Origin: Microbispora hainanensis
Lineage (GTDB): Bacteria; Actinomycetota; Actinomycetes; Streptosporangiales; Streptosporangiaceae
DNA: 64,000 bases
Direction of reading: 5' to 3'
Assembly: GCF_036186745.1 (NCBI RefSeq)
Contig: NZ_CP108086.1
Span: forward strand, 1,984,001-2,048,000
The translations under genes and the position numbers were made by a program. Shown in pieces: positions 1 to 64,000 of the stretch. Below the pieces are notes generated by a model. It searched no databases. It was not told where the DNA came from and saw only the letters and a list, made by a program, of their open reading frames with translations. Numbering within the stretch: position 1 is the stretch's first letter; each line of letters starts with the position of its first letter.

Positions 1-1
1 C

Positions 2-1348
2 CGCCGCAACTTCCTCACCCTCTCCATGGGCCTCCCCCTCGGTGCCGCGTTGGCGGCCTGCGGCACGTCCGGTCCAGCCCCTTCCGGCGGCGGATCCGGT
101 GGCGGTGCCGCCGGCGGCGACGGGGGCGGGGGCGGCGGCAAGGCCACCTACTGGTTCCTCCAGGGCCCGCCCGGAGAAGCCCCCCGCACCGCGGCGGTGG
201 AGCGGTTCAACAAGGCCAACCCCAACGGCCAGATCGCGATCACCACGGTCCAGAACGACGCGTACAAGACGAAGATCAAGACGGCGATCGGCGCGGGCCA
301 GGCGCCCACCATCATCTGGGGCTGGGGCGGCGGCGGTCTGCGCAGCTACGTGCAGGCCGGCCAGGTCGAGGACCTCACCTCGTGGTTCGACGAGAACGCC
401 GCCGTCAAGGACCGGCTGTTCCCCGGCGCCTTCGGCGCCGCGACGATCGACGGCAAGATCTACGCGATGCCGTGCGAGACCGTGCAGCCGATCGTCCTGT
501 TCTACAACAAGAAGGTCTTCGAGAAGGTCGGGGCGCAGCCGCCGCAGTCGTACGGCGACATCCTCGACCTGGTGAAGAAGTTCAACGACGCGGGGATCGC
601 GCCGTTCTCCCTCGCCGGCCAGTCGCGCTGGACCAACATGATGTGGCTGGAGTTCCTCTTCGACCGCATCGGCGGCCCCGAGGTGTTCCAGGCCGTCTTC
701 GACGGCGAGAAGGACGCCTGGAACAACCCCGCCTCCATCGAGGCCCTGACCAAGATGCAGGAGCTGATCAAGGCCAACGCCTTCATCAAGGGCTTCTCCT
801 CCGTCACCGCCGACTCCAACGCCGACCAGGCGCTGCTCTACACCGGCAAGGCCGCGATGATGCTGCACGGCAGCTGGTCGTACGGCATCCAGCAGGAGCA
901 GGGCGGCGACATCGTCTCCAGCGGCGGCCTCGGCTGGATGAACTTCCCCGGCGTCGACGGCGGCAAGGGCGACCCGAGCAACACCGTCGGGAACCCCGGC
1001 CAGTACCTGTCGATCTCCTCCAAGGCGACCCCCGAGCAGAAGGAGATCGCCAAGAAGTTCTTCGCCACCGGCGTGCTCGACGACGAAGAGCAGAAGCAGT
1101 GGGTCGAGACCGGCGGTGTGCCGATCGTCAAGGGCTCCGACAAGCTGTTCGCCGGCTCCAAGGACGCCGAGTTCCTGAACTTCATCTACGGCGTCGCCAG
1201 CAACGCCAAGGTCTTCGCCCAGTCGTGGGACCAGGCGCTCAGCCCGACCGCGGCCGAGGTGCTGCTCGACAACATCGCCAAGCTGTTCCAGCTGTCGATC
1301 TCGCCGCAGGACTTCGCCACGAACATGAACGCGGTCATCGGTAAGTAA
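2..1348 (+). CDS. Sugar ABC transporter substrate-binding lipoprotein (5' truncated by window)
   Basis: Family 1 extracellular solute-binding protein that should capture a sugar or oligosaccharide outside the membrane for the two permeases that follow. The frame is open from base 2 and reads a twin-arginine segment (RRNFL), a hydrophobic stretch and a lipobox LAAC whose cysteine is about the 20th visible codon. This is a Tat lipoprotein whose first few codons lie outside the window; the ATG at 26 is internal to the signal peptide. A Gly/Ser-rich linker follows the cysteine, then the mature domain (YWFLQGPPGE... to NMNAVIGK). The stop is 2 bases before the first permease. The specific sugar cannot be told from sequence, and no ATPase gene is present downstream, so a shared MsiK-like ATPase is likely (inference). 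Confidence 0.9.
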   Translation, partial: RRNFLTLSMGLPLGAALAACGTSGPAPSGGGSGGGAAGGDGGGGGGKATYWFLQGPPGEAPRTAAVERFNKANPNGQIAITTVQNDAYKTKIKTAIGAGQAPTIIWGWGGGGLRSYVQAGQVEDLTSWFDENAAVKDRLFPGAFGAATIDGKIYAMPCETVQPIVLFYNKKVFEKVGAQPPQSYGDILDLVKKFNDAGIAPFSLAGQSRWTNMMWLEFLFDRIGGPEVFQAVFDGEKDAWNNPASIEALTKMQELIKANAFIKGFSSVTADSNADQALLYTGKAAMMLHGSWSYGIQQEQGGDIVSSGGLGWMNFPGVDGGKGDPSNTVGNPGQYLSISSKATPEQKEIAKKFFATGVLDDEEQKQWVETGGVPIVKGSDKLFAGSKDAEFLNFIYGVASNAKVFAQSWDQALSPTAAEVLLDNIAKLFQLSISPQDFATNMNAVIGK

Positions 1349-1350
1349 GC

Positions 1351-2268
1351 ATGGCTGCTATTTCCGCTCGAAGGACGTCGCCCGCCGCCGCTTCGCGCCG
1401 CGGCGGCGGCGTCCTGCCATGGTTGGCCGTGCCGGCCCTGGTGGCCTTCGCCGTCTTCGCGCTGATCCCACTGATAGGTGTGCTGCTGCTCAGCTTCACC
1501 TCCTGGGACACGCTGGGCGAGATCCAGCTGACCGGGTTCGACAGCTGGCGGCAGGTGCTCACCGACCCCGGCCTGCCGCACGCGCTGTGGGTGACGTTCC
1601 TGATCATGCTGCTCTCCTGGGGCTTCCAGACCCCCGCCAGCATCCTGATCGGCGTGTTCCTGGCGGGCCACCAGCGCTACCGCGAGCTGCTCGCAGTGCT
1701 GTACTTCATCCCGCTGCTGCTCAGCTCCGCGGCCATCGCGATCACCTTCAAGGCGCTGCTCGACCCGAACTTCGGCCTCGGCGCCGGGCTGGGCATCGAC
1801 TTCCTCACCCAGGACTGGCTCGGCGAGCCCGGCCTGGCCTTCGGCGTCGTGATCTTCGTGGTGTCGTGGCAGTACATCCCGTTCCACTCGCTCCTCTACC
1901 AGGGCGGTGTGCGGCAGATTCCGCGTTCGCTCTATGAGGCCGCGGAGCTGGACGGCGCGGGGCGCGTCCGCATGTTCTTCAGCATCACGCTGCCGCAGCT
2001 CAAGTACACGATCATCACGTCCTCGACGCTGATGCTCGTCGGCTCCCTGACCTTCTTCGACCTGATCTTCGTGCTGACCGAGGGCGGTCCCGGCGACGCC
2101 ACCCGCGCGCTCGCGCTTGACATGTACAAGCGCGGCTTCCAGGCCAACCTCATGGGCGCGGCCTGCGTGATCGGCGTCATCCTCGTCCTCGTGGGCCTCG
2201 GCCTGGCGCTGCTGCTACGCCGCATCGGCGGCCGCGACCCCTACGCCAGTCAGTTGGAAGGGGCCTGA
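1351..2268 (+). CDS. Sugar ABC transporter permease, MalF type
   Basis: 305-residue inner-membrane permease of the binding-protein-dependent carbohydrate transporter family (first permease of the pair). After a short Arg/Ala-rich cytoplasmic start there is a first hydrophobic helix at about residues 22-48 and further helices through residue 295. The cytoplasmic EAA loop begins at about residue 196 (EAAELDGAGRVR...LPQL) and is the docking site for the ATPase. The ATG lies 2 bases after the binding-protein stop, and the next permease begins 2 bases after this stop, so the three are one operon. The substrate is unknown. Confidence 0.92.
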   Translation: MAAISARRTSPAAASRRGGGVLPWLAVPALVAFAVFALIPLIGVLLLSFTSWDTLGEIQLTGFDSWRQVLTDPGLPHALWVTFLIMLLSWGFQTPASILIGVFLAGHQRYRELLAVLYFIPLLLSSAAIAITFKALLDPNFGLGAGLGIDFLTQDWLGEPGLAFGVVIFVVSWQYIPFHSLLYQGGVRQIPRSLYEAAELDGAGRVRMFFSITLPQLKYTIITSSTLMLVGSLTFFDLIFVLTEGGPGDATRALALDMYKRGFQANLMGAACVIGVILVLVGLGLALLLRRIGGRDPYASQLEGA

Positions 2269-2270
2269 CC

Positions 2271-3173
2271 GTGACGGCGACCCACACATCGAGGGCGGCC
2301 AAGCGCCCCGCCACGTCCGGGGCGCACGGACGCCGTCCGGCGAAGAGCCGGCAGCGCCCGAACTGGCTGGGTGGGCTGGTGGGCTGGCTGTGGCTGGCCA
2401 TCGTGATCATCCCGATCTACTGGATCGTGATCACCAGTCTGAAGACGCAGTCCAACTACTACCTGACCAACCCGTTCGCGCCGCCCAGCGATCCCACGCT
2501 GGACAACTACCGTCTCGTCATCGAGATGGACTTCCCGCTGTACTTCCTGAACAGCCTTCTCGTCGCCATCGGCACCGTGATCCCGTCGGTGCTGTTCTCG
2601 TTCATGGCGGCGTACGCGATCGTCCGCAGCAGTGGCGCCAGCCGCTTCCTGCGCGGCGTGAACTCGCTGTTCCTCATGGGCCTGGCGATCCCGCTGCAGG
2701 CGACGGTCATCCCCGTCTACCTGATCATCATCAAGCTGCACCTCTACGACTCTCTGACGGGTCTGGTGCTGCCGTCGGTCGCGTTCGCGATCCCGCTGTC
2801 GGTGCTGGTGCTGTCCAACTTCATCAGGGACGTGCCGAAGGAGCTGTTCGAGTCGATGCGGCTCGACGGCGCGACCGAGTGGAAGACCCTGTGGGGCCTG
2901 GCCTTCCCGCTCACGCGACCGGCCGTGGTGACGGTGTCGATCTACAACGCGCTGCAGGTCTGGAACGGGTTCCTGCTGCCGCTGATCCTCACCCAGAGCC
3001 CCGACAAGCGCACGCTGCCGCTGGCTCTGGCGGCGTTCCAGGGCGGCCCGTACGGCGTGAACGTGCCCGCCGTTCTGGCCTCCGTCGTGCTGACCATCCT
3101 GCCGATTCTGATCCTCTACACGGTCGGCCGCCGTCAGCTGCTCAGCGGCCTGACCGCCGGTTTCGGCAAGTAG
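2271..3173 (+). CDS. Sugar ABC transporter permease, MalG type
   Basis: 300-residue second permease of the same importer. The GTG start at 2271 follows the preceding TGA by 2 bases. A basic N-terminus precedes a first helix at about residues 30-53, and the MalG-type EAA loop (ESMRLDGATEWKTLWGLAFP) is near residue 200. The gene ends the operon: no ATPase gene follows, and 9 bases later a remnant on the opposite strand begins. The GH18 chitinase 450 bp downstream is on the same strand but has its own promoter and operator, so a shared substrate (chitin oligosaccharides) is only a possibility. Confidence 0.92.
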   Translation: MTATHTSRAAKRPATSGAHGRRPAKSRQRPNWLGGLVGWLWLAIVIIPIYWIVITSLKTQSNYYLTNPFAPPSDPTLDNYRLVIEMDFPLYFLNSLLVAIGTVIPSVLFSFMAAYAIVRSSGASRFLRGVNSLFLMGLAIPLQATVIPVYLIIIKLHLYDSLTGLVLPSVAFAIPLSVLVLSNFIRDVPKELFESMRLDGATEWKTLWGLAFPLTRPAVVTVSIYNALQVWNGFLLPLILTQSPDKRTLPLALAAFQGGPYGVNVPAVLASVVLTILPILILYTVGRRQLLSGLTAGFGK

Positions 3174-3182
3174 CCGGGAGTC

Positions 3183-3430
3183 TCACGCTCCGCCGTACAG
3201 ACGGCCCAGGTCGACGAGCTCCACGTCGGGCCGTCTGTCGGCGAGGCGGAGCAGCGCGGGGGAGAACCCCGAGCGCGCGAACAGGAGCAGCTTGGGAGTG
3301 CGCCGACCTTGCCGCTGGACAGCAGCCCGCGCAGGTGTTCCAGGCGCTCCAGCCGAGGCACGTCGACCGGTGCCTCCGTGCACGTGGCCTCCCCGATCGC
3401 AGACGCCCAGGAAGTAATGATGGGCGCGAC
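3183..3430 (-). pseudogene. C-terminal remnant of a DUF234-type AAA ATPase, frameshifted
   Basis: Two minus-strand frames together give the typical end of actinobacterial AAA ATPases with a C-terminal DUF234 domain. One frame (about 3300-3430) reads AIGEATCTEAPVDVPRLERL then EHLRGLL. The other (3183 to about 3300) reads KLLLFARSGFSPALLRLADR followed by RPDVELVDLGRLYGGA and a TGA. The change of frame near 3300 shows at least one indel, and no ATPase core remains upstream. Recognition is from the family's usual C-terminal pattern (GEA...RLEHLR...LLLFSRSGF...DVELVDLDRLY) and was not checked by a search. Confidence 0.7.
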
Positions 3431-3480
3431 TATCACAGGTGCAGCCATCATTCCGGGCCCCACCACTTCGGGTTCGGGTC

Positions 3481-3539
3481 TTGTACGGCCGTCTTTCCGG
3501 GGTTACGCTCGCGCCAAAACTATTAGGAAACTTTCCTAA
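3481..3539 (+). promoter_or_regulatory. Chitinase promoter with 17-bp palindromic operator
   Basis: A -35-like TTGTAC (3481-3486) is 17 bases from a -10-like TACGCT (3504-3509). Seven or so bases beyond the predicted start of transcription lies a perfect palindrome, TTAGGAAACTTTCCTAA (3523-3539, centre 3531). An operator at that position would block transcription when bound. The site sits 84 bases before the chitinase start codon. Confidence 0.6.
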
Positions 3540-3623
3540 GAGAGGAAAGGTCACGCGACCGGCCGTCGTGTCACCCGACGCCTTTTCGCGGACGCCGATC
3601 GGCACCCCGGAAGGACGGCATTG

Positions 3624-5336
3624 ATGAGGAAACGGCTGCTCAGCGCGGTGTTGCTCGCGTTGGGCCTCTGTCTGGCAGGAGTCGGAGCCGGCCCGGCCCC
3701 CGCGTCGGCCGCGCCCCGCGCGGTGCTCGCGTACGCGGCCTGGGCGCCCAACACCTGGTACGCCGTGGGCGCACGCGTGACGTACGACGGCACCGACTAC
3801 GAGTGCATCCAGGCGCACACGTCGCTGACCGGCTGGGAGCCGCCGATCGTCCCGGCGCTGTGGAAGCCGATCGGCGGCAGCGGCGGCGACACGACGGCCC
3901 CCAGTGTCCCGGGCGACCTGCGGGTGACCGGCACGACGTCGAGCAGCGTGTCGCTCGCGTGGAACGCCTCCACCGACAACGTCGGCGTGACCGGCTACCA
4001 GGTCTTCCGCGGCTCGCAGCTCGTCACCACCGTGACGGGGACGACGTACACCGACGGCGGCCTGGCCTCGGGCACGACGTACAGCTACACGGTCAGGGCG
4101 CGGGACGCGGCGGGCAACGTGTCGGCGGCGAGCGCCGCCGTCTCGGCCACGACCGGCGCGGGCACCGGCACGCCCGGTCAGCCCGGCGCCCCCTCGGTCA
4201 CCGGCACCACCGGCACGTCGATCTCGCTGTCGTGGGGCGCGTCGAGCGGCGCCGTGACCGGCTACCGCGTCTACGAGGGCACACTCCAGCGGGCCCAGGT
4301 CACCGGCACCACCGCGACGATCGGCTCGCTCGGCGCCTGCACCACCCACACCTACACCGTCAGGGCGTACAACTCCGCGGGCGAGTCGGCGGCGAGCGCC
4401 GCCGTCACCGGCACGACCACCGGGTGCTCCTCGGGCGGGGCGCTGCCCCGGCACATCCTCACCGGCTACTGGCACAACTTCGTCAACCCCGCCGTCGAGC
4501 TCAAGCTGTCGCAGGTGCCGCGCGACTACGACGTCGTCGCGATCGCGTTCGGAGAGGCGACCACCACGCCGGGCCAGGTGACGTTCGCCCTCGACTCCGG
4601 CCTGGCCGCCGCCGTCGGCGGATACACCGAGGCCCAGTTCAAGGCCGACGTGCAGGCGCTCAGGCAGCGCGGCCAGAGGGTCATCCTCAGCATCGGCGGC
4701 GAGGCGGGCCGCGTGCAGGTGGCGAGCTCGTCCGCGGCCACGGCGTTCGCGAACTCGGTCTACTCGATCATGCAGAGCTACGGCTTCGACGGCGTCGACA
4801 TCGACCTGGAGAACGGCCTCAACGCCACCTACATGGCCCAGGCGCTGCGCGACCTGCGGGCGAAGGCGGGCTCCGGGCTGATCATCATGATGGCCCCGCA
4901 GACCATCGACATGCAGTCGACCGGCATGGAGTATTTCAAGCTCGCCCTGAGCATCAAGGACATCCTCACCGTCGTCAACATGCAGTACTACAACTCCGGC
5001 ACGATGCTCGGCTGCGACCAGAGGGTCTACGGCCAGGGGACGGTGGACTTCATGACCGCGCTGGCCTGCATCCAGCTGCAGAACGGCCTGCGCCCCGACC
5101 AGGTCGCGCTCGGCCTGCCGGCCGGTCCCGGCGCGGCGGGCGGCGGCGTCGTCTCCCCCGGCACGGTCACCAACGCCCTGAACTGCCTGGCGCGGCGCAC
5201 CGGCTGCGGGTCGTTCGTCCCCGCGCAGGCCTACCCCGACATCAGGGGCGCGATGACCTGGTCGATCAACTGGGACGCCGCGAACAACTGGAACTTCTCC
5301 AGGACCGTCAAGCCGTTCCTTGCCACGCTCCCCTGA
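3624..5336 (+). CDS. Secreted GH18 chitinase with CBM5/12 and two FnIII domains
   Basis: Endo- or exo-acting chitinase hydrolysing beta-1,4-GlcNAc polymers outside the cell. ATG 3624 is preferred over the TTG at 3621 because GGAAGG (3609-3614) is correctly spaced from it. Domains in the 570-residue product are a Sec signal peptide (about 1-31), a CBM5/12 chitin-binding module (about 38-86, with WAPNTWYAVGARVTYDG and exposed aromatics), two fibronectin III modules (about 92-180 and 185-265), and a GH18 barrel (about 272-570). The catalytic DxxDxDxE motif is intact at residues 389-396, E396 being the acid. The stop codon lies in the first unit of an 8-bp tandem repeat. Regulation is probably through the palindrome at 3523-3539. 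Confidence 0.95.
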   Translation: MRKRLLSAVLLALGLCLAGVGAGPAPASAAPRAVLAYAAWAPNTWYAVGARVTYDGTDYECIQAHTSLTGWEPPIVPALWKPIGGSGGDTTAPSVPGDLRVTGTTSSSVSLAWNASTDNVGVTGYQVFRGSQLVTTVTGTTYTDGGLASGTTYSYTVRARDAAGNVSAASAAVSATTGAGTGTPGQPGAPSVTGTTGTSISLSWGASSGAVTGYRVYEGTLQRAQVTGTTATIGSLGACTTHTYTVRAYNSAGESAASAAVTGTTTGCSSGGALPRHILTGYWHNFVNPAVELKLSQVPRDYDVVAIAFGEATTTPGQVTFALDSGLAAAVGGYTEAQFKADVQALRQRGQRVILSIGGEAGRVQVASSSAATAFANSVYSIMQSYGFDGVDIDLENGLNATYMAQALRDLRAKAGSGLIIMMAPQTIDMQSTGMEYFKLALSIKDILTVVNMQYYNSGTMLGCDQRVYGQGTVDFMTALACIQLQNGLRPDQVALGLPAGPGAAGGGVVSPGTVTNALNCLARRTGCGSFVPAQAYPDIRGAMTWSINWDAANNWNFSRTVKPFLATLP

Positions 5337-5418
5337 GCCCCTGAGCCCCTGAGCCCCTGAGCCCCTGAGCCCCTGAGCCCCCGAGCCCCCGAGCACCTGA
5401 GCCCCCGAGCACCTGAGC
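5330..5418. repeat. 8-bp tandem repeat (CCCCTGAG) anchored on the chitinase stop codon
   Basis: Six exact CCCCTGAG units (5330-5377) are followed by degenerate ones (CCCCCGAG, ACCTGAG). The chitinase TGA (5334-5336) is in the first unit. Because 8 is not a multiple of 3, successive units put TGA into all three frames. Confidence 0.95.
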
Positions 5419-5436
5419 CGGGGAACCCCTGAACCA

Positions 5437-5472
5437 CCGGACGCCCCGCACCCGGCGATGCGGGGCGTCCGG
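5437..5472. terminator. Bidirectional hairpin terminator between chitinase and FGE gene
   Basis: A perfect 14-bp stem (CCGGACGCCCCGCA at 5437-5450 with its complement at 5459-5472) encloses an 8-base loop. It ends at the base before the stop codon of the convergent gene, so it can serve both strands. Confidence 0.85.
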
Positions 5473-6384
5473 TCACAGAGCGACCGTACGGAACCCGGCG
5501 TTGGCCATCGAGGAGTCGGGAGTGTTCGACGAGCGCGCCGAGTTCCGGTAGCGGTTGCAGTAGGAGTCGTGGCACAGGAACGAGCCGCCGCGCAGCACCC
5601 GGGCCCTGCCGCGCAGCGGGCCGCGCGGGTTGTCCGAGGGCGAGTAGACGTAGTAGTCGGGCGCGTACCAGTCCGCGCACCACTCCCAGACGTTCCCCAC
5701 CGTCTGCCACAGCCCGTACGCGTTGGGCGCGAACGCGCGCACCGGAGCGGTCGTCAGATAGCCGTCGTCCAGGGTGTTCTCCGTGGGGAAGACGCCCTGC
5801 CAGATGTTCACCCGCCACTCGTCCCGCGGCAGGTCGTTCCCCCACGGGTAGCGGGCGCCGTCGAGGCCGCCCCGGGAGGCGTACTCCCACTCGGCCTCCG
5901 TGGGCAGCCGCCGGCCCGCCCACGAGCAGTAGGCCATCGCGTCGTTCCAGCTCACGTGGACCACTGGGTGGTCGGGCTCGGCCTGCGACAACCGTCCGGC
6001 GGGGTGCCGCCAGTCGGCGCCGCGCACGCCCACCCACCATGGGGTGCCGGGCACCGGCCCCATCACGTCGTCGGGGTGAGCGCGCATCGCCAGATGGAAG
6101 ACGGCGGAGAAGCCGTACTCCTCCGCCTCGGTGCGGTAGCCGGTCGCGTCGGCGAAGGCGGCGAAGTCCGCGACCGTCACGGTCGTGGCGTCGATCGAGA
6201 ACGGCGCCACGGTGACCGCGTGGACGGGCCCCTCGCCGTCGCCGGGGTTGCCGTCGCCGGTGGCGTCGCCCATCCGGAACTCGCCGCCGGGCAGGCGCAC
6301 CTGCTCGACCGCATGCCGTCCCTCCGCGGTGAAGCGCACCGGCTCCTGGGGCAGTCCCGGGGTGGCGGGCGTGCAGCAGGACAT
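5473..6384 (-). CDS. Formylglycine-generating enzyme (sulfatase-modifying factor)
   Basis: 303-residue FGE-sulfatase domain protein. FGE is a copper- and oxygen-dependent oxidase that converts the active-site cysteine of type I sulfatases (CxPxR) to formylglycine. The active-site cysteine pair is visible at C271 and C276 (CHDSYCNRYRNSAR), the same spacing as in characterised FGEs. Family landmarks FRMGD (36-40), VSWNDAMAYCSWAGRRLPTE (144-163), EWEYA and GNVWEWCADWY (230-240) are all present. It has no signal peptide, so it is cytoplasmic. The ATG at 6384 overlaps the upstream sulfatase stop by one base (TGATG). It is the last gene of the operon, and its two preceding genes are its evident substrates. 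Confidence 0.95.
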   Translation of the reverse strand: MSCCTPATPGLPQEPVRFTAEGRHAVEQVRLPGGEFRMGDATGDGNPGDGEGPVHAVTVAPFSIDATTVTVADFAAFADATGYRTEAEEYGFSAVFHLAMRAHPDDVMGPVPGTPWWVGVRGADWRHPAGRLSQAEPDHPVVHVSWNDAMAYCSWAGRRLPTEAEWEYASRGGLDGARYPWGNDLPRDEWRVNIWQGVFPTENTLDDGYLTTAPVRAFAPNAYGLWQTVGNVWEWCADWYAPDYYVYSPSDNPRGPLRGRARVLRGGSFLCHDSYCNRYRNSARSSNTPDSSMANAGFRTVAL

Positions 6385-7802
6385 CAAATACCCTCGGGGA
6401 CCGGCTGGCTGGGGTGCGGCTCGTCGCCGAGGGCCGCCTGGGCGTGCCACATGCGCACCTTCATCTCCTCGCGGATCTCCCGGTAGGCCGGGTCTTCGTA
6501 GACGTTGCGCAGCTCCTCCGGGTCGGCCTCCAGGTCGTACAGCTCCCACTCGCCCGGGTACGTGAACGCGCCCGTGCCGGGGATGCCCATGCCGTCGTTG
6601 TAGAAATAAATGATCTTGTAGCGGGACGTCCGGTAGCCGTAGTGGGCCGGCGCCTTGTGGAAGACGTCGTCGTGCTCCCAGTAGCGGTAGTACATGCCCT
6701 CCGCGGGCGGCGGGCCCGGCTCGCCGGTCAGGTCGGCGAGGAAGCTGCGGCCCTGCATCCGGGGGTGGTGCGGCACCCCGGCGGCGTCCAGCACGGTCTG
6801 CGCGAAGTCGACGTTCGTGACGATCCCGGTGTGCACCTGGCCGGCCGGGATGCGCCGCGGATAGCTCAGCACGAGCGGCATCCGCAGCGACTCCTCGTAC
6901 ATGAACCGCTTGTCGAACCAGCCGTGGTCGCCCAGGAAGAAGCCCTGGTCGGAGCAGTACATGAGCAGCGTGTCGTCGAAGTCGCCGCGCTCGCGCAGCC
7001 AGTCGACCACCCGGCCGACGTTGTCGTCCACCGACGCGACGACGGCCAGGTAGTCCTCCATGTAGCGCTGGTATTTCCACAGCGCCAGCTCCTCGTACGA
7101 CAGCCCCTCCGGCGGGTCCTGCTTGAGGTCCTCGGCGTTGAGGTGCTCGGCGATCCGCATGGCGGCCCGCCGGGCCGACGACGAGCGTGTCGCGTAGTCG
7201 TCGTCGAACGTGGACGGAACGGGGATGGGGTCGGTGTACATCCCCGCGTGCTTGTCGTCGGGCTCCCACGGGCGGTGCGGCGCCTTGTGGTAGATCAGCA
7301 GGCAGTAGGGGTCGTCGCCGTCGAGCGAGTCGGCCCAGCTCAGCGCCATGTCGGTGATGAGGTCGGTGGCGTAGCCGGGGACGGTCCGCAGGCCGTCCTC
7401 CGACAGGAACGACGGGTCGAAATACTCCCCCTGCTCGATCAGCACGTCCCAGTAGTCGAACCCCTGGGGGTTGTGCCCCGGGCCGTCCCCCATGTGCCAC
7501 TTGCCGACGATCGCCGTGCGATAGCCGGCCGCCTTCAACTGGCTCACGAACGTCGGCTGCGCCGCGTCGATCGGCGTGACCAGCGTCGAGACGCCGTTCA
7601 CGTGCGAGTAGGTGCCGGTCAGGATGCTGGCCCGGCTCGGCGAGCACAGCGCGTTCGTCGCGAAGCAGTTGTCGAACCGGACGCCGAGGTCCGCGATCTC
7701 GTCGATCCGCGGCGTCCGGTTGACGACCGAGCCGTACGCGCTGACCGCGTGCGACGCGTGGTCGTCGGTCAGGATCATGACGATGTTCGGACGCCTGCTC
7801 AT
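6384..7802 (-). CDS. Type I sulfatase (formylglycine-dependent), GlcNAc-6-sulfatase-like
   Basis: 472-residue sulfatase hydrolysing a sulfate ester. Metal ligands DD in ILTDDH (13-14), the modification motif C53-S-P-S-R with downstream ASILTG, GKWHMG, and the C-terminal SDQGFFLGDHGWFDKR metal-binding segment are all present. There is no signal peptide, so it acts in the cytoplasm on imported substrate. Overall layout (DPSF, HKAPHRPW, RYMEDYLAVVASVDDNVGRV) resembles N-acetylglucosamine-6-sulfatase/mucin-desulfating subfamilies, but the true ester is not determinable. The start overlaps the preceding sulfatase stop by 4 bases (ATGA) and the stop overlaps the FGE start. Confidence 0.93.
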   Translation of the reverse strand: MSRRPNIVMILTDDHASHAVSAYGSVVNRTPRIDEIADLGVRFDNCFATNALCSPSRASILTGTYSHVNGVSTLVTPIDAAQPTFVSQLKAAGYRTAIVGKWHMGDGPGHNPQGFDYWDVLIEQGEYFDPSFLSEDGLRTVPGYATDLITDMALSWADSLDGDDPYCLLIYHKAPHRPWEPDDKHAGMYTDPIPVPSTFDDDYATRSSSARRAAMRIAEHLNAEDLKQDPPEGLSYEELALWKYQRYMEDYLAVVASVDDNVGRVVDWLRERGDFDDTLLMYCSDQGFFLGDHGWFDKRFMYEESLRMPLVLSYPRRIPAGQVHTGIVTNVDFAQTVLDAAGVPHHPRMQGRSFLADLTGEPGPPPAEGMYYRYWEHDDVFHKAPAHYGYRTSRYKIIYFYNDGMGIPGTGAFTYPGEWELYDLEADPEELRNVYEDPAYREIREEMKVRMWHAQAALGDEPHPSQPVPEGI

Positions 7803-9280
7803 CGGTAGGTCGCCTCGTCAAGCCCGCTCAACGTGGGGTCGTAGGAAACGTCGCCGACGTCGTACATCGAGGTCATCCAGTGATAGAAGTTGTCGCCCCG
7901 GTCGCGCAGCACCTGGTAGAGCCGCCGCATCAGCCGTCCGCGCACCTCCGCCATCTCGGGGTGGTTGTAGACGTTGAGCAGCTCGTCCGGGTCGGTGAGC
8001 AGGTCGTACAGCTCGTTGGTGGAGTCGGGGTTGACGACCAGCTTGTAGCGGTCTGTCCTGATCATCCGCTGCGGGTACGGGAAGTGGTGCCCGTGGAACT
8101 CGCAGACGATGTCCTCCTCCCACGGCACCTCGCGGGTGGAGGCCAGCGGCACGAGGCTGCGCGAGTCGACCGCCGGGGCGGGGTCGATCCCGGCCAGCTC
8201 CAGGATCGTCGCCGTGCAGTCCAGCAGGCTGACGAACTCGGTGCGGACGACCCCGGGCTCCTGGCCGGGGATCCGCAGCAGGCCGGGCGTGCGGTAGATG
8301 TCCTCGTACATCGCCGGGCCCTTGTCGTGCAGCCGGTGGGCGCCGGTGAACTCGCCGTGGTCGCAGGTGAAGAACACGGCCGTGTCGTCGTCCAGGCCGA
8401 GGCGCCGCATGGCGTCCATGACCCGGCCGATCTCCATGTCGATGAGCGCGACGTAGCCCCAGTAGACCGCGATGAGCTTGCGCGTCACCTCAAGCGGCAT
8501 GGTGTCGAACGTCCAGTGCGCGCTGTAGTTGGCCTGCACCGGCGGCTTGCCGGCGAAGGTCTCGGCGATCGACTTGGGCAACTCGACCAGCTCCGGGTCG
8601 AACATGTCGAAATACTCGTCCGGCACGATGTACGGCAGGTGCGGCCCGAAGAAGTTGAGCTGCAGGAAGAACGGCTTCGGCTCGGCGGCGTACCGCTCCA
8701 GCATCTCGATCGCCCGGGTGGCGAGGTAGTGCTCGAACGTCGCCTCGACCGGCTGGCGCAGCCGCGCGGCGAGCAGGTTGCCCGGCCCGCCGTTCGGCAG
8801 CGTGCCGCGGATGCGGTCGTGGATCTCGTACGGCGGCAGGTCGTTGGCCTTGAGATAGTCCAGGTAGTCGGGGTGGTCGACGGGGTTGTGCCACCCGGGC
8901 AGGTCGGGCCCGTCGAACCCGAAGTCGGCCGCCCGCCGGTGGTGCCCGACGTGCCACTTGCCGATGAGCCCGCAGTTGTATCCGGCGTCGCGCAGGGCCG
9001 TGGAGAACGTCCACTGGTCGCCGGGCAGGTCCTCGATGTAGCCGACGTTCCGCTCGTGGTTGGCGAGCAGCTTGTGCCGGAACGGCGCCTGCCCGGTGAG
9101 CAGGCTCGCCCGCGCCGGCGTGCAGATCGCGGTGGGGGTGTACCAGCGGTCGAATCGCGTCCCGGTCCGGGCCAGCTCGTCCAGCACCGGGGTGGCGGCG
9201 AGGCGGTTGCCGTACGCGCCCAGGGTGTCGGCCCGGTGCTGGTCGGTCATCAGGAACAGGACGTTCACCGGACGCGTCAT
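7799..9280 (-). CDS. Type I sulfatase (formylglycine-dependent), second of pair
   Basis: 493-residue sulfatase. The landmarks are LFLMTDQH (metal ligand region), C53-T-P-A-R followed by ASLLTG (formylglycine site), GKWHVGHHRRAADFGFDG, QLNFFGPHLPY, and TCDHGEFTGAHRLHDKG (second metal site). It also has no signal peptide. It differs clearly from its neighbour in the insert regions, so the two probably remove sulfate from different positions or sugars. ATG 9280 overlaps the binding-protein stop by 4 bases, and its stop overlaps the next sulfatase start by 4 bases, so the genes are translationally coupled. Confidence 0.93.
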   Translation of the reverse strand: MTRPVNVLFLMTDQHRADTLGAYGNRLAATPVLDELARTGTRFDRWYTPTAICTPARASLLTGQAPFRHKLLANHERNVGYIEDLPGDQWTFSTALRDAGYNCGLIGKWHVGHHRRAADFGFDGPDLPGWHNPVDHPDYLDYLKANDLPPYEIHDRIRGTLPNGGPGNLLAARLRQPVEATFEHYLATRAIEMLERYAAEPKPFFLQLNFFGPHLPYIVPDEYFDMFDPELVELPKSIAETFAGKPPVQANYSAHWTFDTMPLEVTRKLIAVYWGYVALIDMEIGRVMDAMRRLGLDDDTAVFFTCDHGEFTGAHRLHDKGPAMYEDIYRTPGLLRIPGQEPGVVRTEFVSLLDCTATILELAGIDPAPAVDSRSLVPLASTREVPWEEDIVCEFHGHHFPYPQRMIRTDRYKLVVNPDSTNELYDLLTDPDELLNVYNHPEMAEVRGRLMRRLYQVLRDRGDNFYHWMTSMYDVGDVSYDPTLSGLDEATYR

Positions 9281-10269
9281 TGGGCGGCGCCCGTGAACAG
9301 ATCGCCGGTGTAGTACGTCTTCGGGTCGACGGCCGAGGGCAGCTTGCCCGCGCTGACGAAGTAGTCGCCCATCCCGCTGAGCCACTTGTCGATCGTCCCG
9401 TCCTTGGTGTAGCCGTCGAGGTCGGACAGCGACAGCACCTTCGAGTTCGCGGCGTCGGCCTTGACCTGGTCGGCGGGCAGCTTCAGCATCTCGGCGGTCG
9501 CGGCCACGGTCTCGTCGAGGTGCTCGCTGCGATATTGGATGGCGTCGCGCAGCACGCCGATGACCTTCTCGGTCTTGTCCTTCTCCTTGGCGACGACGTC
9601 GTTGCCGGCGACGAACGCGGTCGGGAACGACACGGTGTCGGCGAAGTCCTCGTTCTTGGCCAGCTCGACCAGGTCGGGCACGGTCTTCTTGATCGTGGAG
9701 ATGGCCGGATACCAGAAGCCTGCCGCGTCGATCTGCTTGGAGGTGAACGCCGACACGATCGTGGACGCGTCCATCGGGACGATCTTGACGTCGTCCTTGG
9801 TCATCCCGGCCTTCTTCAGCGCGAGGGTGAGGATCATGTCGCCGGAGGTGCCCTCGGGCACGCCGATCGTCTTGCCCTTCAGCTGGTCCATCGACGTGAT
9901 GCCGGCCTGGGCGATGACGCGGTCGGCGTTGCCGAGCGTGTTCAGCGCGACGACCTTGGCCTTGCCGGACGCGGGGAGCCACATGGCGCCGGGGCCGATG
10001 TAGCCGAAGTCGAGGTCGCCGGTGCCCAGCGCCTGGATCTGCAGCGGGCCGTTGGTGAACACGCTGACCTTGGGATCGAGGCCGTGCTTCTTCCACAGGC
10101 CCTGCTTGTCGGCGACGGCGAGCAGGCTCGCGCCGTTGAAGTCGGCGATGTAGCCGAAGTTCACGTGGGTGGCGCCGTCCGCACCGCCCGACCCGGCGGA
10201 GTCCGACCCGCAGGCCGCCGCCGACAGTGCCATGACGACCGCCGCGGCGGCCAGGAGGGTCTTCTTCAT
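9277..10269 (-). CDS. ABC transporter substrate-binding lipoprotein, SsuA/TauA/NMT1 type
   Basis: 330-residue lipoprotein with signal peptide [20 protein letters not shown] (lipobox cysteine 20) and a periplasmic-binding fold of the nitrate/sulfonate/taurine class (VNFGYIADFNGASLLAVADK, LGTGDLDFGYIG, LKGKTIGVPEGTSGDMIL). Members bind sulfonates, sulfate esters, nitrate or thiamin precursors. In this operon, with two sulfatases, an organic sulfate ester is the most economical guess (inference). The start overlaps the ATPase stop and the stop overlaps the sulfatase start, each by 4 bases. Confidence 0.93.
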   Translation of the reverse strand: MKKTLLAAAAVVMALSAAACGSDSAGSGGADGATHVNFGYIADFNGASLLAVADKQGLWKKHGLDPKVSVFTNGPLQIQALGTGDLDFGYIGPGAMWLPASGKAKVVALNTLGNADRVIAQAGITSMDQLKGKTIGVPEGTSGDMILTLALKKAGMTKDDVKIVPMDASTIVSAFTSKQIDAAGFWYPAISTIKKTVPDLVELAKNEDFADTVSFPTAFVAGNDVVAKEKDKTEKVIGVLRDAIQYRSEHLDETVAATAEMLKLPADQVKADAANSKVLSLSDLDGYTKDGTIDKWLSGMGDYFVSAGKLPSAVDPKTYYTGDLFTGAAQ

Positions 10270-11051
10270 TTCGCGGGCTCCTTGATCTGCCGCTGGTGGT
10301 ACACCGCATGCCAGACGCGGTTGCGCAGCGCCCCGAACTCGGGGCTCAGCCGCATGTCCTCGTCGCGCGGATAGGGAAGATCGACGTCGATGATCTCGGC
10401 GATGCGGCCCGGCCTGGCGGCCATGACGACCACCCGGTTGGCGAGGAACACCGCCTCGTCGACGTCGTGGGTGATGAACATGACCGTCCGCCGCTCCTTG
10501 CTCCAGGTCTCCAGGAGCTGCTCCTGGAGCCGCACCCGGGTCAGCGCGTCCAGGGCGCCGAAGGGCTCGTCCATGAGCAGGATCGACGGGTTCACCGCGT
10601 ACGCGCGGGCGATCGCGCAGCGCTGCTTCATGCCGCCGGACAGCGTCTTGGGCAGCGCGTCGGCGAACTGCTCCAGGCCGACCAGGCGGATGAAGTGCTC
10701 GGCCCGCTCGCGCCGCTCCGCCTTGGGGACCTTGGCGGTGCGCATGCCGAACTCGACGTTCTCGCGGACGGTCAGCCACGGGAACAACGCGTACTGCTGG
10801 AAGATGACGCCGCGCTCGGGGCCGGGGCCGGTGACCGGCTTCCCGTCCACCAGCGCGGCGCCGCCGGTGGGCTGCTCCAGCCCGGCGAGGATGTTGAGCA
10901 GCGTGCTCTTGCCGCAGCCGGAGGGGCCCACGACGGTCACGAACTCGTTGTCGGCGATGTCCAGCGAGACGCCGCCGAGCGCGACGAACGGCTCCTTCCC
11001 CACCGGGAAGACCTTCTGCACGTCGCGTACGGAAATCTTGGGAGTGCTCAT
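10266..11051 (-). CDS. ABC transporter ATP-binding protein, SsuB/TauB type
   Basis: 261-residue ATPase energising the importer. Walker A is GPSGCGKST (43-51), the signature is LSGGMKQR, Walker B is [12 protein letters not shown], and the H-loop is in [10 protein letters not shown]. The C-terminal extension with RPGRI...YPR is typical of the nitrate/sulfonate/taurine subfamily. ATG 11051 overlaps the permease stop by 4 bases. Confidence 0.95.
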
Positions 11052-11848
11052 CGGTTCTCCTGCCAGGCCGTCAGCTTGTTGCCGGCGATCATGAGCAGCC
11101 GGTCCATGATCAGGCCGAGGACCCCGATCGCGATGATGCCGACGAAGATCGTCGGAAGGTCGTAGTAGAGCTGCGCGCTCTGCATCCGGTGGCCGAGCCC
11201 GGCCTGCGCGGCCAGGAGCTCGGCGGCCACCAGCGTGCCCCAGGCCGAGCCGAGCCCGACCCGCATGCCCACGAGGATGAACGGCGTCGAGGCCGGCACC
11301 ACGACGCGGCGGAAGATGGTCCCGTCGCCCGCGCCGAGCACCCGCGCGGCGTTGATCAGCGTCTTGTCCACGTTGACCACGCCCTGATAGGTGGAGATGA
11401 CGCAGGACAGGAACGCCGCCAGGAAGATGACGAAGATCTTCGGGCTCTCGCCGATGCCCATCAGCACGAGCACCAGCGGCAGCATCGCCAGCGGCGGGAT
11501 CGTGCGGAAGAACTGGATCCACGGCTCGAACAGGCCGCGGGCCACCGTGTACCACCCCATGACGAAGCCGACGATCACCGCCGCGACCGAGCCGAGGGCG
11601 AACCCCGCGAGCACGCGCCCGAGCGAGGCGCCGACGTCGGTGGCGAGCGTGCCGTCCTGGATCATCTTCCAGGCGGCAGAGACGACCTCGGCGGGAGTGG
11701 GGAACTGGAGCCCGGCCAGGGACAGCCCCCACCAGATCGCGATCCCGGCCACGATCGAGATGATGTTGAGGACCAGGAAGGTCCGGTTCTTGCGCGGCCG
11801 GGCGGGGGCGTTGCCGTCCCTCGTGGCGCCCGCACTGGTCACGGCCAC
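11048..11848 (-). CDS. ABC transporter permease, SsuC/TauC type
   Basis: 266-residue inner-membrane permease with about six helices and the cytoplasmic EAA-type loop ([20 protein letters not shown]) near residue 165. GTG 11848 is chosen because it shares a base with the TAG of the ROK gene (TAGTG), matching the coupling seen throughout the operon. A second in-frame GTG lies 2 codons on (11842). The pairing with an SsuA-type lipoprotein indicates import of a sulfonate or sulfate ester. Confidence 0.93.
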
Positions 11849-13023
11849 TATCGGCCTCCGTCCGTCGTGACGTTCGCTTCGTATCCGGCGAGCAGCGGCG
11901 ACTCGTGGAACAGGGCGGCGATGGCCCCGCGCGCCCCTCCGTCGTCCGAGAGCAGGGCGGGGCGGATCACCGGCGCCGCGTCGGTGCGCCACGACAGCTC
12001 GTAGGTGACCGTGTCGGCGACCTGGCGCAGCAGGGCCGGAGCGACCCGGATGATCTCGCCGCCGAGCACGATCTCGTCGGGGTTGAGTGTCATGGCCGCC
12101 GTGCCGAGCACCCGGCCGACCGCCGTGCCGGCCTCGCGGAGCACCTGGTCGACGGTCGGATGGGCGATCTCGACCGCGGCCTTCAGGTCGTCGAGCGTGT
12201 CGACGGGCACGCCCAGCTCGCGGCACCGCCCGAGGATCGCCGGCACCGACGCCACGGTCTCCACGCATCCGTTCTTGCCGCACCGGCACCGCGCGCCGCC
12301 GGGGACCGCGGTCACGTGGCCGAGCTCCCCCGCGTAGCCGTTGGCGCCCTTGACGAGCTGCCCGCCCACCACCAGGCCGCCACCGACGCCGTCCGAAAGG
12401 CGCAGGTAGATGAGGTCGCGTACGGAGTCGGACTGGGCGTGCAGTGCCTCGGCCAGCCCGGCGAAGCGCACGTTGTTGTCCACGATCACACCGGCGTGGA
12501 AGCGGGTGGCGAACACCTCCGCCACACCGTCGGCGCGCGAGCGGTCGCCCCAGCCCGGCACGCCGACGGCGATCGCCTGAAGCGCGCCGTAGTGGACGCC
12601 GGTGTCGGCGCTCAGCCGGTCGATCAGCGCGAGCCCGGCGTCGAGGCGCTCGGGCCACTGCGCCGACTCCTCATAGCGGGCGGTCCCGGACGCGATGATG
12701 TCGTGCGCGGCATCGGCCACCAGGACGTTCACGCGGCGGTGGCCGAAGTCGACGCCCATGTACTGCCCGGAGGCCGGGTCGAGCGCGAGCCGCTCGGCCG
12801 GCCGGCCGCTGCCGACCCGCTCCACGGCGTCGGTGTCGACGACGCGGATGGCCCCGCGGCCGAGGAGATCGCTGGTGATCTCGGAGACCGTGGTGCGCGA
12901 CAGGCCGACCCGGGCCGCGATCTCGTTGCGGCTCTGTGCGCCGTTCTGGCGGAGCACGCGCAGCACCCGCTCCTCATGGGAGCGGCGCACGAGGGCATGC
13001 ACGCCGTTGGGGGTCGGTGACAC
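11848..13023 (-). CDS. ROK-family transcriptional regulator
   Basis: 391-residue ROK repressor. An N-terminal winged helix-turn-helix (about 15-65, [20 protein letters not shown]) precedes a sugar-kinase-like ROK domain with the nucleotide-loop remnant [15 protein letters not shown] and the Zn motif [11 protein letters not shown] regulators usually sense a sugar or sugar phosphate. As the first gene of a sulfatase/importer operon it implies the ligand is sugar-like, for example a desulfated sugar (inference). GTG 13023 lies about 7 bases after a good -10 box, with no Shine-Dalgarno, so the transcript is probably leaderless. Confidence 0.93.
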
Positions 13024-13075
13024 GCTGGAAACCTAAGGTTCGCCCGTTTTTTACGTCAACCATCCGACAAAAAGA
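13024..13075 (-). promoter_or_regulatory. Promoter and possible operator of the sulfatase operon
   Basis: On the minus strand a -35 TTGACG (13054-13059) is separated by 18 bases from a -10 TAGGTT (13030-13035), ending about 6 bases before the GTG. The -35 overlaps an imperfect inverted repeat (TTTTTGTC ... GACGTAAAAAA, 13046-13075), a suitable position for autorepression by the ROK protein. The remaining stretch to about 13176 shows no gene. Confidence 0.55.
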
Positions 13076-13176
13076 ATCGGTAAATCTGCCCGATGCCTGA
13101 CGAAACCCTCTGACCAGCACGGACACCTCCCCGACACACACACCAAGGCATCCTGCCGCATCCGCCTGAAGCTCCT

Positions 13177-14981
13177 GAGGCCGCTGGGACACGGGATTAC
13201 CACCTGACGTACGCGCTCTCCAGGGGCGGCGTCGGGCTCGCGACCGGCCCGCACCCGACCGGGCCCTGGACCGACCACGGCATGATCGTCCCCGCGGGCG
13301 GCAGCGGCTGCCCGACGGGCAACATCGACCAGGCCATGTTCACCGACGTCAACGGCGACAACTACCTCTACTGGGGCAGCTACGACACCATCTGCGGCGC
13401 GAAGATGAACGCCGAGGCGACCGCGGTCACCGGCCCGGTCACGCAGATCGCCCGCGGACGCCGCATGGAGGGCGGCTTCGTCGTCCGGCACGACGACAGG
13501 TACTACCTGTTCTACTCCGACGCCGGGTGCTGCGACGGGGCGTTCAGCGGCTACACGGTCAAGGTCGGCCGCGCCGACAGCCCCCTCGGGCCGTTCACCA
13601 CCCCGACCGGTGTCGACCTCATGGACCTGACCAGCAAGGACGGCATCGTCCTCGCGGCCAGCGGCAACGGCTGGGTCGGCCCGGGCCACAACGCCGTCCA
13701 GACCGACCTCAGCGGGCAGGACTGGCTCGTCTACCACGCGATTCCCTCGTCGGCCCCCGAGTTCGGGCCGGTCACGACGACCTGGGGCACGACGATCAGC
13801 AACCTGAGCCGGCGTCCCCTCATGATCGACCGGCTCGACTGGATCGACGGCTGGCCGGTCGTACGGGCCGGGGCCGGGCCGTCCACCGGGGCGCAGCCTG
13901 CGCCGGTCACCACCTGGACCGTGGGCGGCACGTTCAACGAGGGCAAGGCCGGGTGGACCGGGCCGTGGAAGCTCGCCTCCGATCCCGACTCGCTCGGCCA
14001 CCTCACCGGCAAGGGCTCGACCAGCGAGCTCAGCGACGACCTGGTCCGGGGCGACGTCCGTGTGGAGGCCGACCTGCGGCTGCGCGAGAGCGGCACCGCC
14101 GCCGGGCTGATCATCACCCGCGAGAACGGCGCGAAGGACATCACCGCGTGGCTCGACCGCGAGCGCGGCGAGCTCGTCGTCACGGCCAAGGTGCACGGCA
14201 GAACGACGACGGCGCGCAGCCCGCGGACGCCCCCGCGTCCGGCGCCATCGGGGTGACCACCCGAGGTCCGGCCGACGCCGACAACGTGGGCGCCGCGCCG
14301 CTCTACCGGCCGGTGACCGAGCGGGTGCCCGACCCCGTCCTCGGCAGGCGGCTTCCGGCGTACTCCGACGAGTTCGACGGCACCGGCTCGCCCACCGGCT
14401 GGACGAAGGTCCGCAACCCGTCGGCCACCCTGTCGAACGGCTCCCTCGTCTGGCCGACCCAGAACGCCGAGCTGTTCCAGGGCGACAACACCGCGTCGAT
14501 CCTGCTCCGCGACGCGCCGCAGGGCGACTTCGCCGTCGAGACGAAGCTCACCTTCGACGGCACGAAGGGCAACCAGCAGGCCGGTCTGCTGCTGTACGAG
14601 AACGACGACCGGTGGCTGAAGCTGACGCACACGGTCCTGCCCCTCAACCAGGGCAACGGGGCGGTGCTGCACCAGACCGAGTTCGGCAAGGAGGGCCCGC
14701 GCCCCGGCACCACCCCGCCCACCGCCGTCGCCAACGCGCCGATGTTCGGCGGCCCGGCCGCGCAGACCACCTGGCTGCGACTGCTCTACCACTACGACCA
14801 GGAGAACGGCGAGCACGACGTCAGGATGGCGTCGAGCACCGACGGCACCCACTGGATCTGGGGCGGCACCTGGTCGCTCCCGCGCACCGGGCCGGTGCGG
14901 ATCGGCCTGATCTCGATGAACGCGGCGGGCGCCACCGCGACGTTCGACTACCTGCGGACCTACGAGGTGACCAGCCGATAA
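13177..14981 (+). pseudogene. GH43-family glycosidase, 5'-truncated and frameshifted
   Basis: Homology begins abruptly (DYHLTYALSRGGVGLATGPH from 13195) in the middle of the five-bladed propeller. The signal peptide, first blade and catalytic base expected upstream are missing, and only the 120 bp before it separates it from the ROK promoter. The first frame runs through GNIDQAMFTDVNGDNYLYWG and a Trp/Asp-rich core to a premature TGA at 14254-14256. The gene continues in another frame from about 14205-14230 to the TAA at 14979-14981. That second part carries a concanavalin-like C-terminal domain (YSDEFDGTGSPTGWTKVRNP). A single-base indel between about 14200 and 14240 is implied, so two independent lesions make loss of function likely. 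Confidence 0.8.
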
Positions 14982-14989
14982 CCGGCGAC

Positions 14990-15018
14990 CGGCCGCCCCT
15001 TCACCCGAGGGGCGGCCG
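14990..15018 (+). terminator. Hairpin terminator after the GH43 pseudogene
   Basis: Perfect 11-bp stem CGGCCGCCCCT / AGGGGCGGCCG with a 7-base loop, 9 bases after the stop and followed by TT. Confidence 0.8.
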
Positions 15019-15098
15019 TTCCATGCCCGGGGAATGATCCGCTGCGAATTCCGCCGGAGCCGGGACGCGGGCACGCGAGCGGGGTAGGAGGCACGTCG

Positions 15099-15479
15099 AT
15101 GCCGATCATCCACACCCGCACGCGATCCCCTGGCGCCCTTCGCCGACGGCCCGCGCCGGCCCCGGCCCTGGCGCTCGCCCTCGCGCTCGCCCTCGCGCCG
15201 GCTCTCACTCTGGTCGCACCGCTGGACGCGTACGCCTCGGGCGGCGACGGCAACGGGAACCGCTCGGCCGTACGCGTGGGCAACGGCTCGGAAAACCGCA
15301 ACCTGGTGACGATCGGCAGCACCCGCCTGCGCGGCGTCCTCCACCAGTTCTCGTCGGGCGTGGGCGGGGTCAGCAGCGTGCAGGGCGGCCTGTGCCGGCC
15401 GCGCGGCCGGTTCTGCACGCTGTCGCAGCACATCAAGTCCCGCGGCCCGGCGGGCGACGAGTCCGAAGGCGGGCGGTGA
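15099..15479 (+). CDS. Small secreted Cys-pair protein, paralog 1 of 4
   Basis: 126-residue secreted protein of unknown function. A long Ala/Leu signal peptide (about 1-46, ending DAYAS) precedes a mature part with VRVGNGSENRNLVTIGSTRL, GVGGVSSVQGG and a terminal disulfide-type motif CRPRGRFCTLSQ. It shares this order with the next three genes. GGAGG lies at good distance before ATG 15099. No catalytic motif is visible. The low-complexity Gly/Asn-rich pattern suggests a short beta-rich structural or surface protein (inference). Confidence 0.8.
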   Translation: MPIIHTRTRSPGALRRRPAPAPALALALALALAPALTLVAPLDAYASGGDGNGNRSAVRVGNGSENRNLVTIGSTRLRGVLHQFSSGVGGVSSVQGGLCRPRGRFCTLSQHIKSRGPAGDESEGGR

Positions 15480-15486
15480 GCCGCTG

Positions 15487-15801
15487 ATGCGCGGCGGTCT
15501 CGCCCTGGTGGCGGCCACGGTGATGACGGCGGCGCTGGCCGCGCACGCGACGGTCGCGCACGCCGCCACCCAGACGGCAGGGAGCGGCGACCGCAACGGC
15601 AACACCGCCGGCGTCCGCGTCGGCAACGGGATCCGAAACGTCAGCCAGCTGACGGTGGGCAGCGCGCGGAACGGGTCCGGCATCCAGCACAGGACGATCG
15701 GCGTCGGCGGCGTGGCGAACGGGCAGAGCATCATCTGCCGCCGGGGAGCGCGCCTCTGCAAGCTGACCCAGCGACTGCGGGGATCGCTCCAAGAGAGCTA
15801 G
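15487..15801 (+). CDS. Small secreted Cys-pair protein, paralog 2 of 4
   Basis: 104-residue secreted protein with signal peptide (about 1-27, ending AHA). Its mature part reads RNGNTAGVRVGNGIRNVSQL, then IQHRTIGVGGVANGQ and CRRGARLCKLTQ. It aligns with paralog 1 along the whole mature region. It starts 7 bases after the stop of paralog 1, so the two are one transcript. Function unknown. Confidence 0.8.
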   Translation: MRGGLALVAATVMTAALAAHATVAHAATQTAGSGDRNGNTAGVRVGNGIRNVSQLTVGSARNGSGIQHRTIGVGGVANGQSIICRRGARLCKLTQRLRGSLQES

Positions 15802-15939
15802 GTCGGAAGATCCTTACGTTGGGGGGTCCTAATCCTCCTTCAGTGACCGTGACGGGCGCGTGCGTGCGGGGTAGATGCCCGGCAGATCCACACACGGACG
15901 GATCTGTTCGACGGTCACCGGGGGAAGGCACAGGAGAAC

Positions 15940-16359
15940 ATGGCTCGTCACAGGGCTCATCTCAGGGCTCACGACACGAGACGGCACGCGCTCACCAGCT
16001 CCGCGGCGCGGCTGCTGGCGCTGACCGCGCTCGCGGTCGCAGGCGCGGGCGTCGCGCTCTCTCCGCTGCTCTCCCCCGCCGACGCGGCGACCCTCCGGGG
16101 GCGGGGCGGCGGTGGCGGCGGGAACGGCGCCGATTCGCGGTACGTGTTCAACAACGGCCAGAACAACCTGAACTCCCTGCTCGTCGGCGACGCGTGGAAC
16201 GCGGCGGGCACTCAGCAGATCGTCTCCGGCGTGGACGCGTCGGTGAACACCCAGGCGTCCAACTGCAGGCGCAGGCCCGGCTGCAAGGGCGCCCAGAACC
16301 TGCGGGGCCACATGCGGAGCTCCCCCAGGACGAGCGGCACGGTGATCATCGGACGCTGA
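15940..16359 (+). CDS. Small secreted Cys-pair protein, paralog 3 of 4 (divergent)
   Basis: 139-residue protein with a basic N-terminus, a signal peptide to about residue 49 (SPADA) and a Gly-rich stretch. The mature part has FNNGQNNLNSLLVGDAWNAA, QQIVSGVDASVNTQ and the cysteine pair CRRRPGC. The cysteine loop is shorter and the VGNG element is replaced by NNGQNN, so it is the most divergent copy. GGAGA precedes ATG 15940. Its TGA is within the first degenerate copy of an 18-bp tandem repeat. Confidence 0.75.
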   Translation: MARHRAHLRAHDTRRHALTSSAARLLALTALAVAGAGVALSPLLSPADAATLRGRGGGGGGNGADSRYVFNNGQNNLNSLLVGDAWNAAGTQQIVSGVDASVNTQASNCRRRPGCKGAQNLRGHMRSSPRTSGTVIIGR

Positions 16360-16368
16360 CACCTCGGG

Positions 16369-16440
16369 GCCGACACAGCATCGGGGGCCGACACAGCATC
16401 GGAGGCCGACACAGCATCGGAGGCCGACACAGCATCGGGC
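16369..16440. repeat. 18-bp tandem repeat, four copies
   Basis: Unit GCCGACACAGCATCGGGG at 16369, 16387, 16405 and 16423 with only G/A/C changes at the end of the unit. The preceding 15 bases containing the stop codon (GCTGACACCTCGGGG) are a shortened version of the unit. No spacers are present, so this is not a CRISPR array. Confidence 0.95.
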
Positions 16441-16559
16441 GCCGACGCGCGGCGAAACGGCCGAGAACATGGCGGGACACGGACGCGGGAAGACGCCGTC
16501 CGCGCCCGGCCGGACGCTACGGTGTGACGAGATTCCGGGCGGGCGGACGGGTGGTGGCG

Positions 16560-16883
16560 ATGCTTCTTTCACACAGCGCATCTGGGCGTGTCCCGCTGTT
16601 CGCCGTCGTCCTCGTCGCGGCCGCCGCCGCGCAGGCCCTGCTCACCGCTCCCGCGTACGCGCGGGCCGGGCGGGGCGACGGGGACGGCCCCACCTCCGTA
16701 GGGAACGGCACGCGCAACCGGAACATCGTCAACCTGCACAGCCCCACCCGCAATCGCGGCCACCAGCACACGGCGGCCAGCACCGCGGGCGGGGCCACCA
16801 ACGTGGAGGACGGTTTCTGCCGCCGCACCAGGAACTGCGACATCAAGCAGAACATCGTGGTCGCCGTCGCCGCGCCCCTGTGA
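16560..16883 (+). CDS. Small secreted Cys-pair protein, paralog 4 of 4
   Basis: 107-residue secreted protein. Its signal peptide runs to about residue 35 (APAYA). The mature sequence has TSVGNGTRNRNIVNLHSPTR, NRGHQH, GGATNVEDG and CRRTRNCDIKQN, clearly the same family as the copies at 15099 and 15487. ATG 16560 is chosen; GTG codons at 16551/16554 would add three residues. A GC-rich 200-bp gap with tandem repeats separates it from paralog 3. Confidence 0.75.
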   Translation: MLLSHSASGRVPLFAVVLVAAAAAQALLTAPAYARAGRGDGDGPTSVGNGTRNRNIVNLHSPTRNRGHQHTAASTAGGATNVEDGFCRRTRNCDIKQNIVVAVAAPL

Positions 16884-16890
16884 ACGACCT

Positions 16891-17250
16891 CTATTCGCTC
16901 AGCGCGCGTACGGCCTCTTCCGGGCTGTCGTAGAGGGACAGCAGCTGGTCGAGGCCCATGATCTGGAAGACCCGGGCGATGTCGGAGTGCAGACCGGCCA
17001 GGAGCAGGGCGGCGCCCACGTCGGCGGCGCGCTGGTGGGCCGCGACCAGTGTGGCGATGCCGGTGGAGTCGCAGAAGGTCAGGCCGGACAGGTCGACGAC
17101 CAGGCCGGAGCCGGGGCCGAACTCGACCTCCTCCAGGGCCGCCCGTAGGCGTGGGGTGGTGTGATGGTCCAGGTCACCGGTCACGACCAGCAGGCGCGGC
17201 CCGGAGACGGGCGACTGGAGGCTGACGGTCAGACCGTTGTCATGCTGCAC
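16891..17250 (-). CDS. STAS-domain anti-sigma factor antagonist
   Basis: 119-residue SpoIIAA/RsbV-like protein. In partner switching, the unphosphorylated form binds an HATPase anti-sigma factor and frees a sigma factor. The phosphorylation motif is intact (VVDLSGLTFCDSTGIATLV, with the Ser of DSTG). No kinase partner is adjacent; the nearest HATPase gene is at 38.8 kb, so its partner is unknown. It stands alone and converges with the small secreted protein at 16560. Confidence 0.9.
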   Translation of the reverse strand: MQHDNGLTVSLQSPVSGPRLLVVTGDLDHHTTPRLRAALEEVEFGPGSGLVVDLSGLTFCDSTGIATLVAAHQRAADVGAALLLAGLHSDIARVFQIMGLDQLLSLYDSPEEAVRALSE

Positions 17251-17480
17251 CGAGACTCCCGGAGGACGGCGTTCGAGTTGCGGGTGGCACGGCGTGCGGC
17301 CGCGAGGCGGCTCGCCTCCGTGGGAGAGGCGAGCGACATCGGTCTGCCGGACGCTTCGTCGACGGTGCTGACGTCGAGCTCCTTCCGTCGCACCGGGCCG
17401 GGGCCCTGGGATGTTCCGCCTGGCCGGTGCGTGATGCGCCCATCCTATGGAACGGCCGAACCGTGTTGCCCATACCTGAC

Positions 17481-17510
17481 GGACGCTTCCCTAACCGGGC
17501 GGAAGCGTCC
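17481..17510 (-). terminator. Hairpin terminator of the Rsm22-like gene
   Basis: 10-bp perfect stem GGACGCTTCC / GGAAGCGTCC with a 10-base loop, directly after the minus-strand stop at 17511. The rest of 17251-17480 shows no gene. Confidence 0.7.
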
Positions 17511-18560
17511 CTAACCTGCCGGGCTCGCGCTTTCCCGGCCGATGGGCCAGGCGTCACCCCAGACGGCGTCGCGCGCCTCGCGGTAGGTCTCGCCCTGCCG
17601 CTTGGAGACCGGGCGGTCGGCCAGCCCGTCCTCGGCCGTGCACAGGCGCAGCGTGACCAGCCCCTTGCGCTTGACGGGGTGGCGGAGGATCCGGCTCTCC
17701 GCTCGCGGCGATGGCCGGGCCGACGCCGCGACATAGGAGAACTTCTCGTCTTCGAAGCTCAGCGTGCCGTCCTTGATCCGCCGGTGCAGGGCGGTGCGGT
17801 TGAGCCGGACCGCGAAGTGACACCAGTCCTGGCCGGGGCGGATCGGGCACTCGCCGTCGTGCGGGCAGGGGGCGACCACGTGCAGGCCCGATGCGGCCAG
17901 CAACCGCCGGGCCGCCGCGATCCGGGCATATCCGGCGGGCGTGCCGGGCTCGACGATCACGAGCATGCCCGCTCCCCGGGCCGCTCCCTTGGCCGCTCCC
18001 TGGGCCGCTCCCCGGGCCAAGGTACCGACCACGTCCTCCTGGACGGCGGGCGACAGCTCGCCGAGCACATAGGACATCGTGACCAGGTCGGCCGTCGGCG
18101 CGGGCGCGCTCCGGTCGACGAACGCCTGCTGCCAGCGCGCCTCGCGTACGGCCACGGCGGGCGCGTGCCCGGCCAGCCGGCGCCCGAAGGCGATGGCCGA
18201 GGGTGACTGCTCCAGCACGGTGGCCGTGCGCAGGGTCGGCCAGACCGCGCTCGCGGCCCACAACGCGCTGCCGGTCCCACCACCCACGTCCATCTGCGTC
18301 TCCGGCGCGAACCCGGGGGCCAGCAGGGCGACCTGACGCAGCGCGGCGCGCACGGCGCTGTAGGTCGCCGGCATGCGATAACCGGCGTACGCCGCGACCG
18401 CGGCCTCCGTGCCCAGCGCGGGCACGCTGCGGTCGAAGCCCTCCCGATACTGGCGGATCAGCGTCTGCACGCTCCGCGTCAGCTCGGTCGTGGGGAAGCG
18501 GCCCAGCGACGCTTCGAGCGCGTCGTCCAGGTCGTCGGGCAGGGTGGACACGGCGTTCAT
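17511..18560 (-). CDS. Rsm22-like ribosomal small-subunit methyltransferase family protein
   Basis: 349-residue class I SAM methyltransferase of the Rsm22/METTL17 family. The SAM-binding motif is MDVGGGTGSALWA (about 90-102), with motif SYVLGELSP further on. A cysteine cluster (APCPHDGECP ... WCHF) matches the four-Cys metal site of the family; mitochondrial relatives bind an Fe-S cluster there and assist small-subunit assembly. An insertion RGAAQGAAKGAARGAG near residue 184 is encoded by a 12-bp tandem repeat. ATG 18560 lies 29 bases after the PL8 lyase stop on the same strand. Confidence 0.85.
   Translation of the reverse strand: MNAVSTLPDDLDDALEASLGRFPTTELTRSVQTLIRQYREGFDRSVPALGTEAAVAAYAGYRMPATYSAVRAALRQVALLAPGFAPETQMDVGGGTGSALWAASAVWPTLRTATVLEQSPSAIAFGRRLAGHAPAVAVREARWQQAFVDRSAPAPTADLVTMSYVLGELSPAVQEDVVGTLARGAAQGAAKGAARGAGMLVIVEPGTPAGYARIAAARRLLAASGLHVVAPCPHDGECPIRPGQDWCHFAVRLNRTALHRRIKDGTLSFEDEKFSYVAASARPSPRAESRILRHPVKRKGLVTLRLCTAEDGLADRPVSKRQGETYREARDAVWGDAWPIGRESASPAG
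17969..18016. repeat. 12-bp in-frame tandem repeat inside the Rsm22-like gene
   Basis: Four units of CCGCTCCCnnGG at 17969, 17981, 17993 and 18005, coding on the minus strand for alternating GAA[QKR]G blocks. The length is a multiple of three, so the frame is kept. Confidence 0.9.
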
Positions 18561-18589
18561 GATGACACGGCGTTCCCGCAGCTCCCTGC

Positions 18590-20890
18590 TCAGGTCGTCG
18601 AAACGACGAGCCGGACGGCGATGGTGCGGGAGGCGCCCTCGTGGTCGGCCGGCGCCGTGAAGGTGAGCGTGAGCCGGGCGCCGGTCTCCGCGCGCTCCAG
18701 GAGCGGGTGCCCGCGTGTGACCGCCGCAACCGGCCGGTCCCACGTCACCGTCAGCTCGTCGAGGGCACGCCGGGGATCGGCAACCGTGACCGTGGCCGTG
18801 CCGTCGCCGAGGTCGCGTACGAGGACCGCGCACGGACCGGAGGCCGTCAGGAGGCCCGCGTGTCCGCCCGTCCAGAAGTTGACCGCGGTGACGCCCAGCG
18901 ACGGGACCTCGATCCCCTGCTGCGCCGAGGTGTTGGCGAGCACCCGGGCCCGGCCGGGATCGGCGGCGCGGGCGGCGGTCTCGGCCGGGCCCGCCCCCGG
19001 CATGAGGTGGTAGACGTAGTCGGCCGCGTCGGGGTCCACACCGTGGTCGAGCCACAGCGTGGTGTAGGTCCGGGTGACCCCCGCGGCCGTGCGGTCCTCG
19101 CGCAGCGTGCGCAGCGGCCGGCCGGCGGGCACGACGTAACCGCCGTGGCCGTCCAGGTGCGCCCATCCGGTCGCCACGGTGAGCCGGGCGCCGGTCCTGC
19201 GGTTGTCCACGACGGTCTCGACCGGCACGCCGTCGCGGCACGTGATGCCGGCGCCGAGGCAGACCACGGTGTCGTCGAGGAAGAACCAGGATTTGAACGC
19301 CTCCAGCGTGCTCTCCAGGCCGTAGAGGTGCTGGCCCACGGCGGCGTACGTGCCGTCGGTCGCGCCGCCGACCCATTCGGCCGGCGGGCGGGTGTCGCCC
19401 CACGCGCCGCCCGCGCCGTCGGGCAGCCGCCGGGTGGAGACCGTCGTGCCCGGCAGCCGGTAGGGGTCCACGGTGGGCCAGAAGGCGTCGGAGTAGTGGT
19501 CGCCGTGCCCGCGCGCCCACCAGTAGAGCATCCCCGAGCCGGTGTGCCAGCCGCGCAGGTTCTCACCGTTGCCGTGCTCGTAGCGCGCCACGCGGGAGGA
19601 GGCCATGCTGACCGCCGCGCACCAGCCGAGCCTGCGGTGAACGGCGCGGGCGCTCGCCGGGAACAGCCGGTGCCCGGCGGGCTCGGCGGCGGCCGGGACG
19701 GTCGCGTCGTCCAGCACCGCCGACAGCCGCCCGTGGAACGCGAGATCGCTCTGGGCCGCCGCCGTGAGCATGGGCTTGACGGTGTCGCGGACGGCCCAGC
19801 CCTTGACCATGGCGCGCCAGCGGGCCCGCTCGGCCTCCGGGGCGGTCTCGGCCAGCAGCAGGACCGCCGCGGCGATCTCCCTGCCCCTCCGGTGGTCGCC
19901 GTACGACCCTCTGGTGATGCCCCGGCCGCGTACGAGGTCCATGCAGGCGCCGTCGTGGACGAAGGGCGCGAACGCCAGGTCGACGGCGTCGAGCACGGTG
20001 CCCGCCGCCGGGTCGGTGATCTCCCACGGTGTGCCGCGCAGCACGGCGAACAGCGTCGCGAGGCCGGTCAGCAGCACCGCGCCATATCCGCCCTGATAGG
20101 GGACGGACCCGTGCTGGATGAACGAGCCGTCGCGGTGGAAGCCGTCGCCATCGGTGACGTAGGGGAACACCGGGGAGAGCGCGGAGACCGCGAGCGCGGC
20201 ACGATCGGGATCTGCCCCGGCGATCGCCCGCAGCAGCGTGACCGTGCACAGATCGACCCGGTTCGCCCCGGTGCTGTTGCCCTCGTAGTCGTCCAGGCGG
20301 CTCTCCGGCACGAAGGCGTCCACCGCCGCGCACAGCGCCGCGACCTGGGTGTCCGTCACATACGCGGCCGCCAGCACGGCGGCGTCGAGCAGCGCCCGGG
20401 GCGTCCCGATCTGCCAGTCCCACCAGTTGCCCGTCTGCTCGGCGTCCTCGGCGTACACGTGGCGCACGTAGTGCTCGATGCCCGCGGCTACCGCCGTGCC
20501 GAGCCCCGGCTCCGCGGTCAGCCCGGTGCCGGGCAGCGCGTACGCGCGGGCCATCGCCCGCAACCGGGCCGGGGTGGCGTCGAGCGAGGGGAAGGGCAGG
20601 TCGGGCCAGAGCGATCGGGCGGTCGGCGTCATCGTGTCGCGGTGCCGGCGGGCCTGCGCGCCCAGCCGCGCCAGCCGGCTCCGGTACGGCTCCCGCTCCG
20701 GGTCGAAGGTCCCGGGATATCCGAGCGTGACCTCGCGCCATCGGCGGCGCAGCAGGGTGAAGGTCGCGGGGTCGGCCTTCCGGCGGGGAGCGCAGGCGGC
20801 GGTCAGCGCGGCGAGCCCGCCGAGCTGCAGAAATAATCGCCGGGAAGGTCCGTTCACGCGTAGATTATCCGCGCGCTTCCCCTCTTTCAT
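18590..20890 (-). CDS. Secreted polysaccharide lyase family 8 (hyaluronate/chondroitin/xanthan lyase type)
   Basis: 766-residue lyase that cleaves uronic-acid-containing polysaccharide by beta-elimination at the cell surface. A Tat-type signal (SRRLFLQLGG) with a cysteine at 33 (TAAC) suggests a Tat lipoprotein. The helical catalytic domain contains NWWDWQIGTPRALLDAAVL. The triad can be read as N210, H260 and Y269, with spacings of 50 and 9 residues as in characterised PL8 enzymes (N349/H399/Y408 in the pneumococcal enzyme). A beta-sandwich C-terminal half follows. The polymer specificity is not visible. GGAAG precedes ATG 20890, and a CebR box lies 20 bases upstream of the start codon. Confidence 0.93.
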   Translation of the reverse strand: MKEGKRADNLRVNGPSRRLFLQLGGLAALTAACAPRRKADPATFTLLRRRWREVTLGYPGTFDPEREPYRSRLARLGAQARRHRDTMTPTARSLWPDLPFPSLDATPARLRAMARAYALPGTGLTAEPGLGTAVAAGIEHYVRHVYAEDAEQTGNWWDWQIGTPRALLDAAVLAAAYVTDTQVAALCAAVDAFVPESRLDDYEGNSTGANRVDLCTVTLLRAIAGADPDRAALAVSALSPVFPYVTDGDGFHRDGSFIQHGSVPYQGGYGAVLLTGLATLFAVLRGTPWEITDPAAGTVLDAVDLAFAPFVHDGACMDLVRGRGITRGSYGDHRRGREIAAAVLLLAETAPEAERARWRAMVKGWAVRDTVKPMLTAAAQSDLAFHGRLSAVLDDATVPAAAEPAGHRLFPASARAVHRRLGWCAAVSMASSRVARYEHGNGENLRGWHTGSGMLYWWARGHGDHYSDAFWPTVDPYRLPGTTVSTRRLPDGAGGAWGDTRPPAEWVGGATDGTYAAVGQHLYGLESTLEAFKSWFFLDDTVVCLGAGITCRDGVPVETVVDNRRTGARLTVATGWAHLDGHGGYVVPAGRPLRTLREDRTAAGVTRTYTTLWLDHGVDPDAADYVYHLMPGAGPAETAARAADPGRARVLANTSAQQGIEVPSLGVTAVNFWTGGHAGLLTASGPCAVLVRDLGDGTATVTVADPRRALDELTVTWDRPVAAVTRGHPLLERAETGARLTLTFTAPADHEGASRTIAVRLVVSTT

Positions 20891-20910
20891 CGATCTTCCG
20901 CACGGCTCTA

Positions 20911-20924
20911 TGGGAGCGCTCCCA
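20911..20924. promoter_or_regulatory. CebR/CelR-type LacI-family operator in divergent promoter
   Basis: Perfect palindrome TGGGAGCGCTCCCA. This equals the established cello-oligosaccharide-responsive box bound by CebR (Streptomyces) and CelR (Thermobifida). It lies between the PL8 gene (minus) and the Cip1-like gene (plus) and could control both. Confidence 0.85.
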
Positions 20925-20972
20925 GATGACGTACTTTACTTCTGCCGTTGTCACCGGGAAAAGGAGCGCGTC

Positions 20973-21755
20973 GTGCGACGACTGTTACCCGTGGTGTCCT
21001 CCTGTCTGGCCCTGCTGCTGTCGCCGGCCCCCGCGTCGGCCGCCTCCGCGTCCCCGTCACACGGGCCGGACACCTGCGCGAAGGGCGGCACGCTGTTCTG
21101 CGAGGACTTCCAGTCGCTGCCGGTCGGCGGCGCGGCGAGCCTCAAGTGGGGCGTCGACACCAAGCACGGCACGCTCACGGTGGAGCGCGGCCCCCGCGGC
21201 CAGAAGATGCTGCACGTCCACACCGAGGGCAACGGCCGGGCGTTCCTCAAGGTGGACGACTTCGCCCCGCCCGGCAACGGCTTCTACGGCCGCCTGCGGC
21301 TGCGCGTCAAGGCGTTCCCCACCGCCCCCGACTGGGCCCACTACACGCTGGTCGAGGCCACCGGCGCGGGGCCGGAGATCGTCCGGCCGCTCGGCGGTCA
21401 GTGGGTCCCCACGCTGGGCAAGGACCTGTGGGGCGTCGGCGCGGACGGCGGCCCGACGGGCGACTGGACCAACTGGCGCGAGTCGGCCCCGTCGCGGGCG
21501 GACGTGTGGCAGTGCGTCGAGTGGCGGATGGATCCCGCCGACAACGCGATCTCGCTCTGGTTCGACGGCGTGCCCAAGCCCGACCTCACCGTGTCGACCC
21601 GGAGCCACGGCGGCAACGACGTCGACTTCGTCTTCCCCCGCTTCGACACCGTGAAGATCGGCTGGCAGCTCTACCAGCCGAACCCCTCCCCCTCGGCGTA
21701 CGACCTCTGGGTGGACGACATCGCCCTGAGCAGCAGGCGCGTCGGCTGCGCCTGA
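20973..21755 (+). CDS. Secreted Cip1-like polysaccharide lyase-fold protein
   Basis: 260-residue secreted protein: signal peptide to about residue 25 (PASAAS), then a single beta-jelly-roll domain beginning DTCAKGGTLFCEDFQSLPVG. The pattern (GRAFLKVDDFAPPGNGFYG, YDLWVDDIALSSRRVGC) resembles the Cip1 core fold. That fold was first seen in a fungal cellulose-induced protein and is related to glucuronan lyases. Its enzymatic role is not settled. GTG 20973 has AGGAG at 20962-20966. The CebR box 48 bases upstream fits cellulose-linked induction. Family assignment is by pattern recognition and less sure than the lyase next door. Confidence 0.75.
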   Translation: MRRLLPVVSSCLALLLSPAPASAASASPSHGPDTCAKGGTLFCEDFQSLPVGGAASLKWGVDTKHGTLTVERGPRGQKMLHVHTEGNGRAFLKVDDFAPPGNGFYGRLRLRVKAFPTAPDWAHYTLVEATGAGPEIVRPLGGQWVPTLGKDLWGVGADGGPTGDWTNWRESAPSRADVWQCVEWRMDPADNAISLWFDGVPKPDLTVSTRSHGGNDVDFVFPRFDTVKIGWQLYQPNPSPSAYDLWVDDIALSSRRVGCA

Positions 21756-21759
21756 CGTC

Positions 21760-21831
21760 TCACGCGCCCGGTCACGCGGCCCGTCACGCGCCCGGTCACG
21801 CGCCCGGTCACGCGGCCCGTCACGCGGTCTG
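21760..21831. repeat. 12-bp tandem repeat, six copies, at convergent gene ends
   Basis: Units TCACGCGCCCGG or TCACGCGGCCCG starting at 21760, 21772, 21784, 21796, 21808 and 21820. The GT2 stop codon (minus strand, 21820-21822) is in the last unit, so the array extends downstream from that stop. Confidence 0.95.
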
Positions 21832-22821
21832 CCGGGCATCGCGCGGGCCGGTCAGCAGGCGCAGCGAGCCTGCGGCCAGGCCCGCGACGAGCACCACATG
21901 GACGACCAGATGGACGGCCATGAAATAGGCGGCGAAGATCGGCCCCCGCTGCCGCCGTACGAACCCGACCAGCTCCGGATCGGCGAGGACGAACCCGGCG
22001 ACGAACACGGCAGGGACGGCGAGCAGCAGGGGATGGAACAGCCCGAACGGCACGCTCAGCAGCACCAGCCCCAGCCCGGCCAGGGCGAGCCCGCACGACA
22101 GGATGCCCGCCGGGCTGTTGGCGTGCTCCGGCTTGGCGGCCCCGCGCCGGGTGGTGGTCAGCGCGAGCGGGATCAGCGGCAGCGCCCGCCGCCACTGCTC
22201 GCCGAGCACCGGCAGCAGGCGGCTGCCGTCGTCGTGGCGGCCCACGACCGTGTCGGTCAGCACGATCCGGCTGCGTACGGCGAGCCTGCTGCTGTATTCG
22301 ACGTCCTCGCAGTCGCGCAGCCGCTCGTCGAGCCTGCCCACGGCCAGCAGCACGTCGCGGCGGACGGCGGCGAGGGCGAACACCACGCTGTTGACCTCGC
22401 CCAGGTGGCGACGGCGCCAGTGCACCGCGTGGAGGATGCGATACCACTCGACCGGCCCGTCGTCGATGAGCGGCACGGTGTCGTAGACCCCGTGGACGCA
22501 GCCGACCTCGGGATCGTGCTCCAGGATCTCCATCGCGTTCGCGACGGCGTCGGGCCGCAGCGCCACGTCGGAGTCGAGGAAGAAGATCACATCGCCCGTG
22601 GTGGCGTCGATCCCGGCGTTCCTGGCGGCCGACACGCCCCGGTTCTCCGGCAGCCGCACGACCCGGCAGCCCAGCTCCTCGGCGATCCGCGCCGAGCCGT
22701 CGGTGCTCGCGTCGTCCACCACGACGATCTCGCCGGGCGGCCGGGTCTGCGCCAGCGCCGACTCCAGGCACAGCCGCAACGTCCTGGCCGCGTTGTAGCA
22801 CGGCACGACCAGCGAGATCAT
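21820..22821 (-). CDS. Family 2 glycosyltransferase with C-terminal membrane helices
   Basis: 333-residue GT-A transferase. N-terminal motifs are SLVVPCYNA, VVVDDASTDGS and FFLDSDVALRPDA (the DxD-type metal site), with RLRDCEDVEYSSRL as the acceptor-side motif. At least two to three hydrophobic segments follow (about 235-325), anchoring it in the membrane. It is the last gene of the glycan operon. ATG 22821 overlaps the GT4 stop by 4 bases. Sugar donor and acceptor are unknown. Confidence 0.9.
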   Translation of the reverse strand: MISLVVPCYNAARTLRLCLESALAQTRPPGEIVVVDDASTDGSARIAEELGCRVVRLPENRGVSAARNAGIDATTGDVIFFLDSDVALRPDAVANAMEILEHDPEVGCVHGVYDTVPLIDDGPVEWYRILHAVHWRRRHLGEVNSVVFALAAVRRDVLLAVGRLDERLRDCEDVEYSSRLAVRSRIVLTDTVVGRHDDGSRLLPVLGEQWRRALPLIPLALTTTRRGAAKPEHANSPAGILSCGLALAGLGLVLLSVPFGLFHPLLLAVPAVFVAGFVLADPELVGFVRRQRGPIFAAYFMAVHLVVHVVLVAGLAAGSLRLLTGPRDARQTA

Positions 22822-24086
22822 CGTCTCGTCCCCTCCGTCGAGAGCACCTTGGCGTACACGGCGAGCGTCTCCTCGGCGGCGCGGCCCCAGCTCAGCGTCT
22901 CGCGCACCAGCCGCTCGCCCCGCTCGGCCAGGGCGCGGCGCAGCCCGGGATCTGTCATGACCTCGATCACCCCGTCGGCGATGTCGCGGGGATCGGCCGC
23001 CCGCACGAACCGTACGGCGGGCCGCTCGGGGTCGCCGAGGAAGATCCGGGAGAAGCCGTCACCGAGGATCACCGGCCGGGCCAGGGCCATCGCCTCGGTC
23101 GCCACCAACCCGAACGGCTCGAAGAGCGAGGGGAAGACGCAGGCGTCGGCCATCGCGTAATAGTCCAGCAGCGCCCGCTTGTCCACGAAGCCGCCGGAGG
23201 TCAGCACCCGGCCGCCGAGCCCGCTCTCGTTGACGATCCGCGCGACGCCCGCCTCGTCGCCCTCCCCCACGAGCACCAGGCGCAGCCCCGGCACGGCGGG
23301 CGCGATGTCGCGCATGGCGTCGAGCAGCGGATAGATCCCCTTCTGCCGTTCGAGGCGGCCGACGAACAGCAGCACCGGATCGTCCTCGGCGATGCCGAGC
23401 CGGGCGCGCAGGTCCGCCGCGCCGGCGCGCAGCCTGTCGCGGTCGAACGCGGGGTCGGCGACCACCCGCTCGTACGTGCCGCCGAGGCGGACGACGTCGA
23501 TGGGCGAGCGGTCCCAGCCCGCCTCGAGCAGTTGCTCGCGCACCTCCGGGGTGGCGACCACGACCCGCCGGGAGATCCGCGCCAGCCACCGCTCCAGCGC
23601 GGCGAACAGGTTGAGCGGGTCGGTGATGCTGCGCTGCGGGGCGACGCCATATTCGGTGGTGTGCACGTGGAACACGACCGGCAGCCGCAGCACGTAGTGG
23701 CACAGCAGGCCGCACAGGAAGTTCGTCGAGTCGTGCACGGCGACGAGATCGGGCCGCCGGCCGGGACGCAGCCGCCGCAGGAGCAGGAAGTAGCGCCAGT
23801 TGCTCACCACGACGGTCAGCGCGAGCAGGAGGAACTCCACACCCCGCGTCCGGTTGAGCCGCCTGCGGCGGGCGATCGCCCTGGTCAGCAGCACGAGCAC
23901 CCGCCCGCGCGGCCGGTAGACGCCGATGCCGCCGGCCCGCTCCCACACGGGCAGGCGGCCGTCGTTCAGCGTGAAGACCGCCATCTCGTGGTCGCGGGCC
24001 AGGTGGGGGGCGATCAGCTCGGCGTAGCGGCCGAGCCCCGCCGTGATGTTGGGCGGGAACTGGTTGATGACGTGGGCGATCCTCAC
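22818..24086 (-). CDS. Family 4 glycosyltransferase
   Basis: 422-residue GT-B transferase. MRIAHVINQFPPNITAGLGR begins the acceptor domain, with the donor domain from LLFVGRLERQKGIYPLLDAM. The retaining-GT4 E-x7-E motif is in FEPFGLVATEAM. GTG 24086 overlaps the flippase stop (GTGA), and the stop overlaps the GT2 start (ATGA). It builds one linkage of the operon's glycan in the cytoplasm. Confidence 0.92.
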   Translation of the reverse strand: MRIAHVINQFPPNITAGLGRYAELIAPHLARDHEMAVFTLNDGRLPVWERAGGIGVYRPRGRVLVLLTRAIARRRRLNRTRGVEFLLLALTVVVSNWRYFLLLRRLRPGRRPDLVAVHDSTNFLCGLLCHYVLRLPVVFHVHTTEYGVAPQRSITDPLNLFAALERWLARISRRVVVATPEVREQLLEAGWDRSPIDVVRLGGTYERVVADPAFDRDRLRAGAADLRARLGIAEDDPVLLFVGRLERQKGIYPLLDAMRDIAPAVPGLRLVLVGEGDEAGVARIVNESGLGGRVLTSGGFVDKRALLDYYAMADACVFPSLFEPFGLVATEAMALARPVILGDGFSRIFLGDPERPAVRFVRAADPRDIADGVIEVMTDPGLRRALAERGERLVRETLSWGRAAEETLAVYAKVLSTEGTRR

Positions 24087-25351
24087 CCGCGCACCTCCGA
24101 TGCGCCGGCCGGCCGATAGAGCCGGGCGGAGACGGCCGTCACGACGGCCACGAGGACGAGATTGCTCAGGGCGAAGGCCACCAGCCCGCCGATCAGCCCC
24201 TGCCAGGCGATCAGCGCCGCCTGGCAGGCGAGCGCGAGCGGCGTCCCGGCCAGCAGGCAGCCGATGAGCACCTTGGCCCCCCGCACCCCGTCCATGGTCA
24301 GGGCGACCTGCTGGAGGTTGAACACCGTGTGCGCGCCGATCCCGAGCGCCGACAGCGCCATCAGGCCCAGCGCGTACGGATACTCGCCTCCCACGAGCAG
24401 GAAGAAGACCGTGCTCGCCGCGAACGAGAACACGGCGGTCGCCGCGAACACCACCGGGGCGAGCCGGGCGATCCGCCGCATCACGGCGGGTTTGTCCAAG
24501 GTCGCCAGCGTGGGCAGCAGCACCAGGCCGATCCCGTCGGTGAACACCACCCCGAGCAGCCGTTTGGGGAAACCGTTGTAGACGGAGTAGACGCCCACGT
24601 CGGCCCGGGGTGCCCAGTGGTTGAGGAAGATCACGTCCACCCCGAACACCACCGCCGTCAGCGCGGCGATGGCGGTGACGTACGCGCCGTGCCGGTAGAG
24701 CGAGCGGGCCAGCGCCCACGACCACGACCGGGGCACGACCTCGAACCCGGCGGCCGAGACCAGGGCGAAGACCAGGTTGGTGCCGATCAGCGCGACCAGG
24801 TAGGGCTCGGCGTCCCGCACGCCGAAGACCAGCAGGCAGCACGCGGCGGCGCCCAGATAGACGACGGCCACGGCGAGCTTGAGCCCGGCGACGAGGCGGA
24901 ACCTCTTCAGCCCGCGCAGGAAGCTCTCGGTGAGCTGGTTGAGCGTCATCGACAGCGCCAGCGCCAGCGCGAAGGCGAGCGTGCGGGTGTCCACGCCGAG
25001 CACGGCGGTCAGCAGCGGCGCGGCGGCGAGACCCGCGGCGAAGACCACCGCGCCCAGCACGAGCGTGGCCAGCAGCGCCGTCGTCACCAGGGCGGGCCGC
25101 GCCCCCGGCTCGGCCCGCGGCAACTCCTGGAACATGACGTAGTTGAGGCTGGTCAGCATGCCGACGGTGACGATCAGCGCGATCGACAGGACCACGGTGA
25201 ACTGGCCGAACGCCGCGGCGCCGATCCCCCGCGCGATGACGAGCGTGGTCGCGGCGGCCGTGCCGCTGGCCATGGTGCTGACCAGCGTGGGCCCGGCGGC
25301 CCAGCGGTGGGCGGCCAGGAGCCCGGCCGCCCGGTCCGTCAGCGCGCCCAC
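24083..25351 (-). CDS. Wzx-like oligosaccharide flippase
   Basis: 422-residue polytopic membrane protein of the MATE-like polysaccharide exporter family, about 12 hydrophobic helices. It should flip a lipid-linked oligosaccharide made by the operon's glycosyltransferases across the membrane. No Wzy polymerase or ligase is recognisable in the operon. The GTG at 25351 follows the nucleotidyltransferase stop by 4 bases, the only spacing in the operon that is not an overlap. Confidence 0.87.
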   Translation of the reverse strand: MGALTDRAAGLLAAHRWAAGPTLVSTMASGTAAATTLVIARGIGAAAFGQFTVVLSIALIVTVGMLTSLNYVMFQELPRAEPGARPALVTTALLATLVLGAVVFAAGLAAAPLLTAVLGVDTRTLAFALALALSMTLNQLTESFLRGLKRFRLVAGLKLAVAVVYLGAAACCLLVFGVRDAEPYLVALIGTNLVFALVSAAGFEVVPRSWSWALARSLYRHGAYVTAIAALTAVVFGVDVIFLNHWAPRADVGVYSVYNGFPKRLLGVVFTDGIGLVLLPTLATLDKPAVMRRIARLAPVVFAATAVFSFAASTVFFLLVGGEYPYALGLMALSALGIGAHTVFNLQQVALTMDGVRGAKVLIGCLLAGTPLALACQAALIAWQGLIGGLVAFALSNLVLVAVVTAVSARLYRPAGASEVRG

Positions 25352-25355
25352 CCCG

Positions 25356-26132
25356 TCACGCCCACCGCAGGTGTGCCCGCCGGGCGAATTCGAGGTCGTC
25401 GGCCGTGTTGACGCCGCGCGCCTCGTCGGGGTCGGTCACCGGCACCACCGTCAGCGGCCAGTGCCGCTCCCGGGACAGATAGGGCAGGAACGGCAGGAAG
25501 TTGACCTCCCCGGTGCGGGCGCCCACGTCCGCCCCGCCCAGATAGCGGGTCCACTCCTCCCGGAGCCCCCCAGTGGTCAGGCCCGTGCTCGTACGCGTGC
25601 TCAGGCAGAAGACGCCCACGTCGCTGAGCCCGCCGGGGCGGCACTCGTCGCCCTCCCGCGACTGGCGCACCCGCACCAGCGTCCCGGCGTCGTCGAGCTC
25701 ATACTCCACGTACGGCTCGGCCATCGGCACCAGCGGGAGCGTGATCCCCTTCTCGTGCGCCCGGACGACCCGGCCGGCCGTCTCGGGGGACAGGCCCGCC
25801 TGGTCGCCCCAGACCACCAGGATCGTGTCGTACGCCTCCCAGTGCGGCGCGGCGCCGAAGATCGCGCCGCCCATCCCGGTGGGCCGCTCCTGCACGCTCA
25901 CCGAGACCGCGCCGGTCGCGATCTCGTCCGCCGCCAGCGCCCGGAACGGCCCCTCACCCTGCGGGGACATCACGACGTGGACGTGCTCGACGTACGGCCG
26001 CAGCCGCTCGTGCAGCACGTGCCACACCGTGACGCCGTCGGCGATCTCCACCATGATCTTGGGGATGTCCAGGCCGAGGCGGCTCCCCCGCCCGGCCGCC
26101 GGGATCACCGCGCACAACCGTTCAGCAGGCAC
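25356..26132 (-). CDS. NTP transferase (sugar-phosphate or phospho-metabolite nucleotidyltransferase)
   Basis: 258-residue GT-A-like nucleotidyltransferase. The nucleotide-binding signature is VIPAAGRGSRLGLDIPKIMV (9-28), with metal ligand D in VVWGDQAGLSP and GGLSDVGVFCL downstream. It would couple an NTP to a phosphorylated small molecule. It sits in the same operon as a CofD/YvcK-like protein and a HAD phosphatase. GTG 26132 overlaps the HAD stop by 11 bases. The substrate is unknown. Confidence 0.87.
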   Translation of the reverse strand: MPAERLCAVIPAAGRGSRLGLDIPKIMVEIADGVTVWHVLHERLRPYVEHVHVVMSPQGEGPFRALAADEIATGAVSVSVQERPTGMGGAIFGAAPHWEAYDTILVVWGDQAGLSPETAGRVVRAHEKGITLPLVPMAEPYVEYELDDAGTLVRVRQSREGDECRPGGLSDVGVFCLSTRTSTGLTTGGLREEWTRYLGGADVGARTGEVNFLPFLPYLSRERHWPLTVVPVTDPDEARGVNTADDLEFARRAHLRWA

Positions 26133-26784
26133 CGCCCACCTCCGCGTACAGGAGAGACAGGATCTGTTCGAGGTCGCGTACGGCCACCGCCCCGGGAGCG
26201 GGCTCCGCCGTGTGGACGTGCAGGGTCGTCAGGCCCGCGCCGACCGCCGACGCCACCCCGTGCGCGGAGTCCTCCAGCACCACGGCCGCGCCGGGGTCGA
26301 GCCCCCAGTGCGCGCACGCGTACGCGTAGAAGGCCGGGTCGGGCTTGCTCGCCGGGACGTCGTCGCTGGTGAGCACGCCCCTGAAGTACGCGCCCAGCGA
26401 GCAGGCGGCGAGCACCCGCGCGACCGACGCCCGGCTGCCGCTGGTGACGAGGTAGGCGTCGCGGCCGGCGGCGACCAGGCGGCCGAGCAGTCGCCGCGCG
26501 CCGGGGAACACCGCCACCACGCCGGCCCGCTCGCGGTAGAGCCGCTGCTTCAGCCGGGCCAGCCGGTCCGCCTCCCCGGTCTCGCCCAGCAGGCGCACCG
26601 CCACCTCGCGGGTGCTCGCGCCCGCGTGGTCGGCGTAGCGGAAGGACGCGAGCCGATCGGGCGCGACCTCGGCGATGGCCTGCCGGAACGCCGCCTCGTG
26701 CGCCGGGCAGGAGTCCACCAGCGTGCCGTCGAGGTCGAAGAGCCAGACGCGGCGGGCGCACGCGTCCGCCAGGACCGCCGTCAT
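26122..26784 (-). CDS. HAD-superfamily phosphatase / phosphomutase
   Basis: 220-residue HAD subfamily IA enzyme. Motif I is WLFDLDGTLVDS (nucleophile Asp), motif II is TSGSRAS, motif III is the Lys in SKPDP, and motif IV is VVLEDSAHGV. The cap domain type fits phosphoglycolate phosphatase or beta-phosphoglucomutase relatives. The ATG at 26784 overlaps the CofD-like stop by 4 bases. It probably supplies or dephosphorylates the intermediate used by the adjacent NTP transferase. Confidence 0.9.
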   Translation of the reverse strand: MTAVLADACARRVWLFDLDGTLVDSCPAHEAAFRQAIAEVAPDRLASFRYADHAGASTREVAVRLLGETGEADRLARLKQRLYRERAGVVAVFPGARRLLGRLVAAGRDAYLVTSGSRASVARVLAACSLGAYFRGVLTSDDVPASKPDPAFYAYACAHWGLDPGAAVVLEDSAHGVASAVGAGLTTLHVHTAEPAPGAVAVRDLEQILSLLYAEVGGAC

Positions 26785-27980
26785 CGGGCCCGCGCCAAGG
26801 CCGCCTCGTCCCTGATGGCGAGCAGGGCCTCGGCCGTGCGTTCCGCGTGGTGCACGCCGCGGTGATCCAGGTCGGCGCCGATCCAGCGGGCCCCCGCCCA
26901 TTCCCCCCGGTCGAGCACGCCGTACGGCACCGCCGGGGCGTCCGGCGTGGACGCGTGATGGCTCAGCACGTGGGTCACCAGCCGCCGCTCGTTGCGGGGA
27001 TCACCGAGGTAGGCCAGCGTGCGGTCCACGAGGTCGGGCGCGCTCAGCCCCCGGACGTCGTGGTCGTTGCGGGTGTTGACGACGAACACCTTGGCCGCCG
27101 CCCGGCTCCGCGCGACGGCGTCGGCCACGCCCGGCGTGAGATAGCTGGGCAGGAGCGAGGAGTGCGGGGTGCCGGGGCCATAGACGATGAGGTCGGCGTC
27201 GCGGATCGCCGCGAGCGCCCGCGGGTTCGGCGTCACCTCGGCGCGCTCGCGGCGCAGGACCTCCCTGGTCCACGCGGGCGGCAGCGCCTCCAGCTCGGCC
27301 CGCCGCCGCGCGCCGAGCGGCTCGCGCAGCAGGAACAGGTCGGTGATCGCTCCGGGGCCCTGCGGCGCGACGATCTCGGCCTCGTCGGCCAGCAGGCCGC
27401 CGTCGCGCCGGAGCGCGGCCAGGAAGGCGTTCTCCCCGTTGGTCACGTTGAGCAGCCGTACGGGTGAGCCGAACGTTCGGGCGCAGGCCTCGACGGCGGC
27501 GTTGAAGTCCCGGCCGAGCCGCAGGTAGGCCCCCGCGAACACGAGGTTGCCGAGCGCGCAGTCGGAAAGGTCGAGCCCGTGCGGATAGGCGGCGAGCCGC
27601 CGGGCGAACACGCGCAGGTCGGCCGTGACGGCCTCGCGGGCCGCCTCCGGCAGCGCCGCGAACCGGCCGCGCCGCGCGGTGATCGACTCGATGACGGCGG
27701 CGAGCCCCGCGGGCGTCGTCCCGCCCGGCAGCCGGTGGTCGAGCACGGCCGCCAGCGCGGCCTGCGCCGGATCGGCGGGATCGAGGTGGAGCAGGAGGTT
27801 CTTGCGGAAGTCCGACGGCCCGAGCATCCCGGGCAGATAGCGCCGCAGCGCGCCGGTGGAAAGGCCGTTGTCGTAGCCGTTCACGATCAGCGACAGGACG
27901 ACGCCCGGAGCGCCCAGCATGCCCCTCGCGATGCCGGCCGCCCCTCGTCCGCCGCAGAACATCGTCACCGCGACGTTCAT
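26781..27980 (-). CDS. CofD/YvcK-like (2-phospho-L-lactate transferase family) protein
   Basis: 399-residue member of the CofD/YvcK superfamily. The N-terminal glycine-rich loop FCGGRGAAGIARGM and the family segment NGYDNGLSTGALRRYLPGML are visible, as are LGNLVFAGAYL and the YGPGTPHSSLLPSYL motif. CofD transfers a phospholactyl group from a nucleotide-activated donor. YvcK relatives are regulatory proteins that bind UDP-sugars. Here the gene is locked into a glycan operon next to a nucleotidyltransferase, so a role in making or transferring a phospho-linked decoration is suggested (inference). ATG 27980 overlaps the GT2 stop. Confidence 0.85.
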   Translation of the reverse strand: MNVAVTMFCGGRGAAGIARGMLGAPGVVLSLIVNGYDNGLSTGALRRYLPGMLGPSDFRKNLLLHLDPADPAQAALAAVLDHRLPGGTTPAGLAAVIESITARRGRFAALPEAAREAVTADLRVFARRLAAYPHGLDLSDCALGNLVFAGAYLRLGRDFNAAVEACARTFGSPVRLLNVTNGENAFLAALRRDGGLLADEAEIVAPQGPGAITDLFLLREPLGARRRAELEALPPAWTREVLRRERAEVTPNPRALAAIRDADLIVYGPGTPHSSLLPSYLTPGVADAVARSRAAAKVFVVNTRNDHDVRGLSAPDLVDRTLAYLGDPRNERRLVTHVLSHHASTPDAPAVPYGVLDRGEWAGARWIGADLDHRGVHHAERTAEALLAIRDEAALARAR

Positions 27981-28771
27981 CGGCTCTCCTCACGCGCCGC
28001 CGGCCTGCGCAGGACCCCCCGGCGCAGCAGCCAGTGGCGATAGCCGAGATAGGCGACGAACAGAGCCCGGTCGCGGGCGCCGCGCCAGTATCGCCAGCCG
28101 CGCGCGCCGCCGCCGCGCTCCCGGTGCTCTATCGGGACCTCCACCCACGCGTGGCCCATCTCGGCGACCCGCGCGGTGATCTCGGTCGAGCAGTTCATCC
28201 CGGCCGACTCCAGCGGCAGCGACCGGAAGAGCGGGCCGTGCACCACCTTGAAGATCGAGTTGAAGTCGCGGTAGCGCGTGTGGTGGAGCAGGTTGCTGAC
28301 CGCGCCGCTGGCCGCCGACCCCCATCGGTAGGCCAGGCCGTCGGCCTTCCTGATCCGTGCCCCGGAGAACGCCAGGGCCTCCCCTGCCTGGAGGCGCGGC
28401 AGGATGCGATCGAGGTTGGCGATCGGAAACTGGCCGTCGGAGTCGAGCAGCACCACCCAGTCGAGCCGGGTATGGGCGATCGCGGCGGCGATGGCCGCGC
28501 CCGCGCCGCGGTTGCGCTCGAACGTGACGACGACGAGCCGCGGGCACCGTTCCCGCAGGCCGGCCAGGATCTCGCCGGTCGCGTCGCGGCTCCCGTCGTC
28601 GCAGACCACGATCTCCCAGTCGCCCACGGCCGGGGCGTTCTCCAGGTAGTCCTGCCACTCGCCCACCACCGCCGCGATGGTCTCCGCCTCGTTGTACGCG
28701 GGCGCGGCCACGGAGATGTCGACGGGGATGCCGACGGGGATGCCGACTGTGCTGTTCACGGAGGTGCTCAC
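27977..28771 (-). CDS. Family 2 glycosyltransferase (dolichol-phosphate mannosyltransferase-like)
   Basis: 264-residue GT-A transferase: VAAPAYNEAETIAAVVGEW, VVCDDGSRD and VLLDSDGQFPI (DxD) are followed by FNSIFKVV and AEMGHAWVEVPIEHRER. This is the polyprenyl-phosphate sugar synthase pattern, although no C-terminal helices follow. It may load the lipid carrier that the flippase exports. GTG 28771 overlaps the membrane-protein stop by 4 bases. The N-terminus has a short VGIPVGIPVD repeat. Confidence 0.9.
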   Translation of the reverse strand: MSTSVNSTVGIPVGIPVDISVAAPAYNEAETIAAVVGEWQDYLENAPAVGDWEIVVCDDGSRDATGEILAGLRERCPRLVVVTFERNRGAGAAIAAAIAHTRLDWVVLLDSDGQFPIANLDRILPRLQAGEALAFSGARIRKADGLAYRWGSAASGAVSNLLHHTRYRDFNSIFKVVHGPLFRSLPLESAGMNCSTEITARVAEMGHAWVEVPIEHRERGGGARGWRYWRGARDRALFVAYLGYRHWLLRRGVLRRPAAREESR

Positions 28772-29472
28772 GGCTCCCCCGCGCCCAGCAGGCGGCCGAT
28801 CCAGCGGTCGAGGGGCAGCAGGTTGACCCCGATGATGACCGGGACGTGCACGAGCGCGAACACGATCGTCGCGCCGAACGAGATCGGCCCCCCGGTGAAG
28901 AGGTTGATGTGCGGCGCGTCGATGACCTCGGGGATGCCGACCGGGTTGACGACGAACCACATGATGTCGAGGAAGCCCGAGAACACGATGAGGACCCCGC
29001 TCAGCATGATCTTCAGGGTGCGGCCCGGGGTGCCCCCGCCGATGCGGTAGGCGGCGGCCACCGTGAGCACGATGCCGGGATAGAGCAGCAGATAGAGGTG
29101 CGTGTAGAAGCTGTCGCCCTGGGCCCGCGCGCCGTCGCCGTAGTAGAACCAGCTGATCCGCGGGATGAGATAGCCGGTGAAGAAGACGAACGGCACGTAG
29201 AGCAGCCAGTTCAGCCGGGGAGACACCCAGGGGAAGACCGCGATGGCCACGCACAGGCAGGCGAACGCGACCAGCTTGGCCACCAGTTCCCAGGGCGAGC
29301 CGATCTCCCTGGCGTGCGGCGTGGCCAGCCACACGAAGGCGAACCCGAGCGCCCCGACGGCCAGGGCCATCCACCACAGGTGGGGCGCCCAGGGGCGGGA
29401 GCCGGCGCGGACGACGTCCGCCGGGACATCTCCGTCGAGCCGGGACGGAGGACTTTTGCCGAATGCCGTCAT
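28768..29472 (-). CDS. Polytopic membrane protein, first gene of the glycan operon
   Basis: 234-residue protein that I do not recognise. From about residue 33 it has six hydrophobic segments, with conserved-looking motifs GYLIPRISWFYYGDGARAQG and NPVGIPEVIDAPHINLFTGG between them. ATG 29472 is preferred over a longer frame reaching 29571 because GAAGG lies just upstream and the extra residues are Cys/Arg-rich and unlike a membrane-protein start. Lead position in the operon and periplasm-facing loops suggest a structural or glycan-modifying role, but nothing more can be said. Confidence 0.75.
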   Translation of the reverse strand: MTAFGKSPPSRLDGDVPADVVRAGSRPWAPHLWWMALAVGALGFAFVWLATPHAREIGSPWELVAKLVAFACLCVAIAVFPWVSPRLNWLLYVPFVFFTGYLIPRISWFYYGDGARAQGDSFYTHLYLLLYPGIVLTVAAAYRIGGGTPGRTLKIMLSGVLIVFSGFLDIMWFVVNPVGIPEVIDAPHINLFTGGPISFGATIVFALVHVPVIIGVNLLPLDRWIGRLLGAGEP

Positions 29473-29553
29473 GGAGACGCGGCACCTTCCTTCCAACGTG
29501 CCCTTCGGGCAGGCGTGCCGGATGGCGCTGCGGAGAATGCAGCCGGGCGGAGC

Positions 29554-29565
29554 GGGAGCGCTCCC
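29554..29565 (-). promoter_or_regulatory. CebR-like LacI-family operator upstream of the glycan operon
   Basis: GGGAGCGCTCCC, matching the CebR/CelR box TGGGAGCGCTCCCA at 13 of 14 positions (C in place of the first T). It lies 82 bases upstream of the first gene of the eight-gene operon. Confidence 0.65.
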
Positions 29566-29572
29566 ACGCATT

Positions 29573-30041
29573 ATGTCATTCTCATCAAGAAATGCGTCCG
29601 GAATATCAGATATTGGGCGCTAGGTGCGGACATTTACCACATCTGCGCTGGTCAGACATGATGCCTGGCAGAGAAATTGTACTGATGGGTAGTTGAATCC
29701 GGCGCTATCTCCCCAATTCACGTGCGTTACGGACAATGTCAACCGTGTTTGCGGACGTATGTCAATTCCGGTCCGACACTATTCGGTCCGTCCGCAATAC
29801 GGGAAATGCCCTATCGGCCCGCACCGGGCTCGGCCGGCGGAGCGCCCGGCGGGGCTGGCGAGCTCGGCGGGGCGTCCGTGAGCGTCCCGCGAGGGTGAGC
29901 AGCAGCCTCGTACGGCCCGCTGCCCGCTTAGCCCATGACGACGGCCGGCGTCCCGGGGGCCATACGCAGGCAGGCGTGACGGGGCGACCTCGTGAGGGTG
30001 ATGAACGTTTCACGGAATCTTGTCGCCACCCCGCTCTCAGG
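29573..30041. other. Intergenic region, divergent promoters; no gene seen
   Basis: About 470 bases, locally A/T-richer than the surroundings (29570-29800), with no credible coding frame. It should hold the promoter of the minus-strand glycan operon. Confidence 0.6.
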
Positions 30042-30087
30042 TTAATTTGTTTGGCCAATTGACGAACTAACTGACGTCGTCGACACT
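30042..30087 (+). promoter_or_regulatory. Promoter and XylR-like operator of the GH42 importer operon
   Basis: An imperfect inverted repeat TTAATTTGT (30042-30050) / ACGAACTAA (30062-30070) resembles ROK-family XylR operators (TTAGTTTGT ... ACAAACTAA). A -35-like TTGACG (30059-30064) lies within it, 17 bases from a weak -10 GACACT (30082-30087). Confidence 0.5.
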
Positions 30088-30124
30088 CCGAGAAAAACCC
30101 CCCGTTCCCGGAAGGATCGCACCA

Positions 30125-31789
30125 ATGAGCCAACCGCCCGGCGGCCCCCTGACCAGCCGCCGCGGATTCCTCGGACTGGTCGGCGCGGGCGCGCTCGCCG
30201 CCGCAGGTCTCACCGGCTGCGCGGCCAAGAAGGAAGTGTCCAAGGGCACCGCCGTCGCCGCCGACAAGCTGAAGGGCCTCGTGCCCACCCGCGTGCCGTT
30301 CCAGGTGCCCGGCCTGTCGCCCGACCTGCCGGGCTCCGAATTCGTCGAACCCGGCTTCCTGACCAGGCCGGGCACGATGGTCCAGGCCGTCGCCGCCAAG
30401 CCGATCACCAGCGGCGCGGAGGTGAAGGTCATGACCCCGCTGTGGGGCACCGTCCCTCCCGGCCTCGGCGAGAACTCCTACTACGACGCCGTCAACGAGC
30501 GGCTCGGCGGAGCCGTCCGGTTCAACATCTCCGACGGCAACACCTACGTCGACAAGCTGAACACGATCCTGGCCAGCGGCGACGTCCCCGACATGATCCA
30601 GATCCCGGGCTGGAACCTGATCAGCATCGCTCACTTCACCGAGGCGGCCAACAAGCTCTTCGCCGACCTGTCGCCCTACCTCGCGGGCGACAAGGCCAAG
30701 GAGTTCCCGCTGCTGGCCAGCTACGACACCGCCGCGTGGGAGTACGGCGTGTTCGGCGGCGTGCTCCAGGGCATCCCGTGGCAGAACGCGCCCTATCCGT
30801 TCGCCACCGTCGTGCGTCAGGACATCCTCGACGAGCTCGGCCTGCCCGCGCCCACGAGCGCCGACGACCTGCTCACGCTGGGCAAGGAGCTGACCGACCC
30901 GAAGAAGAAGCGCTGGGCGTTCGGCGGCATGGACCAGGAGGTCCAGCGGGCGTTCGGCGCCCCGCGCGAGTGGCGCAAGCAGCCCGACGGCACGCTGATC
31001 TACAAGTACGAGACGCCCGAGTGGCTGCAGTCGATCGAGCTGGTGACCAAGCTCTTCGAGGCCGGATATGTCCACCCGGACGTCGTGGCCAACCAGTTCG
31101 CCGACCACAAGGAGCCCTTCGGCGCCGGGCAGATCGTCATGTACAAGGACGGGATCGGCGCGATCCACGAGCTGTTCGGCCGGTTCCTGCCCGGCAACCC
31201 CAAGTTCAACGTGCGGGCGGTGGACCCCTACCCGGCCCACGCGGGCGGCAAGGTCATCGTCTGGCGCAACGAGCCCGCCGGCATGTTCTGCTTCATCAAG
31301 AAGGGCCTCGGCGACGCCCGTACGCGCGAGCTGATCGGCATCGCCAACTGGTGCTCCGCGCCGTACGGCACGCAGGAGTACGACCTGGTCAACAACGGCG
31401 TCGAGGGCAAGCACTTCACGATCAAGGACGGGCAGGTCCAGCAGACCGCGCTCGGCCGCAAGGAGTTCGCCCCGACGTACATGTTCCTGTCCGGGCGGCC
31501 CGGCGCGATCACCGAGAACCAGTACCCCGGCTACGTCGAGGCGTACCACGGCTGGCAGCAGACGGCTTCGCAATACCTGGAGAACGACCCGTTCGTCGGC
31601 ATCCGGGTCGAGGTGCCGTCGAAGATGGCCGCTCTCGTCAAGCCGACCGAGGACAAGATGAACGAGATCTTCCGCGGCAAGCGCCCGATCTCGGAGTGGG
31701 CCCAGATCGTCAAGGACTGGCAGGAGCAGGGCGGCAACGAGGCCCGCGAGTTCTACATGAAGGTCGCCAGGGAGAACGGCCGGCTGTGA
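30125..31789 (+). CDS. Tat lipoprotein substrate-binding protein of an oligosaccharide ABC importer
   Basis: 554-residue family 1 binding protein of the large (LplA-like) size class. Signal: SRRGFLGLVGAGALAAAGLTGC, a twin-arginine motif followed by a lipobox with the cysteine at about residue 32. The mature domain includes FNISDGNTYVDKLNTILASG and VPDMIQIPGW. It should deliver an oligosaccharide to the two LplB/LplC-type permeases that overlap it. With a GH42 beta-galactosidase behind, a beta-galactoside or galactan oligomer is the likely cargo (inference). No ATPase gene is in the operon. Confidence 0.92.
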   Translation: MSQPPGGPLTSRRGFLGLVGAGALAAAGLTGCAAKKEVSKGTAVAADKLKGLVPTRVPFQVPGLSPDLPGSEFVEPGFLTRPGTMVQAVAAKPITSGAEVKVMTPLWGTVPPGLGENSYYDAVNERLGGAVRFNISDGNTYVDKLNTILASGDVPDMIQIPGWNLISIAHFTEAANKLFADLSPYLAGDKAKEFPLLASYDTAAWEYGVFGGVLQGIPWQNAPYPFATVVRQDILDELGLPAPTSADDLLTLGKELTDPKKKRWAFGGMDQEVQRAFGAPREWRKQPDGTLIYKYETPEWLQSIELVTKLFEAGYVHPDVVANQFADHKEPFGAGQIVMYKDGIGAIHELFGRFLPGNPKFNVRAVDPYPAHAGGKVIVWRNEPAGMFCFIKKGLGDARTRELIGIANWCSAPYGTQEYDLVNNGVEGKHFTIKDGQVQQTALGRKEFAPTYMFLSGRPGAITENQYPGYVEAYHGWQQTASQYLENDPFVGIRVEVPSKMAALVKPTEDKMNEIFRGKRPISEWAQIVKDWQEQGGNEAREFYMKVARENGRL

Positions 31790-32829
31790 GCGCGAACGCG
31801 GACACGGGGAGCGTGGCGGAGGTCCGGCCCGGGGCGACCCAGGCCGGACCTGCCCCCGGCCCACAGAAGGACACGCAGAACGACACACAGAACGACACAC
31901 AGAACGACACGCGGCGCGACTCCTTCGCCGCGCGGCTGCGCCGCGACTGGCCGCTGCTGGTCATGGCCATGCCGATGCTGGTGCTCGTCACCGCCTTCTG
32001 GTGGGTGCCGGCGCTGGGCAACGTCATCGCCTTCCAGGACTACAACCCGTTCAGCGGCGGCATCCTGGGCAGCCCGATCATCGGCTTCACCAACTTCGCC
32101 CAGCTGTTCGGCGACCCGCAGTTCATCCGGGCGATCGTGAACACCCTGGGCATCACCGCGTTCCAGCTCGTCTTCTACTTCCCGGTGCCGATCGCGCTCG
32201 CGCTGCTGCTCAACAGCGTGGTCTCCGGGCGGCTGCGGGCGTTCATCCAGGGCGTCGTCTATCTGCCCCACTTCTTCTCGTGGGTGCTGGTGGTCGCGAT
32301 CTTCCAGCAGATGTTCGGCGGCGCCGGCCTCATCGCGCAGATCCTGCGCGACCACGGATACTCCGGGATCGACTGGATGACGAACTCCGACACGTTCATC
32401 CTGCTCGTGACCGCCGAGACGGTCTGGAAGGACGCCGGCTGGGGCGCGATCGTGTTCCTCGCCGCGCTCAGCACGATCGACCAGAACCTGTACGAGGCCG
32501 CCGCGGTCGACGGGGCCCGCCGCTGGCGCCGCATGTGGCACATCACGCTGCCGGGCCTGCGGCCGGTCATCGTGCTGCTGCTGATCCTGCGGCTCGGCGA
32601 CGCGCTCAACGTCGGCTTCGAGCAGTTCATGCTGCAGCGCGGCGCGGTCGGCAGCAAGGTGTCGGAGGTCTTCGACACCTTCGTCTACTGGTCCGGCCTG
32701 CGCACCGGCGACTTCGGCTACGGCGCGGCGGCCGGGCTGTTCAAGGGCCTGGTCGGGCTGGTGCTCATCCTGGTGGCCAACCGGGTGGCGCACGCCCTCG
32801 GCGAACGGGGGGTGTACTCCCGATCATGA
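31786..32829 (+). CDS. Oligosaccharide ABC transporter permease, LplB type
   Basis: 347-residue permease. GTG 31786 overlaps the binding-protein stop (GTGA). An unusual hydrophilic N-terminus of about 55 residues contains a DTQN repeat (31867-31910, 12-bp units) before the first helix (WPLLVMAMPMLVLVTAFWWV). The EAA loop reads EAAAVDGARRWRRMWHITLP near residue 235. The stop overlaps the next ATG by 4 bases. Confidence 0.93.
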   Translation: MSANADTGSVAEVRPGATQAGPAPGPQKDTQNDTQNDTQNDTRRDSFAARLRRDWPLLVMAMPMLVLVTAFWWVPALGNVIAFQDYNPFSGGILGSPIIGFTNFAQLFGDPQFIRAIVNTLGITAFQLVFYFPVPIALALLLNSVVSGRLRAFIQGVVYLPHFFSWVLVVAIFQQMFGGAGLIAQILRDHGYSGIDWMTNSDTFILLVTAETVWKDAGWGAIVFLAALSTIDQNLYEAAAVDGARRWRRMWHITLPGLRPVIVLLLILRLGDALNVGFEQFMLQRGAVGSKVSEVFDTFVYWSGLRTGDFGYGAAAGLFKGLVGLVLILVANRVAHALGERGVYSRS

Positions 32830-33737
32830 GCAAGACGAAGGTCTCCGGGCTCGCGCCCTGGGAGGAGCCGGGCTCGGTCGCGGGCCGGATCGGCAAGGGC
32901 GGCGCGCTCGCGCTCATCGTGCTCGCCGTGCTGCTGCCGCTCTACACGATCGTGCTGACCAGCCTGTCGTCGGCCGACACGGTGAACCGGGTCGGCGGCC
33001 TGGTGCTGGTGCCGGACGGCATCACGTTCGACGCGTACCGCCAGATCTTCTCCGACAGCGTGGTCAGCCGAGCGGTCCTGGTCAGCACCGGCGTCACCCT
33101 CGCCGGCACCGCGGTCAGCCTCGGCGTGAGCGTCCTCGGGGCGTACGCGCTGTCGCGGCCGGGCACCCTGTTCCACCGGCCGATCCTGTTCTGCGTGCTG
33201 CTGATGTTCGTGTTCTTCCCCGGCCTGATCCCGTCGTACCTGATGGTCGCCTCGCTCGGGCTGAAGGACTCGTACTGGTCGCTGATCCTGCCGTCGGCCG
33301 TGTCGGCGTTCAACGTCGTCGTGCTGCGGGCGTTCTTCATGAACATCCCGCGTGAGCTGCTCGACAGCGCCCGCATCGACGGCGCCGGGGAGTTCCGCAT
33401 CCTGTGGCGGATCGTGCTGCCGCTGTCGAAGGCCGTCACGGCGGTCATCGGCCTGTTCTACGCCGTCGGCTACTGGAACGCGTGGTTCAACGCCATGCTC
33501 TACATCGACGACACCCGCAAGTGGCCGCTGGCCCTGATCCTGCGGTCGTACGTCGTGGACTCCAACCCGCTGCCGACGGCCACCGTGGGCGTGAGCGGCT
33601 TCGGCCAGGTCGCGCCGCCCACGCTCGCGATCAAGATGGCCATCGTCGCCATCGCCGTCCTGCCCGCCCTGGTCATCTATCCGTTCGTCCAGCGTCACTT
33701 CACCAAGGGCGTCATCATCGGCGCCATCAAGGGCTGA
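32826..33737 (+). CDS. Oligosaccharide ABC transporter permease, LplC type
   Basis: 303-residue second permease, about six helices. The EAA-type loop is LLDSARIDGAGEFRILWRIV near residue 185. The C-terminal pattern AIVAIAVLPALVIYPFVQRH and FTKGVIIGAIKG is typical of LplC/YtcP-type permeases. ATG 32826 overlaps the previous stop (ATGA). A strong hairpin separates it from the GH42 gene. Confidence 0.94.
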   Translation: MSKTKVSGLAPWEEPGSVAGRIGKGGALALIVLAVLLPLYTIVLTSLSSADTVNRVGGLVLVPDGITFDAYRQIFSDSVVSRAVLVSTGVTLAGTAVSLGVSVLGAYALSRPGTLFHRPILFCVLLMFVFFPGLIPSYLMVASLGLKDSYWSLILPSAVSAFNVVVLRAFFMNIPRELLDSARIDGAGEFRILWRIVLPLSKAVTAVIGLFYAVGYWNAWFNAMLYIDDTRKWPLALILRSYVVDSNPLPTATVGVSGFGQVAPPTLAIKMAIVAIAVLPALVIYPFVQRHFTKGVIIGAIKG

Positions 33738-33765
33738 CGCCTCCCCGGCACTCCACCCCGCGACC

Positions 33766-33801
33766 CGACGCCCCGCCGCGCCTCCCACCGGCGGGGCGTC
33801 G
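33766..33801 (+). terminator. Intercistronic hairpin before the GH42 gene
   Basis: Perfect 13-bp stem CGACGCCCCGCCG / CGGCGGGGCGTCG with a 10-base loop. It lies 15 bases before the GH42 start, so it may partly terminate or stabilise the importer mRNA rather than end the operon. Confidence 0.7.
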
Positions 33802-33816
33802 CCCCGAAAGAAGGGC

Positions 33817-35724
33817 ATGTGCATGCCGTTGTGGTACGGAGGGGACTACAACCCGGAGCAGTGGCCCGAGGAGGTCTGGGCCGAGGACGTCGCGCTCATG
33901 CGCCGGGCGGGGGTCAACCTCGTCACCGTGGGCGTGTTCTCCTGGTCGCGGCTGGAGCCGTCCGAGGGGCGCTACACCTTCGGCTGGCTCGACCGGGTGC
34001 TCGGCCTGCTCGCCGACGGCGGGATCCGGGTGGGCCTGGCCGTCCCGACCGCCTCTCCTCCGCCATGGTTCTCTCTGGCGCATCCCGACGCCCTCACCGT
34101 CACCCGGGACGGCGTACGGCTCACGCACGGCAGCCGCGACACCTACTGCGTGAGCGCCCCGGCGTACCGCGAGGCGTCGCTGCGGATCACCCGCGCCCTC
34201 GGCGAGCGCTACCGCGACCATCCGGCGCTGGCGATGTGGCACGTGCACAACGAGTACGGCACGCCCTGCCACTGCGACCACGCCGCCGCGGCGTTCCGCG
34301 CGTGGCTGCGGGAGCGGTACGGCGGCCTCGACGCGCTGAACGACGCCTGGACGACGGCGTTCTGGAGCCAGCACTACTCGGACTGGGCGCAGATCACCCC
34401 GCCCAGGGCGACGCAGTATCTCCCCAACCCGGCGCAGGCGCTCGACTTCCGCCGGTTCGTCTCCGACGAGATGCTCGCCCACTTCCGCGAGCAGCGCGAC
34501 CTGCTGCGCGAGCTGACTCCCGAGGTGCCCGTCACCACCAACTACGTGCTGGCCGGCTGGGCCTCGGTCGACCACTGGAAGTGGTCGACCGAGGTGGACC
34601 TGGTGGCCATCGACGACTATCCCTCGGCCCCGGGCATGGCGGCGGCCGAGCAGACCGCCTTCGCCGCCGATCTGGCCCGATCGTGGGCGGGCGGGCGGCC
34701 CTGGCTGCTGATGGAGCAGGCCACGGGGTACGTCCTGGGCCCGCGCAAGGGGCCCAAGGAGCCCGGCGAGATCGCCAGGCACAGCATGCAGCACGTCGCC
34801 CGGGGCTCGACGGGCGTGATGTTCTTCCAGTGGCGGGCCTCCCGCGGCGGCGCCGAGCAGTGGCATCCGGGCATGGTGCCGCACACCGGCCCGGACTCCC
34901 GCGTCTTCCGCGAGGTCAGCGCCCTGGGCGAGGCGCTCGAACGCATCCCGGCTCCTTATGACGGGCCGCTCGTCGAGGCGGAGGCCGCCATCCTGTGGGA
35001 CGAGGAGGCGTGGTGGGCCGCCCAGGGGCCCGGCCTGCCGTCCAGTGAGATCGACTATCTCGCGGCCGTGCAGCAGGCCCATCGGGTGTTGTGGCGGCAG
35101 GGCGTCCCCACCTGCTTCGCCCATCCGTCGCACGATCTGCCGGCCTACCGCGCGGTCCTCGTGCCGAGCCTCTATCTGATCTCCGACGAGGCCGCCCGGA
35201 ACCTCGCGGCGTACGTGGAGGGCGGTGGCACGCTCGTCGTGTCGTTCTTCAGCGGAATCACCGACGAGCACACCCGGATCAGGCTGGGCGGCTACCCAGG
35301 GGCGCTGCGCGAGATCCTCGGCATCACCGTGGAGGAGTTCCGCCCGCTCGGCGAGCCCGTCGAACTACCGGAGTTCGGCCGCGCGACCCTGTGGAGCGAG
35401 GTCGTCCACCTCGACGGGGCCGAGGCGGTCGCCCGCTATCCCGGCGGTGGGCCCGCCGTCACGTGTCATCGCCTCGGCGACGGCACGGCGTGGTACGTCT
35501 CGACGCGGCTCGACGACCCCGGCTATGCCCAGGTGCTCACCCGCGCCGGGCTGGCCGGGAGCGGCGTCCCCGGCGTCGAGGTCGTACGCCGGCGGGATCT
35601 GGTCTTCGCCGTCAACCACACGGAGGACGAGCGGCCCGTGCCGGTCCAGGGCACCGACCTGATCACCGGCAAGCCCGTCGGCGGCAGGCTCGGCCCCGGC
35701 GGATACGTGGTCGTACGCCCGTAG
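33817..35724 (+). CDS. GH42 beta-galactosidase, cytoplasmic
   Basis: 635-residue glycosidase removing terminal beta-galactose. YGGDYNPEQWPEEVW is the family N-terminus. The acid/base Glu is in WHVHNEYG (about residue 147) and the nucleophile Glu in LLMEQATG (about 307). The Cys zinc-site segment YGTPCHCDHAAAAF is only partly kept. A trimerisation (GATase-like) domain from about 385 and a C-terminal beta domain complete the usual length. It has no signal peptide, so it acts on imported oligosaccharide from the upstream importer. A second Met (33823) is an alternative start; AAGAAGGG precedes 33817. Confidence 0.95.
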   Translation: MCMPLWYGGDYNPEQWPEEVWAEDVALMRRAGVNLVTVGVFSWSRLEPSEGRYTFGWLDRVLGLLADGGIRVGLAVPTASPPPWFSLAHPDALTVTRDGVRLTHGSRDTYCVSAPAYREASLRITRALGERYRDHPALAMWHVHNEYGTPCHCDHAAAAFRAWLRERYGGLDALNDAWTTAFWSQHYSDWAQITPPRATQYLPNPAQALDFRRFVSDEMLAHFREQRDLLRELTPEVPVTTNYVLAGWASVDHWKWSTEVDLVAIDDYPSAPGMAAAEQTAFAADLARSWAGGRPWLLMEQATGYVLGPRKGPKEPGEIARHSMQHVARGSTGVMFFQWRASRGGAEQWHPGMVPHTGPDSRVFREVSALGEALERIPAPYDGPLVEAEAAILWDEEAWWAAQGPGLPSSEIDYLAAVQQAHRVLWRQGVPTCFAHPSHDLPAYRAVLVPSLYLISDEAARNLAAYVEGGGTLVVSFFSGITDEHTRIRLGGYPGALREILGITVEEFRPLGEPVELPEFGRATLWSEVVHLDGAEAVARYPGGGPAVTCHRLGDGTAWYVSTRLDDPGYAQVLTRAGLAGSGVPGVEVVRRRDLVFAVNHTEDERPVPVQGTDLITGKPVGGRLGPGGYVVVRP

Positions 35725-35832
35725 GAGGGCCTGACCGAGCTCCTCCATGTCCTCGGAAGTCCGCTTCAACGCGCCGGCGGCGACGTTCTCCCCCAGGTGG
35801 TCCAGCGAGCCGGTGCCGGGGATCGGCCTCCG
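35718..35832 (-). pseudogene. C-terminal fragment of an aldo/keto reductase
   Basis: The minus-strand frame reads PIPGTGSLDHLGENVAAGAL then KRTSEDMEELGQALL. This is the conserved C-terminal helix region of aldo/keto reductases (the IPGTxxxxHLEENxxA pattern) with nothing of the barrel upstream. The fragment runs into the 3' end of the GH42 gene. Confidence 0.65.
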
Positions 35833-35841
35833 GCCATGCAT

Positions 35842-36249
35842 GGACGGGTCAAGCGCCCGGCGCGGTCGGTAATGCGCACCTCAAGAAGGAATGGCAAGAG
35901 TAAGCATTTTCCGAGAATAGCGGTTTATGCCTCATTTGTCTGGCTAGCTGGTATATTTGAAGAATTCCAGTCTCCGCCTCCATGAGACCGAGCAGGCCGG
36001 GCAGGCACCAGGGCGGGGCGTCCACCTCGGTCGATCACCGGAGGCCGGGAACCCCTGTTGGACCGGGGTTCCCCGCGATCCGGACGCATCAGCAGAGATC
36101 GCCACGAGGCCCATCTTCTTTACCTATTTGCCACATTCTGGTGTTCAGGTGGGATTGCCGGACGGACCCGCATACCATCGACCGTCGCGCATTACCGGGA
36201 CCTGACACTCTGCCGGGTAGCGTCGCTTAAGACAGTACGCCCGAAAAAT
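35842..36249. other. Intergenic region upstream of STAS gene; no gene seen
   Basis: Includes an A/T-rich patch (35895-35970) and probable promoter sequence for the STAS gene. A GGGTAG at about 36212 resembles a SigB-type -10 (GGGTAn), but no clear -35 is seen. Confidence 0.5.
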
Positions 36250-36267
36250 ATGGATGAAGGCGCGTAT

Positions 36268-36648
36268 ATGACAACGCAGCAGCTCGAGATTACTGTGAGC
36301 GATCACCAGCCGGCCGTCGTGGTCGCGCTGCGAGGTGAACTCGACATCGCCAGCGGCGACACGCTCCGGAGGGCGATCAGGAATCTTGTCCGCCAGGGTC
36401 GCGTCAGGATCGTGGTGGATGCGTCCGGCCTGCGGTTCTGCGACTCCTGCGGCCTCGAAGCGCTGCTGGACGCCCGGGACGACATCGAGAAGGCCGCCGG
36501 TTGCATGCGGCTCACCGGAGTTCACGGCATCTTGAAGATCGTCCTTGAGGCGACCCGGCTGCGCGACACGTTCGTCATCGACGGCACGCCCGTCGAGGCC
36601 GTCGCCGCGATGGTGCTGTCGGCCTCCCAAGACGTGTCCATGGTCTGA
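36268..36648 (+). CDS. STAS-domain anti-sigma factor antagonist
   Basis: 126-residue RsbV/SpoIIAA-like protein. The phospho-acceptor region is VVDASGLRFCDSCGLEALL, with DSCG in place of the usual DSTG; the serine is kept. ATG 36268 is chosen because GAAGG (36256-36260) is correctly spaced. An upstream in-frame ATG at 36250 would add six residues. A terminator follows. The gene is monocistronic. Confidence 0.9.
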   Translation: MTTQQLEITVSDHQPAVVVALRGELDIASGDTLRRAIRNLVRQGRVRIVVDASGLRFCDSCGLEALLDARDDIEKAAGCMRLTGVHGILKIVLEATRLRDTFVIDGTPVEAVAAMVLSASQDVSMV

Positions 36649-36665
36649 ACGCCCGATTGACCACC

Positions 36666-36694
36666 GCCCCCGTCCTCTCACCGAGGGCGGGGGC
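36666..36694 (+). terminator. Hairpin terminator after STAS gene
   Basis: 12-bp stem GCCCCCGTCCTC / GAGGGCGGGGGC with one G-T pair and a 5-base loop, followed by TTT. Confidence 0.8.
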
Positions 36695-36727
36695 TTTCGA
36701 CCGCCTGCCGTACGTCGCGCGGGGTGA

Positions 36728-36910
36728 GGGAACGGCCGGATCGTGGCCGAGATGGTGACGCCCTACCCGCCGGGCGCGCCCGCCCTGTGCCCGGGCGAGC
36801 GCGTCACCCGGCCGGTGCTGAGCTACCTGACCAGCGGGCTCGCGGGCGGCATGGACATCCCCGACGCCGCCGATCCCAGCCTGAAGACGCTGCGCGTCGT
36901 CGCGGAGTGA
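36728..36910 (+). pseudogene. C-terminal fragment of an Orn/Lys/Arg decarboxylase
   Basis: The frame ending at TGA 36908-36910 reads RIVAEMVTPYPPGAPALCPG, ERVTRPVLSYLTSG and GMDIPDAADPSLKTLRVVAE, the C-terminal domain of fold-I ornithine/lysine/arginine decarboxylases. A stop at 36725-36727 closes the frame upstream, and no PLP domain remains. The stop sits in the first unit of a 13-bp repeat. Confidence 0.75.
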
Positions 36911-36949
36911 CGAAGCGGAGTGACGAAGCGGAGTGACGAAGCGGAGTGA
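36902..36949. repeat. 13-bp tandem repeat anchored on a stop codon
   Basis: Unit GCGGAGTGACGAA at 36902, 36915 and 36928 and a partial copy at 36941. Each unit contains TGA, and the 13-base period places it in all three frames. Confidence 0.95.
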
Positions 36950-36961
36950 CTGATAAGAACG

Positions 36962-38152
36962 TCAGGCCCAGCAGGAGGCGACGGTCTGCGCCGTGAGCAG
37001 CTCGGCCACGTCGGCCAGCCGGCCGCGCCGGGCGTACGCCGCCCGCTGCCGCGCCGCCCCCGACCCGCTGCGGCGCACGCGCTCGATCTGGTCGGTCAGC
37101 GGCGTCCAGTCGCCGTTCTCCTCCAGCACCGGCCGCACGTGTTCGAGCAGGCGGTCGACCAGCCGCCAGGCCGGGGCTCCCGAGACGCCGCTTCCCGCGA
37201 GCAAATCGAGGGCTTCGCCGTCCACGCCGTCGTGGGCGGCCTTCCAGTAGGCCGCCCGCAGCAGGGTGTCCTCGACGTCGGGGGCGGGCACGCCGGCCCG
37301 CACCTGGCGCAGCGCCGTCTCGGCCAGCCCTCGCACCAGCCCGGCGAGCAGCACGGTCTCCCCGGCCGTCGGACACACGTCCGCCGCGCGGATCTCCAGC
37401 GTCGGCACGTGATCGGACGGGCGGACCAGCCAGTAGATCATTCCGCGGTCGAGGATCGTGCCCCCGGCGAGCATGCCGGCGACCAGGCTCTCGTAGTGAT
37501 CGGCCGACCGGAAGAACGGCGGCGGCTCCGCGCTCGGCCACCTGCCCATCATCAGCGCGCGCCAGCTCGCATAACCGGTGTCCCGGCCGTCCGCGATCGG
37601 CGAGTTGGCCGCGAGCGCCTGCAGCACCGGGAGCCAGGGCCGCAGATGGTTGCTGACCCGCACCGCCTCCTCGCGGTCGGCGATCCCGACGTGGATGTGG
37701 CAGCCGCAGACGCCCTGACGATCCATGATCGCCCCGAACTCGCGGAGCATGGCCTCGTAGCGCGGGCACGACGACAGCGGCGGCACTCCGGCGTTGCCGT
37801 CCAGGGCGGTGCCGCTCGCGATGAGCGCGAGCCCCATGCTTTCGGCGGCGCGGGCGGCGGCGCGGCGCATCTCCAGCAGGTCTTCGTGCAGATCACGCAG
37901 GGTGGTGTGCACGGCGCTGTTACTCTCCAGTTGGAACTGTGTCAGTTCGAACACCAGCCGATCCGCCCCCGGCCCGGCCGCCCGCTCGCGGATCTCCCGC
38001 GCCGCCGGGACGACCCGTCCGGTTCGCGGGTCGGCGAGCAGGAACTCCTCCTCGACTCCGATCGTGAGCGTCGCCGAACTCACCGGTGCCTGCGCGACGA
38101 GGGAGGGTCCATGCATGGCGTCGAACTGGACCTCCCTTGTCACGTCTGGCAT
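36962..38152 (-). CDS. Glutamate-cysteine ligase family 2 (YbdK-like) carboxylate-amine ligase
   Basis: 396-residue GCS2-family ATP-dependent ligase joining a glutamate gamma-carboxyl to an amine. TLTIGVEEEFLLADP (metal/ATP Glu cluster), QLESNSAVHTTLRDL and GCHIHVGIADREEAV are the family motifs, with EIRAADVCPTAGE further on. Actinomycetes use mycothiol rather than glutathione, so the product is probably another gamma-glutamyl compound or an ergothioneine-type precursor (inference). The first ATG (38152) is used; an internal one at 38116 is possible. It diverges from the STAS gene across a long palindrome. Confidence 0.9.
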   Translation of the reverse strand: MPDVTREVQFDAMHGPSLVAQAPVSSATLTIGVEEEFLLADPRTGRVVPAAREIRERAAGPGADRLVFELTQFQLESNSAVHTTLRDLHEDLLEMRRAAARAAESMGLALIASGTALDGNAGVPPLSSCPRYEAMLREFGAIMDRQGVCGCHIHVGIADREEAVRVSNHLRPWLPVLQALAANSPIADGRDTGYASWRALMMGRWPSAEPPPFFRSADHYESLVAGMLAGGTILDRGMIYWLVRPSDHVPTLEIRAADVCPTAGETVLLAGLVRGLAETALRQVRAGVPAPDVEDTLLRAAYWKAAHDGVDGEALDLLAGSGVSGAPAWRLVDRLLEHVRPVLEENGDWTPLTDQIERVRRSGSGAARQRAAYARRGRLADVAELLTAQTVASCWA

Positions 38153-38210
38153 AAGCGGTCTTTTCAGGAGGGGCCCAGTCGGTCAGTCCCCCACTCCCCC
38201 GGCCCCTGGG

Positions 38211-38236
38211 CAAGAAACCCCATATGGCGTTTCTTG
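38211..38236. promoter_or_regulatory. 26-bp palindrome in the divergent GCS2/STAS promoter region
   Basis: Arms CAAGAAAC (38211-38218) and GTTTCTTG (38229-38236) flank a central palindrome CCATATGG (38220-38227). Only the pair 38219/38228 fails to match. The symmetry and A/T content stand out in GC-rich DNA and fit a dimeric regulator's operator. Confidence 0.6.
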
Positions 38237-38316
38237 ACCAGCGAGCCGTACGCCCCGGTAGGCAGGTGCCGCTGTCCTAAACTGACGAATCCCTGTTCCT
38301 CGCAGCGTCCGCCGAG

Positions 38317-38700
38317 GTGTGCTCCGTGACCGCCGCCGTCGTCCTGACCCCCGTGTCCGCCCCGGTCGCCGACCACGTGCTGGTCGTCGCGCTCGACGGC
38401 GCCCTGGACTACACGAACGCCGAGCCGTTGCGCAGGAACGTCGAGGCGCTCCTCGGCGAGCACCACCGCCAGCTCGTCCTCGACCTGAGCGGCGTGAGCT
38501 TCTGCGACTCCACGGGCATCCGGATCCTGCTGGCCGTACGGAAGCTGCTGCAGGAGCGCGACGGCGCGGTGACGCTGGCGGCCCCGAACGACCGGCTGGC
38601 GAAGATCTTCAGGGTCACCGGACTGATCAGTGCCTTCACCGTCGCCCCGAGCCTCGCGGAGGCTTTCGACGTGGTCGGCGCACGCTCGAATCCCAGGTGA
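38317..38700 (+). CDS. STAS-domain anti-sigma factor antagonist
   Basis: 127-residue RsbV-like protein with LVLDLSGVSFCDSTGIRILL (phospho-Ser in DSTG). GTG 38317 is used; a second GTG at 38326 would shorten it by three residues, and neither has a strong Shine-Dalgarno. It is followed after 81 bases by an HATPase anti-sigma gene on the same strand, so the two are a likely partner-switching pair. Confidence 0.9.
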   Translation: MCSVTAAVVLTPVSAPVADHVLVVALDGALDYTNAEPLRRNVEALLGEHHRQLVLDLSGVSFCDSTGIRILLAVRKLLQERDGAVTLAAPNDRLAKIFRVTGLISAFTVAPSLAEAFDVVGARSNPR

Positions 38701-38781
38701 AGGCAGCGAACGAGTAACGAGACGGTAGCCTCGAAGGCATCGGGCGGCGGACCCGGCCGGGAGACGCGGCGAGGAGGACAG

Positions 38782-39231
38782 GTGGCGGATCACCGCCGGC
38801 AGTGGCCGATAACGGATGATCTCGCGACGCTGCGTGAGAACGTCCAGCGCTACGCCGAGCAGGCGGGCCTCACCGGACCCCGGCTGGACGACCTGGTCAT
38901 CGCCGCCAACGAGGCCGCCATCAACGTGCTCGAACACGGCGGGGGATCCGGCATGCTGACGATCTCCTGCGACGGCGGCACGCTGGCCGTCGACGTCGTC
39001 GACCGCGTCGGCGTCCTGCGGCCCGGCGCGGTGCCGAGCGAACGGCCCAGCGGCCGCGGCGACCGCGGCTTCGGCCTGTGGCTCATGGGCGAGCTGTGCG
39101 ACTCGGTGACCATCGACCGGATCCCCGGGCAGTCCACGATCCGGCTGTCCATGCAGGTCGACGGTGACGCGGACGCGGGCGGCCCCGCCGACGGGGGCTC
39201 CGCCTTCGGGCGCGGCGCCCGCTCCGTCTGA
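38782..39231 (+). CDS. RsbW-like anti-sigma regulatory factor (HATPase)
   Basis: 149-residue serine kinase/anti-sigma factor. The N-box is VIAANEAAINVLEHGG and the G-box is GDRGFGLWLMGELC; residues from about 125 form a Gly/Asp-rich tail. It would phosphorylate the preceding STAS protein and bind a sigma factor in turn. GAGGAGG sits just before GTG 38782. No sigma factor gene is in the window. Confidence 0.9.
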   Translation: MADHRRQWPITDDLATLRENVQRYAEQAGLTGPRLDDLVIAANEAAINVLEHGGGSGMLTISCDGGTLAVDVVDRVGVLRPGAVPSERPSGRGDRGFGLWLMGELCDSVTIDRIPGQSTIRLSMQVDGDADAGGPADGGSAFGRGARSV

Positions 39232-39479
39232 GCGGGCACCGCGCACCATCATCCGGCCCTATCTTCCGGCCCCCATCGCTTGATCCCCTTCGCCTGGACC
39301 GCATCGTCTGCCTCTGTCGGCAAGCAGTGGCCTGTCGCGGACCCGGCAAGCACCGGGATCGACCCTGGCCGGTCCCCGGTTGGCCCTGGTTATCGTCCCG
39401 ATCCCGTAAACCGGGCCGTAACGACTCCCCGGCCGCCTTAACCTGGGTCCGCGACCACCTCCTCATGGCTGCTGGACGG

Positions 39480-39668
39480 CTACCTGAGGAATGCCCATGA
39501 CGCGGCGGCAACCGCGATCAGGGCGCAGAGGCGGATGGTCCGGGGTGTGCTGTCAACCACGTCCCGGACCGCTCTGGCCACCTCTCCGATCCACGAGCCG
39601 AACTCCGGGTCGTGAATCCGCCCTTCGTGACGGCGTCCCCCGCTCCCGCGGGGCCTGATAGCAGTCAT
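39480..39668 (-). CDS. Small single-pass membrane protein, hypothetical
   Basis: 62-residue product with a hydrophilic N-terminus and one C-terminal helix (TIRLCALIAVAAASWAFLR). The segment FGSWIGEVARAVRDVVDSTP before the helix looks like an amphipathic helix. No known domain. The flanking sequence 39232-39479 on the 3' side holds no gene. The frame is short and the start uncertain, so existence is only probable. Confidence 0.45.
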   Translation of the reverse strand: MTAIRPRGSGGRRHEGRIHDPEFGSWIGEVARAVRDVVDSTPRTIRLCALIAVAAASWAFLR

Positions 39669-40135
39669 CGGGGCCCCCTCCCCATATGCGCCGGCCGAGA
39701 CCGATGTCCCGGACCTGTCGATCGGCCCGATCAGGAATCCGTTTCCATCCGGTCGATGCGCGCAAGGGGCGGAATCCCCGCCGCCGTAGCGCCGCCGACC
39801 CGGTAGGAGGGATTCCGGACCTTTCCCTGATGTTCACAGGTGACCCACCGTGCACGCAACGAATACGAGCGGCATTCGGGCTTCCGTACGAAGAGTGACG
39901 ATCAGATCACAGCTTGCGATAGCTTTTGATCCTGATTTGTCCAGTGGCGCGAAGTTGGCTGTCCGATTTGTCCGCCGCGCTTTCCGGAATTTTGGGTCAG
40001 CGCGCGACACGCCGTCATTTGTCTCAGAGGACGGCATCAGCCGGGAAGACCGGGACCACGCTCGGATGGGGGATGCCCGAGACGATGTTACCGAAAGTGA
40101 CGCCTCGGTCACGCATCGCCGGGCGGATGGCGGCC
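39669..40135. other. Intergenic region; no convincing gene
   Basis: About 470 bases of mixed composition. GATTTGTCC occurs twice about 30 bp apart near 39930-39975. The open frame across 39850-40179 has poor codon bias for this genome and is not called. Confidence 0.5.
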
Positions 40136-40384
40136 TCATCCGCCGAGGTCGCGTACGGCGTTCTCCAGGCACCGCGTGAGCGCCTCCACCCGTTCCTCCG
40201 TCACCGGCTCGTCGCCCTGGGCCTCGGGCAGGTCCGCGCGGCGCACGACCACGAGCTTGCGGTGCTTCTCGTCGATCTCGTCGAGCGGCATCACCCGGCA
40301 CTCGCCGCGGACGAAGACCAGCGCGACGTCCGGGTCGGCCGACTCGAGCAGCCGCCGTACGCAGTCGGGATCGAGCAGCGTCAT
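40136..40384 (-). CDS. Conserved-looking small acidic protein, hypothetical
   Basis: 82-residue protein (MTLLDPDCVRRLLESADPDV...) of unknown function, with VALVFVRGECRVMPLDEI and a helical C-terminus. The ATG at 40384 follows GGGAGG at good spacing. It begins 23 bases after the epimerase stop and is probably co-transcribed with it. No motif assigns a role. Confidence 0.6.
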   Translation of the reverse strand: MTLLDPDCVRRLLESADPDVALVFVRGECRVMPLDEIDEKHRKLVVVRRADLPEAQGDEPVTEERVEALTRCLENAVRDLGG

Positions 40385-40407
40385 CGCGCCTCCCTCGCCA
40401 GGGTCTT

Positions 40408-41454
40408 TCACGGCCGGGTGCCCGCGCCCGTCGCGACCTCCCTGGCCCGTTCCCGGCCCGAGCCGGGCGCGAGCGGCGGGGTCTCCATGCCCGCACCACG
40501 CCGCATGCCCTCGATCGCCGCGCGCAGGGCGTCCACCGCGCTGTGCCGGGGCCGCCAGCCCAGCTCCTCACGGGCCCGGGTGGTGTCCATGATCGGAATC
40601 TGCAGGACCATCTCCACCATGCCGGGCGAGGCGGGGATCAGCCGCAGATGCCAGCCGGCCGACACCGCCGTGCGCACCACCGCGGCCGGCACGGACACAC
40701 GCCGCGCGCCGAGCAGGTCCGCCAGCACGGCCGGGTCGATCACCGGGCCGGCGGCGAGGTTGAACGCGCCCCGCACGTCGCGGGTGAGCGCCAGCCGGAA
40801 CGCCTCGCCGGCGTCCTCGGAGTGGAGCGCCTGGAACCGCAGGCGCGGCATGTCCGGCACGAACGGGATCCGCTCCCGCCGCAACAGCCGCTGCGGCAGA
40901 AACGGCCCGGCGAACAGCCGGCGCTGCTCGGTCGCGGCCTCCTCCTTGAAGATGAACCCCGGGCGCATCCGCACCAGGCGGATGTCCGGGTGGTCGCGCT
41001 CGAAGATGTCGAGCACGCGCTCGATATAGGCCTTCTCCCGCCCGTACGCGGCGTTGGGCCAGCCGTGGGTCGGCCACGACTCGTCGACGGGCGGGTCCTT
41101 CGGCCCGGGCGAGTACGCCCCCACAGACGACGAGTGGACGAGGACGGAGACCCCGGCCCGGACGGCGGCGTCGAAGACGCGCATGCTGCCGAGCACGTTG
41201 GAGTTCCAGGTGGTGACCGGGTCGTGCGTGGGCTGGAACAGCCAGGCCAGGTGCACGACCGCGTCGGCGCCCGCGAAGATCGGATCGAGGTCGTCCCTGA
41301 AGACGTCGGCCGTACGCCACTCGGTCTTGGCCGGCCGCCAGTCCGGCTTCCGCCTGGCCACGCCGACGACGGAGGTCACGGCGGGCTCGGACTCCAGGGC
41401 GGTGAGCAGGCTCGTGCCGACGTTCCCGCTCGCCCCAATCACGACAACTCGCAT
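40408..41454 (-). CDS. NAD-dependent epimerase/dehydratase (extended SDR)
   Basis: 348-residue extended short-chain dehydrogenase. The Rossmann motif is VVVIGASGNVGTSLL (about 3-17), the catalytic serine region is VHSSSVGAYSPG, and YGREK is the YxxxK pair. It acts on a nucleotide sugar or similar substrate, identity not visible. The ATG at 41454 is chosen over an upstream ATG because it starts directly at the Rossmann strand, as in the family. It ends with a polar Arg/Gly-rich tail. Confidence 0.88.
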   Translation of the reverse strand: MRVVVIGASGNVGTSLLTALESEPAVTSVVGVARRKPDWRPAKTEWRTADVFRDDLDPIFAGADAVVHLAWLFQPTHDPVTTWNSNVLGSMRVFDAAVRAGVSVLVHSSSVGAYSPGPKDPPVDESWPTHGWPNAAYGREKAYIERVLDIFERDHPDIRLVRMRPGFIFKEEAATEQRRLFAGPFLPQRLLRRERIPFVPDMPRLRFQALHSEDAGEAFRLALTRDVRGAFNLAAGPVIDPAVLADLLGARRVSVPAAVVRTAVSAGWHLRLIPASPGMVEMVLQIPIMDTTRAREELGWRPRHSAVDALRAAIEGMRRGAGMETPPLAPGSGRERAREVATGAGTRP

Positions 41455-41640
41455 GAAATACACCGTTTCCCGGCGCAGCCACCACAAACCGCGAGAGCCG
41501 TCATCCCCGACCGGAGCGGGCCTGGAGATGGGGCTCCAGATTTCCCCTGGGACAATGCGGGGGAATCAGTGGTGGCGCGGGAATACCGCTACCTAGGAGG
41601 ATTAAGTTCTCAATCTGGTCAGAGAGGCGGAGCGGCAGAG

Positions 41641-43044
41641 ATGGCTCAGATCGTCGGTGGCGGACGCCCCGTCAATGACGCCGAGCGAAGGGTCATCGCG
41701 CACCTGCGGGACAACGCCCCTGACGACTGGCTGCTGCTGCACAACATCGAGATCCCGCGCGGAGCCGACCTGTTCGAGGTGGACGTGGTCGTGCTCACCG
41801 GCCACTCCCTGGTAGTGATCGACGTGAAGGGGGCCCGGGGCAGGTTCGAGGTGTCGGGCACCCGGTGGTTCCCCCAGCACCGGGAGGCGTTCGGCTCACC
41901 GGTGGCCAAGCTGCGCGGCACCGCGCGGGCGCTGAAGGGCCTGCTGATCGAGGAGCACCGCGAGCTGGAGCGGTTGTACGTCGACAACGTGGTGGTGCTG
42001 ACCGCCCCCGGAGCCGTCCTCGTCGACCCCACCGGCCGGGACGCCCGGCACGTCACCACGATCGCCGGGCTCATCCCCATGCTCAGCGACGTGTCCCGGG
42101 TGCGGCACGGGTGCAGCCGCGACGCCGAGCCGTACCGCACCGCGATCCTGGAGGCGCTGAACGGCACCGTGCGCCGCTCGACCGCGCCCCCGCGCTTCGG
42201 CAACTGGGAGGTCGAGGAGCAGCTCGGCGGCGACAGCCGGGTCACCGAATATCGCGCCGTCAACGCGACCGCCCCCACCAGTGGGACCGTGCTGCTGCGG
42301 GTCTACCGCGCCGACCCCCTCGCCGAGCAGCGGCGGCGGGTGGCCGAGCAGCGCCGGATCGCCAACGCCTACCAGTCGCTCGCCAAGATTCCGCCGCATC
42401 CCTGCGTCGTACGCTCACGGGATTTCTTCGCGATCGACGACGAGAGCCGGTTCGTGCTCGTGCTCGACGACGTCCACGGGCAGGCCCTGCACCTGCACCT
42501 CACCGGGCGCAGGCTGGGCATCGACGCCAAGCTCACCGTGATGGAGGACATGCTGGACGGCCTCGCCCACGTCCACGCCAACAACGTCATCCACCGGGCG
42601 CTGACCCCCGCCTGCGTGCTCGTCACCGACGGCGGCAACGCGATGCTGACCGGCTTCGACTACGCCAAGCCCGGCCCGCGCAAGCACACCGTGGCCAACG
42701 AGCTGCCCAACATCCTCGACGTCCACTACGTCGCCCCCGAGTGCCGGGCCCGCCCCGAGCGGATGACCCCCGCCGCCGACGTCTACTCGGCCGGGGTGAT
42801 CGCCTTCCAGCTCCTCACCGGCGAGCTGCCCATGCCCGGCATGGACGCCGAGCCGGACGCCGGAGGCGTCGCCCCCGAGGTCATGGACCTCGTACGGCGG
42901 ATGCGCGACCCCACACCGGCCAAACGGCCCGACGCGGCGACGGCCCTCGCGGAGCTGCGGGTGGCCCGCGACGCCCAGCCCCGGCGGCGTGCGCCGTTCG
43001 GCGGCAGGATCAGGAGCGCCCTGCGCCGCCTGTCCCGGCACTGA
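41641..43044 (+). CDS. NERD-domain protein fused to a degenerate protein kinase
   Basis: 467-residue protein. The NERD nuclease-like domain (about 10-125) has the PD-(D/E)xK core FEVDVVVLTGHSLVVIDVKG. A kinase-fold domain spans about 185-440. Its catalytic positions are lost: the beta3 lysine is replaced (VLLRVYRA), HRDxxxxN is HRALTPACV (D to A, N to C), and DFG is GFD-like in LTGFDYAK. The C-lobe APE/DVYSAG region is conserved (YVAPECRARPERMTPAADVY). It is therefore a pseudokinase. Such NERD-kinase fusions occur near stress or defence genes, but no defence cluster is present here. It diverges from the epimerase. Confidence 0.88.
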   Translation: MAQIVGGGRPVNDAERRVIAHLRDNAPDDWLLLHNIEIPRGADLFEVDVVVLTGHSLVVIDVKGARGRFEVSGTRWFPQHREAFGSPVAKLRGTARALKGLLIEEHRELERLYVDNVVVLTAPGAVLVDPTGRDARHVTTIAGLIPMLSDVSRVRHGCSRDAEPYRTAILEALNGTVRRSTAPPRFGNWEVEEQLGGDSRVTEYRAVNATAPTSGTVLLRVYRADPLAEQRRRVAEQRRIANAYQSLAKIPPHPCVVRSRDFFAIDDESRFVLVLDDVHGQALHLHLTGRRLGIDAKLTVMEDMLDGLAHVHANNVIHRALTPACVLVTDGGNAMLTGFDYAKPGPRKHTVANELPNILDVHYVAPECRARPERMTPAADVYSAGVIAFQLLTGELPMPGMDAEPDAGGVAPEVMDLVRRMRDPTPAKRPDAATALAELRVARDAQPRRRAPFGGRIRSALRRLSRH

Positions 43045-43066
43045 AAGCTCCAGGGGGCCGACACGC

Positions 43067-43109
43067 GGGACCTTCGGCACTTCTCCGGCGGCCCCGGGAA
43101 GGCTAGCGT
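43067..43109 (+). promoter_or_regulatory. DevR/DosR-like box and -10 of the response-regulator gene
   Basis: GGGACCTTCGGCAC (43067-43080) resembles the DosR/DevR box, and a -10-like TAGCGT lies at 43104-43109. The ATG at 43117 follows 7 bases later with no Shine-Dalgarno, implying a leaderless transcript and autoregulation. Confidence 0.55.
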
Positions 43110-43116
43110 CCAGGTC

Positions 43117-43758
43117 ATGATTCGGGTGTTCCTGGTGGACGACCACGAGGTCGTACGGCGTGGGGTGGCGGCGTTGCTGGACGCCGAGGACGACATCGAG
43201 GTCGTCGGCGAGGCGGGCACGGCCGAGTCGGCCGTGGCCCGCATCCCCGCGCTGAAGCCGGATGTGGCGGTGCTCGACGTGCGCCTGCCCGACGGCAGCG
43301 GGGTGGACGTCTGCCGTGAGGTGCGCTCGAAGGTGCCCGGCCTGGCCTGCCTGATGCTGACCTCCTTCGCCGACGACGAGGCGTTGTTCAACGCGGTCAT
43401 GGCCGGGGCGGCCGGTTATGTGCTCAAGCAGATCCACGGCTCCGACCTGGTGGGCGCGGTGCGCACGGTGGCCGCCGGGCAGTCGCTGCTCGACCCGCAG
43501 ACAACGGCCGCGATGCTGCACCGGCTGCGCGACCAGGCCGCGAAGAAGGACCCGCTGGCCGCGCTGTCGGACCAGGAGCGGCAGATCCTGGAGCTGATCG
43601 GCGAGGGCCTGACCAACCGCCAGATCGGCGAGCGGATGTTCCTGGCCGAGAAGACGGTCAAGAACTACGTGTCCAACCTGCTGAGCAAGCTCGACATGCA
43701 GCGCCGCACCCAGGCCGCCGCGCTCGCCGCCCGCCTCAAGGCCGGCCGGGACGGCTGA
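43117..43758 (+). CDS. NarL/DevR-family response regulator
   Basis: 213-residue two-component regulator. The receiver has acidic pocket VDDH (8-11), phospho-Asp in [13 protein letters not shown] (about 54), T/S in LTSFAD, and K in GYVLKQIHG. The LuxR helix-turn-helix is [20 protein letters not shown] to [12 protein letters not shown]. The sequence is close to DevR/DosR, the hypoxia/NO dormancy regulator. No sensor kinase is adjacent. The matching boxes upstream of this gene and the next suggest it regulates both. Confidence 0.93.
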
Positions 43759-43812
43759 GCCCAGCGAATGGACACCGGGCCAACGGACGCCGGGCCGATC
43801 GACGTGGACGAC

Positions 43813-43856
43813 GGGACCTTCGTCCCTAACCCGGCGGCGGCCGACCGCGCCAGGCT
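43813..43856 (+). promoter_or_regulatory. DevR/DosR-like box and -10 of the FMN-binding protein gene
   Basis: GGGACCTTCGTCCCT (43813-43827) is near-palindromic and matches the DosR-type pattern. A -10-like CAGGCT is at 43851-43856. Distances from box start to -10 (38) and to ATG 43864 (51) equal those of the response-regulator gene (37 and 50) within one base. Confidence 0.6.
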
Positions 43857-43863
43857 TGCAGAC

Positions 43864-44271
43864 ATGAAGCTCGACTCGGCCGGCCTGGAGATCCTCGGCG
43901 GAGGGGAATGCCTGGACCTGCTGGCCTCCGTCCCCATCGGGAGGATCGTCTTCACCGATCGTGCCCTCCCCGCCGTCCAGCCGGTCAACTTCTGCCTGCT
44001 CGACGGGAACATCGTCATCCGCACCGCCCCCGGGTCCAAGCTCGCCGCCGCGGCGCGCAACACCGTCGTGGCCTTCGAGGCCGACGACTTCGACGCGACG
44101 TTCCGTACGGGCTGGTCGGTGACCGCGGTCGGGCACGCCCGCGCGGTCTGCGACCCGGAGGAGATCGCCCGCCTGTCGGCGCTGCCGCTCACGCCGTGGG
44201 TGCCCGGGACCCGCGACCACTTCATCGTGGTCGCCCCCGAGCAGATCTCCGGCCGCCGGCTGAACGGGTAG
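43864..44271 (+). CDS. Pyridoxamine-5'-phosphate-oxidase-like FMN-binding protein
   Basis: 135-residue split-barrel flavin-binding family protein (LDLLASVPIGRIVFTDRALP, QPVNFCLLDGNIVIRTAPGS, HARAVCDP). Members are common in DosR-type regulons and bind FMN, F420 or related cofactors. The ATG at 43864 is preferred over an ATG at 43768, because the DevR box and -10 lie between them and the spacing to 43864 copies that of the regulator gene. The codons from 43768 would read through an operator. Confidence 0.85.
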   Translation: MKLDSAGLEILGGGECLDLLASVPIGRIVFTDRALPAVQPVNFCLLDGNIVIRTAPGSKLAAAARNTVVAFEADDFDATFRTGWSVTAVGHARAVCDPEEIARLSALPLTPWVPGTRDHFIVVAPEQISGRRLNG

Positions 44272-44282
44272 ATGATGGGCAC

Positions 44283-44909
44283 GTGCGTGCCCGTCCCGTC
44301 TCCCCGTCCCTGCTCGTGGAGGAACTCGCCGACCTGATCGCCGACCGGCCGCGCGACGCCTGGGTGCGCGTCGCCGTGGACGGCGCTCCCGCCGCCGGGC
44401 CGGGACGGCTGGCCGACGACCTGGTGGAGCCGTTGCGCCTGCGCGGCCGGGAGGTCCTGCGGGTGCCCGCGGCCGGGTTCCTGCGCCCGGCCTCGCTGCG
44501 GCTGGAGTTCGGCCGGACCGACCCCGACGTGTTCCACGACGAGTGGCTCGACGTGGGCGGCCTCGTCCGCGAGGTGCTCGGGCCGCTGGAGCCGGGCCGT
44601 ACGGGCCGGGTGCTGCCCTCGCTGTGGGACAGCGAGCGCGACCGGGCCACCCGGGCGGACTACGTGACGCTGAAGCCGGGCGGGGTCGTGCTGGTCGACG
44701 GCGCGCTGCTGCTCGGGCGCGGCCTGCCGTTCGACATGACCGTCCACCTGTCCATGTCGGCCGCCGCGCTGGCCCGCCGCACACCGCCGGAGGAGCGGTG
44801 GACGCTGCCCGCCTACGAGCGCTACGAGCACGAGTCCGGGCCGCTGCGGGCCGCCGACGTGGCCGTCCGCGTCGAGGACCCGCGTCACCCCGCGATCATC
44901 AGTCTCTGA
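44283..44909 (+). CDS. Uridine kinase-like P-loop family protein
   Basis: 208-residue protein that aligns by pattern with actinobacterial uridine kinase-like proteins: VRVAVDGAPAAGPGRLADDL occupies the P-loop position but the canonical GxxxxGK[ST] is degenerate (GAPAAGPGRLA). FHDEWLDVGGLVREVL, DSERDRATRADYVTLKPGGV and VDGALLLGRGLP follow as in the family. Kinase activity is therefore doubtful. GTG 44283 starts 11 bases after the FMN-binding gene, same strand, so it may be in that operon. Confidence 0.8.
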   Translation: MRARPVSPSLLVEELADLIADRPRDAWVRVAVDGAPAAGPGRLADDLVEPLRLRGREVLRVPAAGFLRPASLRLEFGRTDPDVFHDEWLDVGGLVREVLGPLEPGRTGRVLPSLWDSERDRATRADYVTLKPGGVVLVDGALLLGRGLPFDMTVHLSMSAAALARRTPPEERWTLPAYERYEHESGPLRAADVAVRVEDPRHPAIISL

Positions 44910-44918
44910 AGCCCGCTT

Positions 44919-46355
44919 CTAGAGCCCGTACGCCTCCAGGAGGCGCAGCCACACCTCGCTGACCGTCGGATACGCCGGGACGGCGTGCCACAGGTCGTCG
45001 AGGGGCACCTCGGCCGTGACCGCGATCGTCGCGGCGTGCAGCAGCTCGGCCGCGCCCGGAGCCACGAAGGTCACGCCGAGCAGCACCCGGCGGCGCTCGT
45101 CGACCACCGCCTTGGCCCTGCCCCGGTAGCCGTCGCCGAGCAGGTAGCCACCGGCCACCTGCTCCATGTCGTATTCCACGACCCGCACGTCGAAGCCCTC
45201 GTCGCGGGCCTGCGCCTCCGTGCGGCCCACCGCGCACACCTGCGGATCGGTGAAGACCACCTGCGGCGCCCCGGCGCGGTCCGCGCGGTCGCGCATGCCG
45301 GGCCGGTCGTCCGCCTCGCCCCGGGCCCGGGCGACGATCACGTCGGCGGCCGCCCGCGCCTGGTATTTGCCCATGTGCGTGAGGAGCGCGCGGCCGTTGA
45401 CGTCCCCGACCGCGTAGAGCCAGCCGTCCGCCACGCCGGTGGCCCGCATGCTGTCGTCCACCTCGACCGGACGGGACTGCGGCAGCCCGACCGAGGCCAG
45501 GCCGAGATCGTCGGTGGCGGACCGGCGACCGGCGGCGACCAGGATCTCGTCGGCCGTGATCGTCCCCCCGCTCGCGAGCCGCACCGTGACCTCGCCGCCC
45601 GGCTCCGGCCGCTCGACCTTCTCCGCGCTCTCGTGCCTGCGGATGTCGACCCCCTGGTCCGCAAGCGACCGGGCGACCAGCTCCCCGGCGAAGGGCTCCA
45701 TCCTCGTCAACAGGTGGCCGCCCCGGACGAGTATCGTGACCTCGCGGGTGCCGAGCCCGCGCATGGCCTGGGCCATCTCGCAGGCGACCACGCCGCCGCC
45801 GATCACCACGAGCCGCTCCGGGATGGCGCGTACGCCGGTCGCCTCGCGGTTCGTCCACGGCCGGGCGGCGGCCAGACCCGCCACGGGCGGGATCACCGAA
45901 CGGCTCCCGGTGGCCAGCATGACGGCGTGGTTCGCGGCGAGCGTGCGGGTGCCGCCGTCGGCCGTCGTGACCTCCACGCGCCGGGGACCGGCGAGCCGTC
46001 CCGTGCCGCGTACGAGCGTCACGCCCGCCGATTCGAGCCACCCCGCCTGGCCCGTGTCGTCGTAGTGCGAGACCACGGCGTCACGCCGGGCCAGCACGGC
46101 GGCGGCGTCGATCGGGCCGCCCTCGTCCTGACCTGCCAGCCGCAGCCCGGTGACCCGGCTCACCTCGCCCGCGAGGTCCACCGGCCGCAGGAGCGCCTTG
46201 CTCGGCATGCAGGCCCAGTAGGAGCACTCCCCTCCCGCCAGCTCGCTCTCCACGATGGCGGTGCTCAGGCCGGCCGCCGCGATTCGTCCCGCCGCGACCT
46301 CGCCCGCCGGACCGGCGCCTATCACGATCACATCGAAGCTCTCCACGTGCTCCAC
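44919..46355 (-). CDS. FAD-dependent pyridine nucleotide-disulfide oxidoreductase
   Basis: 478-residue class I flavoprotein disulfide reductase (dihydrolipoamide/mercuric reductase family). The FAD motif is DVIVIGAGPAGEVAAGRIAA. The redox CxxxxC is in GGECSYWACMPSK (C44/C49), with the intervening residues (SYWA) unlike the usual LNVG. The NAD(P) motif is VVIGGGVVACEMAQAM, and YAVGDVNG is the second FAD contact. The C-terminal dimerisation domain has HAVPAYPTVSE in place of the HxxxxE catalytic His-Glu pattern (H present). Substrate unknown. GTG 46355. It converges with the uridine-kinase-like gene, 9 bases apart. Confidence 0.9.
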   Translation of the reverse strand: MEHVESFDVIVIGAGPAGEVAAGRIAAAGLSTAIVESELAGGECSYWACMPSKALLRPVDLAGEVSRVTGLRLAGQDEGGPIDAAAVLARRDAVVSHYDDTGQAGWLESAGVTLVRGTGRLAGPRRVEVTTADGGTRTLAANHAVMLATGSRSVIPPVAGLAAARPWTNREATGVRAIPERLVVIGGGVVACEMAQAMRGLGTREVTILVRGGHLLTRMEPFAGELVARSLADQGVDIRRHESAEKVERPEPGGEVTVRLASGGTITADEILVAAGRRSATDDLGLASVGLPQSRPVEVDDSMRATGVADGWLYAVGDVNGRALLTHMGKYQARAAADVIVARARGEADDRPGMRDRADRAGAPQVVFTDPQVCAVGRTEAQARDEGFDVRVVEYDMEQVAGGYLLGDGYRGRAKAVVDERRRVLLGVTFVAPGAAELLHAATIAVTAEVPLDDLWHAVPAYPTVSEVWLRLLEAYGL

Positions 46356-46359
46356 CCTG

Positions 46360-47034
46360 TCACGGGCGCGTCCGCGACGTGGAGACGAGCCCCCCTTCGT
46401 AGGCCGCGATGACGAGCTGGGCCCGGTCGCGCGCGCCGAGCTTCGCGAGCAGGTGACCGATGTGGGTCTTCACCGTGGCCGTGCTCACATGCAGGCTGGC
46501 GGCGATCTCCAGGTTCGACAGCCCGCGCGCGACGAGCGTGAGCACCTCGCGTTCCCGGGCGGTGAGGCCGTCGAGCGAGGGGCCAGGCCGAGGCCGATCG
46601 GCGGTAGTCCGGGCGAATTCGGCGATCAGCCGCCGCGTCACGCTCGGCGCGAGCAGCCCCTCGCCCGCGGCGATGACGCGGATCGCCGCCAGCAGGTCGG
46701 CGGGCGGCGTGTTCTTCAGCAGGAACCCGCTCGCCCCGGCCCGCAGCCCCGCGTAGACGTACTCGTCGAGGTCGAACGTGGTGAGGATCAGCACCCTGGC
46801 CCCGGAGGGCTCGGCGCAGATGCGCCGGGTCGCCTCGATCCCGTCCATGCCGGGCATCCGCACGTCCATCAGCACGACGTCGGGACGCTCGGCGCGGGCC
46901 AGCTCGACGGCCCGCGCCCCGGTGCCCGCCTCGCCGACCGCGACCAGCCCCGGCGTGCTGTCGACCAGCAGGCGCAGGCTGCCGCGCAGCAGCTCCTGGT
47001 CGTCGGCGAGCAGCACCCGGATCGGCTCGGTCAC
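46360..47034 (-). CDS. NarL-family response regulator
   Basis: 224-residue regulator. The receiver domain has LLADDQELLRGSL, phospho-Asp in VVLMDVRMPGMDG (about 55) and FLLKNTPPADLLAAI. The LuxR HTH is LTAREREVLTLVARGLSNLE to VSTATVKTHIGHLL. GTG 47034 overlaps the stop of the histidine kinase gene (GTGA), so the pair is translationally coupled. Likely target: the divergent ABC exporter. Confidence 0.95.
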   Translation of the reverse strand: MTEPIRVLLADDQELLRGSLRLLVDSTPGLVAVGEAGTGARAVELARAERPDVVLMDVRMPGMDGIEATRRICAEPSGARVLILTTFDLDEYVYAGLRAGASGFLLKNTPPADLLAAIRVIAAGEGLLAPSVTRRLIAEFARTTADRPRPGPSLDGLTAREREVLTLVARGLSNLEIAASLHVSTATVKTHIGHLLAKLGARDRAQLVIAAYEGGLVSTSRTRP

Positions 47035-48266
47035 GTCCCCTCCCCCTCCCGCGGCAGCCGGGCGCGCACGCGGAACCCGCCGCCCGGCATCGGACCGGCC
47101 GTGAAGTCCCCGCCGTACGCCGCGACGCGCTCGCGCATGCCGATCAGACCGTGTCCGACCCCCTCATGCCCGGGGGCGCCTGGGGGCAGGACCCGGCGGC
47201 CCGGGCCGTCGTCGGTCACCTCGATCCGCACCTGGTCTCCCTCGTCGTGCACCAGCACCCGGCAGGCCGCCGGGGCCGCGTGCCTGACCACGTTGGTGAC
47301 GGCCTCCTGGACGATCCGGTGCACCGCCAGCTCCAGGGCCGGGGACAGCAGGTCCGTCACCCGCACATCCAGGTCGACGCGTACGCCCGCGGCCGCGGCA
47401 CGCTCGGCGATGTCCGGCAGCGCCGCGAGGCCCGGCGCCGGGGTCAGCGCATCGGGTGCGGTGCTCGGGGTCGTGCCGAGGGTCGTGCCGGCTGTGGCGC
47501 TGGGTGTGGTGCTGGGTGTGGCGCTGGGTGTCGTGCGCAGCACGCCGAGCATGTGCCGCATCTCGGTCAGCGCCTGCCTGCTCGTGGCCTCGATGACGCG
47601 CAGCGCCTCCAGCGCCTCCTCCGGCCGCCGGTCCGCGACGTGCACGGCGACCCCGGCCTTGACCCCGATCAGGCTGAGCGTGTGGGAGACCACGTCGTGC
47701 ATCTCTCTGGCGATGCGCAGCCGTTCCTCGGTGACCGCGCGCTCGGCCGCCTCGTCGGCCCGGCGCGCGGCGTACGCCCGGCGTTCCCGCACCGCCCGGC
47801 CGATCGTCCACGCGCCGCCCAGCGCGAGCGAGCCGAGCACGATGGTCTCCACGATCCGCCTGATCTCCGGCTCGGCCGACACGCCGCCGACCGCCGCCAG
47901 CAGCAGCGCCCCGACGGTCAGCGCGCCGATCGCCGCCGTCGGCTCCCACCGGCGCCGCCGGGTGCCGAGCGCGACCGGATAGAGCGCGTACGCCGCGGCG
48001 GCCAGAGGTTCGCGCACGACACCGAGCGTCATGGCCGCCACCGACGCGACCATGACGAGGCAGAAGACCGGCAGCGGCCACCGCCGCCTGACCGCGAGCG
48101 GCAGCGTCATCGCGGCGACCAGGGCCAGGGCCGCCGGGTGCCGTACGTCCGGCGACTGGACGACCAGCACGAACGCGTACCCCAGCGCGGCCAGCACGTC
48201 GAGCGCGATCAGCTCGCGGGGGCGCAGCGGCCGGGGGAACAGCGGCCGCACGTCCGGATCGTCCAC
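47031..48266 (-). CDS. Sensor histidine kinase (DesK/HPK7 type)
   Basis: 411-residue membrane kinase. Several hydrophobic helices (about 20-155) are followed by the HisKA_3 dimerisation box REMHDVVSHTLSLIGVKAGV (phospho-His in MHD). A Thr/Ser/Pro/Ala linker of about 30 residues (TTPSATPSTTPSATAGTTLG) comes from a degenerate tandem repeat at about 47456-47545. The HATPase is last (EAVTNVVRHA, DDGPG, GHGLIGMRERV). The linker lies between helix 2 of the dimerisation domain and the ATPase and may vary in length between strains (inference). It diverges from the ABC exporter 131 bp away. Confidence 0.94.
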   Translation of the reverse strand: MDDPDVRPLFPRPLRPRELIALDVLAALGYAFVLVVQSPDVRHPAALALVAAMTLPLAVRRRWPLPVFCLVMVASVAAMTLGVVREPLAAAAYALYPVALGTRRRRWEPTAAIGALTVGALLLAAVGGVSAEPEIRRIVETIVLGSLALGGAWTIGRAVRERRAYAARRADEAAERAVTEERLRIAREMHDVVSHTLSLIGVKAGVAVHVADRRPEEALEALRVIEATSRQALTEMRHMLGVLRTTPSATPSTTPSATAGTTLGTTPSTAPDALTPAPGLAALPDIAERAAAAGVRVDLDVRVTDLLSPALELAVHRIVQEAVTNVVRHAAPAACRVLVHDEGDQVRIEVTDDGPGRRVLPPGAPGHEGVGHGLIGMRERVAAYGGDFTAGPMPGGGFRVRARLPREGEGT

Positions 48267-48397
48267 GCGCCCACGCTAGCCACACACGCGCATGCGCGCC
48301 TCCTGCCCCGGTCTGTCATCCCACGGTCTGAGGCGCGTCCCGCGGATCGCACCGCGCTCCGACGCGGAGAGCGGCCCGCCCGCGAGACCGTCGGGAC

Positions 48398-49282
48398 ATG
48401 ATCGAAGTCAGAGAGCTGACCAAGCGTTTCGGACGCACGGTCGCCGTGGACGGGCTGACGTTCCACGTGAAACCAGGCCGCGTGACCGGGTTCCTCGGGC
48501 CCAACGGCGCGGGCAAGTCCACGACCATGCGGATCGTCCTCGGCCTGGACCGCCCGTCGAGCGGCGAGGCGCTGGTGAACGGCCGCCGCTACGACCGCAT
48601 GCGCCACCCGATGCGGGAGGTGGGCGCGCTCCTGGACGCCGGCGCCGTCCAGGGCGGCCGTACGCCCCTCGCCCACCTGAGCTGGATGGCCCGCGCCAAC
48701 CGCATCGGCCGCGACCGGGTCGTGTCCGTGATCGAGCAGGTGGGCCTGGCCGGGGTGGCCCGCAAGCGCGTCGCCGGCTTCTCGCTCGGCATGCGCCAGC
48801 GCCTCGGGATCGCCGCCGCGCTCCTCGGCGACCCGGCGGTGCTGCTGCTCGACGAGCCGGTCAACGGCCTCGACCCGGACGGCGTGCGCTGGATCCGCGA
48901 ACTGCTCCGCGGCCTCGCCGCCGAAGGCCGCACGGTGCTGCTGTCGAGTCACCTGATGAGCGAGATGGAGCTCACCGCCGACCATCTCGTCATCATCGGC
49001 CGCGGGCGGCTCATCGCGGACACCCCGATGCGGGAGCTGACCGGCGTACGGGACGTCCTCGTCCGCAGCAGCCGGGCCGACGACCTCGCCGCCGCGCTGA
49101 CGGGCGCGGGCGGGACGGTCGCCGCCGAGGACGGCGGGGGCCTGTCGGTGCGCGGCCTCGATCCGAAGGAGATCGGCGACCTCGCCGCCCGGCACGCGAT
49201 CCCCCTCCACGAGGTGACCCCGCGCGGCGCCTCGCTGGAGGAGACCTACATGCGGCTCACGGGTGGAGGTGCGGACCGATGA
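48398..49282 (+). CDS. ABC exporter ATP-binding protein
   Basis: 294-residue ATPase. Walker A is GPNGAGKST, the signature FSLGMRQR is a variant of LSGGQ, Walker B is VLLLDEPVNGLDPDG, and the H-loop is in SSHLMSEME. The C-terminal extension fits bacitracin/lantibiotic-type exporters. It overlaps the permease start by 4 bases and diverges from the two-component system, a common arrangement for envelope-stress or peptide-antibiotic defence. Confidence 0.94.
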   Translation: MIEVRELTKRFGRTVAVDGLTFHVKPGRVTGFLGPNGAGKSTTMRIVLGLDRPSSGEALVNGRRYDRMRHPMREVGALLDAGAVQGGRTPLAHLSWMARANRIGRDRVVSVIEQVGLAGVARKRVAGFSLGMRQRLGIAAALLGDPAVLLLDEPVNGLDPDGVRWIRELLRGLAAEGRTVLLSSHLMSEMELTADHLVIIGRGRLIADTPMRELTGVRDVLVRSSRADDLAAALTGAGGTVAAEDGGGLSVRGLDPKEIGDLAARHAIPLHEVTPRGASLEETYMRLTGGGADR

Positions 49283-50061
49283 TCGACGCCATCGCCGCAG
49301 AATGGCTCAAGCTCCGCACCCTGCGGTCCACCTCCGTCGTCCTCGGTGTGATCGGCGTCGTCGTCGCCCTCATGGCCCTGCTGGCGTGGTACGCCGTCCG
49401 CCTGTGGGAGGGCCTGCCGCCCGGTCAGCGCGACCGCCTGGAGGTGTCGTCGCTGCCCGAGCTCGCGAACTGGCTCGCCTCGCTGTGCCTGGCCGTGCTG
49501 GGCGTCCTCGCCTGCTCCGGCGAGTACGCCACCGGAATGATCCGCACCACGTTCACCGTGCTGCCGTCGCGCGGGCGGGTGCTCGCCGCCAAGGCGGGCG
49601 TCGTCGCGGTCGTCGCGTTCTGCACGGGGCTCGCGGCCGTGCTCGCGACGTGGGCCGCCGGGCGGCTCATCATCGGCGACCGGCACATCCGGGGGCAGTC
49701 GGCCGAGGCGCTGAGCCAGCGGATGCCGCTCTTCCTCGCGCTGAGCCTGTCCATCGCGATGTTCGCGCTGCTCGGCCTGTGCCTGGCCGTGATCACCCGG
49801 TCGGCCGTCGCCGCCGTCGCCGCGCTCGTGGCGGTCTGGTACGTGCTTCCGATCATCGTCAACAACGTCCCGGCGCCCTGGAACGAGCGCATCGGCTCGA
49901 TCCTCCCCGGCGCCCTGGCGGGCCAGCTGGCCGGCACCGGCAACCCCCAATCACTCGGCGGCGCGCTCCTGTCGCCGCTCGCCGCGCTCGCGGTGATGGT
50001 CGCCTGGGTCGCGGTGCCGTACGCGCTGGCCGCCGTCCTGCTGGCCCGCAGGGACGCCTGA
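49279..50061 (+). CDS. ABC exporter permease (ABC-2 type)
   Basis: 260-residue membrane protein with six hydrophobic segments: MIDAIAAEWLKLRTLRSTSV is the cytoplasmic coupling start, and GEYATGMIRTTFTVLPSRGR is the conserved loop after helix 2. Works with the upstream ATPase to export or remove a substrate from the membrane. ATG 49279 overlaps the ATPase stop. Confidence 0.92.
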   Translation: MIDAIAAEWLKLRTLRSTSVVLGVIGVVVALMALLAWYAVRLWEGLPPGQRDRLEVSSLPELANWLASLCLAVLGVLACSGEYATGMIRTTFTVLPSRGRVLAAKAGVVAVVAFCTGLAAVLATWAAGRLIIGDRHIRGQSAEALSQRMPLFLALSLSIAMFALLGLCLAVITRSAVAAVAALVAVWYVLPIIVNNVPAPWNERIGSILPGALAGQLAGTGNPQSLGGALLSPLAALAVMVAWVAVPYALAAVLLARRDA

Positions 50062-50064
50062 CGC

Positions 50065-51027
50065 TCAGCTCGCGGCCAGCGGCGCGCAGACCCCCGTGGT
50101 CGTAGTCGGCGCGGTGGTCGTGGTGGCCGGCTTCGCGGTCGTGCCCGCCTTCGCGTCCGGCGCGAGGGACACCGTGGCCGTGAGCGACAGGCTCAGGGGC
50201 AGGTTGAGGAGACCGGGCGCGCAGGCGGGCGCGCACGTCGTGGGCGTGACAGCGGGCTTCACTGCCGGCTGCACTGCGGGCTTCACGGCGGGCTTCACGA
50301 CCGGCTGCGCTGCGGGCTTCACGGCGGGCTTGGCGGCGGGCTGCGCTGCGGGCTTCACAGCGGGCTTCGCGGCCGGCTTGGCGGCCGGCTTGGCGACGGT
50401 CTGCACGACCGGGGGCGCGGCCTGCGGGACGACGGTCGGAGGCGTCGTCGTTGTCGTCGTTGTCGTCGTCGTCATGGGCGTCGGTGTGGGTGTGGACGTG
50501 GGCCTGATGATCGGCCGGGGCGCCGGGTCGTGCTTGGTCTCCTCCTTCCCGTCCACGGCGATGTCCACGTCGGCCCCGTGCGTTTCCGGGGAGACCGCCG
50601 TCTTGGAATCCCCCTCCCCGCCGTCGACGTTGATCTCGACCGCCCTGGGCGCGTTCTCCAGCGCGTCGAACTGGCTCTGGCCGGTGTACTGCACGTCGGA
50701 GAGGCTGTCGTTCTGCCAGTTGTACGGCAGGGCGGTCGCGCCCGTCGTGTCCTTCTGGAACGGGACGAGGACCAGCGTGAGGTCACGCATCAGGAACTGG
50801 TGCTGGCGCTGCTGCTCCCGCAGCCGCTGATTCTGCCGGTGCTTGTTCTTCTGGTGGTTGCCCTTGCCCCGGGAGTGCGGATGGCCCAACCGGACGAGGC
50901 TGTGCTGCGCGGACATCGAGGCGGCCTCCGCCGGAGCGGCGACGAGAGGAGCACTCGCGATCACGGCGCCACCGGCGAGAACGGCGCCGATCGTGAGGAC
51001 CCCGGCGACGCTCGTGCTTTTTGCCAT
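50065..51027 (-). CDS. Secreted Pro/Ala/Lys-repeat protein, hypothetical
   Basis: 320-residue secreted protein. A signal peptide (about 1-36) is followed by a basic Gln/Arg/His-rich helix (NHQKNKHRQNQRLREQQRQH) and a globular-looking middle (about 77-165). Next is a run of 10 Thr, about 14 repeats of [AV]KPA/AQPA-type tetrapeptides (encoded at about 50240-50400), and a C-terminal segment with four cysteines. A PAK-rich spacer of this kind usually threads cell wall. No sorting signal or catalytic motif is seen. It converges with the ABC permease, 3 bp apart. Confidence 0.8.
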   Translation of the reverse strand: MAKSTSVAGVLTIGAVLAGGAVIASAPLVAAPAEAASMSAQHSLVRLGHPHSRGKGNHQKNKHRQNQRLREQQRQHQFLMRDLTLVLVPFQKDTTGATALPYNWQNDSLSDVQYTGQSQFDALENAPRAVEINVDGGEGDSKTAVSPETHGADVDIAVDGKEETKHDPAPRPIIRPTSTPTPTPMTTTTTTTTTTPPTVVPQAAPPVVQTVAKPAAKPAAKPAVKPAAQPAAKPAVKPAAQPVVKPAVKPAVQPAVKPAVTPTTCAPACAPGLLNLPLSLSLTATVSLAPDAKAGTTAKPATTTTAPTTTTGVCAPLAAS

Positions 51028-51262
51028 TTCGTTTTCCCCCTAGAACAATCGGAGCACGACCAGTGTGCTTACCGATCTCGGGGTTTCCGCGCAGATCACC
51101 GGACAAACGAGCCAAGACCTGGTCTTTCCCTTCCCCTGCGCATTGTTGAGGCCCCCGCAGGTTTAAATGTCCGCCTTATGCGAGAAATGTCCTGACACCG
51201 CCTGATGCGCGCGCCGTACCGGCGCGAAGTGAGGGCGAGGCGGGTCAGGGTACGGCTCAGGC

Positions 51263-51979
51263 ATGACCTCTGCGCGGGACGAACTGGCGGGGCTCGACCC
51301 CTTCGACATCTTCGACACCGAAGCGGCGCGGCTCGACCGCTTCTTCTCGTCCCTCGACGAGGACGGCTGGAACCGCCCCTCCCGGTGCGACGGCTGGACC
51401 GTGCGCGACGTGCTCGCCCACCTGGCCGGTGAGGAGCTGTACAACCACGCGTGCCTGGACGACGACATCGACGGCTTCTACGAGCTGCTCGACCACGAGG
51501 GCGTCGGCGGCGGATTCGACGGCTTCAACGAGTGGTGCGTGCGCAAGCGGCGCGGCCTGCCGGTGGAGCAGGTGCTCGACGAGTGGCGGGCCAAGAACGG
51601 GGAGACGCGGCGGCGGATGCGCGCCCTCGGCCGCGACGGCACGCTGCACACGTCGGCCGGTCCCTACCCCGCCGGTCTCCAGACCTTCCACTACGCCTCG
51701 GAGTACGCCACACACGCCGACGACGTCGGGGCTCCGGTTTCGCCCCAGGAGGCCGCGGAACGCCTTGACTGGCGGGTCCGGGTGGGCATGTTCGCGCTGG
51801 AGGAGCAGGGGGCGCCGATCAAGGTCGAACGCGCCTGTGGCCGCGTGGAGGTGCAGCTCGACGACGACCTGACCGCCGATCTACCCCCCGGCGAGTTCGT
51901 CGACGCGACGGTCGGCCGGCTGCCCGCCGGGCATCCCCTGGACGCCCGCATCCGGAGCGCGCTGCGCTGCCTCGCCTGA
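51263..51979 (+). CDS. Mycothiol-dependent maleylpyruvate isomerase family protein
   Basis: 238-residue DinB/MDMPI-fold protein. The N-terminal helix bundle has RPSRCDGWTVRDVLAHLAGE, containing the first metal histidine (H53), and FHYASEYATHADD carries the two later histidines of the metal site. A C-terminal domain (about 175-235) follows. The family uses mycothiol or other low-molecular-weight thiols in isomerisation or transfer. The substrate is unknown. It is monocistronic and followed by a strong terminator. Confidence 0.85.
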   Translation: MTSARDELAGLDPFDIFDTEAARLDRFFSSLDEDGWNRPSRCDGWTVRDVLAHLAGEELYNHACLDDDIDGFYELLDHEGVGGGFDGFNEWCVRKRRGLPVEQVLDEWRAKNGETRRRMRALGRDGTLHTSAGPYPAGLQTFHYASEYATHADDVGAPVSPQEAAERLDWRVRVGMFALEEQGAPIKVERACGRVEVQLDDDLTADLPPGEFVDATVGRLPAGHPLDARIRSALRCLA

Positions 51980-51995
51980 GCCCCCGAACGTGAAG

Positions 51996-52025
51996 ACGCC
52001 GGGCGCCCCTGCGGGCACCCGGCGT
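51996..52025 (+). terminator. Hairpin terminator
   Basis: 13-bp stem ACGCCGGGCGCCC / GGGCACCCGGCGT with one C-A mismatch and a 4-base loop, 16 bases after the stop. Confidence 0.75.
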
Positions 52026-52026
52026 T

Positions 52027-52525
52027 GCTCGACACTCATAACGGATCGGACCGTGCCCTCGGCACCGGGGGTAATAAGCCGCCCGTGGCCCGCCTCGGCG
52101 GGACCACCTCCCGCGCCCCGGTGTGCCCGGGAGCGGGCCGTACGGGCGGGGCCGCGCGCGCGGGCGCGGCGGTCGTGACGACGGGCGCGGCGTGACGCGG
52201 GCCCGCGGCTCCACCCCTCACCGGGCACCGGTACGGCAGGCCGGCCGGACGTTCACGGCCCGGCGGCCGGGTGGGACCGCCAGGCCGGCGGACGACGGCG
52301 GCGCGGCGGCGCATCGGATGGCGCGCCGGATGATCGCGCGCCGAATATGGAATGCGTATCGATAAACGCCTCATGCGAATTCCCCGAATGAAAATGCGGC
52401 CAGGACAGGCCGGTTTTGCCCGGGGGGATCCAGACGTGCGGCGGCCCGTCAACGATGCAACGGGAACGGGCCCAAATCAATCAGGCGCGCCGGAGAGAAC
52501 GCATTCCGCCCGATTAGCCGGGAGA
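52027..52525. other. Intergenic region; nothing recognised
   Basis: About 500 bases, extremely GC-rich at 52130-52200 and locally A/T-richer at 52320-52390. Open frames here lack start signals and family resemblance. Confidence 0.5.
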
Positions 52526-53311
52526 TCAGGGCAGCCAGGAAACACGGCCGCGCAGCACGCCGTAACCGACGAAGGCGACCACGTCGATCAGCGTGTGCGC
52601 GATGATCAGCGGCATGGTCCGCCCCCAGCGCTGGTAGAGCCGGCCGAAGACCACGCCCATCGCGATGTTGCCGAGGAAGCCGCCGAAGCCCTGGTAGAGG
52701 TGATAGGAGCCGCGCAGGACGGCCGACACCCCCACCGCGCGCCACGGCGACCAGCCGCGCTGCCGCAACCGGTGCAGCAGATAACCGGCGACCAGCACCT
52801 CCTCCAGCACGCCGTTCTGGGCGGCCTCGGCGACCAGCACCGGGATCCGCCACCAGTAGTCCGGCAGGCTGTCGGGCACGACGTTCAGGTTGAACCCCGA
52901 CCGGAAGGCGAACAGGTAGAACAGCAGCCCGCTGCCGCCGATCACCGCCGCGAGCGCGGCGCCGCGCAGCGTGTCGCGGCCCGGCTCGCGCCAGTCGGCC
53001 CCGATCGTGCGCACGGACTCGCCCGACCGGGCCAGCAGGTAGGCGACGAGCCCCACCGGCGCCACGTTCACCGCGATCGACGCGAGGTGCAGCGACAGGT
53101 CCAGCCACGGGCGGCCCGGGGCCAGCGAGCCGACGAGCACCGCGTGCTGGTCGCCCAGGTCCTTCGGCGCGGTCAGTGCGCCGATGAGGCGGATGAGCGA
53201 CAGCAGGCCGCTGGCGCCCAGCGATACCGCGAAGACCGCGACGATCTCCGGGCCGATCAGCCGTGGCGTGAGCCCCCGCAGGGCGGTCTCGTCGGCGATG
53301 GCGTCGTCCAT
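52526..53311 (-). CDS. CPBP-family intramembrane metalloprotease
   Basis: 261-residue polytopic protein of the CAAX protease/bacteriocin-processing family. Motif 1 is NGVLEEVLVAGYLLHRLRQ (the EE pair present, the usual R of EExxxR replaced), motif 2 is RGSYHLYQGFGGFLGN (His), and motif 3 is AHTLIDVV (His/Asp). About 7-8 helices. Often involved in peptide maturation or self-immunity. It lies 39 bases after the deacetylase gene, same strand. Confidence 0.88.
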   Translation of the reverse strand: MDDAIADETALRGLTPRLIGPEIVAVFAVSLGASGLLSLIRLIGALTAPKDLGDQHAVLVGSLAPGRPWLDLSLHLASIAVNVAPVGLVAYLLARSGESVRTIGADWREPGRDTLRGAALAAVIGGSGLLFYLFAFRSGFNLNVVPDSLPDYWWRIPVLVAEAAQNGVLEEVLVAGYLLHRLRQRGWSPWRAVGVSAVLRGSYHLYQGFGGFLGNIAMGVVFGRLYQRWGRTMPLIIAHTLIDVVAFVGYGVLRGRVSWLP

Positions 53312-53350
53312 GCTGGCAGGGTAGCCGCCCCCGCATGGTCATCCGTCCGG

Positions 53351-54406
53351 TCAGTAGGGCAGCGCGCGCGACGTGAACGTCGGCTTGACGAAGGCCGCCT
53401 TGAACTTCGGGAAGGCGACCGTGTTGGGGTTGCCGTCCGAGGTGTAGCGCTCGGTGGGGTTCGCCTTGAGCCAGTCGAGCCACGCCATCGAGCAGAACTT
53501 CTTGCAGTCGCCGACCTTCTCCTTCGACCTGATCCTCGGGATGCCGAGGGGGTCGAAGTCCTTGGTGAACGGCGACGGCGACGGCGTGTAACCCGCGAGG
53601 AAAACGCCCTTGTAGTCGTAGCGGGTGCCGCCCGCCGCCCCCTGCAGCGCCCACTTCTTCTCGTGCGGCTGGTTGCCGTACGGCAGGGCGAGCGTGACCA
53701 CCGGAGCCTTGACCAGCGAGGTGATCAGCGCCTGGCCGGACGCGACCTGCTTCTCCACGTCGGCCTTCGGCTTGCCGAGCAGGTTGAGGTGGTCGCGGGT
53801 GTGGTTGCCGATGTCGAAGTTGTGGTCCTTGAGCCACTGCAGGACCTGCATCTGCTCTTCCTGACGGGCCTTGCCGAACAGGTCCTTGATCACGTACATG
53901 GTCGCCACCGGCCGGAAGCCCGGGTGCTTCTTCGCGACGTCCATCAGGATGCCGATCGCGCAGTCCGGCGTCGGATTGCCCATGCCGTCGAGCGTGAGCT
54001 GCGAGGGCGAGGAGTCGTCGAAGGTCAGCACCACCGGGTGCTTGCCCGCCGGGATGTCGATCTTCCCGGTGACGTACTCGGCCGCCGTGACCGGCACGTA
54101 GTCCTCCGCCGCGAGCCGCTCCAGCTCGTCGCGGAAGTCCTTCGGGCTGCGGTCGTCGCCCGGTGGCGGGTTCTTGACGATCCGGTGATACATGATCACC
54201 GGGACCTGTCCCAGCTCGTTGGCCTTAACCTGAGCGGCGGCGGCCGCCTCTGACTTGCGCTGCGCCGCCCCGGCCGCCGCGTCCTTCTGCTGGTGGCCGG
54301 CCGGGCTCGCCTGTGTGACCTGCTTGCCCCCGCCGCCGGCGCAGGCGGAGAGCGCGACCACCCCCAACGACGCCGCGGCGATACCGGCAACCCTGAAGCG
54401 CCCCAT
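53351..54406 (-). CDS. Polysaccharide deacetylase (NodB) lipoprotein
   Basis: 351-residue lipoprotein. Lipobox LSAC (cysteine 22), an Ala/Lys/Gln-rich tether to about 65, then a NodB domain with motif 1 LTFDDSSPSQ and motif 2 GNHTRDHLNL. Metal-dependent removal of acetyl groups from an envelope or external polysaccharide. The 'VPVIMYHRI' start of the domain is the usual one for this subgroup. A hairpin covers its ribosome-binding site. Confidence 0.9.
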   Translation of the reverse strand: MGRFRVAGIAAASLGVVALSACAGGGGKQVTQASPAGHQQKDAAAGAAQRKSEAAAAAQVKANELGQVPVIMYHRIVKNPPPGDDRSPKDFRDELERLAAEDYVPVTAAEYVTGKIDIPAGKHPVVLTFDDSSPSQLTLDGMGNPTPDCAIGILMDVAKKHPGFRPVATMYVIKDLFGKARQEEQMQVLQWLKDHNFDIGNHTRDHLNLLGKPKADVEKQVASGQALITSLVKAPVVTLALPYGNQPHEKKWALQGAAGGTRYDYKGVFLAGYTPSPSPFTKDFDPLGIPRIRSKEKVGDCKKFCSMAWLDWLKANPTERYTSDGNPNTVAFPKFKAAFVKPTFTSRALPY

Positions 54407-54411
54407 GGATC

Positions 54412-54443
54412 CCCCTCATCGGGCCGCGCTTGACGATGAGGGG
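54412..54443 (-). promoter_or_regulatory. Hairpin containing the deacetylase Shine-Dalgarno
   Basis: 9-bp perfect stem CCCCTCATC / GATGAGGGG with a 14-base loop, ending 5 bases before ATG 54406. In the minus-strand mRNA the 3' arm includes the GAGGGG ribosome-binding site. It may sequester it or act as terminator of manA upstream. Confidence 0.5.
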
Positions 54444-54503
54444 CTCCTACCCGCGGCGCGCGTTCACATCACGCCGCGTAGGACAAACATCACGCTAAGT
54501 GAG

Positions 54504-55610
54504 TCACAGGTGAGGTTCGGCGCAGAAGGCGACGCCGTCCCCGCCGATCTCGACGGGGCCCTCCGACGCGGCGGTGAACACCGACTCGCCCGGCCGCAGC
54601 TTGACCTCCGCGTCGGCCGTGCCCACGCTCACGACGCCTTCCGTGCACACCACGATCCTCGGCAGGCCCCCCGGGAGCGCCGCGGTCGCGCCGGGCGCGA
54701 TCCTGCGGAGCAGGAACTCCGGCACCGGCGCCACGTACGCGCCCTCGACCGGCTCCACCCGCAGGGGCTGCGCCGCGGCGTCGGTGATCCGCAGCAGTTC
54801 CTCCACATCGATGCGCTTGCCGGTCAGGCCCGCCCGCAGCACGTTGTCGGAGCAGGCCATGATCTCCACGCCGAAGCCGTCGAGGTAGCAGTGCAGCACC
54901 CCGGCCCCGAGGAACAGCGCCTCGCCGGGGGCCAGCGTGTGACGATGCATCAGCAGCGGCGCCAGCACGGCCGGATCCTCCGGGTAGCGCCGGGCCAGCC
55001 GCACCACCAGCGCGTAGTCGGGCGTGTGGACGGCGGAGGCCGCCCACACCACCGACTCGACCAGCTCCCGCCTGGAGCCGGGCCACTCCAGCAGCACCCG
55101 CAGCGCGCCGAGCACGTCGCCGTCGCGCAGCGCCGCGACCACCGGCCGCAGCGCGTCCACGTGCAGCCGCTCGACCAGCATCGCCGACTGCTCGGGCGGC
55201 CGGAACCCGGCCAGCCCGGTGAACGGCGTGAGCGCACAGACCAGCTCCGGCTTGTGCCAGGGGTCGGTGTAGTTCGCGTCCCCCCGGGCGTGGCCGTCGG
55301 CGGCCTGCCCTTCGTCCGGGTGGACCTGCAGCGACAGCGGCGCGTCCACCGCGATCAGCTTCATCAGGTAGGGCAGCCGCGCACCGAACCGGCCGGCGAC
55401 CGCCGCACCGAGGGTCCCCGCCGGGTCGGCCGCGACCGCGTCGGCGAGGGTGGTCTCGGACCCGTCCCTGGTCAGCCGGGAGGGCGCGGCCGGGTGCGCG
55501 CCCAGCCACATCTCGGCCTCCGGCCCGGAGGCGGGCCGCCCGGTCAGCTCGGCGATGGCCGTACGGGAGCCCCAGGGGTAGTCCTTGATGACATTGGTGA
55601 GCAGGTCCAC
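54504..55610 (-). CDS. manA: Mannose-6-phosphate isomerase, type I
   Basis: 368-residue zinc isomerase interconverting mannose 6-phosphate and fructose 6-phosphate. IKDYPWGS near the N-terminus, zinc ligands in LSLQVHPDE and KPELV, and the signature LGAGVLHCYLDGFGVEIMAC with SDNVLRAGLT are all present. ATG 55610 is 35 bases after the beta-mannosidase stop, on the same strand: the mannose released by that enzyme would enter glycolysis here after phosphorylation. Confidence 0.94.
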   Translation of the reverse strand: MDLLTNVIKDYPWGSRTAIAELTGRPASGPEAEMWLGAHPAAPSRLTRDGSETTLADAVAADPAGTLGAAVAGRFGARLPYLMKLIAVDAPLSLQVHPDEGQAADGHARGDANYTDPWHKPELVCALTPFTGLAGFRPPEQSAMLVERLHVDALRPVVAALRDGDVLGALRVLLEWPGSRRELVESVVWAASAVHTPDYALVVRLARRYPEDPAVLAPLLMHRHTLAPGEALFLGAGVLHCYLDGFGVEIMACSDNVLRAGLTGKRIDVEELLRITDAAAQPLRVEPVEGAYVAPVPEFLLRRIAPGATAALPGGLPRIVVCTEGVVSVGTADAEVKLRPGESVFTAASEGPVEIGGDGVAFCAEPHL

Positions 55611-55645
55611 ATGCGTCCTTCGGGCGTCAAGGAGGGGTTCCGAGA

Positions 55646-58042
55646 CTAACGGGGTTCGTTGACGCAGCGGAGCACCGGGTGACGGACGAGCGCGCCGGGG
55701 TCCACCTCTCCGCCGGTGACGTGGAAGACCGCGGTCTCCCCGGGCAGCAGCGTGACGAGCTGGTCGTCCACGGTCGCGCGGGGGTCGAGCCGGTCAGGGA
55801 AGAGCGCCAGCTCGCGCACGATCGTCCGCGCGGTCACCCGCACCCGCAGCCCGCCCTCGATCTCCTCGACTTCCGTGTCCATCTCCGCCGCCGGGTAGTC
55901 CATGGCCGGGTCCTCACCCGGGAACCGCAGGGCGCGTACGTCGCCGAGGGTGGCCACCAGCACCTCGCCCGCCGGGTCGCCGTGCCGCGCGATCCCCTCG
56001 GGCAGCTCCACGGACGCCGTGCCGCGCGCCGGGACCGACACGTCGAACCGCTCCTTGGCCAGGATCTCCCCCGCCAGCGTGAGCCGGTCGACGGCGAGCT
56101 CGCCCGACCACGGCTCGTCGGTGTCGTTGACGACCGCCAGCGCGTCGCCCTGGAAGGTCAGCAACCGGTCGGCGTACACACGGCGCAGCGCGTACCACAG
56201 CGGCTTGCGTCGTCCACCGCCGTCGACCGCGGCCCAGGAGGTGACGGGCCAGCAGTCGTTGAGCTGCCACACGATCGTGCCCATGCAGTGGGGCGCGAGC
56301 GCCCGGAACCGCTCGATGCCGAACGTCATCGCCCTGGCCTGGTTGAGCTGGGTGTAGTAGTGCCAGTCGTCGAACCCGTCCGGCCGGGGCAGGTGCTCGC
56401 CGAGGCCGCGCAGCAGCTTGAGGTTGCCGTCGATGGCCTTCTGGTGGTGGGTCACGCCCGGGGAGTCCGGCGTCAGCGGGTCGTCGGACACCGCCGCGCG
56501 CAGCGTCGCGTACGTCGGCGGGCCCTGGAAGCCGAACTCGGCCACGAACCTCGGCGTGTAGGCCGCATAGTGCGTGTAGTCCTGGTTGTTCCAGACCGTC
56601 CAGATGTGCACCGTGCCCTTGGACGGGTCGTTCGGCGGCAGGTCGGGGGCACCGGAGTAGGGGCTGCCCGGCCAGTAGGGCCGGCTCGGGTCGAGCTCGG
56701 CGACGACCCGGGGCAGCAGGTCGTAGTAGAAGCCGCCGCCCCAGCTGCGGCCCTCCAGCTTCTCCTGCCAGCCCCAGTCGGCGTGGCCCTCGATGTTCTC
56801 GTTGTTGCCGCACCACAGCACGAGGCTGGGGTGACGGGTCAGGCGGGCCACGTGCTCGCGGGCCTCGGCCTCGACCTCCGCCGCGAAGCGGCCCTCCTCG
56901 GGGTAGGCGGCGCAGGCGAACGGGAAGTCCTGCCAGACGAGCAGGCCCATCTCGTCGGCGAGGTCGTAGAAGTCCTCGCTCTCGTACATGCCGCCGCCCC
57001 ACACCCGCAGGCAGTTGGCGCCCGCGGCGGCCGCCTGGGCGAACCGCTCGGCCAGGCGCTCCCGGGTGATCCGGCTGGGGAAGCAGTCGTCGGGGATCCA
57101 GTTGAAGCCCTTGACGAAGACCGGCCTGCCGTTGATCACGAAGGTGAACGCGTCGTCGGTGCGGTCCAGCTCGACCGACCGGAATCCGATCCGGCCCGTC
57201 CACTCCTGGTCCTCCAGGCGGATGGTCAGGTCGTACAGCGGCTGCTCGCCGTATCCGCGCGGCCACCACAGGTCGGGGTCCGGCACGGTCAGCGTGACGA
57301 CCGCGCGGCGCCGCCCGGCGCCGATCGTGACGGTCTCGGTCACGCCTCCTACCGACGCGCTGAGCGTGAGCGGCCGCTCGGCGGCGCGCTCGACCGCCAC
57401 GTGCACCTCGACGGTGCCGTCCGCGGCGGCGAAGGGGCGCACCTCGGCGATCCGGGCGGTGCTCCAGGTCTCGATGCCGATGGGCCGCCAGATCCCGGCG
57501 GTGACCACCGTCGGCCCCCAGTCCCAGCCGAAGTTGCAGGCCATCTTCCTGATGAACTGGTACGGCTCGTCGTACGCGCCGGGGCGGTCGCCGAGGGCCG
57601 CCTTCTGCGCCGCCGCGTATCCGTACGGCGGGTCGAACAGGATCTTCAGCGTGTTCTCGCCCGCCTTCAGCAGGTGCCGTACGGGGAAGCGGTACGACCG
57701 GTGCATGTTGGCCGTCGTGCCGATCTCGACGCCGTTGAGCACGAGCGTGGCGGCCGTGTCGAGCCCCTCGCACACCAGGTCGGCCCGGTCGTCGTCGGTG
57801 CCGTCCTCCGCCGATCCCCAGGTGAAGGTGGTCTCGTACGCCCAGGCCGTGCGCCCGATCCAGGTCAGCCGGTTCTCGTTGTCGTCCAGGTACGGATCCT
57901 CGATCAGCTCGGCCGCGAGGAGATCGGTGTGGACGCAACCGGGAACGGACGCGGGCAGGCCCGCGACCACCGGCCGGAGCTTCCCGGTCGACGACACGGC
58001 GGTGACGGTCCACCCGTCGTGCAGGGGACGGTACGAGCTCAC
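55646..58042 (-). CDS. GH2 beta-mannosidase, cytoplasmic
   Basis: 798-residue glycosidase removing beta-mannose from the non-reducing end of manno-oligosaccharides. It has an N-terminal sugar-binding domain, Ig-like domain and barrel. The acid/base Glu is in WCGNNENIEG and the nucleophile Glu in FVAEFGFQGPP. The WGGGMYESEDFYDLADE and WQDFPFACA motifs are specific to the beta-mannosidase branch. There is no signal peptide. GTG 58042 overlaps the DppF-type ATPase stop (GTGA), tying it to the importer. Confidence 0.95.
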   Translation of the reverse strand: MSSYRPLHDGWTVTAVSSTGKLRPVVAGLPASVPGCVHTDLLAAELIEDPYLDDNENRLTWIGRTAWAYETTFTWGSAEDGTDDDRADLVCEGLDTAATLVLNGVEIGTTANMHRSYRFPVRHLLKAGENTLKILFDPPYGYAAAQKAALGDRPGAYDEPYQFIRKMACNFGWDWGPTVVTAGIWRPIGIETWSTARIAEVRPFAAADGTVEVHVAVERAAERPLTLSASVGGVTETVTIGAGRRRAVVTLTVPDPDLWWPRGYGEQPLYDLTIRLEDQEWTGRIGFRSVELDRTDDAFTFVINGRPVFVKGFNWIPDDCFPSRITRERLAERFAQAAAAGANCLRVWGGGMYESEDFYDLADEMGLLVWQDFPFACAAYPEEGRFAAEVEAEAREHVARLTRHPSLVLWCGNNENIEGHADWGWQEKLEGRSWGGGFYYDLLPRVVAELDPSRPYWPGSPYSGAPDLPPNDPSKGTVHIWTVWNNQDYTHYAAYTPRFVAEFGFQGPPTYATLRAAVSDDPLTPDSPGVTHHQKAIDGNLKLLRGLGEHLPRPDGFDDWHYYTQLNQARAMTFGIERFRALAPHCMGTIVWQLNDCWPVTSWAAVDGGGRRKPLWYALRRVYADRLLTFQGDALAVVNDTDEPWSGELAVDRLTLAGEILAKERFDVSVPARGTASVELPEGIARHGDPAGEVLVATLGDVRALRFPGEDPAMDYPAAEMDTEVEEIEGGLRVRVTARTIVRELALFPDRLDPRATVDDQLVTLLPGETAVFHVTGGEVDPGALVRHPVLRCVNEPR

Positions 58043-58971
58043 GCTTTCTCCTTAATCTTCTTCTCCTCGATCCCCGGCCCCGTGCAGCCGGAGCAGGCCA
58101 CGAAGTGGTCGCCTTCCAGCTCGGCCAGCCCGGGACGGGTCCGGCGCTCCTGCGGCGCCTCGTGGTAGGCACACGGCAGGTCCTCGGGCACGACGTCCGT
58201 CCACTTGGCGTGCAGCCGGGGGACCGCGGCCAACAGCGAGCGCGTGTAAGGGTGCGCCGGGCTGCCGAAGACCAGGTCCGTCCGGCCCATCTCCACGATC
58301 TTTCCGTGCCGCAGCACCACGGTCCTGTCGCTGACGTAATTGCCGAGCGACAGGTCGTGCGTGACGAACAGGATGCCGAGGCCGCGCGCCCGCAGGTCGG
58401 CCAGCAGGTTGAGCACGTCGATGCGGGTCGACGCGTCGAGCATGCTGATGATCTCGTCGGCGACCAGCAGGCGGATGTCGAGCAGCACGGCCCTGGCGAT
58501 CAGCATGCGCTGGAGCTGGCCGCCGCTGAGCTGGTGGGGATACTTGCCGAGCACGTTGCCGGGGTCGAGCCGCACGCTCTCCAGCGCGCCCTCCACGCGC
58601 TCGCGCCACTCGTCCGCGCCGACCCGGGGGAAGTACTGCTCCTTGATCATCGAGAACACGCGGTCGGCCCGGAAAACGGGGTTGTAGCAGCTGAAGGGGT
58701 CCTGGAAGACGCCCTGCACCTGCCGGTAGTACTCCTTGCGGTCCTTGATCGAGGTGATGTCCGTGCCGTCCAGGGTGATCGTGCCGGCGCTGACGGAGGC
58801 CAGGCGCAGGATCATCCGCCCGAGCGTGCTCTTGCCGCTGCCGCTCTCCCCGATGAGCGAGACCACCTCTCCCTCGCCGACCTCGAAGCCGACGTCGGAG
58901 ACGGCCTTCAGCTCGCGCCCGCCGAACGCGCCGACGCGATAGGTCTTGCACACACCGTCCAGCTTGAGCAT
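58039..58971 (-). CDS. Oligopeptide/oligosaccharide ABC ATP-binding protein, DppF type
   Basis: 310-residue ATPase. Walker A is GESGSGKST, the signature is LSGGQLQR, Walker B is LLVADEIISMLD (Glu present, EP to EI), and the H-loop is in VTHDLSLG. The C-terminal cysteines (CAYHEAPQ ... CSGCTG) resemble the iron-sulfur motif of Dpp/Opp ATPases. Its start abuts the stop of the DppD-type gene. Confidence 0.93.
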   Translation of the reverse strand: MLKLDGVCKTYRVGAFGGRELKAVSDVGFEVGEGEVVSLIGESGSGKSTLGRMILRLASVSAGTITLDGTDITSIKDRKEYYRQVQGVFQDPFSCYNPVFRADRVFSMIKEQYFPRVGADEWRERVEGALESVRLDPGNVLGKYPHQLSGGQLQRMLIARAVLLDIRLLVADEIISMLDASTRIDVLNLLADLRARGLGILFVTHDLSLGNYVSDRTVVLRHGKIVEMGRTDLVFGSPAHPYTRSLLAAVPRLHAKWTDVVPEDLPCAYHEAPQERRTRPGLAELEGDHFVACSGCTGPGIEEKKIKEKA

Positions 58972-59916
58972 CTATTCGGCCTTCCAGCAGGCGACGAAGT
59001 GGCCGGGGGCCACCTCGGCGAACGGCGGCTGCTCGGCGCACTGGCCGAACGCGAGCGGGCAGCGGTCCCGGAACCGGCATCCCCCGGGCGGCTTGAGCAG
59101 GGACGGCGGGTTGCCGGGGATCCCCGCCAGCCGGCGGTCCTCGTGGCGCACCCCCACCTCGGGCAGCGCGGAGACGAGCTGCTGGGTGTACGGATGCTTC
59201 GGCGCGGTGACGAGCACGTCGGCCGGGGCCTTCTCGGCCAGCCGCCCGGCGTACATCACCATGATCGTGTCGGCGATCTGGTAGACGAGCGAGATGTCGT
59301 GGGTGACCACCATCATGCTCGTGACCAGGCCGCGGTCGCGGAACCCGAGCAGCGTCGTGGCCACGGCCTTCTGGCTCGACACGTCGAGCGCGGAGGTGAC
59401 CTCGTCGGCGATCAGCAGCGAGGGGTTCAGCAGCGTCGAGATGACCATGACGACCCGCTGCTTCATGCCGCCGGACAGCTCGATCGGATAGCGGTCGAGC
59501 ACGTCCTTCGACAGCCCCACCAGTTCGAGCCGCCGCTTCAGCTCGGCCTTCTCCAGCCGCTCGCCGCGCGCCTCCAGCAGCTCGCCGACCATCCTGCCGA
59601 TCTTCCTGATCGGGTTGAGCGCGCTCATCGAATACTGCGGGATGAGCGACACCTCCCGGAAGCGGAACTCGTCCATCGCGTCGTCGTCCGGCAGCGGCAT
59701 CACCCTGCCGTCCAGCTCCACCGTGCCGCCGACGTGCCGCATGCGGCCGTCCAGCCGGATCAGGCTCTTGGCGAGCGTGGACTTGCCCGAGCCGGACTCC
59801 CCGGCCAGGCCCATGATCTCGCCGTCGGCGACGGAGAAGGTGACACCGTCGAGCGCCTTCACCTCGCCGCGCAGCGTCCGGTAGTAGACCCGGAGGTCGG
59901 TGACTTTCAGCGCCAC
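58972..59916 (-). CDS. Oligopeptide/oligosaccharide ABC ATP-binding protein, DppD type
   Basis: 314-residue ATPase. Walker A is GESGSGKST, the signature is LSGGMKQR, and Walker B is LLIADEVTSALD. A C-terminal Cys cluster CRFRDRCPLAFGQC is present as in Dpp/Opp ATPases. GTG 59916 is one base after the DppC-type stop. Relatives of Dpp transporters import mannobiose and other oligosaccharides in Thermotoga, which fits the beta-mannosidase here. Confidence 0.94.
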   Translation of the reverse strand: MALKVTDLRVYYRTLRGEVKALDGVTFSVADGEIMGLAGESGSGKSTLAKSLIRLDGRMRHVGGTVELDGRVMPLPDDDAMDEFRFREVSLIPQYSMSALNPIRKIGRMVGELLEARGERLEKAELKRRLELVGLSKDVLDRYPIELSGGMKQRVVMVISTLLNPSLLIADEVTSALDVSSQKAVATTLLGFRDRGLVTSMMVVTHDISLVYQIADTIMVMYAGRLAEKAPADVLVTAPKHPYTQQLVSALPEVGVRHEDRRLAGIPGNPPSLLKPPGGCRFRDRCPLAFGQCAEQPPFAEVAPGHFVACWKAE

Positions 59917-59917
59917 G

Positions 59918-60760
59918 TCACATCTCCCTCAGCTTCGGGTTGAACACCTCGTCCAGCCCGACGTTCATGACGTAGAGCGCACCGACGATCGCCGTGATGC
60001 CGGCCCCCGGAGGGATGAACCACCACCACAGGCCGAGCTGGAGCGCGCTCCACCGTGCGGCGTTGTTGAGCATCAGGCCGAGCGAGACCCCCTCGGTGGG
60101 CCCGAGGCCGATGAAGTCGAGCGACGCGGCGATCAGGATCGCGCTGCCGAACAGCAGGATGAACGTCAGGAACAGGTACGAGCTCATGTTCGGTGCGATC
60201 TCCCGGAGGATGATCTTCGGGGTGCGCACACCGCTCAGCCGGGCGAGGTCGACGAAGTCGCGCGAGCGCAGCGAGAACGTCTGCGCCCTGATCGCCCGCG
60301 CCGCCCACGGCCACGAGGTCAGCCCGATGAACAACGCCTGCACGCCGATGCTGCGCACGCCCAGGTAGGCGTTGATGATCAGCAGCACCACCAGTGCGGG
60401 CAGCACGAGCACGATGTTGGTGAGCATGTTGAGCAGCTCGTCGACCCACCCGCCGCGGTAGCCCGCGACGAACCCCACGACCATGCCGACGATCGCCGCC
60501 AGCACACCGCCGAGCACGCCCACGAGGAACGTCGAGCGCAGGCCGTACACGAACTGGGCGAAGACGTCCTGGCCGAACGTCGTGGTGCCGAACCAGAACT
60601 CCCCGGACGGCGGCGTCATCGGCGGCCCGACGTACTCGTTCGGCCCGTGATCGAACAGCAGCGGCCCCGCCAGGCCGGCCACGAGGAACACGAGGATGAT
60701 GATCGTGCCGACGACCAGCTTGCGGTTGCGCAGCGCGAAGTGCAGCGCCTCGTTTCTCAC
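59918..60760 (-). CDS. ABC permease, DppC type
   Basis: 280-residue permease with N-terminal segment and five to six helices. The EAA-type loop is VDLARLSGVRTPKIILREIA (about residue 165). GTG 60760 lies 8 bases from the left boundary of an IS110 element, which separates it from its partner permease gene. The coding sequence is intact, so only its expression is at risk. Confidence 0.93.
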   Translation of the reverse strand: MRNEALHFALRNRKLVVGTIIILVFLVAGLAGPLLFDHGPNEYVGPPMTPPSGEFWFGTTTFGQDVFAQFVYGLRSTFLVGVLGGVLAAIVGMVVGFVAGYRGGWVDELLNMLTNIVLVLPALVVLLIINAYLGVRSIGVQALFIGLTSWPWAARAIRAQTFSLRSRDFVDLARLSGVRTPKIILREIAPNMSSYLFLTFILLFGSAILIAASLDFIGLGPTEGVSLGLMLNNAARWSALQLGLWWWFIPPGAGITAIVGALYVMNVGLDEVFNPKLREM

Positions 60761-60769
60761 GCCGCCCTA

Positions 60770-60990
60770 CCTTCTTGAGTGCGAGCGCGCTCCGGTTGGT
60801 GTAGAAGATCGGGGTGTGCGAACGAGGCAGGGATGGCTCTCACGCTGGCTGCCCTCGATGGCAAGGGAGGCTCGGCCCCCTGCCTCGTCGCTTCTCCTTG
60901 ACCGCTGATTAGGCACTGCGATTGATCGCTATGTAGGGCATGGACGGCGAGGAGAGGCTGCATGGCAGTGACGGGAGAGGAAGGAGTGGC
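60770..60990 (+). ncRNA. Candidate bridge RNA region of the IS110 element
   Basis: IS110-family recombinases are guided by a bridge RNA encoded in the non-coding end. This left end has an 11-bp perfect stem ACGAGGCAGGG (60822-60832) / CCCTGCCTCGT (60878-60888) closing a 45-base internal loop that contains GGCTGCC. A second part contains ATTAGGCA (60908-60915), identical to the right junction at 62204-62211. The exact RNA ends cannot be given from sequence. Confidence 0.5.
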
Positions 60991-62196
60991 ATGGCCGTCG
61001 CTGTAGGTATCGACGTTTCCAAGGAGTTCCACTGGGCCGAGATCAAGGTCGCTGAGACCGGGAAGGTGCTGCTCAGCCGCCGCTTCGACAACGCCCCCGG
61101 TGCCATTGGCGAGCTGATCGAGCACATCACCGTCGCGCAGGCCGAGCACGGCCCGGCCACTGTCGGGATCGACGTGCTGGGTGGTATCGCCGGCCTGCTG
61201 GAGGCGATGCTGCTGCACGCGGGCCTTGCCGTGGTCCATGTGCCGGGGATGGCGGTCAACCGGGCACGGCGCGCCACCGTGGGCGGGGAGCGCAAGAGCG
61301 ACCCCAAGGACGCCCGCGTGATCGCCGATCAGGTGCGCATGCGCGATGACCTGCGACCAGTGCAGCCGGGCCGGGAACTGGACGCCGAACTGCGGCTGCT
61401 GGTCGGCCGGCGTGCGGAGCTGGTCACCGACGCCACCCGGCGGGCCGCCCGCCTGCGGGATCTGCTCACCTCGATCCACCCCGGCCTGGAGCGAGTGGTC
61501 GATGTCACCGGCAAGCTCGGTCTCCACCTGCTGACCCGCTTTGTCACTCCGGCCGAGATCCGCGACGCCGGGCTGGAGGACGTACTGGCCCATCTGCGCC
61601 AGGTGCGGCATGTGAAGGCGTCGATGGTCCGAGCGCTGGCCGAGGCGGCGATCGACGCCGCGGCAGCCCAGCACATCGCCGTCCCCGGGCAGACGGTGGC
61701 TGCGGACATCATCCGCGACCTGGCGGCCGAAGCGCTGGCCGGACGTGAACGGCTGGCCCAGCTCGATGCGCGCATCCAGGAGGTGCTGGCGCGCCACCCT
61801 GATGCGGCCCTCATCCTCAGCCTGCCGGGGATGGGGGCGACCCTGACTGCGGAGTTCCTCGCCGAAACCGGCGGCATTGCCCGATTCGCCAGCCCCGACC
61901 AGCTCGCCTCGGCCGCGGGCCTGGCCCCGGTGCTCAAGCAGTCGGGCAAGGTCCGCTACTTGCAGCGCGCCACGGCAGGCAACAAGGCCCTCAAGCGGGT
62001 CTTCTACCAGTCGGCCTTCATCGCTATCAGCTGCGACCCGGCCAGCCGGGCCTTCTACGACCGCAAACGCGCCGCAGGCAAACGGCATCACCAGGCCCTC
62101 ATCGCCCTGGCCCGCCGCCGTGTCAACGTCCTGCACGCGATTCTGCGGCACAGGAGGCCGTACGACCCTAGCCATGTCCGGGCTGCGGTGGCTTGA
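60991..62196 (+). CDS. IS110-family transposase (DEDD recombinase)
   Basis: 401-residue recombinase. The N-terminal RuvC-like DEDD domain starts AVAVGIDVSKEFHWAEIKVA, with the second acidic position in TVGIDVLGG and later acidic residues in RKSDPKDARVIADQ. The C-terminal Tnp20 domain has LSLPGMGATLTAEFLAETGG and SAAGLAPVLKQSGK with the catalytic-type Ser. ATG 60991 follows AAGGAG. The gene appears complete, so the element may be active. Confidence 0.95.
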   Translation: MAVAVGIDVSKEFHWAEIKVAETGKVLLSRRFDNAPGAIGELIEHITVAQAEHGPATVGIDVLGGIAGLLEAMLLHAGLAVVHVPGMAVNRARRATVGGERKSDPKDARVIADQVRMRDDLRPVQPGRELDAELRLLVGRRAELVTDATRRAARLRDLLTSIHPGLERVVDVTGKLGLHLLTRFVTPAEIRDAGLEDVLAHLRQVRHVKASMVRALAEAAIDAAAAQHIAVPGQTVAADIIRDLAAEALAGRERLAQLDARIQEVLARHPDAALILSLPGMGATLTAEFLAETGGIARFASPDQLASAAGLAPVLKQSGKVRYLQRATAGNKALKRVFYQSAFIAISCDPASRAFYDRKRAAGKRHHQALIALARRRVNVLHAILRHRRPYDPSHVRAAVA

Positions 62197-62204
62197 CAAA
62201 AGCA

Positions 62205-63197
62205 TTAGGCAGCTTCCCCCATCCCCGTACGGGTGCGCGGGTCCACCAGGACGTACGCGATGTCGATGACGAAGTTGGCGATCAGCACGCCGATGACGAT
62301 GAACAGGAAGGTGCCCTGCAGCAGGAAGAAGTCCTGGTTCTGGATGGCCCGGAGGATCAGGTGCCCCAGCCCGGGATAACTGAAGACGATTTCCGTGACC
62401 AGCGCGCCCGCCACGAGCACGCCGAGTTGCAGGGCCAGGCCGGTCACCTGGGGCAGGATCGCGTTCCTGAAGGCGTAGCGCCGCACCAGCCGCGCCGGAG
62501 CGCCGAGCGCCCGCAGGTAGTTGACGTAGTCCGCCTCGAGCTCATAGATGATCATGTTGCGCATGCCGATGGCCCAGCCGCCGAACGCGACCAGGAACAG
62601 CGAGGCGAACGGCAGGAACCAGTGCTCGGCGAGGCTGCCGACGAACGTCCACGACAGGGACGGCTGCAGGTCGAAGCCGTAGGCCCCGGCGACCGGGAAC
62701 ACGCCCGCGACGATGCCGAGCGCCCAGGCCAGCAGGATCGCAAGCCACATGTACGGCGTGGCCGTCAGCACGTAGCCGACGGGCAGCACGCTGTTGTCGA
62801 GCCACCTGCGCCGCGCGGCGAACGCGCCGAACCGGTTGCCCGCGAACCAGCTCAGCAGGATGGACGGGATCAGCAGGCCCAGCGTGTACGGCACCGCCCT
62901 GACGATGACGTCGGACACCGGCGTCGGGAACAGCCAGATGCTGATGCCGAGGTCGCCCTTGAGCAGCGAGCCCCAGAAGTTGAGGTACTGCTGCCACAGC
63001 GGCAGGTCGAAGCCGAACATCGCGGTGTAGTGCGCCCGCATGGCCTCGACGGCCGCCGGCTGGGCGACGTTGGCCCGCGAGAGCATGCTCGACACGGGGT
63101 CGCCCGGCATGAACCGCGGGATCATCCAGTTGATGGTCACGGCCACGAAGAACGTCAGGCCGTAGATGAGTAGTTTTCTGCCGAAATAGCGGCGCAA
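62205..63197 (-). CDS. ABC permease, DppB type
   Basis: 330-residue permease with six helices. The family N-terminus LLIYGLTFFVAVTINWMIPR and EAA-type loop ADYVNYLRALGAPARLVRRY (about residue 225) are present. TTG 63197 is chosen: GGGAGG lies 5 bases upstream. The stop is TAA, formed by the IS junction; the pre-insertion stop was TAG. The protein is unaffected. Confidence 0.93.
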   Translation of the reverse strand: MRRYFGRKLLIYGLTFFVAVTINWMIPRFMPGDPVSSMLSRANVAQPAAVEAMRAHYTAMFGFDLPLWQQYLNFWGSLLKGDLGISIWLFPTPVSDVIVRAVPYTLGLLIPSILLSWFAGNRFGAFAARRRWLDNSVLPVGYVLTATPYMWLAILLAWALGIVAGVFPVAGAYGFDLQPSLSWTFVGSLAEHWFLPFASLFLVAFGGWAIGMRNMIIYELEADYVNYLRALGAPARLVRRYAFRNAILPQVTGLALQLGVLVAGALVTEIVFSYPGLGHLILRAIQNQDFFLLQGTFLFIVIGVLIANFVIDIAYVLVDPRTRTGMGEAA

Positions 63198-63266
63198 TTC
63201 GACCTCCCGGTCGCAGAACGGCGCCCCCCTCCCGTACGCAGGGGATGGAAGGGGGGCGCGAGAAGA

Positions 63267-64000
63267 TCAGCCTGCGGAGGCCGGCTGGAGTTCGGTGAGC
63301 ATGAGCGTGCCGCCCATCTCCAGCCAGTTGCGCCACACCGTCGGCGGATACTTCGGCGCGTCCGGCGCGCTGGTGGGCCAGTTCTTCCAGGTCGAGTCGG
63401 TGGTCTGGGACCACAGGCCGTTGTACCAGAGCGGGACGACCGGCATGTCCTCAAGCTGGATCTTCTGCAGCTCCGAGGTGATCTTCTTCATGCCCTCGAC
63501 GTCCTCGGGCTTGACCTGGTCGAGCTGCTGCGTGAGCTCCCACGCCCGCTTGTTCTCGTAGCGGCCGAAGTTCGTCGTGCTCTGCAGCTTCTGCACCGGC
63601 AGCCGGAACAGGTAGTCGTAGTACAGCCAGGGGGTGTTCGCGAGCTGCTTGTCGTTGTTCAGGACGAGGTCGAACTTGCCCTGGTTGCGCACATCGACGA
63701 GCGCGTTGTAGTCGGGGAAGTCGGCCTCGATGTCGATGCCCGCGGCCTTGGCGCTGGAGCTGATGACCCGGGCCGCCTCCATCCAGTCGGTCCACCCGGC
63801 GGGCACGATCAGCTTCAGCGAGATCTTGGCGCCGCTCGGCGACTCCACCAGCCCGTCGCCGTTGCGGTCCTTGTAACCGGCGTCGGCGAGCAGCTGCTTG
63901 GCCTTGTCCGGGTTGTAGGAGAAGCCGAGCGTCGAGGTGACGTTCTTGTCGACGTACTTGTCCCACTGCGGCAGCAGGCCGGACGGGTCGGACGCCTTGA
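63267..64000 (-). CDS. ABC substrate-binding protein family 5 (DppA type), 3' part only
   Basis: C-terminal 244 residues of a family 5 (peptide/nickel/oligosaccharide) binding protein. It contains SYNPDKAKQLLADAGYKDRN and the C-terminal lobe WNWL. The beginning lies beyond the window. It is the first gene seen of the importer operon and would bind the oligosaccharide outside the membrane. The gap to the DppB-type gene is 69 bases. Confidence 0.9.
   Translation of the reverse strand, partial: KASDPSGLLPQWDKYVDKNVTSTLGFSYNPDKAKQLLADAGYKDRNGDGLVESPSGAKISLKLIVPAGWTDWMEAARVISSSAKAAGIDIEADFPDYNALVDVRNQGKFDLVLNNDKQLANTPWLYYDYLFRLPVQKLQSTTNFGRYENKRAWELTQQLDQVKPEDVEGMKKITSELQKIQLEDMPVVPLWYNGLWSQTTDSTWKNWPTSAPDAPKYPPTVWRNWLEMGGTLMLTELQPASAG

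Follow-up and report, generated by a model that had tools for sequence, protein, structure and literature searches.

Two jobs are known for the CofD superfamily, namely a step in F420 synthesis and the binding, control or synthesis of UDP-GlcNAc (YvcK/GlmR). A further described setting of a CofD-like protein is the GAK system, which includes GNAT and ATP-grasp genes. In the papers on which our comparisons draw (PMC7253369, PMC8764529, PMC10128056, PMC7525490 and PMC11658790), CofC/CofD pairs use small phospho-acids, and GlmR and its orthologues are reported as uridyltransferases making UDP-GlcNAc, with an approximately 100-fold loss in the D40A/D41A/N198A mutant; GlmR is also described there as binding UDP-GlcNAc and interacting with YvcJ or GlmS. 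The nearest published case that we found to the locus described below, and the sole comparable gene set that our literature searches turned up, is the glucofuranan region of Mycoplasma fermentans PG18, likened to it by gene description. According to PMC11658790, this region comprises a polysaccharide synthase, an NDP nucleotidyltransferase and a protein of the CofD family, whose gene is listed as two pseudogenes, yet the polysaccharide is made. Here we analyse an operon of Microbispora hainanensis that encodes another CofD-like protein (CofDL), using a window of 64,000 nucleotides, which is the whole stretch of DNA examined.

The operon and its genes

ORF and family analysis placed eight tightly packed genes, all on the minus strand, at positions 21820 to 29472 of the window (Table 1). 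This confirms the overlapping eight-gene operon of the initial annotation: six of the seven junctions overlap (by 4 nt at five and by 11 nt at one), and the seventh is a 4-nt gap. The claim that CofDL belongs to a lipid-linked glycan operon is likewise supported, and, as had been stated, no Wzy-like gene was recognised among the eight genes. No methyltransferase was seen in the operon, and a sigma-70 scan upstream of it returned 0 sites. A second GT4 takes the place of GT2b in some other loci. Madurose is a typical sugar of Streptosporangiaceae, and we considered a link of the operon to it; speaking against such a link, the operon occurs in just 41 of 297 genomes of the family and comes without a methyltransferase.

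Table 1 Genes of the operon, in operon order. Columns Start and End denote window positions. Column Match denotes the Pfam family and its E-value.
Gene	Start	End	Strand	Match	Description
Membrane protein	28768	29472	minus		Unassigned to any family; roughly six hydrophobic segments; FYTHLYLLLYPG, DxMW and DAPHI conserved
GT2a	27977	28771	minus	PF00535, 4.8e-25	Glycosyltransferase
CofDL	26781	27980	minus	PF01933, 2.2e-28	CofD/YvcK superfamily; putative metal ligands D37 and D57
HAD	26122	26784	minus	HAD_2, 1.1e-26	HAD hydrolase, beta-PGM/phosphatase subfamily
NTP	25356	26132	minus	NTP_transf_3, 1.1e-12	GlmU-like nucleotidyltransferase
Flippase	24083	25351	minus		Probable Wzx-type polysaccharide flippase; PF01943 in alignment members, not in the window copy
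GT4	22818	24086	minus	PF00534, 2.6e-26	Glycosyltransferase
GT2b	21820	22821	minus	GT2, 1.1e-34	Glycosyltransferase; C-terminal hydrophobic segments

The membrane protein gave no Pfam match in any of four members searched (0/4). The best PDB relative of GT2a is ArnC (1.3e-13), followed by chondroitin synthase, GtrB and DPM synthase, which suggests that it is related to the polyprenyl-phosphate glycosyltransferases of the ArnC/GtrB/DPM type; a hydrophobic segment scan by script found none in it. The window copy of the flippase has 13 hydrophobic stretches by script, some of which overlap, and Pfam gave nothing for it at E-values up to 1. PF01943 (Polysacc_synt) matched 6 of the 14 members of its alignment (best 2.8e-9), and a PDB profile search with the flippase gave 0 hits; on these matches it is a probable Wzx-type polysaccharide flippase. 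In HAD, D17, D19, K147 and D172, which we take to be the catalytic positions of HAD enzymes, are invariant in 31 of 31 sequences.

Relationships of CofDL and its nucleotidyltransferase

CofDL reaches the cut-off of no NCBIfam model. Its scores are 20.1 bits for TIGR01819 (CofD/FbiA, cut-off 257.45), 77.6 bits for TIGR01826 (YvcK, cut-off 196) and 94 bits for the top-scoring model, TIGR04357 of the GAK system (cut-off 340); in 60 genomes of the phylum, the latter model gave 0 matches above its cut-off and 41 below. The same genome encodes an FbiA (406.1 bits against 257.45) and a YvcK (287 bits against 196) elsewhere, in an FbiA-FbiB locus and a RapZ-YvcK-WhiA locus respectively, as judged from neighbouring ORFs named by reading. 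In a tree, the 49 relatives form one clade apart from YvcK and FbiA with a support of 98/100, the labels YvcK and FbiA being assigned by reading the sequences except for the two proteins of this genome. Since both proteins are encoded elsewhere and the clade is separate, CofDL as the FbiA or the YvcK of the genome is ruled out, and the YvcK-type regulator that the initial annotation had kept in view is not what scores and grouping indicate. By these sequence comparisons CofDL is a third branch of the CofD/YvcK superfamily, neither FbiA nor YvcK. We found no description of the clade in the literature, and the branch is apparently undescribed so far.

Of the 49 rows of alignment A4, one is the window copy, 15 come from the 45 near loci and 33 from the 41 distant ones; absent from it are L120, L140, L141, L144, L146, L147, L155 and L156, as well as 29 further near loci and the orphan L059. 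Another alignment, A5, holds 29 distant proteins. D37 and D57 of CofDL align with the metal ligands of FbiA (D45 and D57 in M. smegmatis numbering, with a mapping to CofDL that rests on the spacing in the FbiA of this genome). Both are invariant in 49 of 49 rows of A4 and likewise in alignment A1 (32 rows including L059), and they are among 36 invariant positions kept in sequences down to 27% identity. YvcK also keeps both aspartates, so that the metal site is no proof of transfer chemistry. N34, in an NxxD motif, is common to CofDL and FbiA and absent from the YvcK rows compared; apart from the metal and GG/GPG-type loops, CofDL does not share the motifs of FbiA. As to the GlmR residues, which we mapped by hand via the alignment with 2o2z, the D40 position is kept in 49/49 rows, the D41 position has D in 32 rows and N in the other 17, and the N198 position is S/T in 49/49. 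The predicted model of CofDL (pLDDT 95) has TMt values of 0.70-0.85 with UPF0052/YvcK chains, 0.64-0.70 with CofD and 0.57-0.62 with FbiA, which makes YvcK/GlmR the closest fold by prediction. A PDB profile search with CofDL matched only 5 sequences, those of the UPF0052/YvcK group.

The adjacent NTP has K25, Q81 and D110 invariant in 30 of 30 sequences, aligned with K25, Q76 and D105 of H. influenzae GlmU. Its best score lies below the GlmU model cut-off (49.6 against 366.85), and the CofC family models of Pfam and NCBIfam gave no match up to E=1. As far as its sequence indicates, NTP is GlmU-like over its length rather than CofC-like, which suggests that the compound it activates is probably a sugar phosphate. 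Longest-ORF gene calls place a GalE-like epimerase cluster in 24 of the 41 distant loci, immediately downstream of NTP in 18 of them, with the epimerase identity checked by family models in L119 only; this position points to a sugar nucleotide. Of the F420-like logic proposed in the initial annotation, only a part is therefore supported. CofDL retains the two metal ligands of FbiA, but NTP resembles GlmU and not CofC, and YvcK/GlmR comes closest in fold. In line with that F420 comparison, a small phospho-acid such as phosphoenolpyruvate, 2-phospholactate or 3-phosphoglycerate might be transferred to the glycan in the manner of FbiA, which would fit the kept metal site, the N34 shared with FbiA and the use of such acids by CofC/CofD pairs. 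Given a nucleotidyltransferase that is GlmU-like in full length and the epimerase directly behind it, we consider this improbable.

Co-inheritance, fusions and distribution

Among 297 genomes of the family, CofDL was found in 41, NTP in 40 and GT2a in 39. The CofDL and NTP profiles agree in 296 genomes (Fisher p 6e-49, uncorrected for relatedness). Their copy numbers are equal, with one CofDL per operon copy, except in the sole discordant genome, which has only the orphan CofDL copy L059, substituted at near-invariant sites, and lacks NTP. The grouping goes beyond chance: the 45 near loci around CofDL contain GT2a in 44, HAD in 44 and NTP in 43, the exceptions being L059, which lost these partner genes, and L026, which is cut by a contig end; the membrane protein is present in 42. 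In the 41 distant loci, a count that leaves out L134 and L150 as Streptosporangiaceae, NTP is nearby in 36, GT2 (GT2a) in 30 and a separate HAD in 24. HAD is fused in L125 and separate in 22 of the 32 loci uncut downstream, so that neither it nor GT2a is universal. In the distant loci the longest ORF served as a guess at each gene; since this picked the wrong strand in the GC-rich L114, distant CofD proteins were taken from profile hits. The three enzymes singled out by the initial annotation thus occur in both near and distant homologous loci.

In Propionibacterium L125, the membrane protein is fused to GT2a (243 bits), CofD to HAD and NTP to GT4. CofD-GT2 fusions were found in L148 (Pfam) and L151 (own profile), and the predicted structure of L122 (Verrucomicrobia) has a C-terminal domain with a GT2 fold comparable to ArnC/GtrB/AglJ. 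Unlike GT2a, the domain in these long forms has neither the PxxNE nor the DGSxD motif, and its hhalign probability with GT2a is 17.8, a weak sequence support for its GT2 nature. Fusion partners of CofDL vary from lineage to lineage.

The CofD-GT2 and NTP-GT4 fusions resemble a donor-maker joined to a donor-user, as would be expected if CofDL were a GlmR-type sugar-1-phosphate nucleotidyltransferase making a second, unusual NDP-sugar for the adjacent or fused glycosyltransferase while NTP makes the other. The closest fold, the PDB profile search and the residue-dependent uridyltransferase activity reported for GlmR agree with this. It is nevertheless doubtful in view of the D/N variation at the D41 position (32/17), the S/T at the N198 position in all 49 rows, an adjacent gene that is already GlmU-like and a long-form GT2-fold domain without PxxNE and DGSxD. 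Fusions to HAD and GT2 could instead be regulatory, with CofDL a non-catalytic NDP-sugar sensor or scaffold that steers the operon enzymes in the way suggested for GlmR and its partners GlmS and YvcJ; the YvcK-like fold and the UDP-GlcNAc binding and YvcJ/GlmS interaction described for GlmR are in line with this. The two metal aspartates among the 36 invariant positions (though YvcK has them too), the single CofDL per operon copy and the changing fusion partners make it improbable.

Relatives of CofDL were found in Streptosporangiaceae, oral Propionibacterium, Rhizobiales, Melainabacteria and Pelagibacteraceae. This distribution is a lower bound, because the contig search used two strict peptide patterns, which retain 80 of 81 relatives. 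MAG titles may be wrong in some cases, as the protein of L115, a record titled Bacteroidetes, shares 78% identity with L122 from Verrucomicrobia. The CofDL profile matched only its own genome among 396 genomes across the phylum (E up to 1e-40), and the window CofDL found matches in 11 of 394 genomes of the class (E up to 1e-20), all of them Streptosporangiaceae; CofDL is thus rare among Actinomycetota outside this family. Searches of viral contigs with two strict patterns, of phages with the window CofDL (E 1e-8) and of plasmids with a Bradyrhizobium relative as sole query (E 1e-15) confirmed no relative, and they lend no support to phage or plasmid cargo.

Proposed role and comparison with known systems

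Our preferred reading, to which we assign a probability of roughly 0.4, is that CofDL works as an enzyme with the CofD fold and uses an NDP-linked donor during assembly of a lipid-linked exported glycan, probably for phospho-sugar transfer. HAD and the GlmU-like NTP would make an NDP-activated sugar phosphate, with a GalE-like epimerase in many distant versions. CofDL, as a divalent-metal enzyme, would take the NDP-linked donor and most likely move the phospho-sugar to an acceptor, either carrier-bound or free; a hydroxyl of the acceptor would attack the beta-phosphate and NMP would leave, as proposed for FbiA with EPPG. GT2a may load the polyprenyl carrier, GT4 and GT2b would lengthen the chain, and the flippase would export the short lipid-linked glycan built inside. 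We infer, as did the initial annotation, that a phospho-metabolite may decorate the glycan. In favour of the preferred reading are the co-inheritance of CofDL, NTP and GT2a, the fusions, the separate clade, the invariant D37 and D57, the predicted fold, the GlmU residues kept in NTP, the epimerase cluster of the distant loci and the substitutions in the orphan L059.

Besides the aspartates shared with YvcK, the missing FbiA motifs, the incomplete occurrence of HAD and GT2a and the weak sequence support for the C-terminal GT2 domain, further observations speak against the preferred reading. The operon is patchy, being present in 41 of 297 genomes of the family. GlmR, the relative with the closest fold, is reported to catalyse a different reaction (UDP-GlcNAc synthesis). 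M. fermentans PG18 makes the polysaccharide with a CofD-family gene reported as two pseudogenes, which would speak against the protein being required, should that gene belong to the same family.

A branch that is co-inherited with, and in places fused to, glycan genes widens the CofD superfamily to glycan assembly, and the operon is a defined gene set open to testing. If CofDL moves phospho-sugars, this would be an unrecognised route to phosphodiester-linked surface glycans in far-apart bacteria. A bolder extension, which we consider unlikely, makes CofDL a widespread class of soluble glycosyl-1-phosphate transferases, from NDP-sugar to carrier-bound glycan, giving phosphodiester-linked exported glycans in many phyla; the long-form GT2-fold domain without donor motifs would then hold the lipid-linked acceptor.

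Among known systems, ArnC/GtrB/AglJ resemble GT2a by sequence and the C-terminal domain of L122 by model fold, whereas the long-form domain is without PxxNE and DGSxD and matches the GT2a profile weakly. The M. fermentans PG18 region differs, as described, in having a lone membrane synthase and a pseudogenised CofD-family gene. The CofD-like protein of the GAK system gives the best NCBIfam score, but its cut-off is far off, and a GNAT or ATP-grasp gene is absent among the eight genes of the operon. YvcK/GlmR has the nearest fold (TMt up to 0.85) and the GGxG, DD/DN, GPG and GNL motifs in common with CofDL, which is unlike it in its own clade, its place outside the YvcK locus, the changed N198 position and its score (77.6 against 196 bits). 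CofDL differs from FbiA/CofD, the F420 2-phospho-L-lactate transferase, in its score below cut-off, its own clade, its GlmU-like partner and the missing other FbiA motifs, and has in common with it the superfamily fold, both metal aspartates and a place beside a nucleotidyltransferase.

Operon composition and co-inheritance

The initial annotation had described an eight-gene operon of overlapping genes, and this was confirmed: all eight genes lie on the minus strand, and their junctions are six overlaps and a single 4-nt gap. The host genome is a single contig of 8.8 Mb, with the nearest named protein relatives belonging to Microbispora (Streptosporangiaceae). Both Pfam and NCBIfam back the assignments of GT2, CofD, HAD, MobA/GlmU-like nucleotidyltransferase, GT4 and GT2. 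The flippase was assigned via relatives (PF01943 match in 6 of 14 alignment members). No Pfam family matches the product of the first gene, a membrane protein in which about six segments are hydrophobic.

Features of the window and of selected loci
Feature	Sequence	Position	Strand	Remark
Operon	window	21820-29472	-	8 genes
GT2a (polyprenyl-phosphate-type GT2)	window	27977-28771	-	
CofDL (CofD-like protein)	window	26781-27980	-	
NTP (GlmU-like nucleotidyltransferase)	window	25356-26132	-	
GT2b	window	21820-22821	-	last operon gene
Rsm22-family methyltransferase	window	17511-18590	-	PF09243 7.7e-86; probably unrelated to operon
Polysaccharide lyase family 8 (PL8)	window	18590-20890	-	hyaluronate/chondroitin-lyase-like; downstream of operon
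ORF between PL8 and operon	window	20478-21755	+	Cip1-like/polysaccharide-lyase-like match, sub-threshold (25.2 bits, cut-off 27)
Divergent locus	window	30125-35724	+	sugar-type solute-binding protein, GH42 beta-galactosidase; intervening ORFs read by us as ABC permeases
Lone CofDL	L059	8995-10209	-	genome G139; adjoins PL8 gene
TPR protein	L131	6988-9237		upstream of cassette
Radical SAM protein	L148	2845-4332		adjoins CofD-GT2 gene

Among 297 Streptosporangiaceae genomes, 41 carry CofDL orthologues (E below 1e-100), 40 have the NTP gene and 39 have GT2a. The NTP set is the CofDL set minus G139, and the GT2a set additionally lacks G112, where both copies are cut by contig ends. Two CofDL copies occur in five genomes, and the same five carry two NTP copies. 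Within the genus (15 genomes), operon genes are present in 10, CofDL alone in one (G139) and none in four. In the 45 loci of the family (L024-L068), GT2a and HAD each lie beside CofD in 44 and NTP in 43; the membrane protein is present in 42, and flippase and GT4 in 41. The missing genes coincide with contig ends, L059 excepted. This is a real, ordered and conserved gene set, and the data show that it is co-inherited and sits inside lipid-linked glycan operons. A PL8 match lies near 12 of the 45 loci, including L059.

The operon end in these loci holds GT2b in 23, a second GT4 in 17 and neither in 5; the two were found together in none of the 45, and this mutual exclusion suggests two glycan variants. 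The second GT4 is placed between NTP and the flippase. In L059 the rest of the operon has been lost. Its CofDL retains D37 and D57 and is substituted at sites otherwise near-invariant in a 32-row alignment that includes it (among them C141, N145, D263 and S274), which we read as a sign of decay after loss of the partner genes.

A separate branch of the CofD superfamily

CofDL scores below every curated cut-off (GAK, 94 against 340; YvcK, 77.6 against 196; F420 CofD, 20 against 257). The host genome encodes three CofD-fold proteins, namely CofDL, one YvcK and one FbiA, and the latter two each pass their own family model; by our reading of their gene neighbourhoods, they would belong to a RapZ-YvcK-WhiA and an FbiA-FbiB locus, respectively. 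In a 64-row tree, which carried warnings for long branches and uneven composition, one branch (98/100) splits off the 49 CofDL sequences and another (100/100) the 4 FbiA rows. The best tree does not unite the 11 YvcK rows, although a single origin is compatible with the data. The sub-cut-off scores, the separate clade and the presence of both proteins elsewhere in the genome rule out CofDL as FbiA or YvcK. CofDL adds a new branch to a known superfamily, and its setting is new as well; we met no description of it in the literature searched.

Core cassette in distant genomes

When 84,980 species genomes were scanned with the 32-row alignment, 80 of 81 relatives were kept. Those outside Streptosporangiaceae show 27% to 48% identity (best segment), and their record titles, many of them of metagenome-assembled genomes and some possibly wrong as to taxon, name Myxococcales, Deltaproteobacteria, Binataceae, Melainabacteria, Cyanobacteria, Verrucomicrobia, Methylacidiphilales, Armatimonadetes, Bacteroidetes, Cytophagaceae, Balneolaceae, Gammaproteobacteria, Legionellaceae, Alphaproteobacteria, Pelagibacteraceae, Propionibacterium oral taxon 192 and others. 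In 10 of 15 distant genomes searched, several of them incomplete assemblies, the CofDL copy is the sole PF01933 match.

Of the 41 distant loci, 36 have NTP nearby (31 among the 32 whose downstream side is uncut), 30 have GT2a and 24 have a HAD as a separate gene (22 among the same 32), and from these counts the core is GT2a-CofDL-(HAD)-NTP. HAD residues D17, D19, K147 and D172, which we take to be catalytic, are retained in 31 of 31 sequences. An epimerase cluster, whose GalE-like identity was tested in L119, occurs in 24 loci and immediately 3' of NTP in 18. By own-profile search, flippase, GT4 and membrane protein are complete beyond the family only in Propionibacterium L125, where gene fusions, marked by hyphens, compress the operon to the order [membrane protein-GT2a][CofD-HAD][NTP-GT4][flippase][GT4]; the other distant loci have different transferases nearby.

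The CofDL frame exceeds 600 residues in 35 of the 41 loci, compared with 399 for the window protein. What the longer frames add can be recognised as a GT2 in L148 of Pelagibacteraceae (PF00535 2.6e-22) and, by our own profile, in L151, and has a predicted ArnC/GtrB fold in the AlphaFold model of L122 (pLDDT 85). In these long forms the domain retains a GDG motif and SDPxTGFR, lacks two motifs that GT2a has (PxxNE and DGSxD), and matches GT2a weakly by profile (probability 17.8). Two further neighbours were seen: the TPR protein upstream of the cassette, clustered with proteins in 9 other distant loci and carrying a GT41 (O-GlcNAc-transferase-like) domain in L131, the sole member tested, and the radical SAM protein adjoining the CofD-GT2 gene in the marine loci L148, L149 and L151, with its domain tested in L148 only.

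Candidate chemistry and known systems

Our first choice is that CofDL, in an FbiA-like manner, would transfer a phospho-sugar from an NDP-linked donor, and it is economical to suppose that this donor is the product of NTP. NTP aligns over its full length with GlmU (E 8.7e-19 to 2v0h); the residues K25, Q76 and D105 named as required in GlmU (PMC10128056) correspond to K25, Q81 and D110, kept in 30 of 30 NTP sequences, and neither Pfam nor NCBIfam gave a CofC model match. In FbiA, D45 and D57 are described as holding a single metal, and the acceptor hydroxyl is proposed to attack the beta-phosphate directly, releasing GMP (PMC7253369). These aspartates align with CofDL D37 and D57, which do not vary across the 49 sequences; YvcK likewise retains both. 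The model of the window CofDL (pLDDT 95) best matches UPF0052/YvcK chains (TMt 0.70-0.85, BH3568 highest), against 0.64-0.70 for M. mazei CofD and 0.57-0.62 for FbiA.

The main rival is nucleotidyl transfer as in GlmR, that of L. monocytogenes being reported as a GlcNAc-1-P uridyltransferase whose activity falls about 100-fold on changing D40, D41 and N198 (PMC10128056). By our own mapping via the 2o2z alignment, the first of these is kept as D37 (49/49), the second is D/N38 (32/17) and the third is S/T279 (49/49), so that the GlmR residue set is absent from CofDL. A sensor role ranks third, behind phospho-sugar transfer and this rival.

One printed parallel was met. In Mycoplasma fermentans PG18, which produces a polymer of beta-(1->6)-glucofuranose, the synthase gene lies with an NDP nucleotidyltransferase and a CofD-family gene, possibly a CofDL, that is reported as a pair of pseudogenes (PMC11658790). 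The parallel favours a sugar-nucleotide role, but the broken gene speaks against a need for that protein there.
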